DNA of 64,000 nucleotides from Ceratodon purpureus (Eukaryota > Streptophyta > Bryopsida > Pseudoditrichales > Ditrichaceae), in contig CM026426.1 of the NCBI GenBank assembly GCA_014871385.1, positions 44,626,484 through 44,690,483 on the forward strand, read 5' to 3'. The translations under genes and the position numbers were made by a program. The notes beneath the pieces were generated by a model, which worked only from the letters and a program-made list of their open reading frames with translations, had not been told where the DNA came from and did not search any database. Positions within the stretch are counted from its first letter, which is position 1. Every line of letters begins with the position of its first letter. This document shows, in pieces, positions 1 to 64,000 of the stretch.

Positions 1-555
1 TAATTCCCCATCCATGGGAGTTTTCTGAAGGAACTCAGTAACCGAGTCATAATGAACCAAATCCATAATGAATGGAAGTAAGGCTGTACCGACGTCTGGT
101 ATGACGTTTCGCGGATTAGGTAGGTGCATTTCATCCTTCCAAGGAGTCGGGAAATAGCAGGAATGATTTCCATTCATTACATTCTTCCATTCACAGTCAT
201 CTACCATGAGAACTTTACCCGGTTTGCAAAACCTGCGAGTTTTTTTATCCATACAAAGTCGTTGCAGGAACTTCTAGAAGAATGGATAAGGCTTCTGTCG
301 AACACACTTGTCTTGACCATACACAAAAATTAACTGCGATCTAAGCTCCAGTGGAAGCAGATGCGCTAAGACAAGGTCCAAGCGGGATGGGGGCATACAT
401 GACCATATTCCGACATGGAAATCTTCAAGAAGCTTTCGAAAGAACGATCGAATTCCAGGACGGCAAATGACATTCCCTAAGTCCAGCAACTGCGGGCTGA
501 ATCCTTTATAATCCTCGAAGCACAGGATGCCATTAACCGAGAGAACTATCGCCTT
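1..555 (-). pseudogene. FCP1-like (HAD-family) phosphatase domain gene, C-terminal part, cut by window edge
   Basis: This resembles the FCP1/SCP (NLI-interacting-factor) branch of HAD phosphatases, which remove phosphate from protein serines. The exon opens at a good acceptor (AG at 557-556) and reads KAIVLSVNGILC, the place of the usual DLDGTL/DLNGVL nucleophile loop; here the first Asp is Ser, so catalysis is doubtful. RPGIRSFFRKLLEDFHVGIW and then KVLMVDDCEWKN (the VDDSP-type motif) follow in the order expected of the family. One in-frame TAG lies at 276-274, in a stretch otherwise continuous from 555 to base 1 and matching the KPFFLKDL region of the domain at 1060-1718. Upstream exons were not found, and the 3' end lies beyond the window. 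It is a diverged relative of the phosphatase domain that ends the next gene. Confidence 0.6.
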
Positions 556-605
556 CTGCACAGTTGAAATAAAAACATCAGGACATTTCTACATTTGAGA
601 CTAAA

Positions 606-675
606 CATCGGGGGATCTCCCGATGTTTGTAAATGACGAATTCGCTAACATAGTTCATCGAGGGATATCTCGATG
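606..675. repeat. Palindrome family A, pair of copies
   Basis: Two 20-base copies of the palindrome CATCGRGRGATCYCYCGATG lie at 606-625 and 656-675, 50 bases apart. The second has a GATATC-type centre. They lie just upstream of the minus-strand exon at 555. Confidence 0.9.
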
Positions 676-871
676 GCGCCTCCCAACGCCATGGCACACA
701 GAGGTGGTCAGACCATGTCTTGAAAGAGTATTACCACAGCAAAGCGATTTTAAAACAAAACAAATTCAAAGTTCCAGAACTCCATTGCGTTCAGGAAGAC
801 AAATGCAAATTTTCAGGAACTCGGTTAGTTTCATTCTGCTATCAAACATGAGGGAGCTACAGCTTCATTAC

Positions 872-1080
872 ATGGTCATGTGAGAGAATGTATGTGTTGA
901 CAATGAAGAACTCTGAATAAAATGAGTGTTCCATAATCCAAAGTCATTTGCACTAAACTACAATCTTCCCAAGATAGAATGGTCATGTGAGAGAATGTAA
1001 GTATTGACAATAAGGAACTGTGAATAAAATGAGTGTTCCAAAATCCAGAGTCATTTGTACTAAGCTACAGCGCTGCTCAA
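872..1080. repeat. 107-base direct tandem duplication
   Basis: Two copies with a 107-base offset start at 872 and 979 with ATGGTCATGTGAGAGAATG. Both continue through AATAAAATGAGTGTTCC to a CTAAACTAC/CTAAGCTAC end. The second copy runs up to and over the stop codon of the minus-strand gene ending at 1060, so the downstream copy duplicates that gene's 3' flank. Copies differ at scattered single bases. Confidence 0.85.
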
Positions 1081-1718
1081 TATCTTCAGTGCCAAGTCCG
1101 ACGACCGGTCCATGGGGAACTGACCAAACGGAAGCGGGGCCCGTTTCACATACTCTGCGACAGCTTCCCCTGAGCTGAATAGACCCTCCAGCCACGGTTT
1201 CAGTGTCATCGTAAGAAACCTATCACCACCATCCCCGGACCAGGTTGGGGGGTGGACAACGTTATGAGGGTCGTTGAGAAGGTTCTTCTGTGGACTATCA
1301 TCCACTAGTAGGACTTTCTCAACGGACTCCAATACCAGCAACTTAGCAAAGACACGGAGATCCTTTAGAAAGAACGGCTTGTCTGGTTTTGACGACTCCA
1401 CGTATGACGAACGTGTGCATTCGTTCTGGCTAAGAACCTGCACATCTGGCAGCTGTAAGGAGGTGCCCTGAAGAACAACAGGAAGAGTTTCAGGTATATT
1501 CCTAGGCGCGATGCTGGTCCAAAAGGCTACCGTTGCCTGAATATGAAGCCAGTTCAAGAATTCCTGGCATCGAGGTCTGATCATTATAGGGCGCTTTTTT
1601 CCCTTGACAAAAATCCCACGGTGAACGAGAACCCCGTTTAAGTCTAGTACAACCGAATACCTTCGACCGGGTACCTTTCCGATCACCTTTGCTGGAACGG
1701 AGGATGGGAGAGGGGGGC
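1060..1718 (-). other. Final exon of the giant gene: FCP1-like HAD phosphatase domain
   Basis: Listed separately because it could be mistaken for a stand-alone gene. The open frame contains YSVVLDLNGVLVHRG (nucleophile Asp kept; second Asp is Asn, as in a plant DLNG subgroup), VAFWTSIAPRNI, DKPFFLKDLRVF and VLLVDDSPQKN, the family's motifs in order. It ends with a TAG at 1062-1060. The previous short exon 2073-2004 ends in phase 1 (AAA G) and this exon supplies GC, giving an unbroken Gly codon. That supports fusion to the upstream ParB/methyltransferase-like exons. Confidence 0.75.
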
Positions 1719-4700
1719 CTGGAAAATGCAACAAAAAAAAGTCTCATCAGAATTCAGCATCGGGAGATCCCTCGATACAGATGTCCACTGTAAACATGTG
1801 TGATCAACATTCAGCATCGGGAGACCCCTCGATATAGATGTCCACTGAAAAAATGTCTCATCAGAATTCAGCATCGGGAGATCCCTCGATGCAGATGTTT
1901 AGTAAATTCCTCAAGCATCTACGGGAGACACTATACGTTCTACACATGTCCAATCTGAGGACATTAAAACTATCAGTCCTACAATTAGAGTTCGACTAGA
2001 TACCTTTCGCACTGTCGTCCGAATTCGGATCTTGGGCTTCCGATGAAATGCCAACCGTATTAGACATCGGAATCTGGTAAAGGTTTTTTTTCAAAGTTAT
2101 TAGTAAATGGGATTTCATCATTATAGTCCTTGTAAACGAACTCGTGAGCCTGTCTAACTGCTTCAAGATGCTTAGCCTTGCGAGAGGGTGGGGTGTAATT
2201 CCCTCGCTGGGATATGTGATCCCTTACCTGTTCGTCCAGACTAGCACGAACTCCTGCTGGAGTGCTTTTCCCCTTAGGCTCTCTCTCAGCACCGGTGCCT
2301 TTTCCCTTCCCCTTGACCCCCGTTCCGGTGCTAGGCCCAGACTTACCCTTGCCTCGTGTGGCCGGGGGGCCGGATGTTGTTCCCGACGAAAGTTCCGACG
2401 GAAGGGATCATTGCAAACGCTTCTCCAGCACAAGTGAGCGACATTCACAATCTGTGTCCTTAGATTTCTCCACCGCGACTAGATCTAGCTTGGTGGATAC
2501 CTCCGTCAGTGCGTTGTTTGGGAGCCCTTCATATAAATCCGAGTTTAGCTCCTCCACTTCCGCGTCGTTGTCTTTGACCTCGTCACATGCCTTTACATCG
2601 TCGCACACCGGGGCTTCCGCGTCGCACGACGTCTTCTCCAGGCTGAACGCATCTAAATCCTTCAGAGTGTCGTCAACAACATCTTCGTTCATGTCAGGAG
2701 CCACGAGGGGAGACTGATGGGTCTCCCCGGGAGATGTAATCCGTGGGAGAGGAGGCGGGGGGCTGGATGGGAGGAGAGGCGGGGGGCTGCAAGGGATCAC
2801 ATAAGGAGTGACGGACTGCGAACTGTAAAGACCGCACTCCTCAGCTACGGGGGGGTGATGGTTTGGATTTGGAGCAGTGCCTTCTGTCATCGGGATATCT
2901 CCCGATGGTGGGATGCACGGTTCATGCTGACTATCAGCTACTCCTCCCTCCGTCTCCTGCTCTTGAAGATGAGAAATCCTTTCCGGGTCCACAGCATCCT
3001 TATCCGTCCCCTCCGTATCCCTGTCAACTCCCGCGTCCTCCTCTCCTACTGGTGCGGATTCATTCATTCGCGGAACCGCAGCAAAGTTCTGGACATTAAA
3101 GTCCAAGTCATCCAGCCCGTCAGCACCCTCTCCCACGTCTTCTGCACCACCTTCAGGTTCCGTAGTCTCAGTCTGGTGATCCACCGGTAATGTCCTCATA
3201 TCCAGCAGCGACCGAGCTATGTCCTTCGTGTTTCCCGACACGGTGGCAAGATCGCTTCGTGGCGTCAAGGACTCCTCGACGTGAGAATCGTCAACGGTGT
3301 GATCCCTCGACGCAGCTCCACCATAAACGCGCGCGGAGTTCAGCAGTCCCTGCAATATGAGCGCAGGTCACCATTAGCGGTAAGAAATGCTGCAGTGGAG
3401 TAGAAATTGGGTTCGAGTATATGGTACAGGAATACTACAATGCCTTGGAAGTTAACCCGAGGTGCAGTGCTAAGCAAATAAAAGAGAGGTGCCTTGCTCA
3501 CAAGAGTAGGGAATTTAGTCGTGAGGGGGATGTTACATGGAATGAAATAATTGGTTAAGAGAGGAATAGCGTTTTTCAAAAATTAAAATTCTTCATTTTC
3601 CATAATGGTATGCAATTTATGATACTTACAGAATGGTACAGTTTCTTACAGAACCCCTATACGAGGATAGTGATCATGCTAGATTTCGCCACTCGATATA
3701 ACAACATGGAATCCCAAATTAGATAAGCCTGCCTAAGGTCGAAAACCTACCGAGGTGCAAGCCGTCTCCTCGTCGTCAGAGTTGGATTCGGAATCATCAG
3801 GCGGCGATTGCCCGCGGGCATCTTCATCAGCAGCCACACCATCTTCATTATCACCCTCTCCACCGCCTGCCTCATCATCACCATCGTCACCACCATCATT
3901 GTTTACCAATTTATCTGGGTCAACTGCGTCCTTGTAAAGTATGTCCCATATCTGCTTCGACGTCTTCTTCGTGTGTTCCTCATCATCGTCACAGAAGACA
4001 ACTTCGAGGACCATGGCTTCGTTTTCCTGTAGACATGCAGGCGATATGAACATGTATAAAATGCGAACAGCAGACTGTAACCAAATGTCACGTTCAATTT
4101 CATTGCGTAAGGGTTCAGAAGTGCCGTTAAATGTGGACAGAAGTGCATGATTTATCGGGGGATCCCTCGATGATTTGAGAACCCCTTAAGCCTAGACTTT
4201 TAAGACGTTATCCGTCCATCGAGGGATCCCCCGATAAATCTTGTATCCGTGAGGACATATCCGGAAACACTGAGGCTGAGAACAGAGAAGGACTTCTGAC
4301 TTAGATTCTATATACGTGAGTGAACGAGTGCATATATCGCGAGTACTATAAGTGGAGGACATCTGCATAATAAGCCTCAAGAACAACAGCCTATTTGCAC
4401 AAGTATGAAATAAAGTGGAAGCATTCGAGTCAGTGAAAGAGAAATTTCTAATATGACTTCAGCATTCGAAGGGTGCAGACAGAGTACTTACAAGTCCAAG
4501 GAGGGTGAAGTGAGCCCCGCTGTTGACGTTTACGAGTACCATGTTATCTTTAATGTGCTACTGAAAGATAGTAGAAAGGGCGGCCAGCTCAATCGTTGGT
4601 CGACCAGGTCGTTTCCATTGCTGGATGGTTTCAGTAATGTCCTTGGCGAGGTACACTGCGTCGAATGGCCTCTTCCCCGGAAAGAAATCCCCGAAGCATT

Positions 4701-7700
4701 CCTTCATAGACTGCGTTGGCGAATAAGCGAAGCAGAAAATCATGTACACAACATACGAAGAACCGAGCTCCGGCTCGGGAAATCCGTCCTCGCGGGAAGG
4801 GACATAGTGGATGACATGCCAGTTCCACAACCTCCTCTTTGCTGTCCTCGTGCGCGTTTCGATGTGCAGTAGTGTCGCATGGAATCCCGCCGCATCTGTG
4901 AAGACAACTGCTCCTGAGCGAACAAAGACCTGCGTGCTGTTAAGTTCCTACCCTACTAGAGGATTGAATATCCGAGACAGGACGTTCTCGCCAAGCACCT
5001 GAGCTTTCACTGGCATGTCAGCGATCGCATCAAACAGGAAGTACATGAATATGTGTGGTTTTCCCCCTCCTCTCCAACTATACACTTCTTCACTTCGTAA
5101 AATAACAGAAATCTCGGGCCTACTCCGGTCCGTAAGCACGCACTTGTACTTCTGATTCAACCCCCGCTGGATGTGCGATAAGTGACTTGCTTGCTCTTGT
5201 ACCATGTTGTGTGCGTCCCACATCACCTTAACAAAGTCAGGCACGTCCGCAGGATCAGATGTCTTGTTGAGGTTCCTGTTTCGGTCGTCCAGCCACTTCT
5301 TCCCTGCAGCCGTTGCATACGCCTTATCTAGCCAGCTCTCCAGCTCCGCGCGACCGATGTCTCTCGAATCGGCTAACTCCTCCCATTCCGCAGCAGAATA
5401 CATTACGTAGGTGCTCTTACGGCTTGGAAGCTCAAAACCCATATAGTAGTTCATCAACTCGTTCTTCATACATCTGATCAGTCTTTCCCTATTCCCTGCT
5501 GTTTGAAGGGACGGTAATCTCGCCACTTTATTACCTTTGGTCGCCTCCGATCCCTTCACAGATATTTGTTTCTTCTCCACAAGGTCAGCAAGGTGATGGA
5601 TATCCTCTGAGCGCAGGCCGTATAGTGGTTTTAAATCGTTCTGGACAAAGGGCTTCCGCTTGAGGTCATAGTTCGTCTGCACATTCCTTTGCGCATCTGG
5701 CAGCTTCCCCTTCATGTACTGTTTCTCAATCTCCACCCATCGGTCAACGGCCGTATCGTCTTCAAGAAACAGTAGCGGTATCTTGCAGTCCCTTAGCTCT
5801 GATTCCTTCACGTTTGTGAAGATCGATGCGAGAGCTTGAGTGAATTGCTGCGTACCACACGTTGGGAGAGGGGTTAGTAGCGCTCTCTGACAAAGGAAGT
5901 TGCCATCGGGGGATTGCCCGATGATGGGAAGTACGAGGAATACTCTAAGAGGCCATATACATTTCTACAACTCGGATCATCGGGGGATCTTCCGATGACT
6001 TTGATACATATATACAGATATACAACTCGGATCATCGGGGGATCTCTCGATGAGGGGGGGAATAAAGACTTACCAGAAACTCTATAGGGTGCCGCCGTCC
6101 CTGTAAAGCTGGCATCGGGCACTTCAACTCTTTCCACTTGATTCTGGCATGGAGCACCTGCATCATGAATGTGTGCTCCTTCTGTGGGCCGGCCATATCC
6201 TGGTTCAGGACACGTGAGAGGAGCATGAGCTTGATGTGCTCAGGCTTGGGCGCCCACACTGGGATGATTGAGAACTTAGACGCCTTGTCTTTGTCAGCCC
6301 CAGCAATTTCCCCACTCTCGACGAGATCCCGGTAACACCGAACCGTATGCTGGCCCCCAATGATGAAGAAGTTCGTGGAGCTTCTGATCTGATTCTTCTC
6401 CGGAGGTGTATTGAAAAACTGTACTTTTTTATCTGGTCCATAAGGTCCCTTCTTCAGTGGAAGTACAGTGATTTCTCTATCTGTTCCACTGTACCTCGGA
6501 GCGATGCGCGCCTGGTTCGTCAAGGCTTTTAGCCTGTCCGGAACAAGTCCTCGGTAGACGATTGAACCTGGAGGGGCCCTGTGCAGCTTTGAGAAATGCA
6601 CAGTTATTGGCGCATAGTTCTCATCCTTGAGCCTCTCGTGGCCCCACTTGTACAATGGTTCAAACGCCTCGTTGTACAGGATCTTCATCTCCGTCTGCTT
6701 GGTCTTGTCCAGCTTCTCAATATCCGAAGCTGACATTATCACACACTGCTGGAGAGTGAGCTTGTCATCACCCTTCCCCTTCTTGCCCTTCCCTGTGTCC
6801 GGCACCGCAGTTTCCCCGTCATTGATCAAGGAAGATTTACGTTTTGTGCCCCGCGTCTTGGTAGGAGTAGACGCAGTCGGAGTCTGCGATGGAACAGGAG
6901 CAGCAGCTGCAACCTCACTTCGCGCCTCGTCAATTAGGTTCCACTGATTTTCAATTTGTGCCGGAGTCCACTTCGCCTTATCCTCCGGCAGGTACATGAA
7001 CCCCTTGGCAGTGAGGGATGCACACTGATTCAGACTGAGCTTGCCGAGGTCGAGGATTAGTCCATAAGTTACAGTCCGATCGGACTTCGGCATCTTCTCC
7101 TCCACCACCATGATAGCTGTCTCCGCATCAAGGCCTTTCAGTTTGAGCACGTTTAATCCAATCGGAGAATGGATCCGCGAATCACAGGTGAGGTGGGGGA
7201 CAATGACGGCCATGCCTCCTGCCGTATCCTTCCACGACATCGCCCATGCGGTGACGTTCTTATCGCAGCGGTAAACTGCGCAGGGATTTGATTCTCCGAC
7301 GTGATTGTAGCCATGGATCCAGTGATCGACAAAGGGGAACAGCTTCACGGGCTTGTGGTCCAATGGTGGTTCCATTATTTGTTCATTCCTGCAGAACAGA
7401 CATACATCACTGTTGGTCAAATCCCTGCTCCAAATCAGTTAACACTTATAAAAATTGGATCATCGGGGGATCTCTCGATGACTTCGATTCATACACACGC
7501 GTAGGGGGCTATGCGCATTACGTAGGGGACAACAACTATCTTACAGTACCATTGAAAAAATCAGACGCACGAAAGGGCACTGAGGTCATCGGGAGATCCC
7601 CCGATGTTCTGCCATACCTACAGGATGGGAAGGGATACCAACACATCGAGGGATCCCCCGATGGACCAACGATATGACACCTAAGCAAAATAGCACTGTC

Positions 7701-8334
7701 CATACAGTTCATTGTCCACGGTGAGGTTACCTGGTTAGAAGTTTATGTTTTATTAATATGGTTTCTAGTGAGTGGGTCATCGAGAGATCCCTCGATGTTC
7801 TGCCATACCCACAGGATGGGAAGGGGATTTGAAGACATCGAGGGATCCCCCGATGGACCAAGGACATGTGCATAGTGGTCATCGGGAGATCCCCCGATGG
7901 CTTGCCGTTCCCACAGAATGGTAAGGGGATACTGACGCATCAATGGTAATTTCAAGTGAAAAAGGTCATCGCGAGATCCCCCGATGGCATGCCGTTCCGA
8001 AAGAATGGAAAGGGATACTGACGCATCGAGAGATCCCCCGATGGACCAAGGACATTTTTATTGCATCAACGGATATCACTGAAGTTTGTTACACTGTCCG
8101 TACAGTGTATTGTGTTGGAAGAGGTTCTCTGTTCCGTACAGTTTATGTTCAAACCTTAGGGTTTACAGTAAATAAGAGCTGGAGCTGTGTTTATAAGCCG
8201 GACTGGGACGTAGGCATTTCGAGATGTGATAAAGGAAAAATGTCACTAAGCACAGAATTTGAGATTAAGAAAAAAACTTACGGGTCCTCCCAGATTCTTG
8301 CGGTCCCTGGCCCTCTGGATGAACTCCTTGCCAT
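1060..8334 (-). CDS. Giant seven-exon gene: Cys-rich + ParB/Srx-like + amino-methyltransferase-like + acidic linker + FCP1-like phosphatase (three in-frame stops)
   Basis: Exons read on the minus strand: 8334-8282, 7424-6074, 5847-4492, 4026-3751, 3349-2228, 2073-2004, 1718-1060. All use GT-AG ends and agree in phase; the total is 4,887 nt (1,628 codons plus TAG). The start is the ATG at 8334 (MARSSSRGPGTARIW). Domains: CLFC and other Cys near residues 25-100; ParB/Srx-like region about 290-450 with FFIIGGQHTVRCYRDL; beta-class methyltransferase-like region from about 740 (FDAIADMPV) through RSGAVVFTDAAGF and LWNWHVIHYVP to a motif X/I-like LVNVNSGAHFTLLGL with VVFCDDDEEH in the next exon; acidic and proline-rich linker about 930-1400; FCP1-like domain with nucleophile loop VVLDLNGVLV (D1435). 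In-frame stops: TAG 4950-4948, TAG 4560-4558, TGA 2410-2408. The methylase motifs are degenerate, so a catalytic role is unproven. The introns carry palindrome family A. Confidence 0.65.
1758..1891. repeat. Palindrome family A, three tandem 57-base units
   Basis: Copies at 1758-1777, 1815-1834 and 1872-1891, exactly 57 bases apart, each preceded by ATTCAG and followed by an AGATGT-type tail. They lie in the intron (1719-2003) of the giant minus-strand gene, beside the acceptor of its last exon. Confidence 0.9.
2888..2907. repeat. Palindrome family A copy inside a coding exon
   Basis: CATCGGGATATCTCCCGATG lies inside exon 3349-2228 of the giant gene. On the coding strand it is read in frame as part of IPPSGDIPMTEG, in the low-complexity linker. 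Confidence 0.8.
4153..4236. repeat. Palindrome family A, inverted pair
   Basis: Copies at 4153-4172 (TATCGGGGGATCCCTCGATG) and 4217-4236 (its mirror form, with TTTATCGG outside on both flanks) lie in the 4027-4491 intron. The two copies and their outer flanks are inverted relative to each other with about 44 bases between, so the whole is a larger inverted repeat. Confidence 0.9.
5904..6052. repeat. Palindrome family A, three copies in one intron
   Basis: Copies at 5904-5923, 5978-5997 and 6033-6052 fill most of the intron 5848-6073 of the giant gene. The last two are each preceded by ACAACTCGGAT, so a 55-base unit has duplicated. Confidence 0.9.
7461..8043. repeat. Palindrome family A cluster with a duplicated paired-palindrome unit
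   Basis: Eight copies: 7461, 7587, 7643, 7778, 7836, 7880, 7967 and 8024. Four units share a palindrome, a spacer of about 36 bases with the theme TGCCATACC-ACAGGATGGGAAGGG, and a second palindrome followed by GATGGACCA. In the third unit the second palindrome has decayed to ATCAATGG. All lie in the first intron (7425-8281) of the giant gene. Confidence 0.9.
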
Positions 8335-8339
8335 AGCTG

Positions 8340-10470
8340 CCTGCAAACTCTGCACGGCGATGGCACGATGCACAGGAAATTGCAAACAAAAAATGAGAAT
8401 GAGAAATAAAAGAACAGTTTAGAGGAGCAAACACTGTGACGAATTTTATGTTCACCTCCCTCTACTCGTTCTGACCATGCAAGTAACCATACCAACGCAT
8501 ACGAAAATAACAATTATGCAAGAGATTGGCAAGTGCAAACACAAAAGAGGAGACACAAACCCAATTGACCAAGGAATGTGCGCAAGAAATACCTGCGAGT
8601 GCAGTCGCAGGTGGAAAACCCCCGATCCGCTGCTTCGTCTTCCTTCTCAAATCCTGCTCCGACGATCCGATTTCCTTATCCGCCCCCCGATTCCAAAAGC
8701 TCCGCCTCGATCGAGAGAGAATGCCACTCCCAAACACCTCCCAAATGCCGAAAAAAACACCTCTCACTCGCCTCTCAAACACCTCTCAATCGCCCTAAAT
8801 CGAGAGGAAAAGAATTACTCGCCCTAAACAATAGAACCAGCTCTCAATCGCCCTAATCCTCCCTCGCAAATCGACACACGGAAGCGAATTTCCACGACAA
8901 CCTAAGCCCCTCGACAGAGAATGTTGTGGACCGCGAAGCGAACAGACGCGGGAGAGGAGCGACCTACAGGAAGGTGGCGCGAAAGCGAGGTAGAGCGGAA
9001 AAACACTCGAGCGACGCCGTCTTTGCACTGTACAGTGAAGAACTTAGTACCATATTAAAAAAGAAAACGGGTTAGCACGTTCTTGGAGGAGAACGACGTA
9101 CATTAAAGGGCACCAATCTCTGGCTCATGAGTGCATGCAGTCAATTGAAGTGACCCCTTGATATTAATTGGAAATTAATGAACGATGGGAAATGAACAAA
9201 GAAAATAAAAAATTAAATTGGATATTCAGAATAACGAAAAAATATATATAAAATAGAATGAAGTGAGTTAAAAGAGTTTAATGGGATTACTTTTAAAAGT
9301 AAGTGAGAATTAAAAATTAAAAAAAATTAAAAAAACTAAAAATAAAAAATAAGAAATCAAATATAAAAGAGAACCGAATGAAATATAAACGAGAAGGAAT
9401 TACATTCAATAAGAATTAAAAGAAAACTCATAATAGGAAATAATGATATCACGGGCATAAAAGAAAACGCACATTGAAAAATAAAAGATAAATAAATGAT
9501 AGATAAAAGAGAAGCGAATGAAAAATTAAAGAGAAGGGAATGCAAATGGTGGAAAAGAGAATGCCATGTTAAAAGAGACGGCAATTAACTTAAAAAAGAA
9601 AAATGAAATTAAAAACAACTAATATGGAGTACGCCTTTCGAGATTTCAGGAATTAGATAGATCCTCAAGAGATTTATGTCACATACTAGAAGATGCAATA
9701 ATAGATACTCCCAGATAAATAAACCTGAAGCTCGAAGAACCTATATGGAGTTCCCCTTATAGGTTGTCCTACCGTCATCCACATGGTACCGCGCATGGAT
9801 TATAACTCTAACATTCTCAAAAAACCACCATTAACTTTTTATATATATATAATTTTCATTTGAATACCTTAAATAGTGGCAACCACTATTGATTTATTGC
9901 AAGATATAAATCATCCTCACGTTTTCATACTTGATAAATCAGACTCATAGTAGATCCAACAACAGTCATTATGAAATCATTATTTTTAAAAAGAAAATGG
10001 TGCAAGTCATTTTTCTTTGAAATTAGTTTCACGCGAACTGTTAAGTCATTCATTTTACCCTTATATTATCTTCTTAGAATTTCCCGTCATAAATAAGAGT
10101 ACCATGTTATCAGAAAACTTCCCGTTATAAATTAAAATCAATGATAACAAAGGTTAGGTGATATAAAGATACCTTAATTACAATATAGCATTTTTATACA
10201 ACGTTACTTCGACGCTTTTTAAAGAAAATACTTACATGTGTGACTTAATTACATAAACCATTCACATCATAATTGAGATTGAATTCAATTTTGACTTTGT
10301 GATGCACCATATTTAAAATACCAACACACTAAATCCCTAGAAATTACTTGAAAGAGGCATGATTAAAAATTCACGTTTTAAAGAGTCACGTTTTGCAGAG
10401 TCACTCATTTTCAGAACGTGAAAGGTCACAGGAATGAATATAAAAAAGTAATGAATATAAAAATAAAAAT
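8340..10470. other. Upstream flank and AT-rich spacer without a supported gene
   Basis: The 8.34-9.05 kb part is the probable 5' flank of the minus-strand giant gene. It ends in a GC-richer stretch (8.88-9.02 kb) with a perfect CACTGTACAGTG at 9027-9038. From 9.06 to 10.47 kb the sequence is strongly AT-rich, with A-tracts and no reading frame showing protein character. Confidence 0.6.
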
Positions 10471-10474
10471 AAAA

Positions 10475-11125
10475 ACATTTGAATGGTGTGTAAATTCATA
10501 ATGGGGACATTTGGTGATGCTTGTCATTTACTTCAGGACACCATAAATTAAATTGACCCTTACGAGATTTATGTGATTTCAAAAAAAAAAAAAAAAAACA
10601 TTTGAATGGTGTGTAAATGCAAAATGGGGGCATTTGGTGATGCTTGTCATTTACTTCAAGACACCATAAATTAAATTGACCCTTACGAGATTTATGTGAC
10701 TTCAAAAAAAAAAAAAAAAAAACATTTAAATGGTGTGTAAATGCAAAATGGGGGCAAATTTTGGTGATGCTTGTCATTTACTTCAAGACACCATAAATTA
10801 AATTGACCCTTACGAGATTTATGTGACTTCAAAAAAAAAAAAAAAAAACATTTAAATGGTGTGTAAATGCAAAATCGGGGCATAATTTGGTGATTCTTGT
10901 CATTTACTTTAAGACACCATAAATTAAATTGACCCTTACGAGATTAATGGAGTTTCCACAAAAAAAAAGAAAAAACATTTGAATGGTGTGTAAGTGCAAA
11001 ATGGGGGCATTTGGTGATGCTTGTCATTTACTTCAAGACACCATAAATTAAATTGACCCTTACGAGATTTTTGTGATTTCAGAAAAAAAAAAAAAAAAAA
11101 CGTTTGAATGGTGTGTATATTAGAT
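10475..11125. repeat. About 122-base tandem array separated by poly-A tracts
   Basis: At least five units start with CATTTGAATGGTGTGTAA or a close variant, near 10478, 10599, 10722, 10847, 10976 and a partial one at 11101. Each unit holds TTGGTGATGCTTGTCATTTA, then ACACCATAAATTAAATTGA, and ends in an A-tract of about 10-20. The shared ORF readings are translations of the repeat. The A-tails suggest tandem amplification of an A-tailed sequence, but no SINE promoter boxes were recognised. Confidence 0.9.
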
Positions 11126-11172
11126 AGTCCCTCCAAAGTTTTATGTGAGCTTGAAAATTCTAAAATAGATAA

Positions 11173-11235
11173 ACCCTAAACCCTAAACCGTAACCCTTAA
11201 ACCCTGAACCCTGAAACCCTGAACCCTGAACCTTC
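11173..11235. repeat. Interstitial plant-type telomere-like repeats
   Basis: Degenerate copies of AAACCCT (AAACCCTAAACCCTAAACCG, then AACCCTGAACCCTG forms) run for about 60 bases. This is the complement of the plant telomere unit TTTAGGG. The stretch is internal and decayed, not a chromosome end. Confidence 0.8.
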
Positions 11236-11239
11236 CAGC

Positions 11240-12245
11240 TTGAACTTAGAAATGGCCTATTACGCTAGCACTCCCATGAAAAGTGTGGGAACAGAAACGT
11301 GGCTTAAAGGACGTGGTACGTGACTCTAATAAATCATGCCCTTGTGTGGCTATTTACATAACAGATCTTGACATATAAATACATCTTGGTCCTTCGTAGA
11401 GAGCGACTATTGTACAGTAGTGGACCAGGTGATGATATGGACACTGCTACAGAAGTAGGGGGGACAGATTGAGTGGCGCTGCATTATGAAATGGAAACCA
11501 CCCTCACGAAAGAACTGCTGGATGGTTTATGCATCATGACATGTATGTTCCCTTCGAATTCAAACCTGAAGGGCTCGATCTTGTTTCCCCCTTCTGAATT
11601 GGCGGGGATTCTCCGTTTGAATTCTCTGCTGGACCGCCATCTCCTGATTCATTCACATCAATTCAGAGCTGTCTCCTCAGAGTTGTTTCATTAGCGCGTT
11701 TCAGAGTACCAGTTTCCTGCAACATAGCATGTCGTAGACGGGTTGTAGAACCTTAGACGGGTGGTAGAACCTAAGATTAGAGGGTTGCGGGGGACCGAGG
11801 ATGGGATTGAGGTGCCGGAGAATCATTCGAGGAGGCGGAAGAAGCATCTGCTCGGGTGTTTAGAGCGGCCGATTACATTCGCAGGGAGCGTAGGTATGAT
11901 CTCAATCTTTCCTTGGAAGATCTTTTGTCAATCGGGTTTATTTTATTGCTCTTGAATGGTGAGTTCTATCTCCTGTACACGTTTCATGTGCTGATCATGT
12001 GATCCATCGCGGAATCCCCTATTATAAGTAGAATTGTTCATGTAGTTCTCCGCGGATTATGTAGAATTTGCAAAGTTATCCGGGAATTTCTAGTTAAGAT
12101 TAACCCTTGCATGTTGCATATTGGTGGAATGAACTGCACTTATGTGATTTCCGTGTTGTTGTAGAAATTATTCTGTACGGACAGTAATCTTACTGTACGG
12201 ACAGGGGGTGGCGAGGTGGAGGCTGCTTCTTAGTGGACCCAACTA
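11240..12245. other. Spacer without a supported gene
   Basis: No coding signal was found. Near 12175-12206 the motif CTGTACGGACAG occurs twice, separated by TAATCTTA. Related forms occur at about 7697, 8092 and 9027. Confidence 0.5.
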
Positions 12246-12249
12246 CACT

Positions 12250-12483
12250 CATCGAGAGATCCCTCGATGCTGCTTTGGAGATCCTCATCGAGAGACCCCC
12301 ATCGGGAGATCCCCCGATCCTATAGAAGTTAGACCCTCATCGAGAGATCCCCCGATACTTCTTTGGAGATCCTCATCGAGAGACCCCCATCGGGAGATCC
12401 CCCGATCCTATCAAATTTAGACCCTCATCGGGAGATCCCTCAATCCAATAGAATTTAGACCCGCATCGAGAGATCCCCCGATA
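12250..12483. repeat. Palindrome family A cluster directly upstream of the DDE-like gene
   Basis: Full copies lie at 12250-12269, 12300-12319, 12338-12357, 12389-12408, 12426-12445 and 12464-12483, with two extra half-copies (CATCGAGAGACCCC) joined in front of the second and fourth. The block is made of two near-identical sub-blocks containing CTTTGGAGATCCTCATCGAG and TTAGACC. The last copy ends 20 bases before the ATG at 12504. Confidence 0.9.
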
Positions 12484-12503
12484 CTTCTTTGGCTCTCGTG
12501 AAA

Positions 12504-15500
12504 ATGGACTCTGAGAGTGACAGTGACGGTCCCCAGATGCCGTCTGTGGGTCCTTCCCGTCACGACTTCTCTCAGGAATCAACTGCTCGCTCAGATGAGC
12601 TTCGACCCGGGCAATCTGTGAAGCTTGTCGTCCGCCGTTTCGGAGATGTTGGAATCATATCTGTTGGAATCAGATCTGTTGTCGACGTTAATCCTTCTGG
12701 GCACTGGCTTGGGGTTTGCATTCCACCTGGCTCTTCAGAATTTATTCTTGTGCGACCATCAAGCATCGTGTCGGACGCAGAGGACCTCTTCCTCGAACCA
12801 CGCCAGAGAGGCTGCATCGTTTTGAGGGATGCTATGAATCGAACAGTCCTCTGGAGAGCTAGTGATGCGATTGCATTGTTGCAGGATCCTCCCACGAACG
12901 ATGTTGAATACGTTCGTCAACAATCCTGGATTGGTCTGGAAGTTCAGAAAGTGGACCTTGCGGGTGCGGTTATAGCCTCCGGTAGAGTGTTCCGCTCAGA
13001 ACCGGAGGAGTATTTCCGAGATGGAAGATTGGGCGAAGGATACATTGGAGTGACGATCATCGACGTCTTTGTCAGGGACACTGATGCCATAATGAGTAAT
13101 GAGCGTTGGTTGATATCTGAATGCAAATTCCCGAACGGCCCTTCTCTTCGGTCAACAGTAGAGCACTTCTCCCGAATCCCAATGGAGGTAGATCCACAGG
13201 AGCACCTTGGAGGCAGACGGAAGGCAGTTTACCGGTTTATAGTGCGGAAACCTAAAACGCATGAAAAACGTTTGCTGTACAATACGAAGACAGTGGATGC
13301 TGAATTGAGGAAGGTTAGCTCCGAACGATGCTGCTCGAAGCATTGCTGTCAGACATTTCCCCAGGAGCTCACACTAATAGTGCGTAAGAAATTCTATTCG
13401 AAATCCTTTCAGGGAAGACGGGAATACGGGATTGCGGTGGGTGGACAGATGCATTCAGTCGACGGTGACCGTAGGAGGAAGTACTTGACGCTGCATGGTT
13501 TGGAAGTTTGCGCAACTGCGTGGTATCTTATTCACGGAGTTCCCAAGTCAACTTTTCATAGCTATGTCCAAAGATACAATGAAGGGGTTCTATCAACAGC
13601 GCATGGAAACAAGGGCTACAAGCGACCGAGGATCGGAACAGTTCAAGTCATGGGTACTATTGCTGCTATTGTAGACGAGAATGCAGATCAGATGCCCCAT
13701 CAAATGCGAGGAATCGGAAATGGACGAGTGGACACTCTGAAATATCTTCCAGCAGGCAACAACTGGAAGCGGGTGATGGCTGACGCCAATGAGGTATGAG
13801 TCCTTGCTTCGCGTTTCTTGTAGTGTCATTGCATCGGGAGATCTCCCGATAGAGGTTACTTTCGTATTGACAGTCAGTTCTCTGTCTTATAGTATCGTTG
13901 CACTCTACCTACGTCATGCAATATAGAACTCTTTTTCCCGTCTTCGGTGATTTGTCTGAATTTGTCGTCTAATACTTTGAGCTTGTTTGCTTGCATGCGT
14001 CTCTTTCTTTTCCTCACCAGCCATTTGAACGTACCGGTGCTTTGCAAACAAATGTTTCATTAGGTCTGCCTACAGTGAGCCAGTCTACAATTAGTAGAAC
14101 TAGAAGTTCACTCTTCAACAATATCGCAATCAAACCGGTTGGAAGTTCTTTTGCGAAATGCTCGACATGTGACCAACTTCAAGAATTCATTCTGAAGTCA
14201 GCCAACGGAAGTCCAGAATATGTTGACTTCGTGAAGCAACGGGAGGAGCATCTTGCTCACCAAGCCTCTTGTCGTCGTCTGTATGGTGCATGGCGCGAAG
14301 AATCAAAGCGCAATCCTAGTGAGATTCTGTGCATCATTCATGACAAGATGGATACTGCAAAAACCGCCCTTCCCCGGATGCGGGTTACAACAAAGGCTAC
14401 TCAAGGTTTGGGCCAACTTCCCATGAACGTCACTGGTATGGTTTCACATGGGCACGGGGATGGCGCCTATGCACATTACTGTCCTCACTGTTGGCCAAGA
14501 GATTCTAACGCCACAATATCGTCGTTGGCGAGGCTGTTCCGTCGACTGGAAGGCCCCTCATTTCGGGAGTCTGGGAAACTATTTGAGTACCCCCCGCAAA
14601 ACTCAATGTTCGAGACATTGTTGAGGGGGAAGTGTAGGTGCCTCCACATTTTACCGCGTATCGAGGGATCCCCCGATGTCCCAGGGTCGAAACCTTTACC
14701 GAGGAAGTTATACCTTCAACTGGATAACTCCGCCAAAGATAACAAGAACCAATATCTCATGGCGTTTCTCTCCCTGCTGACTGCACGGGGTGTTTTCAAG
14801 GAAATTCAGGCTGGATTTCTACTAGTGGGTCATACGCACGAAGATATTGACGCCTACTTTAGCCATTTGTCGAAGGCATTAAAAAGCAAGAATACGTTTG
14901 TTCTAGCGGATCTAATGAAGGCCTTCATGCAGTCCCAGGAGTTGTCATTCATGCCGGAGTTCATTCAAGAGGTTGCAGACTTCAAGTCTTTCATCAAAGG
15001 CTATCAAAGTAGTGGTGCAGCACGCCTTATTGGACTTGGAGAGATGCACCTTTTCAAGTTCTATGTGGACGATGATGGTTGGCCGGTTATGAGGTACAAG
15101 AAATCAGCCCTCGACCCACAATGGCTACCCCTCAACAGACCCCCTATTCGATTGTGGAATGAAAACATGGATGGCGGCCCAAAACTTCCTCACGGCTCAC
15201 CGAAGCCGGTTCCGTTCAAACCTATGTGGGGAAGTGAGGTTCCTAAATCTACTGGGAATCAGGTGAAGGCGAGAGATAACGCAGCCAAAGCCACTGAGAA
15301 CAAGAAATTCATGAAGTGCGGACTCCAAAAGTACATTGAGTACTGGAAAAATGGAATGTCAAAATGCGAGGGATTTGCAGCAGCGTTTGGGCCTTATGTT
15401 GACTACTGGACTCGTTTGTTGTCTGAGCTTGATAAGCCTTTGCCAGTGACAAATCCTGAATTGTTAGAGGGTTTCTGGCCCCGCCATGACTGGAGGGACG

Positions 15501-15988
15501 TATCCAACGAAGTACCGCGCCCAAGATTTTTACAATTTTTACTTGAGGATGTGACTCCTGAGGATGAGGAACCAGAAGCGTATTGTGGCCCAGCAAACCA
15601 AGCTCCGCAGAGTCCTTTCAATCCGTGGCGTGATATTCGGCCTGGCAGCTGGGTTCTTTTGAGACCTGAAGATCCACTCATTTGTCCTGTATGGCAGGGA
15701 AGAGCAGCGGCTGCTGTATGCAGAGAGGAAGGCCATGTAAACCATGGGAAATTTTTGATTCAGTTTTGGGAACCTCGTAGCGCGGAAAGAGACCTTGCAT
15801 TGAAATACCGTAACTGTTGGTCTGCTAAGTGGGTAGTAGAGACGCGTGCTCCGGAGTGGGTCTCTGTTGGTGCAGCTTTGTTTCAAAATTGGTCAAAAAT
15901 CAAGGACCCGTCCACTAGAACCATTCCTAAGAAAGCTATGGAGGCTGCTTTAGCAAACTTAGAGAGAGCTAACGTAGTTGATCCATGA
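12504..15988 (+). CDS. Two-exon 1,085-aa protein with DDE/RNase H-like transposase-type core
   Basis: Exons are 12504-13793 and 14021-15988, both phase 0 (GAG|GTATGA and CACCAG|CCATTT), with a TGA stop. The ATG at 12504 is chosen; the frame is open slightly upstream but only with non-ATG starts. No in-frame stop or frameshift was found. Residues about 330-430 hold a helix-turn-helix-like stretch (VCATAWYLIHGVPKSTFHSY). The second exon has IIHDKMDTAKTALPRM, LYLQLDNSAKDNKNQY and LVGHTHEDIDAYFSHL: three acidic clusters in the order of a DDE/RNase H fold, typical of a large uncharacterised transposase-like family (DUF7869-type by memory). A C-terminal WVLLRPEDPLICPVWQG region could be a small barrel. 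A family A palindrome interrupts exon 2. The role is probably DNA transposition or a domesticated derivative; the family assignment is inference. Confidence 0.75.
13832..13851. repeat. Palindrome family A copy in intron
   Basis: CATCGGGAGATCTCCCGATA lies in the only intron (13794-14020) of the DDE-like gene. Confidence 0.9.
14659..14678. repeat. Palindrome family A copy inside coding exon 2
   Basis: TATCGAGGGATCCCCCGATG is read in frame as IEGSPD within HILPRIEGSPDVPGSK. It sits between a Cys-rich stretch and the conserved LYLQLDN motif, without breaking the frame. Confidence 0.85.
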
Positions 15989-17105
15989 TCCTCTATGCCA
16001 CTTAGGAACGACAGAGGGTCATCCCTCGATGATTACATCTGAGTCACCTGTCTTCCTCATTCTCTATTAAAGAAATAAGAGTCATCACTGCTTGACCGTT
16101 TCTCATCCCCGTGTAATATCATCCTTCCTCGTGTCAATGATGTTTGTTTCTGAGATTTGTGACACTTTAAGAACCAAGACGATCATGACTGCGCAACGTG
16201 GAGATTGGTTGTGGAAGCAGATGGAGTAGTGAGAAACTAGAGGAAGGAAGTAGAAGCTTTCAGAACAAGGGGGGAAGGAGAAAAACTGCAGATTCATACG
16301 CCTAGTTCATTTGGTGTCGATAAACTTGAACTCGGGCGTTCTGTTCAGCAGCGATTTCAGCAGCGGCATCGCCAGCAACGCAAGTTCCCGAGCAGGTGAG
16401 AGCAATGCACACATGCAGGGGCCATGGCCAATCGACTTCAGTTTTTAGTTGAAATTCTCTTCGTTGCGTTTTTTGTTGTGTTGCGTATCGAGTCTGATGG
16501 GTTCTTGAGCAATTAGCAACACGAGTCATTGAGATTAGCTAGTGTATTAGTTTGAGCAGATACGGTTGGCATGTAATTAGGTTTTGGTCCACTGGAGTCG
16601 TCGTTTTCCCAATACATATGGACATACAATGTCGACAGCCTGATCCCACTGTATGTTGTTGCATTTTTGTCTAACTTTTATCACTGTTATCGTGACGACT
16701 TGAGCGGGTTTCATTTGTTGAGGTAAAGACGCAGTTGATTGATGTGTACTTGAGACATTTGTTGGGCTACTTGTTCACGAATTGGTTGTTTGTTTGAGGG
16801 GTACTACTGATAACACATGTCGATCGAATACTTTTGTTGAGGTGGAAATTTGGCTAAGTGCTGCGATGAACTTGTAGAAAAAAGGATTTAGTGTTTAAGG
16901 TTCAGGGTTTAGGGCTCTGGAGGTGGATTTACATTCATATACATCATGTGTTTCAGTTGAAGGGTTTGAGATAACATATCTTGTCATCAGTTTTTTAGTT
17001 TCTTTGAAGTGTGTTGTGGTTATTGGTTCTTTCGGATCTGGTTTTATGAACTTCATGTGGGTCTAGAATTTTCTAATATTTTTCTCTTGAATTTTTTTTC
17101 TACAG
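15989..17105. other. Downstream flank and intron-like region
   Basis: Just after the DDE-like gene a degenerate half of palindrome A (GGTCATCCCTCGATGATTAC, from 16018) and about 110 following bases repeat the sequence found twice at 18.23-18.44 kb. The rest shows no coding signal. It ends in a T-rich tract and TTTCTACAG, a good acceptor for the next exon, so it may hold the intron and 5' exon of that gene. Confidence 0.5.
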
Positions 17106-17789
17106 ATCCCAGGTATGGAACAGGATCCGACTCTCAAGAAGGGGAAGATGATGATTGAGTATGGTTCAACCTCCCAGAAGGAACCCGAGTTGGTCTTCAA
17201 AGGAGATTGCGAGCAACCAGAGCTTCCAGTCTGGAAAGATTCAGCAGCAAGGAGAGGAAATGAGTTTCAATTCATGAAAGATGCACCTCGGAAGCTGCCA
17301 TGTCTACGACATTGTCTGAAGGACGTGGCCAAGTTCCAGGAGACAACAAAGTATGAAGTACCTGAATTCGACAAAGTTTCGGGGATGGTTTCTGAAGGAT
17401 GGGATGGAACTTGGAATGACATTGCTTTGAGGCAATTTGTGGCCGTTGCAAATGCAATTGGGGTGATGCACCCTCCAAGGAACAAGAAGAACCAACTCGA
17501 GTACATCAAGAATCAGGTCATTTCCATCAAGAACCACCTGGAAGAGACAATGGAGATAGAAGAGACAATGGAGATAGAAGAGACAATGGAGATAGAAGAG
17601 ACAATGGAGACAGAGCCAGCTCCAGCTCCAACAGTGCCAGCTCCAACAATGGCAACTCCGAAAGTGACTGGATATTCTTTCGCCAAATATCAAGCAAAAT
17701 GGAAGAAAACCTCAACAAAATGGAAGAAAACCGCAAGGACCTGTAAGTGTGGTGGATGCCATACGAGGAGGATTTTACTTCTCATGTAG
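17106..17789 (+). CDS. Unknown protein with EETMEI tandem repeats (last exon or whole CDS)
   Basis: I do not recognise this protein. The exon starts at an acceptor (TTTCTACAG at 17097-17105) and an ATG follows at 17115. The ORF runs 224 codons to a TAG. Residues about 1-140 are mixed and soluble-looking (WDGTWNDIALRQFVAVANAI, with a helical IKNQVISIKNHLE). Residues about 142-165 are four copies of EETMEI, an 18-base tandem repeat at about 17543-17610, then a PAPAPTVPAPT linker. The C-terminus is basic with CKCGGCHTRR, which could bind a metal. It lies between two copies of a duplicated palindrome-bearing segment, so it may belong to the same mobile unit as the DDE-like gene. A stand-alone host gene is equally possible. 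Confidence 0.45.
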   Translation: MPGMEQDPTLKKGKMMIEYGSTSQKEPELVFKGDCEQPELPVWKDSAARRGNEFQFMKDAPRKLPCLRHCLKDVAKFQETTKYEVPEFDKVSGMVSEGWDGTWNDIALRQFVAVANAIGVMHPPRNKKNQLEYIKNQVISIKNHLEETMEIEETMEIEETMEIEETMETEPAPAPTVPAPTMATPKVTGYSFAKYQAKWKKTSTKWKKTARTCKCGGCHTRRILLLM

Positions 17790-18189
17790 CGGATATGTTG
17801 TAGTCAGAGACTTCAGGTGCCATTGAGGCAGGTTTTGTAGTTCTATGTTTCAGCGGACACGTAGGAGATTTTGTGTAAAAACATTCCTACTGTTCTCGTT
17901 CTCTGGACAATTCTGTTTAAGTACTTTCACAGACTTTAGTTGCCATTGAGCCCGGTTTAGAATTTTGACTAGATGACATGAAGTACTCGTAATTGTAAAT
18001 TCTCAATCTGTAATGGTGGTTGTATGAGCACGGTTACTTGAATTTGTTAAATAGGTTTGAATGTGTGAATATCGCAATGCACTGGATCGACAGGACGTAA
18101 TTGACCGATTGCAAAATTAAAATAAATTAATTCCTCAGAAAACACAAACTAACATCGCACAGAAAATAACGTCGCACACCAAAACTGTT

Positions 18190-18500
18190 TAAAGTTTTTT
18201 GATTGGAGATCCTATATGCTGTTTAGGTACGACATCGGGAGATCCCTCGATGATTACGTCTCAGTCACCTGACTTCCTCATTCTCTATTAAAGAACGCCC
18301 TCCTCATCACTGCTTGACCGTTACTCATCCCCGGAGGTACGACATCGGGAGATCCCTCGATGATTACGTCTGAGTCACCTGTCTTCCTCATTCTCTATTA
18401 AAGAACGCCCTCCTCGTCACTGCTTGACCGTTACTCATCCTCGGGAAACCCTAAACCCTTCCTCGTGTCAATGATATTAGTTTCTGTATGAGTTTCATTT
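18190..18500. repeat. Tandem duplication carrying palindrome A (110-base unit)
   Basis: Two copies start at GGTACGACATCGGGAGATCC (18228 and 18338), 110 bases apart. Palindromes lie at 18233-18252 and 18343-18362, each followed by GATTACGTCT-AGTCACCTG and ending in GACCGTTACTCATCC. A third, older copy lies at about 16019-16150, and degenerate relatives lie at 20125-20500. Confidence 0.85.
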
Positions 18501-18611
18501 TTGCTTCACAGTATAATACGCCCCCTCATAAGCATAAGTTCCTTACTGTGACGATATAGTTGTTCCAACTTCAGTTTCCCTTCTGTTTCATCTTCTTCTA
18601 GTTCATTTGCC

Positions 18612-19229
18612 GTGATGAGGAGGGCGGGCAGTAGTTTTCGGGTGTCAAGTTACCCGCCAGACGAGTGGGAGGTGGTTGTTTCCCCACAAGGAGTGGAGGA
18701 GCTTCGTCCGTGGTTTATGGCGATGGAACACGCCCGTGGTCGCGGCGTAGCCATTCCCCCGTGGAACCTCATTGCACGCCTAATGCAGCCTGGTGTGGAG
18801 TGGAATTGGACTATTGCACATAGTATAGAGCAACTGGAGATTATGAACGCTTCCAACATCAAGTTTCCCCTCACCTCCGGCGAGGGCTTCTCTATGGCTG
18901 ATTCTAATGAGGAGGGGAGCGAGAATTTGGGGAGCCCGCCAGACGAGTGGGAGCCGGTTGTGTGGCCACAAGGAGTGGAGGAGCTTCGTCCATGGTTTAT
19001 GGCGGTGGAACGCGCCCGTGGTCGCGGCGTAGCCATTCCCGCGTGGAACCGCATAGCACGCCTAATGCAGCCAGGTGTGGAGTGGGATTGGACTCTTGCA
19101 CATACTCTAGAGCAAGTGGAGATTATGACCGCTTCCAACATCAATTTTCCCCTCACCTCTGGGGAGATCTTCCCTATAGCTGATTCTAATGAGGAGGGGA
19201 GCGAGAACTTGGGGAGCCCACCACATGAG
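18612..19229 (+). CDS. Unknown protein made of two 94-residue direct repeats
   Basis: I do not recognise the family. The ATG at 18615 or 18612 opens a frame to 19229, where GA|GTGAGT is a good donor. A downstream acceptor at about 19459 would add only HLPHV and a stop. If unspliced, the frame ends with TGA at 19230. The protein consists of two near-identical 94-residue units (282-base period: CCCGCCAG at 18653 and again at 18935), each with PPDEWE, QGVEELRPWFMA, ARGRGVAIP, WNIARLMQPGVEW and DSNEEGSENLGS. The second copy differs mainly by conservative changes. It is flanked by palindrome A duplications. Confidence 0.5.
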
Positions 19230-19459
19230 TGAGTAGGTGAAATGTTATCTCCTCAGAACCCTTAACCTTGCCCTTAGTTTGATGTTTTCATAGTAATAGA
19301 TTACGTTTGCTGTATGTCTTGAGCAAAATTCCATTGCCTGATGCTGAGTTCGTGGTGATTGTCAAGAGGATGAGTCCGTGCTTTAGACCTGCACTTGTCG
19401 GTTTTAATCCCTAAACTTCATACCATCTGATCCTGTTTTTCTCTTTGCTTCTGAACTTG

Positions 19460-20855
19460 CAGGCATCTTCCACATGTTTAACTTCTTGCTGCTAATCAGC
19501 TCAGATATCGGAAGGGGACTTTAGCAAGTAGTTAGCAAGACCGTTATATCCTACGATGTTTGGTAACCATAGATGTAAAAACAGATCACTTTCATCTTTT
19601 TGTATCTCTTGTCGAAGGTGTCCCCCGTGTGGGTTGTGAACTACTTTTTGAATGGAATGCCTTCAAAACAGAGTTGCTTTGAATAAAAAACAGAGTTTCA
19701 TTTGATGCTTTCATATTTGTATATTTTGTATTCTAATATTTCCATGGTTTAGAATAAATTTAGTAGTAGCAAATCTAGAATAGTTTCAAAACTGCTTCAC
19801 AGTATAATATGTCGGTCATGTTTGATATTGGGGTATTGCGTGAAAAATACTTCCGAGGCCGCAAGCCTTGTACCTGATTGTATGTTTGCCATGTGATATC
19901 CATGGTTCTACTCTGACATCGCGGGATCCCCCGATGAATGGTAGAGTACTTCCGAGCCCACATCTCTTCTTCTCTTCCGTTGGTCACTGTTGATGCAGTG
20001 GTGTATGCAACTTCGTCGTGGATCATGGATCCGACGTGTAGAATCATTCCCAAGATAGCCATGGAATCTGCGTTAGCAAATGTATAGGGAGACAATGTTT
20101 TTGATCGGAGACCCTATGTGCTGTTTAGGTACGGCATCGGGAGATCCCACGACGAGTCCGTCTGAGTTAATTCTCTTCCTGAGTTAATTCTCTTCCTTCT
20201 GATCGGAGATCCTATGTGCCCCCATCTCTTCTATTCATTTGTATTACCGTAATCCCAATGTATGTATATCTCGGTCAAGTTGGGTGCTGGGGATCCCGTG
20301 ATGAATATTGTAGAGCCGAAATCCCTTCTGTTTTCCGTTCCTTGCTCGCAATGTACGTATAATTATCTGGGTCAGGTTTGCTATCGGGGGATCTCGTGAC
20401 ACATACTCTGGAGCCCAAATGTCCTCTGCTCTTTAATATCTTGCTCGCAATTTACTTATATCTTGCTCAAGTTCGGTGTCGAGAGATCCCGTGATGAATA
20501 CTTCTGAGCCCGTCCATGACGGTTCTTCCCAGTCCAGAAATAGTTAAATATGGCATTATTTTGTTGTACATACAAATCAAACAATGCTCTAACATATAAT
20601 TAAATATATAAAGAATCGTTAGGAAGGGCTCAAAAAAATTGATTTGGGAGATAAAGGGAATAAAATAAAATCAATAGCATAGAGTGGAAGAAGGTTTGAG
20701 GAGAGATTGTGCATGTATAAAATCTCCAGAGTTTAAATTTTATTTTAATTTTTTTTTTTAATTTTTTTTTAAATTTTTTTTCTTTAAGGAAATGGTGCAG
20801 AGATTCCACTTCCTTCAGAACAAAGCAAGAAAATAAAATTAAAATTAAAAAAATA
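19460..20855. other. Spacer with decaying palindrome A copies
   Basis: There is one good copy at 19917-19936 (CATCGCGGGATCCCCCGATG) and weak forms near 20135, 20288, 20381 and 20481 (for example GTCGAGAGATCCCGTGATG), each in a longer degenerate repeat that includes GAGCCC. From 20.5 kb the sequence turns AT-rich. No gene is supported. Confidence 0.6.
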
Positions 20856-21126
20856 AAAATCAGAAAGGGGGGGCGAACAGGCCAAGGGAGGGCGCGAACA
20901 GGTAGGGGGCGCGAGCGGGTTTTGGGGGGGGGGGGGGGGGGGGGGGGGGACGAACGGATTCAGAGGGGAGACCATATAAAGTGGGGAGAAGCTCTCGCCC
21001 CCCACAGTCCTTTCCACAGCGGCTCCTTGTCCTGACGTGTGAAAACACGCCTTGCTTGGAACTGCTTACGTGGAAAGTCTTCATTGAAAGTGGGGAATTG
21101 TTGATTTTTTTTTTCAGGAATTTACT

Positions 21127-22695
21127 TTGCAATGTCTTAGGCAAGACTCCGGCAAGCAGCCTATCTATGAAGATTTGGATGCTCCAGATGCGGTGGATCC
21201 TATGAGTTGTGTAAGAGCTGAATCGCATACTGGTTCTACTCTTTCATCTAGCTCAAAGGGAAAAAAGAAGAAGAGTATTGGGGGGCACGAGAAGAATGAG
21301 GGCTATCCACCATTGGAGTATACGCATTTCATCAGGAAGGTGACCGTCGAGTATTACAAGGCCCATAGGATACGAATGTTGAAGACAATGTACCTCGATC
21401 AAGGAGAGAATGGTATCTACAACCTCCAACGTGATTTGGAAAGGGAATTCTAGAGCACATTGGAAGGGTCAGAGTTCTACATGGATTGCACAAAGTATTA
21501 TCACAGCCCGAAGTGGTTGGCACAACAAGTGAGCAGTGCTACGACAAATGTCATTCATGTGTTTGAATCACATGTGAAGAAACCACAAGGCGAAGAATGG
21601 AGCAACCAAAACAAAGTGTTTATTCAAAAACTGACAACCGTTCAGGAGGCATGTCAGAGATGTTCTAAGGGGAAAACAAAGATTATGCCTTGGAATGAGC
21701 AAGCATTGAACTCAGCATTGGAAGCACACATGTATGGTGCATTGATATGGATTCCGGTTACGGCCAAAGTTGTGCCATTATCTGGCTTCAATGCCGAGGG
21801 GGGTATGGCAAAGTGCGAAAAGTGCGAATAGCCAATATGAAGCGTATTCCAATTCACATCAAATTTGCGGGAAAACTTCCAAGGCTAAAACTGAAGAGGA
21901 TAAGCAAAAAGAACGAGCGATTGAGGCCATGGTTTGTTCGGTAGAGCATCCGGGTGTGATAAAATTTTGGGCTTGTCACTCCAAGACCATGGAAGCTTAT
22001 ACCCTGTGGTGGAACGGAGATTGCCTGCGCAACTTCCTCAAATAAAATAAGAATGCGTCAGTTACAATGAAATTTTGAAGCTGCCCAAAATGCCCATGGA
22101 AGACTGTCAGAGAATTCTTGCCTATCAAAAGAACCGAGAAATGTTGGCATGGAGTCTCATCTACGTTATGGACATAGTCCATAAGGCTGAAATCCTCCAC
22201 AACGACTTAACGCAATCCAACATTCTACTCCACTTTCTACCTCATGACAAGGATAAAGTATATATTGGTGTGTGCAATTGGGGAATGGCAAGCAGAGTCA
22301 TTGAGAAGAAGGCCTCCCCTTAAGGTTTGAGAAACGCCGATGATTTACCACGATTAAAGGAGAGGAGGGTAGGAGTTGCGCCGGAGTTGTTTTTTTTATA
22401 TGGCGACAAAGATGACGAGGAACGCAATTTGGAGCGCATGAAGAGGATGCATCCATGTACGACGCTATCTGATGCATTTTCGGTAGGCCATTTGGCAAAG
22501 ATGATATGGAACGACGAAGAATGCCGAGAACTCTTCAAGGATCCAATTTCAATGATTGCATTCTCATCATTATTGGATGGCTTGGTTAACGAAGATCCTG
22601 CGAAGAGGCTTTCACTTGCAAAAGTTGTGGATGATTTGATGAGTCCCCCTTACAACTTCCAAGCTCCCAATGGTTGTTTTAGATACACATTGTAG
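21127..22695 (+). pseudogene. Protein-kinase-like pseudogene in front of the hAT transposase
   Basis: Successive open pieces in different frames carry kinase landmarks in the right order: RGGYGKVRKVRIANMKRI (glycine loop), IEAMVCSVEHPGVIKFWACH (C-helix and beta-4), NGDCLRNFL, LHNDLTQSNILL (catalytic loop; the HRD-like triad reads HND), VGVAPELFFLYG (APE end of the activation segment) and DAFSVGHLAKMIW (helix F). DPAKRLSLAKVVDDL matches the final helix region. An upstream part (about 21127-21830) adds a non-kinase region. One in-frame TAG at 21451-21453, further stops near 22.04-22.08 kb and 22.32 kb and frame changes near 21.8 kb break it. It may be a captured host kinase or a carried gene of this transposon family. 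Confidence 0.6.
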
Positions 22696-22896
22696 TTCCA
22701 TGGTGATTTACGTTTGGAACATTTTGATTGCCTATGTGGCCTTGTTTGCACGTTTCTAATATTTTAATAAATCCTTTTTTTGGCGTATATGTGCTCGGGT
22801 GGAACATGAAATGATATTGCTGGTTTTGTAATGGAATGAAAAAAACATTAAAAAAAAAATGGATAAAATTGTATGGCCCATTCACCGGGACTGCCT

Positions 22897-23375
22897 CCTC
22901 AGAAGCTCCCGCCCCCCCCCCCCCCCCCTTTCAGAAGCTCGCGCCCCCCCTCCACTGATGCTCTCGACCCCCCTTTCTCCAGAAGGATTCGCCCCCCCTT
23001 TCCCAGAAGCACTCGCCCCCCCTGAGAAGCTCTCGCCCCCCCTCAGAAGCACTCGCCCCCCCTTTCCCCAGAAGTACTCGCCTCCCTTGCAGAAGCTCGC
23101 ACCCCCCCTTGTAGAAGCTCTCGCCCCCCCTTTCCCCAGAAGTACTCGCCCCCCTTGCAGAAGCTCGCGCCTCCTCCCTGGAGAAGCTTGCGCCCCCCAA
23201 AGAAGCACTCGCCCCTCCTTCCAGAAGCTCGCGCCCCCCACTCGCAGAATCTCTGGCCCCCACTTAGAAGTTCTCGCCTCCCCTACCAAACACTCTCTTC
23301 CCCATGTGAGAAGCTCTCGCCTCCTCAGGAGCTCGCGCCCCCCCCCCCCCCCCCCCCTTCCCCCCCCCGTCACGA
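22897..23375 (+). repeat. GC-rich minisatellite with unit AGAAGCTCGCGCCCCCC
   Basis: About 20 variable units (AGAAGCACTCGCCCCCCC, AGAAGTACTCGCC and others) of about 17-28 bases end in long C runs. The proline/arginine ORFs on either strand are translations of the array. The same core occurs inverted at 20.87-20.95 kb and direct at 27.14-27.27 kb. Confidence 0.9.
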
Positions 23376-23582
23376 GTAAAAATGCCACCAACTTAGGCCA
23401 AGCCTAATTTCATTTCAAATCATGGCCTCTAGTCCCGGAACTCCTTGTGGGCTCCTTGCTTGAGACTATGTGCATCACATTGGCCTGTGGTTGATGTCTA
23501 CACATACCATTTATTTTTCTCACATGTGTCATACTAACACTTGCAGACAAGAGATCATTGTACTTTTCCAGAGACACGGAGA

Positions 23583-26500
23583 ATGGCAGGTCAACAGCGT
23601 CAACCGATTGCTGAGTGGGCTCCGTGGTGGACGTTCATTGATAAGGACCATGTTAAATGTGTGTGGTGCAATGTCTCTTTCGTTATAAGCGACAAAGAGC
23701 TATGAAGCACTATGGATGGGGTGAAAGTTCAAGCAAGAGTCATTGTTCCAAGGCCCCTGCCGCCGTATTTAGACGCTTTGCTAATTGTGGTAATGTAATA
23801 CCGAAAAGAATGACACATGCAGAGATCTACGGCACTAACGGTGGTGATGGCGAGGCAGACTTGGCACCATGTTCTAGCCAGTCTATGCCTGCTGAGCAAT
23901 CTACGGAAGTGCCTCAAAGAACGGAGGAGGTCCAAGAGGAGAGGATTTCTCAAGTTGAACCGTCTCAGTCAACTCCGCCTATAAGCAGAGGCGATTCCTG
24001 TACACCAAGATCTATGCGGCAACAAAGTTTTACTGAGGCCTATCAGATTGGAAAGCGCAATGATTTGGATGAGAAATGGGCGTCCTTTTTTTACGAAGCA
24101 AATGTGCCTTTCAATGTGGTTAGACATCCAACTTTCATCGCAGCAGTGGAGGCAACCTCGAAAGCGGGTTTTGTCTACCGTCCACCAGCGTACAACGCAA
24201 TGTGAACCAAGCACATCCAGCCAACAAAGCAGCTTGTCAAGACGAAAATAGAGGAGAAAACCAAGCAGTGTATTAGCTTGTACGGGGCAACTATTTCCTC
24301 GGATGGATGGAACAACGTTGTTCATTGGCCGTTGATGAATGTCATGCTTGTGTGTCCAGCAGGAGATATATTCCTTGGTTCCATTGATACAACGGGGAAC
24401 AAGAAATCAAAAGCATACATAGCTGGGAAATTGAAAGAGTACATCAAAGAAGTTGGACCGCAGAATGTGGTACAGATTTGCTCTAACAATGCTAGTGCGA
24501 TGTTGGGAGCCATGGACCAGGTGGTAGAAGCTTACCCACACATTTACAAGCAAGGATGTACAGCTCACATCATGGACCTCTTACTGGAAGATTGAGGGAA
24601 GGAAGCAACCTTCAATGAGCTGATTATCTTGGCAAAATGAATACCGAATTTTATACGTTGCCGTCATGTGACCATAGCCTTGTTTCGCCAATTCAGCCCA
24701 AAGTTGTCTTTGTTGTTACCAGCGGAGACAAGATTTGGATGCCAATACTTGATGATTGTTCGATTGCTTGAGCTTAGGGATGCCAATACTTGATGCTTGT
24801 TCGATTACTAATATAGGTGGTAGTCCATCAGAAATGGGACGAATATGTGGATACTTTATTCAATCGCCAAAACGGGCATCGTGCTCATGCCTTAGCAGGT
24901 CAAGTACAGAGTACCATTCTCGATGAGACGTTTTGGTTACGTTGTGAGGATCTTGTGCATGTTATGAAGCCGGCTGTAGTGACCTTGAAGACCTTTGATG
25001 GACAAACACCGGCAATGGGGAGGGCTTGGTTGGCCATGAATAATTTGAAGAAGCATGTGTTCTCTTCTACGGGATGACCCTTTTTTCCTAGACCCCGCTA
25101 TAGGAGGGCGCTTTGAGAAACATTTTACGAAGAGATGGAAGATGATGCTGACAGATCTCCATTACACAGGTGCCATGTTGAATCCCTACATTTTCCCGGA
25201 GAGCCACGAGCTATTGATTAACAATGCTGCAAAGCGTGCACTCTTGCAAGTGCTAATTCATTTAAGTGAGTGCCTTGGACTGGACCATGATACTGTGATG
25301 TTTGAGCTAACACAGTTTGAGGAACGCACCGGTCCATTCAGCCCTTTAGAGGCCCCAAACATTCGACAGACTCGGATGCTACCTCATCAATGGTGGCAGC
25401 GGGTTGGGGGCGATGCGTTGCCCTTGATAGAAAAGCGCATCCTCTTGTTAACATGCTCGCCATCATCATGTGAGCGAAGTTGGAGCATGTATTCCTTTGT
25501 TCACAATAAGGTTCGCAACCGATTGGGCGTGAAGAAGGCAGAGGACTTGGTGTACATTTACACGAACACTAAGCTCTTTCGAGAACGACGTGGAGCGGAT
25601 CCCGTTAATTGGTACGACAACCAACCGTTCTCTGAAGACTCGGATGAAGAAGTTGCAGCCATGCACGATGAAGAAGTATGTGATGATGATGGAGATGAAG
25701 GATTCCACGATGGAGTTGAAGATAATGAAGGCGATGGTGACAACGGTGGTGTTCATTATACTCATGCTAGTATGGATGATGAGTATCCAGAGTTACCCGT
25801 GGACAATGCTGGTGGTGACATGCCACGCAATGAACACGTTAACCAGCCGAATGGAGTTTTTGACTGGGCAGGATTTGATGAAGAGGCAGCTACTTTGCCT
25901 CACCACGTTGTCAATGAAATACGAACTAGAGGCGAGGTCGCATACGATCGGGCAGACGATGATATTGACGATGAATTTGAAGTCGAAATGACTCAGCATC
26001 AAAACAACGATGGTGGCGATAATGATGACATTCACCTCGTTTGTAGAGTTTCCAACAATGACAATGAAGGAGGGGGTAACAACAGTGGAGTGCAAATTCC
26101 AATTCCACGAGACGTTGAGGGAGGAGAAGAAGTTGAACAACTCCGAGGCGCTCTGCCAGAAAATGTTGAGGAAACAATCAGGTCCGGAGGTTTGAATGAA
26201 AGCCCTCCAAGAAATGAACATTTAGAGAGAGTTAGAAATGGACAAGAGGATGAAATTCCTATTGGCCAATTGTTTCAAACACCGCTGCCCTAGAGTATAC
26301 CTTCAATCGGAGTAGTACTTGCTGGGTTGGGTAGACCTCTCCCACCTCCTTCAAGCGGATCTATTGGGCATGGTTCAATAACTCCAACACTAAATACAAG
26401 TGTTCCACTCACTTCTTCAGGAGGAGGTCTAGTGCCTGGACCTTCTACGACGCGTTGTAGAGTGATACGGTCACGTAAAGGTCCAACAAACGTTCGCCCT

Positions 26501-26880
26501 TTTTTTTCAGGATATACTGTTGGGACTACCCCGTCTTTACCTGTGGCTGTGGGTAAACATAGATTACTCGTAATGAATGTGGACGGGATCACCGATAAGA
26601 CCAAAAGACGGAAGGTCAAAAGAATTGTGACCACGGTGGTGGATGGTACAATTGACCACGAATTGCACAACATTCATTCCACGGTGAAGGAGTATGTGCC
26701 TATTAATTGCAGAGACGGAGATGACGAGGGCTCAGAATCCTCAGATGGATCAGATTCATTGGAAGATAGTCGTGCAGAAGTACCTAATGATGAAGTCATT
26801 GTTCTAAGAGTACCATTGAGTATGCTCGGTACTCCGAAGAATCCGGAGCGGCGCACCGCCAGAAAAAACAAAACAAAGTA
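23583..26880 (+). pseudogene. hAT-family transposase, decayed
   Basis: The ATG at 23583 opens a BED-type zinc-finger start (MAGQQRQPIAEWAPWWTF, VKCVWCN). The central part has the DUF659-like SLYGATISSDGWNNVVHWPL and VQICSNNASAMLGAMD. Next come YKQGCTAHIMDLLLED and, at the C-terminus, the hAT dimerisation signature CERSWSMYSFVHNKVRNRLG. An acidic tail of about 250 residues and a Ser/Asp-rich end follow. Several stops and frame changes (for example TGA at about 23702, TGA at about 24202, TGA at about 24593) show it cannot encode an active enzyme as it stands. The family normally cuts and pastes elements with short terminal inverted repeats and 8-base target duplications. Confidence 0.8.
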
Positions 26881-27138
26881 ATACATCTTTCAGCATATTA
26901 CATATAGAAGTTATATAGACAAAGTATAATATATATGACTCCAAAAAAAAAATATATATAATATATATATTTATATGTAGATACTTATATGTTAACCTTC
27001 GTCAATGTCCATGAAACATTAGCTAAGGCTATTGAATGTAATTTTGTTTTGACATGAATTGAAATTTCTCTCATTTATGTCACTATGAAAACTTCACTCA
27101 TGTCTTAATTTCCTTCAAAGCCTGATTTTGTTCACCGC

Positions 27139-27275
27139 TCGCGCCCCCCTTTCGCATGCGCCCGCGCCCCTCCCAGTCGCTCGCGCCCCCTTGCTCGCGC
27201 CCCCCTTCCCTAGACGCTCGCGCCCCCCTCAAAGCCGCTCGCGCCCCCCCCCCCCTCCCCTCCCCCAAGGCGTTG
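27139..27275 (+). repeat. GC-rich array, right side of the hAT region
   Basis: Six or so units of CGCTCGCGCCCCCC with variable inserts match the arrays at 20.87 kb (inverted) and 22.9 kb (direct). They may mark the right subterminal region of the element. Confidence 0.8.
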
Positions 27276-27289
27276 GCGCCCTACCTCTT

Positions 27290-28250
27290 AGCCACGTCAT
27301 CCTCCGTGTCAAGTCTATATGTCGCAACACGGAAACGCAACTAACATCCGGATAGCACTCTAATTGAGCGTAAACTTCCGTATTGTCACTAGGTTCCGAG
27401 TATCGTCCAGGGATCCAATAGTGTTTCACCAAGTAGTTACTTCTAATCGTTCCGAGCCTTGCCACTGCTCGGATAGTGTCTTCGGAACTTAACTCCTTAA
27501 CAATCTCTCTCTCTCTTTCTCTCTCTCATCAGGTGTTTCGTCCACAAACCCAACGTCTCGGGTCAGCTACCGCCTCACAACTGTCCTAGAATACTCTGGC
27601 CAGCAGGTCACACAGACGATCCTTTCCGATCCGTGAGACTACAACGACAAACCAATCCGGATCTGGGAGAACCAGGATCTGATTATCCCTAGGCGACCCG
27701 TACCACGTTCCGAATCCCCCTCTCACACTGCACGGAACCTCTTCAGAAGTTCAGGGAGCCCGATCAAGTAATCTTTGATCCGCTTCGACCTTAGCGACGG
27801 CTATTCCGCGTGAGGTTGGATTGGGGATGGAACAGTGAGGCTTCACTCCTACGACAATCCACTAAATCTTTCCGCTCAATCCCATTACCTTTCCGGTTCG
27901 GGTCTCGTTACAACTCCCATCACCTTCCTATCCGTGCTACAGCGGAACTCTCATATCCTTCCCGGACCATTCACACTTAGCGGGAAACCACGCACAGTAC
28001 TTGCAAAAACACGAATACTTTACTGATAAGGAATATAGGGAGAAAACATGCAAAACGAAGACCCGGACTGCATCGCCTTCCCCGTTTAAGTAAGCAGGGC
28101 TTTCACAAAAGCGGCAGCGCCGGTAGTTCAATCAAAACCCTAATTCCTAATTATCTACCTAGAATTCTACTTTACGACTAAACCGGATCTGCCGATCCGG
28201 AATCTACTCCTATAAATCCGGAAAGTGACGGCCACTTGCGGCGAGAGGAA
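27290..28250. other. Spacer rich in TCCGG words, no gene seen
   Basis: No coding frame is supported. TCCGG/CCGGA words are enriched, as in the next 2.5 kb, so this stretch and 28.25-31.0 kb are probably one unit of common origin. A CTCTCTCTCTCTTTCTC tract lies near 27.50 kb. Confidence 0.4.
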
Positions 28251-28251
28251 T

Positions 28252-30464
28252 CTACTCCATCTTTGTCTTCTTGTGACTCTCTTGCTCGCGGTCCTTCTCC
28301 TTCGACCTGGTCACCCGTGGCTCGGATCCTCCTGCCCCTGCTGCCCGCTCCGCTTTACGCCTAGCACTCCGTTCCGCCTTTGACTCATTCGCCCTGGTCT
28401 CCAAGGACAGCCGGGTAACGATCCGGTTCTTGGGAGACTTGGGAGACTTTGGTATCATATGTGCGGGAGGGGTTTCGGTCGTAGGGGTCCGAGTCCCAGT
28501 TCCGGCTGTCCCAACCGGAGAGCTCGCATAGGTCTCTGAGTCGGACTCTGAAATCGTAATGGTGCCCTTCTCTACCGGATCCTTCCTCTTCCTCAAAATT
28601 CTACGAGCAGCGGCACTGTCAGCAGGGGAATCCACCACTGGCGTTTCGGTGGGGGTAGGCGTCACCGTTCCGGTCTTGGCTGTGGGTGAAGGGGTAAGTC
28701 CCCCCTCCTGAGTCACTCGCGTCCGTCCGGTTGGTGAAATGGCTCGTCCCCATTCTGTTCCCGCTATCTCCCCTTGGTAATCCGCAATGATCACCCCCGA
28801 TCCCAGTCGTGGAAGAACATCCGGCTGCACGGGCCGGGTCACCTGTTCTGTAATCGTCCGCTCTTCGGATCGCCTAATGGTGGTTGTAGCCCCAGTCACT
28901 TCCACCTGACCGGTGGGGATCGCGCAGCTTTGCTGAACCGTGCTGGCTCCGGGTGACGCCACCTGTGCTTGGTGCTCCCGGATCAGCTCCGGGATCGTCC
29001 GGTTCAGCTTGAAGATGTCCGCGTCGACCGCCATTTGCTCCTTAAGCTGGAGGTTGCGCTCTATTGGGGTCCGGAACCCTACCCCTCGAGATTCCCCTAC
29101 AACGGTCCGAGAGGGAGATCCGGGGAGCGGATGGTTCCGACCGGCGGTTCCGACACTAGGACTTCCGACTCCCGGATTGAGCAGCTGCCGAACCTTCTTC
29201 AGAATCTGGTTCATCGAATGCTCGCATTTGGAGAGGATCATGATGATCTTCTGCTTGTTCTCCAAATCTGCAGGCTGTAGTACATTCTCGTCGAACAACC
29301 GGGCCTTGTTGACTATAGCACCCGAATTCCCTACCAACTTCCGAAGCTCCCCCAAGGTCTCCTCCTGCTTGCATGGAACTTCCGGATCTCCTCGCTCTTC
29401 GCCGCCAACTTCTTCGTAAGCTCCTGCAACTGAAGCTCCAGCTGCTTCTTCTCACTCCGAAGTTTTGGGGCGTCCTTCAACAACTCCACCTCTCGGATCA
29501 CCTCCTCCGGTAAACAGCCTTCCAGAGCCATGCAGACTCTCCGGAACAGTGTCTCGATCCGATCGTAAGAGGCCTGCGCCCGATGAGTTTCCTCCCGAAT
29601 CCCCCGGAATAGTTCAACTGGAAATCCCCGATCCGAACTGACCTCCCTCCGTTCCGTATCTCCCCGGGCCGTAGAGGGCTCCGCGTGCTGCGACGCAGCG
29701 CGTTCCGATCGTGACCTAGACAGAGCCTTAGTAGCGCCGGGGTTCGGAACGATCGTCGTATCGTCCTCTTGTTCCGTGGATGCTGTGTCCGAGGTTTCGC
29801 CACGCGGATCGGCCTCCACCCCGGGCGGAATCTCTGAAAAGCTTAGGAAGTTCTTTGCCATCGTATAAGTCTCTTCCTCCCTCTCGCTCATACGTAGCGT
29901 AAAGGTGGAAGAGGAAAGGACGATCGGGGTCGGCTACTTTCCGATCGTTGGCACCATCTTCTGCACAACTTCCGCCGTGAGCGCGGCCCAATTCACCGGA
30001 CGTTCCCCCGTGTATGCTCCGAGGATGGTGTTCCCGACCGTAATGGTGACCTGTTCCGGTTTCAGCGGATACAGGATCGGAACGAGGAAGGCTAAGACCT
30101 GTCTCTGCCTCCTATCCTTGCAGGCGTCTATCTCGTATCCATCATTCCTATAGATCTTCCCGTGAAACCTATCCTGCACGTACCTATCCGTCCGGGTCGC
30201 CCAAAGGAGTCCGTTCTGCTCGAAATCGTAAGTTTCCGCCCACTGTTCCGCATTCCACAGCGTGGGCTTGCCTCGGATCGTATTGTCCCACCTATTGTCC
30301 GGTCCGTCCAGGACCTCCCTCACCATCACCTCACTCTTCAGCAACCACGGCCGTGACAACAACCCCTGGCACCTCATCCGGGTGAGGTCGGCGATCAACT
30401 CTTCCATCTCCGATTCCTTCACCGGAGTGCCGGGACTAAGTACCCTACACTGCACGTGCGACAT
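28252..30464 (-). pseudogene. Unidentified ORF block with coiled-coil and Ser/Thr/Pro-rich parts, broken
   Basis: The reading order on the minus strand is as follows. An N-terminal soluble part (30464-29934) has EELIADLTRMRCQGLLSRPW and EQVTITVGNTILGAYTGE. A middle part (to about 29.33 kb) has a Glu/Lys coiled coil (LRSEKKQLELQLQELTKKL). A C-terminal part (29355-28252) has a helical start and a long Thr/Pro/Ser-rich basic tail ending in KSPKNRIVTR and charged repeats. Codon and word use (many TCCGGA) is unlike the flanking genes. I saw no reverse transcriptase, integrase, protease or zinc knuckle, and no end repeats, so I do not assign a family. A structural ORF of a retroelement is one possibility, and the block is broken. 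Confidence 0.4.
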
Positions 30465-31169
30465 TGCTACGCCTCACTTCTCTCCCTCTACGATCCGACA
30501 GCAAGAAACCCGGCAATCCAACTGCCAGTGAATCGGAAAAGACAAAAACACCTCACCGCTCTTTCACTCTCTACTCCCAGTCCGCAAAAAGGAACTCCAA
30601 ACCCTAACACCCTCGCTTATATACCCCAGGCATCATAAACGCTGCGGCCGCCCGTAATTGCAGCCGCCACCGTACCGGGCTAGACGCCTATCCGGGTCAT
30701 GATGACTTCCGCGTCGTTTCGGATCCTTGACGCGGTTACAGTAACGGTCAGTTCTCGGATTGTCAACCCGTTCCGTGTTTTCTCTTCCGAGTTTTCGGAA
30801 TCCAGGTTCCGAGAATACTTCCTGCGTTAACTGTTTTAAGGATTTTGGAGTATCCGGTTTGTGTTAACTCCTAATACAGCTAGTGTCTAGCTAGTTTTTA
30901 CCTAATTAACCGAAAAAAATGAAAAAATTAATGGAATACTAACTCCGGATGAGGCTTTTCCGGTTTATTCTAAGTTTCTCGGATCCCACACTATATGTGG
31001 AATATTTGGTGATATGTCAGAGGCGTGGCATCCTAGGTGGCCAAGGTAACTTCCATTTCACCATTTGGATGGTCAACCGTAAGTCTCGGTCAAACGGACC
31101 TCCCTTCACCCTTAACGGACGCACAAGCGGACCGGACGGACGAACCGGTCCTTATGTCCCATGAACAAC

Positions 31170-33809
31170 CCTGGTCAGGACATGTAACAGTCCAAACAGG
31201 AGGGTAATTGTTGATCGACCACACCATTGCGATGTCTTCACCATCTAGATAAATGGATATGTAGTCGTCGGGAATTTCACGCGCTCTTAGGACAACCCCT
31301 GCAACTATTCCTTCAGCTTTTCTGTTTTTTATAAATCCATAAAGCTTGCACTGAACTGCATACCAATAATGAGTTAAGACGTCTCCTATGAGATGATATA
31401 CTAGCCATTCCATTCGCCGGCCACTCAACTTCTGTCTAGTCTGTGTCAAAATAGATTTCAAGTTAGCATGATATGATTCCACTGCTGCATTCGTGTTGTG
31501 GCTGCAATGGGAGAAATTCCTATTAGCAGTAACCCACATACCAGTTTTAGCGCTCCATGTCTTCTCAAAGTATGATATGAAAGCTTCAGCACCAGGAAAC
31601 CGTTCACGAAGTCCTATAATCTTCTGCTTAGCTCTTTCAACAGCAATGTCTCCTTCTGCTAAGTCAGGTGAGTACATTATCTCTTCAACAGCTTTCAGGA
31701 CCTGAACACGCACAACATTGTCCTTGATTTTCTGTACAGCATTCTCCTTCCAAGCTTTCCTAACATGCCATAGACATAGCATGATTGGCATTCCAGGCCA
31801 AACGGTTTTGGAATTCCAGGATAGTAGAGTAAGTTAGAAACAAACTTAGTTTACACATGGAACTATAAAGAAAAAATAAATAAAAAAAGGACGCATCATA
31901 CAGTAGAAGGACTTACGATATTGCATTTATCTTAGCTTGGGAGTTGTCTACGATAAATGAACCTGGCTCCCAAGCTGGTTGCAAGGCTCGACAGCGGGCA
32001 TTCAATTTTCCAAGCCATGGTTGTATGTCTTTTTCCTTTGATTTTCCGACGATGATGAAAGCAACAGGGATCCCATTCTCCCATTTGTCAAAAACCATGA
32101 CGGTATAGAGTGGATACTATAACATAAACACCCGTCCTGGAGTATGTGAGTGGACATGAAGCATAAAAACAGGATGCAGTATTGAAATCAAATCAGACCC
32201 TATTTCAATAAAAATGTAGCAAAAACAATTGTTTTAAATAATTATGTCGTCCAAGAGGTAGCAATACTAACCTTGGGTTCATTAGTACCAAATGTTGCGT
32301 CCATGGCCACCTGTCTTTTATGGCCGTACTTGAGCATCATTTTGAGTTGCCATGGTATTTGGATCCCTAGACAAAATGGTGCTTCCTCTTCTGCTGTTGA
32401 GGGTGCTGCTTCGTTCAAGTTGAAGTTCCCAAACTCATAGTAATGGAACACGGATTCTTCATTCTCCTCCTTCCACATCCCATCACTCATAGGGTCTCTT
32501 GTATGCTTCTGCCATAATTGGGCGGCCCTCTTCTTACTCAAATTGTATACGTTGTCGGACATAATGAAGGTGTCTCTTGTGCAAGGTCTATTCTCCATGG
32601 GGCACTCCCACACCTCTTTTTTGTGGAAGGCCATCACTTGTGGGGGAGAGAAGCCTTGGGCCAGTATAGATCAAATCCAGTAGTTCTCCAGGATAGTCTG
32701 GCACCTAAAGAGTGCTTGAAACCTGCGAAACTACTACCGTGACAGGGCTTTCCTTGGCTATTAACATGGTTCATATTATGATACTCTATTTTGCACAGGC
32801 TGCTGTCCATGTATAACTGCTTCGCTACAAAATTACATTGGCATCCAGGCTTTGAAGTCATACCTGCCTGAATCCTACTGGCCCTACGCTGCCTCCCATG
32901 ACCAACCCTTGCAAGAACAGGTACGCCGTTCTTGAACCGAGGACGCCCTCATCCGCATATGAATCTTCCGAATCCTCTGATACAACTTCTGGTGGAAGCG
33001 CGGTAAGTAATGACTTCTTCACTGCTTTAAGTCATCTTGCTTCTGCTGCCGCAAATTTTTTTGCCTTCGTTGCAGCCTTCTTTTCCTGCTTCTCAACTTG
33101 CTTTCTAGCGTTCTTCTGATTTGTTGATAGTTTTTTTTTCATCGCACTTGCGAAAATCTTCTCTACTTCTCTCTTGACCTCACCCGTCCTGTCAAGGGGA
33201 CCGTATTCGCAGTGAAAGTTGTTCCAAGACGTACATAATTAGGAACAATGTGTAATCAGACAGTTTAAACCCTGACATGTCCTAGTCAATAGATCCTGAA
33301 ATTGCACATTGCCATATAGTGCAAGAAGGGGAACAATGCAGTGTATAGAGAACTTACTTTATTTTCTGGAGGAAACTTGTCTCCTTTGCATTCTCAGGCC
33401 CTTCCTTGTGACCTAAAGTGGGCACCTCATTGAAAGTGCATGGAAAATCCCTCATGCTCTGCTCCCCTTCAATGAAGTCACCCAGTTTGTTCCAGGGAAT
33501 AATGGCTTGAAATGTTTCTCGAAATCTACCACGACCTTGATTTGTCCTCCCTTCCCATGCGATATCTGTCCTATCAAAATGCCCTTCAGGTGGTATCTGT
33601 AGCCGGGCACGCAATTTCTCCAGAGTCGTCTTCCGGACCCTAGCACCTCCCTCCGTCCTGGCTACCTTCCTGTCTTTGCTGTGATCACCATCTTCCTCGT
33701 CCCCAAATTCAGCTAGATTGCACTCCATGCATGGACAGCATCCACTTCCTGTACGATCTCTAGTAAATGGATCGTGCTCAGTAGCTACGTCCACAACATC
33801 TACCTCCAT
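31170..33809 (-). CDS. MULE (Mutator-like) transposase gene with SWIM-type C-terminus
   Basis: The ATG is at 33809 (MEVDVVDVATEHDPF). An N-terminal acidic/Cys part (GCCPCMEC) runs to a donor at about 33354; a coiled-coil exon (about 33189-32880) is joined in phase. A zinc-like module (PGCQCNFVAK, NSQGKPCHG) lies at 32861-32634. The catalytic core shows the DDE pattern: GHKRQVAMDATFGTN (first D, about 32300), PGSFIVDNSQAKINAI (second D, about 31930) and HNTNAAVESYHANLK (E, about 31480). CLWHVRKAW and a closing PVWTVTCPDQGCSWD, resembling a SWIM zinc finger, complete the family layout. One in-frame TGA (33034-33032) interrupts the coiled-coil exon, and the frame between that exon and the zinc module needs a splice I could not place. 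The gene is either a recently silenced transposon or a domesticated one. No terminal inverted repeats were identified. Confidence 0.7.
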
Positions 33810-33819
33810 GGTTGCTTCC

Positions 33820-35290
33820 AGGACGAGATCAAGCTATGCAAACATGCTGCCCAGGACGGCAGTTGCTCGCGGAGGAGCACGACAGTGCAGCAGCGCGGCA
33901 GACCGCGACGACGGCAGAGAGAGAGGAGAATGGCCGTACTAGGGCTTCCAGAGCAAGAAGAACGGTTGGGCGGGAGATTCATTGTTCGCGGGGGGTAGGT
34001 GAGTCATCAGGCCACGTGGACGGCGACGAAGATCACGACAACGGACGAAGAAGGCGACGTCGAGGGCGAGTCGCGGGTCGGGGTCGGGGCGCTGAAGATC
34101 CCGCGGGGGGGTCTCGGGAGGAGGGAGGACTCGGGCTCCCGCGGGCTTGCGCAGCCCGCACGAGGGCTCCGCTCAACGCTCGTAGGACTACAATACGGGG
34201 ATCCTCTTCTTAGTACGAACAACCCTCATTATAGCGCATTGATTCCTCTACTCCATTGCGCAAGCTAGGTGGCAATTTGGGGGCCTAACAGCAGTCTGGC
34301 GAAATGAATTGCATTGCTTGAGAACCTTATGGACTACCCTAGAAAGCTACAACGATTACACAAATTGATAATTGCGACAACAATCTCCTATCGTTGCAGA
34401 TGATAAAGAGAGATGGCACACTAAGCAACACTGGAAAACTGAAACCCTAATTTCCTGTCCCATTAAAATCCCGACAAGCTCGCACGGAATGCACTCAAAC
34501 GTTGTTTCTAATGTCATTGGACAGTGTTTCGTGACAGCGCGTAATCACCTGGATTCGGTTTTGCGGGGATTGTGTGGCACGGGAAAAAATGGCGCAACCG
34601 ACGTGGCCGGCGGCTGTCGAGGCACGAATGTGCCGCGTTTTACTTTGCTACATGCGAAATAGAGTTCTCCTTGTTTACACAGCTTCTCTTCTAGCTGTAT
34701 TCTGGTGTCTTAAGCTTACATTACGACAATGTCAAATGCTTCCTGGAGCTAGAATTGTTTACAGACATTGCATTAACACTCATCAAGAATTCACGTAATA
34801 TTGTCCACCAGGATCTGCCTGTCAAACAGCTTGAAACTGCATCAGCTGCAGCTCGGTTAGTGGACCTCTTCATTTAAATCAAAAGAATAGGGTATCAACT
34901 CATCCAAAGCAGATGATCAAAGCAGCTCACTGGGACAACTGAACATACCACAAATGTAAATAATATGTAAGAATTCTGGCTAGTCTTCGATTCGCGCTGA
35001 AGAAGGGCGCCCCTTATGTAAACTTCCTGAACCATAGACTTCCGCTCACTATCGATGTGCAGTCGTGATAGATGCAGGCTAATTTAATGTACGATTTTCT
35101 GTTCTAGGATCAATTGTCTACGTCCCATCTTCGAGACACGGAATTACGCACACGACGCTTGATGTCTTGCCTGCATCCGTACAATAGAAGTTCCTTCACC
35201 GTGACGTGGTGGTATTTGCAAATTTTCCCCAGGAACCAAGGGAATTCTAGAAATGCTGGCAGGAATAATTCACATTGACGTTGAAGTGCG
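33820..35290. other. Intergenic region between MULE gene and receptor kinase
   Basis: The first 400 bases (33.82-34.20 kb) are GC-rich and CpG-rich and probably form the 5' flank of the minus-strand MULE gene. The long plus-strand ORF there has Arg/Gly-rich composition typical of GC-rich DNA and is not accepted as a gene. The rest shows no coding signal. 35.0-35.29 kb is the 3' flank of the receptor kinase. Confidence 0.5.
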
Positions 35291-35294
35291 CCAT

Positions 35295-37520
35295 TCACAC
35301 ATTTGGTCGTCGCCTGTGGAAACTCTTGATGCTCTGAAGGTCGTCGGAAACCGTTCTCATGGTAGGACGATCCTTCCTCTTGTCTGCCAAGCACTCTATT
35401 GCAACCTCTGCCACGTACTGTATGATGGGCATACATTGCTCAAACCCCTGCCGTGGTTCCTTAAGCTGAGGATCGACTATCATATCCAGATTTCCTTCCT
35501 TGATTATAGGCAGAGCATATGCTGCTAAGCTGTGCTCGTCCACCCTCTGGTAATCCAGAGGCTTCTGGGAGGTGATAAGCTCCAGCAACACCACACCAAA
35601 GCTATAGACATCACTCTTGTCTGTCAAGTGATAGCTGTGGAAGTATTCGGGGTCCAAATAGCCTGGTGTGCCCTGTACGGCAGTGGAGACATGCGTTTTC
35701 TCGGGGTTGGTCAAGCGAGATATGCCAAAGTCTGCAACCTTAACAGAAAAGGTGTTGTCCAACAAAATGTTTGCTGACTTCACATCGCGGTGGTAAATGG
35801 GAGGCTGGGCAGCAAAATGGAGATAAGCCAGTGCATCGGCAGTCTCGGATGCAATTTGCAGACGCTTCGCCCAGTTGAGATTCACTCCAAACCTTAGTCT
35901 ATGCAAGTGCTCGAACAGATTGCCGTTTGGAATATACTCGTACACAAGAATCGGGACCTCAGTCTCAATGCAGCATCCAAAAAGCTTTACCAGGTTGGGG
36001 TGATTCGTCTGCGAGAGGATAGAAATCTCATTCATGAGCTGTTTCTTGCCACTCTTGCTGGCGGAGTTCGACACTTTAATCGCGACATGAACCATCCCAT
36101 TTCTCAACGTGCCCTTGTACACAGTCCCGAATCCGCCGAGGCCAAGAACCAGATGCTCACCGAAATTCTCGGTTGCTTTCTCAAGCTCCTTCAGAGTGAA
36201 TACAGTGACTGCTCCATTAGCTTGCGTAATTGAAGTTATGACTTCCTGCATATTTATATTCGTTGCTCGTTTCCTACGTGACGAACCAAAACCCATTTTT
36301 CGCTTGCGCTGGTACCAGCAGCACGCGATAACTCCTCCAACAACGATTATCAACACGCAGACAACAGCTGCAAGAACGAAAAACAGGGTACCACGTGATT
36401 AGCATCTTTCCAATCCAGTCCAACTCTCGTCAAGAAACTTGACATAAGTGAGAATGCAGTGACATGTTCAGTTTCTGTTCTCACACCTGCAATTGCTGTC
36501 GTATTGCTGCTGCCACTGGATGACTCAGAGGTACTAGGAGCAATTGAAGCGCTAGGAACAATTGAAGCATTCAGGCCGGGTGTTAAGTTCTGGAGTTGTC
36601 GTCGAGACTCGGAGCTGTGAACATTCACTGCAAACTTTTGCCCTACTTGACAATGCGAGACTCCACTGGGCGTCTCTCCGGCACACCCTAAGTAGCTTAT
36701 ACCTGGAGCTGTCAAAATAAACTAGTGCACAGAAGGGTGCTCACTCAGAACAGCCTCTTACCAAAACATTCACTTGAGGGAGATCGGAAAAATTCAAAGC
36801 CTTGCTAAGAATTTTCTCAAAACGTTTCTTAGACCCCCCTTGTTTTAGTAATATCCATGAATCACAAGTCCTCAATAAGAAGGTGCTAATAAGAGGCATA
36901 CTAGCATGTCTCACAACCAGCTAAAAACTTGACGCTTGTGTCACAATCCAAACTGTGTTGGTCTAGAGAAAGAGCATCAATGACAGAGTTAAGAGGAAAG
37001 AGCTCTCATACATTGACAGGAGTCGAAGAATTGAGATCAAAAATGGGCACGCCACCGGTGAAATTGCAGGTATCAAGAGCGGCCTGTGAGTTGACTTGAA
37101 ATAAACTGCAAGCGCCGGGTTTGAAATGGAACTCTGCATACAAGGCATGTGGCTAAGAATGCTTAGACTCAACAAGGTGATCAGTTCAAACCGGGCATTC
37201 ATACAATTGAATACAATAAAAAGTTCGAAATGTATTTAGATGTATTCAGAATAAAAATTACAGCTGAGAATACTTAAACAATTCAACATTCCATTCTTAC
37301 CTAGTATATCTTGCACCGACAGGATTTGAGAAAAAGCCCACACGGCATAATTCGGAACAAGCCCTGTTGCTGGATCGGCATTTGTCCAGCCTGCGTCCCC
37401 GCCAACCCTCACCGACTTGGCTTGCACCAGGACACTTGAGGAACACAATCCGACCACGATAACTAATTGATATAATGCCACTCGTATGTAACCAGTAATT
37501 GTGAATTTCATAGCATCCAT
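35295..37520 (-). CDS. Receptor-like kinase with phytocyanin (cupredoxin) ectodomain
   Basis: Exons on the minus strand: 37520-37301, 37133-37012, 36721-36487, 36367-35295. All are GT-AG and phase-consistent, giving 549 aa with no interruption and a TGA stop. Residues 1-34 are a signal peptide. About 37-148 form a phytocyanin domain: VRVGGDAGWT, NYAVWAFSQILSVQDILEF, SLFQVNSQAALDTCN, FILTAPGISYLGC and SHCQVGQKFAVNV. The ligand set reads Cys82 (where His is usual), Cys127, His137, Gln142; the disulfide pair Cys96/Cys138 is kept. A Ser/Thr/Pro-rich linker (about 150-190) and one membrane segment (about 193-213) follow. The kinase is a complete RD type (LGLGGFGTVYKG, Lys290, Glu306, HRDVKSANILLD with Asp387, DFG Asp405, GTPGYLDPEY), closest to wall-associated kinases. 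It is probably a plasma-membrane receptor kinase; copper binding is uncertain. Confidence 0.88.
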
Positions 37521-40145
37521 GGTGATCTACTGATTCGTCTCTGCACGCATGATTCGAAAATATTGGAGAGTACAATCTACAGCTGAACCTTTAAGATCAT
37601 GCTGGTATGTCAAATATCAACCAGATTAAATACCCGAAATATAACAACCCAGTCAGGTGAGTCCTACCACACTATACCACGGACTACTCACGTTGAGAAA
37701 TACACGTAGAAGGTTATTCGAGAAGAGGGGAAAAGATACATTCTAACGGACAGAAGCATCATCGTGATGATTAAACACAATCTCATCTCATCTCACCGAT
37801 CCCATCTCACCTTCCGCATGTATATGGAGCGCGCGAACGGAAATGACGACAGACTCCAACCACATCACCCACTAGCGTCCCAGTGGCGAACAAACCCCTT
37901 CGCAACCACCAGGTTCATGGCATCTGTCGGTCCACCGCAACCAGACGCGTAAAACAAGCAATCAGAAATTTACAAACCTCACACACAAACGCACTGTAAC
38001 ACCGCATTGGCTACGAGCCAATGCACACCCAAAATTAATCCCCGCACCGATCAACGAAGTCCACCACAGCATCGGAATCCCTCTCAATTAGTACTATACT
38101 ACCCTTCGCACACGCAATACATGGGAAAAGCACAGATCTAGATTCATCTACCTGACCACTACAACGCTAACAGAACCAGGTTCTCGAATGCTAGCAAACT
38201 CCCACCGCAATGCGATCGAGCTGATCTACAGCAGAGTGCTACAAGAGCTTGACCTCGATGGAATTGCTGCAATTTCAGAGTCTAGCTTTAGTCTAACTCC
38301 GAGTTTCCATGTTGTGCAGGGACGGGTCAGTTGCTTGCGATGCCCAGAAACGAAACAGACAGATTTGGTGCGGCGGCCATGCCACCAAACCAGGTCCTGA
38401 TGCAGTATATTTGGCGCGGTAGCATCCCGTTGCATCCCATTTCGTCATCTATTTCTCAACAATTGGTTCGAATAGCACTCGTCTCTATAATTTTGGGAGC
38501 GCCTGTGCTTTTCCCATGTCGCGTTTCACACGGGCACGGAACTACTGGCCCCGGAAAATCACGAAACATCAATCGGCTCAATTATCACCCCCAATCCTAT
38601 TATAGCACCAAGCTATTATTTTTAGGTGCCACCTCTGCACGTCGTCCAATGCCCAAGAGAAAATGAGGCGTTGGCCGGAAGGCCGGAAGGATGAGCTCTC
38701 ATCCACCCCGGATCTCTATTTTAATTTTTGGATTGAAGCTTGGGTGTAAATGAAGGCCAGTATTACACTTATGATGTGTTTGACAATTGAAAATAAAACG
38801 CACAGACGGAGAAAACACTAAATAAAAAATTGGATTATTTGTAGCGCAAATTCCTCGCTACATTTTCTATAGTGTAAACATTATCTTGTACTACCGGTAA
38901 TTTTGGATCTTGTACTACATTTATGAATTCCATAAAATAGTCCCCAAACTATAATTAGATTGATTTTATTGAGCAACTTTGGTTCTATTCTATAGCTTGT
39001 ACTACATTCTCAGTAAAGCACTTAGTGGTTCTAGATTTAAGGTTTGTTGTTTCAACACTTCAAGCACCATAATATTCAATATAGGGTCTTTGATTCAAGG
39101 TATTTGGTAGAATTGACGCTACATTGTTGATGATGGCATTTTCTCTCGCAACCTCTATTGGTATTTATAATAATCTTCTAGACCATGGTAGTTATTTTAG
39201 TGACAAAATCGCAAGACAAGAGCGCGCAACTAGAAAATGCTTAAGAAGGTCTCAAAGCTCTCTATTTCATCATAACATGTGACAGCTTCCCTCATTGGGC
39301 CATGGACTATGGTGAGGTCACTTTTGATACCAATTCAAGGAAAAACATGTCGGAAGGATTAGAAAGTTTTTCTCTAACATTTGCCGACGTAGTGAGCAGT
39401 TCAAGGTTGCCCGCAAAGCATTGCCTCCGCGTCCGCATCAGAGTCCAAAACACTGCCATTGGTTCCAACATTGCATCGAGTAGCCGAAATTCCCCAATAA
39501 TGGATCCTTGGCCCACCATCCGCTCACATCCAGAAATGCTCTCTCCAGTTTAATTACCATAAACCCGAAATAGCAATATGATTGAATTACCCTCCTCCCA
39601 GAATAGTACTGGGCCAATCCAATCACGTTTCCTTCTCACATTTCCTCAAGGTAACCACGGAATATTGCTTCTTGAATCCTTGACCAATCAAATGAATTGG
39701 CTATTAGGAAAGCCACGTACAGTCCACCTTATGTAAACTGTAGGTGGACTATCCGATGGAATGCGTCACATTTTCCACTAGTGTCTCTAGGTGTTAGAAG
39801 TTTAGTCGAACCATCTAACACAGACTCTGAGACTTCATATACACGATATTTTCCGAGCTTGGGCATCCAGAACATATCGACGTTATTCTCTCCTCTAGTC
39901 TGACCAACTGCATGTGAAGGTAAACTGGTTTGATTGTCAAAAACTTCTTCTTTGACATAGATAGTGTCCTCCCAAAACTAAAACCTGAGATTTAATGTTG
40001 TACAAGTGACTGTAGCATGACCGTCTCACCTAATGGAAAGACAACCGAAACAATATGATGATCAACATAAACAAAGGCCATGGTATTTCACAGTAAAACG
40101 CTCAACAGTACTAGCAATGTTGTTGCCCATGACTGCGAAAGATAG
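37521..40145. other. Promoter flank of the kinase and spacer without a supported gene
   Basis: 37.52-38.1 kb is the likely promoter and 5' region of the receptor kinase (a TCTCATCTCATCTCACC tract near 37.78 kb). No reading frame from 38.1 to 40.1 kb shows convincing protein features. AT content rises after 38.7 kb. Confidence 0.45.
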
Positions 40146-40149
40146 AGTA

Positions 40150-41938
40150 AAGTACGGATCTCTCTGAAGCCCCCTATCAAGCAGTGCACCGCGGGCAGTA
40201 GGCTCGTGGGATGGACTTCTGTCCGTCATCCGTCTCGATGGCGGACTCACCCTCCTTCCCGCCCATTTCCTGGCTCGCTCCTCGGCACAGCTCCTCTTCG
40301 CCTCCGCTCCTCGCCCTCGCTCATCGCCAGTGCTCCTCGCCCTCGCTCATCGCTGGTGTTCCTCGCCTTCTCTCCGCGCTGCCGCTCCTAGCCCCTCGCC
40401 CGTCGCCTCCGCTCGTAATTTGTTTTTTTGTGATCTGTTCTTTTTGTGATCTGTCTTGTTCGTGATTTGTTTTTTGTTCGTGATCTATTGTAAGCCTGAT
40501 GCCGCGTGCTATGAAGTTGAGAGTTTGCTACATTTGTTCGTGAGATGGAGGGTGGAAGGAGATGAGGGAGAGGCTTATGATAACATTTAGGAGGTGTTTT
40601 TGAAGAGGGAGGGTTTCTGAAGGTGGATACTGCGACGGAGAGCTGCTCGTTCGAAGCAGTTATGTAAGCAAAGGACGGGGATGTCCGCACAAGTGAGGAA
40701 GTCAGTGGGGCGATGGGCTGGATGGGTTTGTTTGTTTGGTAACAATTTGCATTGATTTCAAAATAGCTGTAGCAGCCTAAAGGTCGATACTGCCATCAAA
40801 AACTTGTTCTTGCAAAGCTTGTCCTCATAAAAACAACTCCTCTAAAAAACGATCAGAAGAGATGTCCAGAGATGGTCACATCAAGAGGAAGGAGATACGC
40901 ACACTCATAAGTAATGAATGAAGATACGAGTAGTTGCTCTTTGTGATCAAACTTGGCTTTGATAAACGGATGCAAGCAAGAAACCCTAGGCTGTAGCAAG
41001 CCTCCACAGTGCCGGCTTTGCAAAGAACATGGTAGTCACACGGCCAACAAGTAGACAAGACCATCTCAACAGCTTTAGATGTATGGTGCAATTCTTGTGG
41101 ATCTTTCAATAGTTTGAATAAGGCAAATGCACATCAATGCCGAAATTTCCAAACAGTTCATGTGAATCATAGATTGTCTTATCGATACTTTCAAACATTT
41201 CATGCGTGAATCAAACATGTTCTTGCACAAAGTTGGTCCATTTTGCTCCAAAACAGATGTATTTCAGACCGAAACCTTCAAGCTCTGGCTCAGGCTCTTG
41301 CACGGTTCAATCGACTTTGCTGTCCTTAGGCAGTGTTTTTCCTCTCTCTCTGTCTGGTATCAAAAGAGTCTGCGGGTTAGGTTTTGAGTTTCCTTTCAAC
41401 CTTTTAAGAAAAATTGCTGCCTCATGCATAGTTTGTGAGGTTGAAGGAGGCGTATCAATTCTAGGGTTGCCCGGAGCTTCGAGATGGCTAATTCCGGCGG
41501 AGGCGACCAGAAGTCGGACCAAGCAGTGAAGGAGAAGAGTGAGCACCAGCGGCACGTGGAGCTTCGCGAGCCAGTGTGCGTGGTTTGTGGTCGATATGGA
41601 GAATACATCTATGATGCAGCTAGAAAAAAAAAAGATCCAGAACAAGAACACGGTGGGGAGCGGGGGAGACGAGCGGAGGCGACAAGCGAGGGGCAAGGAG
41701 CAGCGGCGATGAGCGAGGGCGAGGAGCAGCAGCGATGAGCGAGGACGAGGAGTGGAGGCAAAGAGGAGTTGTAAGGAGGAGCGGGCCAGGAAATGGGCCG
41801 GACGGAGGGTGAGTCCCCCATCGAGACGGATGACAGATAGAAGTCCATCCCACGAGCCTGCTGCCCGAGTAGGGACGTTGCCCGCGGTGCACCGCTTGAT
41901 GAGGGGTTTTAGAGAGACCCGTAAAGTACTCTTAAGGT
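40150..41938. mobile_element. Long-TIR DNA element (Pack-type) of about 1.8 kb
   Basis: The element has terminal inverted repeats of about 260 bases. The left end runs from about 40153 (GAGTAAAGTACGGATCTCTC) to about 40419; the right end from about 41671 to about 41937 (reverse complement GAGTACTTTACGGGTCTCTC). Both hold TGCACCGCGGGCA, GGCTCGTGGGATGGACTTCT, ATCCGTCTCGATGG and repeated CCTCGCCCTCGCTCATCGC. The right arm has about 14 extra bases. No transposase was found inside, so it is non-autonomous. Long TIRs with a captured gene fragment resemble Pack-MULEs; the target-site duplication was not resolved. Confidence 0.8.
41484..41622 (+). pseudogene. Captured first-exon fragment of a zf-HIT DEAD-box RNA helicase (RH41-like)
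   Basis: The ATG at 41484 opens a frame reading MANSGGGDQKSDQAVKEKSE, then EPVCVVCGRYGEYIYDA. The sequence CVVCGRYGEYICD is the start of the zf-HIT finger that precedes the helicase core in plant RH41 and animal DDX59. The zinc finger is cut after its first CxxC pair and none of the helicase core is present, so this is a fragment. About 100-150 bases before the ATG look like native 5' UTR and may have been captured with it. It lies inside the long-TIR element, next to the right inverted repeat. Confidence 0.7.
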
Positions 41939-41939
41939 A

Positions 41940-44900
41940 CGTTCACACCCAGCCTTATGGTCAAGGTGTTAAACAAAAGAATTTGCTAAATGTAATGTGG
42001 CGTTCACACCCACGGTGGTTTGTATTCACGGAGCCTAGGTGGATGCCCACATGGCACACCTTTAAGAGCGGTGTTATGGAAAAGGTGAGCCACCGATTTC
42101 GGGCGCACTGCGAGATAAGTGGAACTTTAATAGCAGATTAAAATCTTATGATACTGTAGATGTGTGACATTTGAGGGTGCTCTTATCTAGTTGAACCTTC
42201 GATGGCATATTACGAAGCATTGATCTTTGGTTTTAGCACACACTTGGCTCAACCCCACAACTGTACTGTGACTTGTGACTTCTTCCCTTTTTAGAGGTTT
42301 TAAGACGATGTTTTAGAGGCATTTGCCGATGGAATGGACAGAGGGAGTGTTCTGGTGTGCAGGAAGTGATTGTACGTCTTTGATCTTCTTTGCGGGCCTC
42401 AAAAGTCCTTTTCTGCGTTCTGCTGGTCTTGGATGTGATAATGCAAACGAGCGATTGAACTGTTCATTTTTGTCAAAATGTGCTTTGCACTTCGCGATAG
42501 AGATGATTGCAATGTGTGCGTTTGCGTGTAGATTTTCGTCTTTACGCTCTACTGAGAGTTGTTGCCTTGTTACGTTAGCCGTGTTGGCGTAGATCTTTCG
42601 AGCGAAAAAATAATTAGGAATTTTGGTTAGAATATTTCTAATACTACTTATTTTTCTGAATCCTTCCTTCATTTGTGTTGAATTCTTGGTCGTGCACAAA
42701 GTGCGGGGTTTAAGCTTGTGCAAAGAAGCTTATCTGTACACTGCGGCCATGAAGTGGCATGCATGATGTTTAGAACGAACTAGACCAGATTACTCTGCAC
42801 TCGTATTCAAGTGAAACGCCGCGATTGACTTTTCACCTTCCAGTTAAATAAGAAGAGTGAGACTTGCAGATCCATGTATATGTAGATGTAGGGATATTTA
42901 GACATGTAGTTTAAGTGTTTGGAGTGATTTCATTGTAAGCAACTCGACATAGTAATGTGTATTAATCGCTTGTGAACTAGTATAGGAATTGATGTTGTGC
43001 AGCTTGTAAGGGAGAAGGAATTGGCCGTGGAAAATGCGGCATTGTGCAAATATGAGCTATGACTTGTTTGAGAAGTTATGAAGAGTCTGCAAGAGAAAGC
43101 GCGCAGTAAAGCATTTTGAAGTTTCAATCCCAAAGTAATTCTTGCCACATATGTTTAGATGCCATAGAATATTCACAAATCGAACTGGCCTTCCAATTGC
43201 CCCCTCTTTCGCACTCTCGACAGCAAACATACACGCAACTCAACCTACACGCGCAACACAACCTCAACTACCTCAAAACCTTGAACGCTCACGAATGCTG
43301 CAAAAACAATTGTGGAATGGGATTATATAAGCAAGGCACACCGAGGGAGACAGAGAAGACACATAGAAGAGAGGGCTTGACAACTTCAGACTTGTTCCAA
43401 AACGTCAACCTTCACGTAAGACCCACTCCCCTAGTGTGACACCCTCTTCATCCAATACCTAGCAACTGGCTAATATCATAAAATGACACCATAGGTCTGA
43501 ACAGTATATACATACAACCGCCCGTTTTATACGGAACCCAGAACCGTAAAGCCCATCAGTGTGAATAGAATCTATTTATTTTAGCTCCCTGGTTTTACAG
43601 AATTTCCGCTATGCTTACATAAGGCTAGGTGTGAAGGGCCCTTTAGGCGACAGGAAATTGACTCACAGGGGGTCTACTCACTATCACAAACTTTGAGCGG
43701 CTTCGTAAGTCAAAGAGTTCAGAAGGGACAACAAGGGGGCCTACACCGATTCTTGGTGTGATCCGACCCTGCGTGCCTTGCTCGACCAACCCCTAATGAC
43801 GTGGATCTACCTCGTGATGATTGTATTCACCAATAGGTTGTTTGTGTTTTTCTTTTACCTTCTATTGTCGACTGTCCAATTTTGAGTCTCGCGGAACCAT
43901 CAGATAGAACGGGCTGAGGTGCGCTCTTCTTTGGATATGTGGGACAGCATCTCGTTCAGGATTCCAGTTGTTGACCCGTGGAATGATTCTATTGGTCGTA
44001 TTTTTTGCTGTCCCGGATGATATTGGTACAACCTATTCATGAGTCTCTCGTTGCCTAAATGGAAATTGGGTACGGCCATGGTTACGCATGCATTACTATT
44101 CAGATTGGCAGCGTGGAATCCCCGCAATGCATTTTTTGATTACGATACCGCAACTTCAGCGCGTTGTACTATACAGTAACTGTGTTTTACAAGGTGTGTT
44201 TGTCCCCTTTTTCTTCTTCCGGAACCCCTACTTATTAGACTTGGTCTTTCCATACCGTCTCTAAGCATCTACGCATGGCTACTTCTTTTCGTACTGTTCA
44301 ATTATAAAGCTAGTACTAAGCTCGCCCGCACAAGTTATTCCATAGTATTATGAGTCCTTCCATGAGGATTTTACATCCAGTGATAGCGTGCGCACAAGAT
44401 ACGGTAGTGGACCGATGTCGTTCATGTACGACTCCTCTGAGTACGTATCCGTTCCTCGGTAATGCGACTTCTTCAAGATGTTCGGTGAAGAGTCTCCTCG
44501 GCCTCTCTTATCCTTTTGACGCAGCGTCATATGAATCATAGCACACTGTCCACAAATTATCATTTGAATGGATCAATTTATAGAAGTACATGTATGGTCA
44601 AAAGAAGACTGAAATACAAAAAAAACGTTACAGACACTGCCACAACTTTCAATGTGATATGTCGATTGTTACCGTATCCCTGTATTTTAGTTCTACGAGC
44701 ATTTTTAGGAGCCACTCCCATTGGTTGGCTTTTTTTCTTCCAAATACCCCCCCAAGGCTATTCTTGGTAAATTTCATTCCGAAAATGGGGCCTGCAGCCC
44801 TAAATTACTCTAGGAGGACACCCTTAGGAATTTTAAAATAAAAAACCAAAAAGTAAGGGCTCATCAACCCTGCCCCTCTGAAAAACGCTCGTAGCACTAC

Positions 44901-45555
44901 ATTATAGTGATCCATTGTTACCTGTGTAACTCACCACAACCTAACATCGGACACTTGTTTCCTCTAAATATGGCGTTGTCGGATAACAGCCTGTTCACGG
45001 TTCGATAATCCCACGTTACTAAAAAAACAACATAATACGGGCGCTGTCCACTGGTAGGAAACCTGACGTTCTGAACTCCGATAATCCGGGAAGTTGTTGC
45101 TCTTGATCAAATGTGTTGCTATTGCTTTAATTTCGGCTCTAATTTTTTTCAAAAAGAGTGTGCTATCGACGTAGTCAATTGCAGAGTCCATCTCCATAAG
45201 TCCTCATATAGCCTTTGTGTGGGCCTTATGTAATTCAAGAGCTTAATTAGAAACGGTTTATTACGCTGGATGTACACACGATTAACTTCGATAAGCTTTT
45301 TCCACTTTACCATTTCTCTCTTGGATGTCCGTTAGAGTAAAATGTAACTAGCTTGCATGTTAGCTTCATCTCTGCTTGTACAGTGGATGACTTTCGTATG
45401 TCTTTCTTGTCAACTTTGTTTTTAAAACTATCATCCTCTCTTTTTGTTGCTATGTTTCAAGGGTTTGCTCATGGGTGATGCCTGTAACATTCTAATGGCA
45501 TGTACGCAGCAGTGTCTAACACATTTCTTAGATACAAGTTCACCCCACGACTGGT
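41940..45555. other. Spacer without a supported gene
   Basis: Short ORFs on both strands lack recognisable motifs or neighbour support. The phrase CGTTCACACCCA occurs twice (about 41.94 and 42.00 kb), 62 bases apart. Nothing else structured was seen. Confidence 0.4.
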
Positions 45556-45558
45556 GAA

Positions 45559-45714
<156 letters not shown>

Positions 45715-46129
45715 GTTTATTTTTTTTTTCCTAACTCCTTCACCATATGCAAAACTCGTTAATGCTTTACGAAAAATGCCAGGTTCATAGTTCAACCAAA
45801 GATAACAAGCGGATGGTATATATAAAATCATATATGTATTTAAAGGGAACTTTGTCAATCTACTCTATCACCTCTGTTATAGAAATTTGGGTTTCAAAAA
45901 AAAATCCTATACTTCTACGTAACTACATATGCCACTCTGAACTCATCAGTCCTTACAGCACTGCTAGGACTAGAAGGACATCTTGATTGAGCGAGTATCT
46001 CCTTTCTGTTCCAACTTAGCCAATGTAAGTTAAATTTGGCTTAGTTGTAGCTTCGTTCCGACTAAGTAAAGCAGACTGTTGTTGTTTCGTCAGATACTGA
46101 TTTGCATAAGGTTTGTTGGGTGTCTCTAT

Positions 46130-46500
46130 TCTCCGCCGACAAGCGGTGCAGCCGCCGCCCTCGCGGGCAGGGGCAGCCCAACCCGTTGGGTCGAATCCCC
46201 GTCCCCGCCCTAGGCCGTCCCAGCCCCGTGGAGCCCCGCCCCCGTGCCCGCGGAGCCCCCCCGGGACCGGTCTCGTAGCGCCCGCCCGGGCAGGCCTTTA
46301 TCCCCCCGCCTGTCTTCATCCCTCATCCTCCTCGTCGTCGTCGTCGTCTTTCTCACGGGCCGGTGTGTGTTGTCTCGCGGGGTGGGGCGCCGTTGCTGTG
46401 GTCGTGGCGACATCGATAGTGATTGCGGTGGAGTGCCATCGATAGTGATTGCGGTGGAGCGCCATCGATAGTGATTGCGGTGGAGCGCCATTGTGGAGGA
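46130..46500. repeat. GC-rich island with three 26-base tandem repeats
   Basis: 46.13-46.40 kb is very GC-rich with a CGTCGTCGTCGTCGTC tract. At 46411-46488 the 26-base unit starting CATCGATAGTGATTGCGGTG occurs three times without gaps. It lies 0.3 kb upstream of the ten-exon plus-strand gene and probably belongs to its promoter or 5' UTR. Confidence 0.75.
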
Positions 46501-46810
46501 GCTGGTTAGGGTTTCTTCATGATGTTGGTCGTGGAGGTTTTGAGGAGCGAGTTGGTGGACATTGGCGTGCATTTCTAGTGTTCAAATCAGTAGTTTTAGG
46601 TAAGGTCTCGGCTGCGACATAATTGTTTTGTTGGATACATATGTTGATAAGGATCTCGTTGCTTCTGAGACCGCGTGGAGTAGAGAGGAGCGAGGCCGGA
46701 AGCGAGAGATAGGGAAAGTTGGTATTGAGGCATCCTCCATCGTGGCTCATCCAACTAATTCAAGGGGTCCGACTTCGGATGGTGCAGCGGAGCGACTACA
46801 GAGGAGGTCG

Positions 46811-49800
46811 ATGGCACGCCTCAATGAACTGGTTAGTCAGATTAGAATTTTTGTTTTGTTTTTTTATTTTAATTTTTTTTTGGTTATCCTCTATTTATGT
46901 CCTGAGAGGTTCTTAGTGTACACTTGCATCTTGTACAGTGTTCATGTGGTTCTGAGGTATTTTCTTCGTTTCAGTCCTTGTCGTCTTTTTTTTTTCCCTA
47001 CTTATATGATTTTGTTTGAGGTTTAGGTTTTTCGATTATAAGGTTTCTGGTCCTGACAGTTTCATGTCCATTTTAATTCCCGTTAGTCCACGTATTTGCT
47101 GATTTTATTTTCCCTTCTCTATGGTTTTCTGATCCTTGTCCGGAAGTTATATTTCCTTCATACCTTTGTCTGAAACTAGGTTTTATTTTCCCCTGTCGTT
47201 CTCCTCTGTGACTGCTTTCCTTTCTTCTGTCCCTCTTATTTATGTTCCTTTACCCGTCTAAATTTTATCTCCTTCCTTCCTACCCTTGTCCTGAATTCAC
47301 TTCCACTCTCTACCTTTGTGTCCTGGTTGCCTCCAAAGTTCTTTGGTATTCATTATCCTGTTTTTGGTGACTTGCCTTCCCCCGTTTCATTTCTGATTTT
47401 GACAGTTTTTAAAATCAGTTTCCCTTCTTTCCTTTCCGTATCTGTAGTATCGATCCTGTACTCCCACTCATCTTAAACATGTATCCGGGCTTATTTTTAT
47501 TTTATGTTTTTTTCATTGTTCTCAACCCTGTTCGGGTTGTATTATACGCCCTCTGCTGTTTCTGCCCGTCCTCTCTCTCTTTTTGTTTTTACAATTTATT
47601 TCACCCGGCAATAATTTTTTGTTTCCTCTCGCCACATGTCCAGTCTTGTATCTGCTCAGAGCTTTGTGCTATTTCTTACACCTCCCTTTTTTTGAACTCT
47701 TAGTTTTCGTTTCCGAATTTTTTTATGAAATAGGTTACTGAATTTTACCCTGATAGCTTACCATCAGTAGTTCCATCTGCCAACATTTACACAACTCTTA
47801 AAACACTAGAATGTCAAATCGCCACCTTTTCCGTGAATTGGGTATTCCTAATCATAGCTAGTTCTGCACAAGTCTAGATTCCTTTCTCTGGCTTTAGGGT
47901 TTGGGGCGGACTTCATTTCTTGGTTCTTAGGTTTGGAGTTCGTTGTGTATGAAGCACTTGAGCATTGGTTTAGGGTAAGCACTTATCGATCTTTTTGCAA
48001 GCTGGATGATGGGTTTGGCCCGTGAAGGGCCTAAGAGTTTGAGCAGGTTTTTAAAATTAGGACATTTTCATACCCCTAATTTCTGTCTGTGATTGTGTCG
48101 CAGATAATGGAGCCGCAGCTTGATGCACCGGAGCAATCAGAGGAGGAGGTGACGCAGAACAAGGCGTCAAGAGTGCCTCCTTCCACTGCGCGCAACGAAG
48201 ATTCTGAACTCGGTGATGAAGACGAGGCTATGGGGGTCGAGCAACAAACAGAGGGAGGAGATTGCGGTGACAATGAAGACCCAGAAGATGACGCAGAGAC
48301 TGAGCCACAGCCGGAGCCATCTGAAGGTATGTGCGCAAGTTCTTATTCTGCAGCATGTTTTTTCCATTCACGATTGTGTTAGACCGTAAGGCTTTAGGGT
48401 CAATTTGATGTAGCTCTACAGATGGATCTTCGATGGCAACAAGGTGCAATAGTTTCTACGATTCTTCATTTGATGTTTAAGCCATACCTTGATGCACTTG
48501 TTGATTAATAGTCGCGAAGGTAGAGGTTCATAGTCTTCTGTTGATTGCTCTTGCTTCAGTTTTCTTGCTTCAGTTTTCTTGCTTCAGTTAATACTACTGC
48601 TGTTAACGGCAGTACAAATTCAAGGGTTTGCTCACACGCGACTCTGCTAAATCCTTGCTCTTTATCTACAAGAGTTTGTAGTAAACTTCGCGGTGACAGA
48701 ATTTAAAAGTGTTCGCCATTGTACTGCCGTTAACGGCAGTACATTATGATGACTTTTTCTTTGCATAGATGTGTCGACATCTAGGTATTCTTATAGCTCT
48801 AAAATACTACTGCCGTTAACGGCAGTACAAATCCGGGTAACTATTTCGAACTGGAGAATGTAGGTGTTGTCTTCGGTTGCAGTTCTCTATCTGAACTGGC
48901 GCTCTTATATTTTGTTTTTTATGGCTTACAGTTATGTATCCTAAATGGCTCGATTAGTTGTGTAGCGCCGTGGCCTTTACTTTAAATGTTACTGTAACTG
49001 GATTGACATCTAACAGTTGTTAATAGCATTTCAAATTGAATTTTTTCTTTTGAGAGAATTGACTGAAAAGCACTGTATACTTACTAAATTAGGTTTAGGC
49101 TTAGGATTAAGCTAGAGTTAATGATATTTGTTTAGTGTATTCATCTTATAGTAACACTTCAGATAACGAAAATAGAATCTGTTGCTTTACCTTGCATGAT
49201 CACCATTAATCAAATGTTACCATAAAACCAAGGCAGTACCTTTTTTTACTTTGCAAGTTTCGGTCCAAGAGTACTGCCGTTAACGACAGTACCATAGGAC
49301 TCGATATTTTTTTTAATTTTTAAGTAGCTAATTTGTATTGCCGTTAATGGCTGTTGAGATCTATGGCTTTTTTTGAGATGCTTCATTTGCTCAAATTGTA
49401 AATCCATTAATGGCAGTTATCTTACAAACATCTTTTGTATCTTAAATTTCAACTTGTGATATGCTATTTTGTGATATGCTATTTGTTTTTTAATTAGAAA
49501 CTTTTGTTATCAGCACCATGGCTGAAATTCTAACTAAAGTTAGTTTGTATGAGGTTTGACCTTAAGTTTCTTCAAATTGAGGATACCATAGGACTCGATA
49601 TTTTTTTAATTATTTACTAACTTATTTCTACTGCCGTTAACGGCAGATAAATTCTATGGCTTTAGTTGAGTTGCTTTACTAAACCAAATTGAAATCCTAT
49701 TGACGCCAGTAACCTTCCAAATGTATTTTGAAGCAATGTCTGAAGATTAGTGCTCGGTATGGTATCTAAATTTTCAGCTTGTGATACGCAATTTTTGTAC

Positions 49801-52800
49801 TGCCGATAACAGTAGTACATTTTAATGCCATTTTCGATGGGTACGGGACTGGTTCCAAATGTACTGCCGTTAACGGCAGTACCAATATGATGCCTTTTTA
49901 ATACTTGGCAAGCAGAGTATATTATTACTACAACACTTAGCAAGCTTAATTTCCAATTTGTTGTAAGCTATTTCTGTACTGCCGTTAACGGCAGTACATT
50001 TTCATGCGCATGTCAGTGGGAAACGGAGGGTCTCCAAATGTACTGCCGTTAACGGCAGTACATAATTGATGCTTCCTTTTTTGCTTTGTTCAGAGTACTT
50101 GTGAATTCAACAACATACAACAACGCTTTTTATTTAATTCTAATATGATGTTTTGGTACTGTCGTTAACGGCAGTACAAAATCAATCATTTCATATACTG
50201 TTATTGTATGCCCTGTTAGCTTAGCAAGAGGAGGGTATGTGAGGTTTAGGAGCACATTAAGGTTTCATATCATATCTTTTTACAACTAATGGTACGCTGC
50301 TTCGATACTGCCGTTAACGGCAGTACATTTTCATGTAGTTTGTAGCGAACCTTTATTTGAATCATAATGTACTGTCGTTAACGCCAGTACCAATGCATAG
50401 CTCTTTTTTATGTTCATATGATTTGTTCGCGCGTTTATGTGATTGCTCTGCTTCATCTTTTAGTCCCTATCTATTACTTTTTATCAATTAATACAACACA
50501 GTTTTAGTACTGCCGTTAATGGTAATGCTGATTGAATTTATATTATTTTTACCCAAATGATACTGCCGTTAACGGCAGTACCTTTGCCTTGGAATTGTTT
50601 GCATTATTTTCATTGTTTCACTATATTCAGGATGATTACAAGGATACTTTAGTGATTGAAGTTTCAATGCTTAATGGTGATTCACTAACAACATAATCAT
50701 TGCTGGTTTTGCAGAAGCTATTTCATTGACAGAGAGTGAGCTGAAAGCAAAGCTCCATGACTTGGTGGAGCAGGAGATACCGAATACTGCATCGCGGCTT
50801 GATCAGTTGAAATGGGAGCCAAGGACTAAGGGCAGACTGTTTATTCCGCTGTTTAGAATGATTTCGTTGCCAGTCGTGCAACCATATCTGAAGACCGATG
50901 TTTCATAGCTGGCCTCCTTCTTTGTGAAGACTGGTTACCTAGAAGGGAACAGATTCTTTTACGTTGCTCTCCAGGATAACCTCGGCCACACCGTAGATGT
51001 CACACCGGCTTTTACAAGCAGTTGGAGCCCGGAATGGAGAGAAGTTAATGAAGATTTTGAGAAGACTCTCCAGGAGGACGAGGATTTAAGAATGTTTTCT
51101 AACAAGATGTTTCAGGTGTGGGACGGTAATCACCGTCTGCAAGCGTGGTATGCTATCATTAACGAGTACCATCCCCGGGACATAAATTGGCACTATAGGG
51201 TTAAAAGCATCATACTCGATCCAAAAGGCGATATACCTGCAGTCATTGCAGCTTTGCACGAAGTCAATTGGTAAGCTCCTCTTTTCTTGGATTTTGATAC
51301 TCTTTTTTTGTAATAATGGATCATGGTTGTTACTGAGTGTTCGATTGCTGAACAGGAGGAACCAGAAATCACACGTGACAACGAATCTGGTTCAAAAGCT
51401 CTTTAGGATCCAGAGTATAGCACCGCAACCCTTCAGCTATTTTGAAGGTCTTGTACCACCTGCTGCAATTGAAAGTGCGAGGAAAAAACAGGCTGGGGCT
51501 AAGCGTACTTGGTACACTCTTACTGTTGAGTCCCTCAATGCATTCCAATATCAGGTACTCATTCTGAACTTTATGTTTCCTTGTTTGATTTTTCAAAAAC
51601 TCTAGCTATTCTAATTAAATACCTTGGTGATATTGCAGCAAGAAATAGGTGAAGCAGCCTCAAATGCAGAGCTGCGATTTTATGAAATGTATCCAGAGAA
51701 GCATATGTGGACCAACAAGTCTGTAGACGAGTGGGTTAGATTGGCTGTGGAGAAAGTTGTTGCCACGCAACAAGGAGAGCTCAGAAAATTCCTTCCGGTG
51801 GCGGATCCGAAGCATACACCTACTTTTTTGGAGCAGGTGAAGCTTCATTATGAGAAGAACGAGTCTTCTGAAATGCAGCAGGAAAAACTCCTCATGTTCG
51901 CCACGTCTGCTATTCCAACCAAGATGAAGATCAAGTGGTTAGAACGCTCGAATTCTCCTGAGTCCATTCGCAAATCCCATCGGTTTCCAAAGCCATCATT
52001 TGTAGATACAGTATTCCCTCCATGGCTTCACCCCGCCACGTGGTGGGCACAGGTATTTTATTTTATTCGACGTAGCTTCTATGTTTTGATATGCACTCTA
52101 TGCTTTGAAAGATGCTTAATGTGATTTTTATAATAACTCTCTCTCCTTTAATTTAGATTGTGCTCTGCTGCTTTGGTACTGCCGTTAACTACAGTACATA
52201 TCTGTCCCATTTTCATGTCACGGAAATTAGCTCAAAATGTACTGCCGTTAACGGCAGTACCGAAGTTATCCCTTTTTTTAAATCGCTTGTCTCTGTTTGC
52301 AAGGCAGATTTTGCTACACATCACATGTTTTATGTTTATGCTTATTCGTTTGAATTCCATGATTTAAACCTTATGACTCGCTGTCTCGGTACTGCCGTTA
52401 ACGGCAGTACATTTTAATTCATTTTTTGCCTCACTGTTGGAGACAGAAAATGTACTGCCGTTAAAGGCAGTACCGAAGTAAGACTATTGCGTGGCTATTT
52501 TTGCGTGGACTTTTTCATGTTTGCGTGGCTTTGTTTGCTATGCATGGTTTGCTACACTCGGTTTTTTTTCGTTGGCATAATTTTGTTTGCTTTAAATTAA
52601 TAACATATTCTTTCTGAACCGCCGTTAACCAAATGATATGCTGAGTGCTTTGTCTAATTGATTTACTACGGGGGTACATTAACTTGAATTTGTTAACCGC
52701 AGTATCTTAAGAATACTTTGTTTTTAATATTTGCGTGTCTATGTTAGTTACGCACGGTTTGATAGACTTGATTCTTTTTATGTTTGCTTGAGTCTGTTTG

Positions 52801-55308
52801 CATTCAATTATTGATATGCTGATTGCATTGTCTAATTGATTGACTACAAGGGTACTCACGTTGGTCTGGTCTTGCTTCTTAAAAATTTCATCAGGATTAG
52901 GAATTAGATTGTAATTGTTTAAATCTTAATTTCGTGAGTGAAGTTGTCCTAATTGCTTATTGGATTGTGCAGTTGGCAGTAGAAGCGGAGGAGCTCTTTG
53001 AGGCAGTGGTCACTGACCTGGGGGTAAGAATCAATTACTGCCCAGATGGCAAGAACCCAATTGAAAGCATTTTTGACTATGTCGAGGGTATGCGTTGCTC
53101 TCTCTGGGATATAGCTTTTTTCAGGGAATTCATGGGACCAGATCAGGCAGACAAGAACAAAACAAAGGATCAACAACCTAATTTCTTGCCAGCTTTGGGG
53201 AGAATTCTGTACAGATATTTTAAGTACATTTTGCTTCCAAGGAAAGCAGTGACGCGGGTACCTGCCTTCTTTCCCACATACTTGGACACCACTAGTCCCG
53301 AGTGCATGTTCACCCCAGCTATTCTAAAGGCCTGGGACAACTGTCACTATGATCGTTGTGGATGGTACCTTGACTGCCCCGTCAAGAAGCCCCCCCCCCC
53401 CCCCCCTTTGATGTGCAACGAAGGGACTCGCTCCAATCCACTCTTGCGACCCTTGCCCCTGCTCCAGCACAACCAGGTGCCTCTCCTACCTTGCCAAAGA
53501 AGACCAGAAGGGCTGCTGGTGCAAACAAGTCTCGGGGTGCTAAACGCAAAGCTGCTGAGGTCGAAGAAACTTTTGATGAGGATATTCCTGCAACAACGGC
53601 AGCAAGTGGCGACATTGTTGAGAAACAACCTCCTGCTGAGGTAGCACCAATCCGAACTAAGTCCCCTGCACCAAAACCTCAAGTTCTGAAAAAGCCGCAT
53701 GTCAAAGTTCAGGACCCAGACTTAGGTACCCCACTCATTCCTCCATCACTGAAGTCCTTGGTAATTTCCCAGTCATCATCCAGTTCAGCACATAGCTCAG
53801 AGGTTTTGATCCTGAACGACACGTTTCCGAATATGATGGACTATAAGAGCAAGCACAAGAAATTCCCCAAAAGCTTTGATGACATGGTTTACTCACTCCT
53901 GAAGGTAATTCGTTCAATCCTTAACTGTATTTTAATTTAGCACATAATTCTATAGATCATATAACTTAATGCCTTTTGTGGGAATTCAGACTGGTGAGAA
54001 ACGGGATTTTTATTTTTCTGGAAAACTCATGTTCAAGCCAGGATTCGACCTCGTTATAGCGGATTTTCTAGACGGCCTCCCGGTTCCTGGAGTCTCTGAC
54101 CCACCCACACAAGTACCTGCCTGGAACCAACAAGTTAAGTCCTTTATTAAATTTGTGATTGGTTTTTGCGGTGGTTACTTGCACAACGATGGAGCTCTGT
54201 TAATTTTTGGTCCGGATAGCCCACACTTCAAGAAGGAGTTGATTGCATTTCTCAACAACAATGATCTGAAGGACACAAAGGAGTGGTCAATTATCAACGC
54301 TCTTCATCTGACTCATCCCACAGACCCCGGCAGCTTTGTAAGAAAAATATGAAACTCTGCGTATTTGTATTACCTGTGATTATTTTTGAGAATGTGATTC
54401 TAATGTTTCCTCTGTCTTAGTCGTTAGACTCTGAAATTCAAGGCGTTCCTGCTTGTCCGATCCTTTGGGGCCTCGGTAGTTAGGCAGCCAGAGCCTCTTC
54501 TCCTCCCTTCGAGCAAGGGTATGGGCATGACTGACTTGGCAAAGGACGATGTGCTATTCAACTTTGTTACCGAGAAAGATTGTCTCAAACCGAATGACGG
54601 CAAGCCATGGAGGGGCCCGAAAGAGAAGTCATATGCTTTACTGCATTCCCTCATTTCTGGAACATGTCCATTAAATGGCTCGATCGTCGACCTTACAGCT
54701 GGAACAGGTTTGAAATATAATCGTTGAGTTTTTTATTTCAAAATAATTAGTTTTATATTTCTCTAACCAACTACCATATGAAACTAACAACCTTTTCTTT
54801 CAGGTGCCTCGGTCCGTGCTGCAATATCCACCAACAGGAATATTGTCGCACTTGAAGGGGACCGCGAGATCTTTGAGGAAATTCTGCTACCACTCCAAAC
54901 GCCTCCCAAAGAAACCGCGGGTACCGATCAGACTGATGTTCAGGAGTTGTCTTATGAAGAAGCACCATATCCTAAAGAAGAAAAAATAAATCTATGTGAG
55001 TAAGTCTTATGCTGACACGTTTATACTTGTCGCTTCAATTCTCATTTCTGCTTTTGTGCAACATTCATTCTGATAAATGAAAGCTGTCTTGCAGTCGCAT
55101 GAGTGGCACTTCTCCATCCAGCGAGTCGAGTTTCAATTATAAAAATACTTGGAATCTCCCATGTTATGCCGAGGCACGAGCCCAGGCCCTCGCTGAAGAG
55201 TCAGAGCATAGTTCCAGTGCATCATCTTCACCACGTAGCTATGATCCGAGAGTTGTCAAATTCATTGATCACAGTGCAATAGAAAGTGACGATGTGTTTT
55301 CTCCCTAG
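46811..55308 (+). CDS. Ten-exon gene: acidic N-terminus + ParB-like + beta-class methyltransferase-like (one in-frame stop, one C-run shift)
   Basis: Exons: (46811)-46831, 48104-48326, 50715-51270, 51356-51554, 51639-52052, 52973-53904, 53990-54337, 54428-54707, 54804-54999, 55095-55308; about 1,127 codons. Splice phases agree except across a run of 17 C (53390-53406), where one base appears missing. The start (MARLNEL) is tentative; 48107 is an alternative ATG. The N-terminus is acidic. A ParB/Srx-like motif FQVWDGNHRLQAWYAI lies at about residues 215-230. From about 783 the methyltransferase-like region has FDLVIADFLDGLP (motif IV position, not DPPY), GALLIFGPDSPHFKKELI, KSYALLHSLISG (motif X-like) and SIVDLTAGTGASVRAA with NIVALEGD (motif I). 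An in-frame TAG lies at 50906-50908. The same motif order in the 1060-8334 gene marks them as relatives. Introns 2 and 5 carry palindrome family B. Confidence 0.7.
48594..50581. repeat. Palindrome family B cluster in intron 2
   Basis: The unit is 22 bases: GTACTGCCGTT followed by its exact reverse complement (centre GTTAAC). Good copies start at 48594, 48721, 48807, 49271, 49627, 49797, 49861, 49977, 50040, 50157, 50305, 50369 and 50560, with weaker ones near 49334 and 50507. Several are pairs 63-64 bases apart (49797/49861, 49977/50040, 50305/50369). Paired copies have ACATTTT inside the left palindrome and AAATGT inside the right one. Confidence 0.95.
52176..52473. repeat. Palindrome family B, two pairs in intron 5
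   Basis: Copies at 52176, 52239, 52389 and 52452 form two pairs each exactly 63 bases apart. They share the ACAT...AAAATGT inner edges of the intron 2 pairs. A vestige (GAACCGCCGTTAACC) is near 52617. Confidence 0.95.
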
Positions 55309-55309
55309 T

Positions 55310-58010
55310 TGTCTTATTTTTTCATGATGTTTCTTCGTTTAGGATCACAGTCTTATTGCATTGACATGCAAGTTTACATTTCGAAGATGACACTGTGAAT
55401 TCTTCCGTTTTGTTCATCTCTGTTGTTAGATGTCTGAGCAATAGGTGCTTTTATTTGTTTAAAAGAAACACAGTAGATTTACAGACCTCGAAAGAGTACC
55501 CAGTTCAGCTATTCGAATTGTTTTTTACTTAGCAGCCTGAATCTCAATTGGCCACAAACGACGCTGAAATTAATTGTTAAAGAATTTTAATTGTTTCCAA
55601 TGAATTCCTCCGCCATTAATTAAACGCATAAAACCACGCAGTCAGAACTGATAATTGTATGAACAATACATTGATACCGGCAATATTAGATGAACATTTT
55701 TGGAATCTGAATGCAAACTTGATTGAATTGGGTATTAGAATCTTTGCAAATTAGAATTGCTTGAGGGTAACGAAATGTATAAACATCATGTAACTGAACT
55801 TCTTTCAAAGTAAACTAGTGCCTCACAGAAGGTCACATAGTCAAATGGATAAAATCAGATTAAGAATCTGAAGCAAAATGAGCAGGAGATGGTGATATAT
55901 ACGACCTCGTAATCAAGCTTATTCTTTGTGTCACCTTCCAGAAATTAACTCAATTCCTTTTTGGTGGTCAGGTAAAACTTAACGCATCAGAAATTGGTAG
56001 ATTAATACTAATACAAAGTTAGTGTACTTAAATCTGTCAGCTTGCGCACTGGCTTTAAGATTATGGAGCTTTAAGTAGACCCATAAGTTTTGTATTTTTT
56101 AAGTTATCAAAAATTACTGTTGAATCATCATATTGAACTACCAATTTCTTATAGAGTTTTGCAGGATCGCCAATTAGACCCTTAAGCTTTGTATTTTTTA
56201 AGTTATCAAAAGCTAAGTAAAATGATTACAGTTATGTTTTGGTGGACTGGTTTCGCTCTTTCCAGTTCCTGCCGATTTGAAAAGTATTTGGCGATTGAAT
56301 TTTCCTAAAAAATTAACTCAATGGAAAGAGAATATTTGACTTTAATCCATCAATTGACAGTACATGCGGATTTAATAACAATATTAAAAAATACTTGCTT
56401 TTGCTCATTTTTTGGTGCTTGGATTCTTTAGGTCTACGTGGTACAATCATATTTTGAAGAAACTTTAATGCGGACTCATTTCCGATACAGTAATTCAATG
56501 GACTAACTTATTGTAAACATCTTCTGGAAGTTTGAATATAAGGTTTCTTTTATGCGGGTTAACCCAAGCGTGTAATTTTATGATGGCGTCGTTGTGCACC
56601 TCAGAAAGACGCTCTAATCCTGCAACCAAGTACCATTGTCAATTTCCAGATGGAAATATGTCTTTCCTTATCCACTTCTGAACTCCAATGATACTATAAT
56701 TCTATCAGATATAGACATCGTTTTAATATGAAAATGATTGAGTCTATGCTAGAATATTGTATCACTTACATTTACAATTATGTCACGCTCTTGATCTCAA
56801 TACAACTTCAGTCTTTAAGCAACACAAGGTGTACCAATTCAGTTCCAAAACTTTCCGTTAGTCCTCAGAAGACCGGATAGCGAATGGATGACATAGACTA
56901 AAACTTAGTGGCAACCACCTGAGCCTTGCTTGAACAAAGGAATTTCTTGTGGATTCCTCTGATGTAGTAGAGTAGGAATTTCTAGTGGAATCAACTGATG
57001 GAATCCCTCCTATGTTCCGTTTGTTTTATAAAGTTAATAAACTCATGAACTTGATTTTCACCATCAGTTTTGCAAACATTACTTTGGCACGCAAAAAAAA
57101 TAAAAAAATGTTTATTATTCAAGCACCAATAACTCCATCATACTAAGGTATTATTTTCTACCATCTAATATTCTATATATTCCATGTTATAAGATATATG
57201 GTTATATTATCATTTTCTTAACTATAACATCCTGCATTAATTCTACAAAGTAGTAATTCCATTTGCTGATTAGGGAATCTGTATAACACAATAACGTTTT
57301 GGAATAAAATTCAGAGTTGATGAACCCCTAAAATCAGATTGTATCAATACTGTGACTGTACATTTATTTTTAGCTTAAACTGCAGATTGATCTCACATTG
57401 GAGCGTAAACCAATCCCATAATATAATTCAACCCTCTAATATTAACCGTCCCTTTCATGTGGTAAATAATGAATTTCTAACAGAGTAGTGAAAGACCCAA
57501 TGGTCGTAAAATTCTTTACATATAGCACTAGAACAAAACTTGCCTAGTGTCTTCATTTAGGATCAATGTCGGTATTCGAATATAACAGTTTCTCTTTTTA
57601 AATTCCGCGTAGATAATCAACAATAGAATGTTAACATTGAATCTACATTCTATAAGTTAACATAATAGTGAGAAATTTGAATCCTGATTTTATGGGAGAA
57701 AAGGTCAAATAGTTCATATCCAAAATAGTACTATAAAACAAAGTGCCTAAAACCAGAAGTATTAAAAGAAGCAAAAAGTTTCGAGGAATTGAATAACAAA
57801 CAGCAACCAAATACAATTGTCAGCAAAATGTATTGTCTCTTTCAATTCAAACATACTCTAACTGTTTTTTATCCCTTGGCTCCATGTGCACTAGCTCCAG
57901 ATTTCAGGGTCTGCTCTTTTACTATCTGAAGAACGTCAGAAAATCCCGCACATTCTGTGCGCTGTTGCTGGTCCAACTCTCCACCAAATTGAGCAACCCA
58001 TTGACAAGTA
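55310..58010. other. AT-rich spacer without a supported gene
   Basis: 2.7 kb with few ORFs of any length. The phrase CCTTTAAGCTTTGTATTTTTTAAG-type is present twice (about 56.08 and 56.19 kb), suggesting an old duplication. Nothing else was recognised. Confidence 0.5.
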
Positions 58011-58015
58011 AAATG

Positions 58016-59640
58016 TTAAGGCGATGATGCAAGAAGCTGGTCCTTACACTTTCTGCACTTGTAGTTTTGACTAGCAACCAATTCGGAAACGCAAGAAGGA
58101 TGCAAGAAGCACCGACAGGGACATAGAACCGCGGCTTTCCAAACAAATCCTAAGCCGCAGTAAGAACATGTATCCTGCCCCAGAATACCCAAAGGAGGTA
58201 TTGACTCATGCGGATATTCGAAAACTCTTGGAGTCTTCATGGGGTAAGCATTTTTCCTCTAACCTTCTCCACATTAGCCTTAGCGCTCTCATGCCAAAGT
58301 GGATGAATTGAGTGAGAACTTGTGCTTATTTACCTCTGACTTGAGTTCAAGTACTTGACTTTGTAGTTGTGAATCAAAATCTCGTAGCTTTGCAATCTGA
58401 ACTAAAATGAACTCCATCTCACTTATCAATGCCTTGTATTCCTGCGCTGCTCCCCCTTCAATTAAAACGCGCCTTGACTTCTTCTGTAATTCTGAATACT
58501 TTGAGTTCAGAGCCTCCTCTGCGACATCTGAAGCCTCGGTGGTCATCTTCTCCAAGGCTGCATCGTATCTCTTCACAAAATCCTCAAAGACAGATTTGGC
58601 AAAAATCATCTCCTTACTACGCCCCTGCTCTTCCTCCAGAGCAGCTAAGAGTTCTTGCACATTTGTGGAATCTTCCATAGACTTCCATGACAACTCCTGT
58701 ATAATTCTGCAAAGACCCTGGACTTGACATCGAGTGGCAATTGGTCCCAACTTGGCAGGATTTCTCCTTGCATTCTTCAATCGAGCACTGTGCCAGTCAA
58801 GGGCCTCATCGCACCAATTCACGGGCTTGTTATGAACAAAGGTTGCATAACAAGCCTTCAGAAAACGTAATGGAAAGTAGGTGTTGTCAAACTTGTTCCC
58901 ATATACCTTAAAGAAATGATAAAGAAACTTCTTCAGCAGCTCCAGATCTTCACACCTAGCGAGTTCTTATCGCCCCTTTGTTGCTCCTTCCTTCCATACT
59001 GCGCTAATCTCCTCGTCCCTTATAAAGCTGTAAACTTTCGCTACATTTCTAATTGGAGGTCCGTGATCACATAAGCCTACTACGTCTGTAAAAAACTCTT
59101 TGCCATACTCAGCATAGCAACCCATCAACATTGGAGCTGCTACGATCATCTTTTCGCGGATATCACCTTGAATATCCCCTGGGTCAAATGGTTGATCAAA
59201 TTCCTCTGCACAATACCATTGGTCGGTGGAGCTCTCTTCTACAGGATTCTGTATCAATTCCTCACCACTCTCAGCAAGTTCGCTTGGACCAGAGTTCTTG
59301 GTCCGCTGCTGTCAAGAACCTCTACTCCTTTTCAATGTCATGACCATGTACGCTCTCACAAGGAATTTAGGATTGGATGTCTTCCAAGTTGAAACTGTCC
59401 CAATAGCTGAGCAAATAGTGCAGGCAACTGAATCATCCATCATGTGAAATAAAATTAGTTGCAAAAAGGATGTGAACTGAACATTACCAATGTAGGTAAG
59501 ACATTGTTACTTAATGTGGGAAACTCACCTCTCGAGGTGGCGGCTGCCCTGTAAGATTCACAACCAACGACCTGGCAACGACATCAGAGGCGGTAGCCCC
59601 GAGCAAACCCAACCCTCTAGAATCCAACCTCGGTGCAAAT
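58016..59640 (-). pseudogene. Zinc-finger (RING/PHD-like) and coiled-coil protein gene, interrupted
   Basis: Minus-strand exons inferred: about 59640-59529 (LLGATASDVVARSLVVNL, donor CGAG|AGGTGAGT region), about 59427-58330 (VACTICSAIGTVSTWKTSN through EDLELLKKFLYHFFKVYG to a Glu/Lys coiled coil ending VLELKSE|GTAAAT), and about 58260-58016 with a Cys/His pattern CSYCGLGF, CPCRCFLHPSC, YKCRKCKDQ resembling a RING or PHD-type finger. Two in-frame stops (TGA 59314-59312, TAA 58969-58967) lie inside otherwise continuous sequence. I do not recognise the family. A zinc finger after a coiled coil suggests a protein- or DNA-binding accessory protein, possibly of mobile origin. The 5' end was not found. 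Confidence 0.45.
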
Positions 59641-59649
59641 TAAATCGTT

Positions 59650-61130
59650 CGCTAAAGTCTGTCAGAAAATGGCACCCCAGATCAGTCCACAGCAGGCAAC
59701 AACTCACATCAAAATTATACAATGAATAATAAATACGTCATTGAATTGCCCAGACAAAACACGCCAAACCATTAGCTTACAAACACATCGTAAGAAAAGA
59801 GCTGTGGCGGGAGAGGCTTATATCAGCCAAGCACCAAGGACAAATATCCAAGTCCCGCAACTGTTTGGGTACTCCCACATAATTCCCCTGTTAGAACTGA
59901 TTTCGAATTTGAGCATCCACGATGCTGCCACATCTCATTCAACAAATGCGGATAATAACAAGCAACTAAACATAACTTTTCAAGAGAGCCAGAGAGTCCA
60001 AAGTCTCGTCGCACACCTACAGCTGGTTGAAGAGAAAGTCGCTTGATCATCGAGGTCTAACACATGCCGTCGCCCAATACCCAGTTGCGCAGCAACCACA
60101 GACACAGCCAATCCTGTCACAACAAAACTGCCCATCCCTTAAACCATCACTCACACAATCCACCTCCCAATCCACAATTAAAAACTCCTCAATCCAAGCT
60201 AAATACCATAACTACAAACCACAAGCTACTACGCTGCGCAAAATCTCCAAACACAGTGCGTGGTAGCTGAAAAGCAATTGCGTCCAACAATACAGGGGAC
60301 ACGCCCTCACACGGAAAAAAAAGAAAACTTAGACAAAAACCACAAAAAAGACAAACTTACACTTAACAGTGCGGAGCCTCATTTCTAAGACACAGCTATG
60401 GAGGTAATTACATAGTTTCGTTCTGGATGGTTACATGCGAGATAATGTACGAAGTTGTAGACATTAATGAATCGATGGTGACAAAGTAATCCCAAGTTTC
60501 ATTGAAGATGCTATTGCCATTATTTACTGAACCCCTAGCCTGTCAATTGTATTTTTACCAAATAGACTCCAGACTGAATGGTTAGTTAGTTGAATGAATG
60601 ATAAATTTCCATGAACTCCATGATGACCAACATCATGCTGAACAAAAGGGTTGAGGAAGGAAGACAACAAAACGGAAAAAACAACAATAACGAATATAAG
60701 AATTAGTAGGATGAGAGAAAAATAATAAAACTGACCAAGGGTAAAATGGGGTAAAGAATTATTAATGACTAGTAGAATACAAATGAATATATGGTATAAA
60801 TAGTTTATAATAATTTTTATTTTTTTAATAAAGATACACGAACAAAAAAAAATAAAAAATTGAATGGCAGGTGTATCAAAGATTCATAATAAAAATCAAA
60901 TCTATTCAATATAAAATAACAATATGAATGAACTATTATAATTTTTCTTTCATTTGATAGAAAAAAAAAGACAATTACATGATTGGATTCTTGTCCAATT
61001 CAAACACATACAAGAAGTAAATATGAATACATTTATTAAACTATAATTCAAATAGGAATTTTTGTTTTTATAATTATCGACTTTCTATTTCTAATATACA
61101 GCAGTCTTGCATTCATAATTTGATAATTAT
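59650..61130. other. Spacer, AT-rich in its second half, no gene seen
   Basis: No frame with protein character was found. 60.6-61.1 kb is strongly AT-rich with A-tracts. Confidence 0.45.
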
Positions 61131-61137
61131 ACCTATC

Positions 61138-61695
61138 TCATCTATGTTTAGGTGAGACCCAAATACCATCACCTGGAATGAGTTTCTCTCCCGCTTCAAG
61201 CCACAGAGATTGGTTACCATTGCTACTTAACAATGTCCTCAACTGGTCTAACTCACTGCAACTAAGTTTCCCAAGTGACGCTGTTTCTAGCCTGTCATTT
61301 CCATTTGGATTTGCTAATGACCATGAATCCTTAAAAATGTTCCAGTTCACATTGAAGCAAACCGCTTGAAACTCATCCCTGGAAGTCTAGTGCCCTCTCG
61401 TGTATGAATCATAATCCCACTTAGCAAGTCGAAGGCAAGCGTATTCTGTACTGCTATCAATCTCCCGTCTATAAAGCCTCGAAACAGCACGAGCATTCTC
61501 AACATCTTGAAATGTAATTACCGGTGGAGGAGACCAAGACTGTCCTGTACAAGATCCCACTGACTCCCAAGGGTTAGGTCCATCTGCCATCCTTTGTAGC
61601 AAATCTTGAAGAATTGTTTCACAAGCTATGACTTCAAGGGAATTGCTCATACTCTCTAAACTATGTCTACCATAAGCAACACTCAGTTCAATCAA
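61138..61695 (-). pseudogene. Unknown ORF of about 185 codons with one in-frame TAG
   Basis: One frame runs from 61695 (MIELSVAYGRHSLESMS) to 61138, interrupted only by TAG at 61389-61387. Readable text on both sides (RREIDSSTEYACLRLAKWDY before; RDEFQAVCFNVNWNIFKDSW after) looks like one Trp-rich soluble protein. Not recognised. It has the same strand and decay style as the zinc-finger gene downstream at 58-59.6 kb, so it could be one of its 5' exons. Confidence 0.4.
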
Positions 61696-62250
61696 TTGCT
61701 AATTGAAATAAGTTGAACTCAACCCACCTAGGTTTATATGGTATAATACTTGACTTAAAAAGGTACACTAGATCCTATCCGAAGACAAAGAATTTATCAA
61801 TAATTCCAGGCATTTCTAGAAGGTATATAATTTTGGACTCATTATAAGCATTATTGTCCCCCTATTCTGAAATATCCCAAGAACTTTTCAAAGGTATATT
61901 ATCTGCTATGCAAATTTCCTTTCACAATACCAGAAGCGAAGAAGACCTGGACCTCATTTAATTTAAATATTCTCACTTATTAGCTATGAACATGACGTCA
62001 TCACGACGTCAGCCCTAATTTCCTTTCTCTATATAGATGTCGTTTATAATTGACTATGAAATAAAGTAGTTTCAAATAATAATACCACAGAATTAATTAT
62101 CTTTTTTTATTTGATTTCTAAAAATAGAACCCTAAATTTAGTACTTCTCCTCGGTTATAGGGTGCACTTCTGTTAATCGGAGATTCCCCAATCTCCCTTT
62201 TCCTTAGCTCCCCCTAGCTCCTTTTCAGATTTCATCCTTACCTTAGACAG

Positions 62251-62350
62251 TCATCCAGTCGACTGGATGAACTCTGTCACAATCGACTTGGATGAATTCT
62301 GTGACCAGCCGACTGGTTGAACTCTGTCACCAGCCGACTGGATGACTTCC
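62251..62350. repeat. GTCGAC-centred palindrome and 25-base tandem repeats
   Basis: A perfect 20-base palindrome TCATCCAGTCGACTGGATGA lies at 62251-62270. It is followed by three diverged repeats of CGACTGGATGAACTCTGTCACC (period about 25). The core CAGTCGACTG recurs at 63324 and 63741. Confidence 0.85.
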
Positions 62351-63909
62351 GCCAGTTCAGGAGGTTTAAGAGGCAAGGTTTAGGGTTTCCTGTAATCATT
62401 CTACACTAGAGCAGGTAGAGTCAGAGAGGTCTGAGAGCTGTTAGGAACTGCTGTACTATGGTTTTGGGGCTGTTTTGACCCATTTTATGCAGTTTTGACC
62501 TCTTTTTGCACTTGTATTGTACATTTCTAGGAACCCATGAGTGTTTGGAGCACTTAGTTTAGTTGGGTTTTGTTGGATTTTGATGGGATTGTGAAGGCTA
62601 GGGTTTAGTTGGTAAATCCTCCCTTTAACATTGGCGACCATGCTTTAGTTTGTACCATGTGATCTACTGCTTGTTGTAGGCTATTCCACACGCTTTAGAG
62701 GTCCTGAAGTACTGAAATCGGGTCTGCAGAGGTGCAGCAGTTACTGTCGAGAGTCTAGAACAAGCAGGAGATTTGTATTGAGATGCTGTCACTGAAATTC
62801 CGAGGTGCTGAACAGATACTGGTTGGTTAGGTGTAGTCATTGTAGTGGTAGATTGGGTCGGCAGGTGCTGCCCAGCCACTGGCAAGGGTCCATGAACCAA
62901 TCGAGAGGTGATCTGTTGCAGTAGAGGGGGACAGTGAAGCAAAGAAGATTCAAGTATTTCACGGGTGGAAACACTTGTGCACCGACAGATGCAGTCTAGC
63001 ACGTGTCCAGGGAGCAGTAGCAGCGGATCGGTTCTATTCCAGGCTGGTGGGCGCAGGTGCTGTGAAGATTGAAGGACCAGGTGTTCAGGCAGTCGACCCG
63101 TTTGAACAGAGGGCCGTTCACCACTCGAAAAAGGGGATAGAGCGGCTGTACGTCGGATCTGAAGTCCAACTGTACAAGGGGTGAAAGGTAAGTAACCCGT
63201 AATTCTAGCATTTTGAAATTCAAAATCTCAGATCCAAAAATTTAGGATCTTGAAGTTTGAAATTTGAATTGTGGACCTCGATTTGAGACCTCGATCGGCT
63301 GTGCGAATTTCGATTTGGGACCTCAGTCGACTGTCAGACTTGGTTTCGGGATGTCAGCTGAGACTTCGCATCTGTACTTGGAGGGGGCAAAACGAGTCAA
63401 ATCTGACTGAAAACAGCTGCTAAGAATATTTGGCAGAAGGGGAATTTCTGTCCAAATTAATCACTGCTACAACCATTGGACTGAACTCCTACAGATCAGT
63501 GCAGTAAAAAAAGGGGATAGAAGTAGCTAAAACTGTAATGCAGTGAATTGCTGTGATCTATTTCTACTTTCTGGGAAAAATGCTTGTTGTTACTTACCCA
63601 CGTATACAGCCGACTTGCAGTTAGTGCTAAATTGGCAGGTATAAGGAAAGGGTAGCTGACTGACTCGAGCCGGGAGGAAGCCAAGCAGAGCTGACCAGAC
63701 CGATAGCAGAGCAGCAGCTGCAGACATTAGGAAGGAAAAACAGTCGACTGGAGCAGTCCAGCAGTCACATCCATGGAGGACGGTGACCAGACTGACTTGA
63801 GAGAGAGACAAGCCATCGAGCACTACAGACGCTACATGCAACGGGAGGAGCGGACAACAGAGCCGACTCTAGCAGAAGGACAGGGCCGACTTAGTTCGCA
63901 GGGCAGTGC

Positions 63910-64000
63910 GGCCAGGGTTGTTCAAATAGACGTCCGACCCGGCTCCGGACATCAAGACGTCCGACCCGGACGTCCCCCGTCCCGGACGTCCCCCGTCCCG
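63910..64000. repeat. GC-rich ACGTCC minisatellite, cut by window end
   Basis: Repeats of GACGTCCGACCCGG and then CCCGTCCCGGACGTCC run to the last base. The array continues beyond the window. Confidence 0.8.

Follow-up and report, generated by a model that had tools for sequence, protein, structure and literature searches.

The gene originally predicted on the minus strand of a 64,000-nucleotide stretch of Ceratodon purpureus DNA (the window) very probably forms the right arm of a large DNA transposon of the cut-and-paste type, with the transposase encoded in the left arm and divergently oriented accessory and NIF-like genes in the right. Long open segments are indeed found on this strand between 1060 and 7438, but since the region sits inside a repeated transposon it is not the stand-alone gene first proposed: the unit is larger, and its inverted-repeat ends reach position 20556 of the window.

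Extent, ends, and copies of the element

The DNA transposon measures about 21–23 kb across copies. The window copy is 21,203 bp long (C6:44625837-44647039), covering window positions 1–20556 and a further 646 bp before the window start, as delimited by an inverted-repeat pair, a target-site duplication (TSD), and blocks colinear with other copies at 84–97% identity. Its terminal inverted repeats are perfect over 26 bp at both element ends, one lying at 20531–20556 on the minus strand (ATGCCATATTTAACTATTTCTGGACT) and its partner at C6:44625837, outside the window. The exact 26-bp repeat was detected at 142 genome sites, compared with 0 for a reversed control. Among the 100 of these 142 sites that were listed, at least 29 facing pairs less than 60 kb apart could be recognized, with spans of 18.4–46.2 kb, and 24 of these 29 pairs contained a match to exon 2 of the right-arm gene (see below). 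A 4-bp TSD was present in 11 of the 12 copies with both flanks read, and one flank pair of the 12 differed by a single base (CGTA/CATA). The duplication was exact in 9 of 10 repeat pairs, with copies on C3 (TCTT) and C11 (AATA) added to these, and the window copy itself is flanked by TATT on both sides.

Some copies displayed different left boundaries, and we dropped the idea that these were truncated: a C5 copy harbors a Gypsy-type element (2193-aa frame) and its transposase lies further out, the transposase match of a C11 copy is likewise further out, and the left side of one copy reads as masked. The two arms flank a central AT-rich tandem array (10459–11126 in the window) with a unit of ~127 bp, which reaches 14.1 units in the C3 copy. 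In the window copy, the transposase frames are open and the right-arm gene is broken.

The predicted transposase unit of the left arm

The whole transposase unit spans 12459–15985 on the plus strand, divergent to the right-arm genes; it had been overlooked in the original prediction, as had the element ends and a second NIF-like open reading frame (ORF) at 1–588. The unit consists of an open upstream ORF of 446 aa with no named domain (12459–13796) and an open transposase exon of 671 aa (13973–15985). In the C3 copy, the 671-aa ORF matches PF25273 (DUF7869; E-value 3.3e-44), a Pfam entry without an assigned function. The window copy shares 97.5% identity with it, and the dN/dS ratio between these two copies is 0.25. 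Reading the exon by eye, we noted blocks of the form D(KMD)...D(N)...HTHEDID, resembling a D...D...E arrangement. Genome-wide, 66 copies of the element's transposase were scored, 30 of which are full length without a stop. The name DUF7869 was not found in the literature searched, and this uncharacterized domain can now be linked to an element whose ends and TSDs are delimited.

The multi-exon gene of the right arm

The right-arm gene comprises exon 2 (434 aa, open; 6074–7375), exon 3 (452 codons, 1356 bp; 4492–5847), an acidic exon 4 (3751–4158), and a proline-rich and acidic exon 5 with a strong donor inside (2063–3349), all on the minus strand. The proposal that its exons join without a phase error holds for the junction between exons 2 and 3 (phase 0 to phase 0, GTAAGT/GCAG) and for the junction leading into the NIF exon, where a strong donor (position 19663 of the C3 element) and the acceptor (position 20348) agree in phase and the window retains the two sites. 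The coding status of exon 4 is weak. Since exon 5 stays open for 95 codons beyond the proposed donor, the first NIF-like domain could also be a separate gene.

All three in-frame stops noted originally were recovered, namely two TAG in exon 3 (4948–4950 and 4558–4560) and a TGA in exon 5 (2408–2410). The suggested search for intact relatives in the same genome yielded copies that lack these stops and are open, i.e., the stops are damage in the window copy. Exons 2 and 3 are under purifying selection (dN/dS of 0.25 and 0.30, C3 versus window copy), while exons 4 and 5 displayed no clear constraint (2.2 and 0.92) in this one comparison with few changes. Overall, 91 candidates for exon 2 and 87 for exon 3 were scored genome-wide. 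No relatives of exon 2 were found in viral contigs, and none of exon 2 or exon 3 in phage records.

Neither the ParB/Srx nor the methylase label attached to these exons received support from profile or motif tests. The ParB-like reading of exon 2 goes back to one GGQHT string, which resembles by eye alone the GxHR box of ParB/Srx proteins and of phage ParB-methylase proteins; none of the tests with a usable outcome showed statistical similarity to these. ParB families were absent from the exon-2 matches in Pfam (17 members), PHROGs, and NCBIfam at a limit of E = 10, noting that the search filters discard most matches above E ~0.1 despite this limit. When a ParB profile built on SopB (21 relatives) was compared with 17 exon-2 copies, scores fell among those of 200 shuffles, and an hhalign comparison with a GNHR-motif protein from another element returned nothing. 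Sequence searches of the PDB gave one stray match for exon 2, to an unrelated lipoprotein (E-value 0.09), and four for exon 3 (E-value 1 or worse), while a search with the exon-2 profile gave none. AlphaFold2 models obtained without an alignment (pLDDT 31.1 for exon 2 and 34.5 for exon 3) were too poor to speak for or against a ParB/Srx or Rossmann methylase fold. For the methylase label, which concerns exon 3, profile searches likewise returned no match. Beta-class amino-methyltransferases carry the motifs [DNS]PP[YFWH] (motif IV) and FxGxG (motif I), and both are absent from the 1356 residues of exons 2–5 of the C3 copy, in which six one-mismatch matches to motif IV occur, zero of them in exon 3.

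It is highly improbable that the locus is an independent plant gene in which ParB/Srx, amino-methyltransferase, and FCP1 domains have been fused. The exons are in phase and the NIF domain is genuine, and when the joined protein was shuffled 1000 times, GGQHT-like strings arose in only 3 shuffles, although the motif had been chosen post hoc. Against this stand the missing profile matches and methylase motifs, and the position of the locus within a repeat with inverted ends and duplications, alongside the 91 scored exon-2 candidates.

FCP1/NIF-like domains with an altered catalytic motif

The FCP1-like HAD region of the original prediction was borne out: PF03031 matches at 1060–1743 with 55.5 bits against a cut-off of 21.8 (E-value 7e-15), delineating an FCP1/NIF-like domain at 1078–1743 on the minus strand (NIF1). 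A second, diverged NIF-like ORF (NIF2) occupies 1–588 on the same strand, where it is cut by the window start and carries one stop in the window copy; its Pfam match has an E-value of 0.0047 in the window (274–588) and 21.9 bits in the C3 copy, relative to the same cut-off of 21.8. Catalytic motif I of FCP1/NIF (HAD) phosphatases is DxDx(T/V). NIF1 instead reads DLNGV, the second Asp being replaced by Asn, and NIF2 reads SVNGV, so that describing the domain as a phosphatase of the type acting on RNA polymerase II was an overstatement.

Two other loci of the same genome, L003 and L008, encode NIF-family proteins in which the second motif-I Asp is also replaced by Asn (D[LV]NG), although they share only 31–32% identity with NIF1 (E-values 1e-21 to 1e-22). 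NIF matches were also found divergently oriented beside DUF7869 in what appear to be two further element classes, told by NIF frame length (281–302 aa and 269 aa). For NIF frames of 281–302 aa, 16 of 48 had a listed DUF7869 match within 30 kb, compared with a random mean of 1.3 and a maximum of 4 in 200 trials; among the DUF7869 matches listed, most lacked a listed NIF neighbor. NIF/FCP1-like genes thus recur beside DUF7869 in apparently three element classes. This recurrence, together with the low identity, argues against the right-arm NIF genes being captured host genes carried as cargo without function for the element, a possibility which the related motifs of L003 and L008 favor and which we consider unlikely. 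Given only ~30% identity, any such capture would be old.

Dispersed palindromes and a proposed mechanism

GATC-centered palindromes in the window were confined to the element (31 of 31). Nineteen are located around and within the right-arm genes (606–8043) and twelve in the left arm (12250–20154), six of the latter at the start of the transposase unit (12250–12483); other sites precede exon 2, where they would fall in a promoter or the first intron, or lie in further introns. Hairpin pairing as a cause of palindrome variation was unsupported, as G-T and A-C combinations both occur.

Based on the ends, TSDs, and domain, we propose that the left-arm transposase (DUF7869 exon plus upstream exon) would recognize the 26-bp ends, cut the element out, and reinsert it elsewhere via a 4-bp staggered cut. 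The divergent right arm would encode a multi-exon accessory protein and the two FCP1/NIF-like domains with altered catalytic motif. The most likely reading is thus one of cut-and-paste transposition by an element that also carries putative accessory proteins. In the simplest reading, itself a guess, the dispersed palindrome would be a putative binding site for an element-encoded regulator. A bolder and rather improbable scenario is that a lineage of giant moss DUF7869 transposons retains pseudo-phosphatases of the FCP1 type together with a DNA-binding accessory protein specific to the element, and that these would direct silencing or host RNA polymerase II at the transposons' own genes, with the GATC palindromes as landing sites of a self-marking system. 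To our knowledge, no plant transposon has a system of this kind.

Relation to known transposons

Whether this cut-and-paste element belongs to the Sola superfamily in the strict sense, with DUF7869 as the Sola transposase, is a tentative assignment that we lean somewhat against. The available text of PMC10741241 describes Sola transposons, which have a DDD-type transposase, as having inverted repeats and 4-bp duplications, as present in the moss Physcomitrella, and as sometimes exceeding 15 kb, and the element, with its 4-bp TSD, inverted repeats, and large size, fits this description. However, a length of 21–23 kb exceeds the usual 2–9 kb given there, and the same text makes no mention of right-arm genes, NIF domains, or palindromes in Sola. 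Membership in Zisupton (KDZ) was rejected, as these elements generate 8-bp TSDs according to the available part of PMC12730594 and ours are 4 bp. The same source describes fungal DNA transposons encoding a TET/JBP dioxygenase, thought to counter host silencing; these similarly combine a DNA transposon with an extra enzyme gene, yet differ in transposase group, duplication length, and cargo.

Genome distribution and significance

Open copies that are identical or near-identical occur, which suggests recent activity of the element. Direct tests would therefore be feasible for transposition, for empty sites, and for what the passenger genes do. An undescribed cut-and-paste superfamily has reportedly been noted on Ceratodon sex chromosomes in the published genome paper; if the element belongs to it, then it is partly known, and its anatomy is the new part. 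C6 is probably a sex chromosome, and 71 of the 91 scored exon-2 candidates are located on the 110.5-Mb contig that makes up 30% of the genome, so that this element family is relevant to the way in which such chromosomes become filled. Taken together, what looked like a striking “fusion gene” very probably turns out to be part of an amplified mobile element on what is probably a plant sex chromosome.

A repeated transposon with terminal inverted repeats

A search for intact relatives in the same genome, as proposed with the original prediction, recovered many open copies of exon 2, the ParB-like part, at ~95% identity on C6 and several other contigs. At least 91 candidates were scored for the exon-2 protein (94 matches, from 469 first-look candidates), 71 of the 91 on C6, and at least 87 (90 matches) for exon 3, the methylase-like part, including three matches on C2 and C6 that were 100% identical, besides the C3 query. 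Since all scored exon-2 and exon-3 matches displayed ≥70% identity, this part of the gene looks family-specific; remote relatives may lie among the unscored candidates. C6 (110,524,308 bp of a 362.5-Mb assembly), whose positions 44626484-44690483 form the window, is probably a sex chromosome, judging from its size: a review (PMC8000587) gives a 360-Mb genome for Ceratodon purpureus, with U and V chromosomes of >100 Mb each.

Six copies fetched with their flanks align to one another and to the window far past the gene, three of the six over the whole left arm, and the remaining fetched copies are broken by inserted DNA (one C5 and one C11 copy) or masked sequence. The C3 copy measures 22,724 bp and has at its ends perfect inverted repeats of 26 bp, ATGCCATATTTAACTATTTCTGGACT. 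This exact repeat occurs at 142 genome sites (75 forward, 67 reverse; reversed control, 0), and among the 100 sites listed, 29 facing pairs lie <60 kb apart (span 18.4–46.2 kb), 24 of them enclosing an exon-2 match. The window copy covers C6:44625837-44647039 (21,203 bp) and is flanked on both sides by the target-site duplication TATT. Exact 4-bp duplications were present at 9 of the 10 pairs whose flanks were read, the tenth being CGTA/CATA; the C3 copy has TCTT and one C11 copy AATA, for an overall 11 of 12 copies.

The C5 copy contains, within C5:1040138-1060137 (L024-L025), a nested element with a 2193-aa frame, assigned by eye to the Ty3/Gypsy type, and facing pairs of 37–41 kb elsewhere may contain similar inserts. 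Window positions 62246-63320 share 80% similarity with sequence immediately flanking the C11 copy and belong to some other repeat.

The left arm and its presumed transposase

The left arm carries, on the plus strand, two ORFs of 446 aa (12459-13799) and 671 aa (13973-15988), both open in the window and divergent from the right-arm gene. In the C3 copy, the equivalent of the longer ORF matched Pfam DUF7869 (E 3.3e-44), and by eye the D(KMD), D(N), and HTHEDID blocks of this ORF resemble a DDE catalytic core. Genome-wide, at least 66 copies of this presumed transposase were scored from 1385 first-look candidates, and 30 of the 66 are stop-free over their full length. DUF7869 of all kinds has at least 150 matches (from 1399 candidates); the term “DUF7869” was not found in the literature searched. 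The same strand holds open frames of 232 aa (window 17091-17789) and 226 aa (18552-19232, with an internal repeat), for whose C3 counterparts no Pfam domain was found. Near the left end, window 19983-20105 encodes a 41-aa fragment with 49% identity to the transposase tail (E 3e-5), perhaps an old partial duplicate of it. In the C3 element (locus L030), positions 9427-9521 consist of AGGGTTT/AGGGTTC units resembling plant telomere repeats, beside a 127-bp AT-rich array.

The right-arm gene and its domain assignments

The predicted long open segments lie on the minus strand from window 7438 down to 1060, with exon 2 (6074-7375) joined to exon 3 (4492-5847) phase 0 to phase 0, as claimed, and the three in-frame stops were located at 4948-4950 (TAG), 4558-4560 (TAG), and 2408-2410 (TGA). 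The NIF1 acceptor is in phase with a strong donor inside exon 5. Because the exon 5 frame stays open for another 95 codons beyond this donor, exon 5 and NIF1 may form a single gene, or NIF1 may be a separate one.

No ParB family was found for exon 2 in Pfam (17 members scanned), PHROGs, or NCBIfam, the Pfam scan returning two stray families in one member each (best E 0.012). A PDB search with exon 2 gave one stray match by single sequence (E 0.09) and none by profile, and with a ParB profile of 21 SopB relatives, 17 exon-2 copies ranked among 200 shuffles. When the joined protein was shuffled 1000 times, strings like GGQHT, a motif picked after being seen, arose in 3 of the shuffles. Neither [DNS]PP[YFWH] nor FxGxG was found in exons 2–5, and six one-mismatch matches to the former all fall outside exon 3. 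Given these null profile, PDB, and motif searches, both labels are unsupported; a fold-level relation of exons 2–3 to ParB or methylase may exist. At another locus (L033:1515-2273, minus strand), a 253-aa frame with FFVWEGNHRLAAW shows a GxHR-like box that, judged by eye, is better than the one in the original prediction; with at least 150 scored of 1911 candidate genome places and no Pfam match, it perhaps encodes a protein of a different, highly abundant mobile element.

The FCP1-like region was confirmed by a Pfam NIF/FCP1 match at window 1060-1743 (NIF1, E 7e-15), with a second, weak NIF match at 274-588 (NIF2, E 0.0047). In place of the HAD phosphatase motif I, DxDx(T/V), NIF1 has DLNGV and NIF2 has SVNGV, and phosphatase activity of NIF1 is doubtful. 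NIF1 is 31–32% identical to two NIF loci with the motif DVNGL (L003, L008) and 23–24% to those of the DLDET type (L001, L002), and is closer by sequence to the D[LV]NG kind than to the latter. Among the 150 NIF and 150 DUF7869 matches listed, which make neighbor counts lower bounds, at least 19 NIF matches lie no more than 30 kb from a DUF7869 match, 18 of them in divergent orientation; most DUF7869 matches have no listed NIF neighbor. When NIF classes were separated by frame length alone, at least 16 of 48 listed 281–302-aa frames lay within 30 kb of DUF7869, against a mean of 1.3 and a maximum of 4 in 200 random trials that used approximate lengths for some contigs. Two 269-aa NIF frames have a 678-aa DUF7869 frame ~9 kb away.

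Selection on the encoded proteins

Comparing the C3 and window copies (unless others are named), dN/dS was 0.25 for both exon 2 and the transposase, and 0.30 for exon 3 in frame, the latter reaching 0.33–0.51 against three other copies, with fewer changes. Among 11 copies of exon 2, pairwise values at dS >0.12 ran from 0.25 to 0.71, the high values coming from pairs with broken copies and those of unbroken copies ranging from 0.25 to 0.37. The values for exons 2–3 indicate that they code for a protein under selection. NIF1 and NIF2, with nine changes each, gave ratios of 0.65 and 0.35. In exon 5 the ratio was 0.92 as far as the donor and 0.39, from seven changes, beyond it; exon 4 reached 2.21 (16 vs 2 changes), and the coding status of exons 4–5 is uncertain.

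GATC-centered palindromes

The palindrome CATCGRGRGATCYCYCGATG, with ≤2 mismatches, occurs 31 times in the window (0 expected), always within 606-20154 and never in the remaining 43 kb, and 41 times in the C3 element (shuffles, 0). Exact matches number 1092 genome sites (reversed control, 0); among 50 distinct sites listed, 45 fall in recognized copies by a hand tally, and the other five, at C1:128915-129333, lie outside them. In the C3 element, 12 palindromes cluster at 7928-8411, at the start of the transposase unit, and 11 at 13842-14501, in the promoter or first intron immediately upstream of exon 2; others are intronic, and a few sit inside coding frames. When the C3 copy is set against the window copy, differences affect 46 of 754 noncoding palindrome positions, 179 of 1667 in the 40-bp neighborhood, 644 of 8242 in all other noncoding DNA, and 311 of 8829 coding positions. 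The two copies thus agree better in the palindromes than around them, but just slightly better than across the remaining noncoding DNA. Our guess is that they are putative regulator-binding sites.

Relation to known transposons

The Ceratodon genome paper reportedly mentions an undescribed cut-and-paste superfamily. No description of this element was found in the titles and opening abstract text of the literature searched, or in the consulted parts of two Ceratodon papers (PMC9261002, PMC9946827). By description, rather than by transposase homology, the element resembles Sola elements as outlined in excerpts of PMC10741241, in its 4-bp duplication, inverted repeats, and size; the 8-bp target-site duplications given for Zisupton in an excerpt of PMC12730594 do not fit. 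Fungal transposons carrying TET/JBP cargo offer an analogy for the accessory genes of this element.
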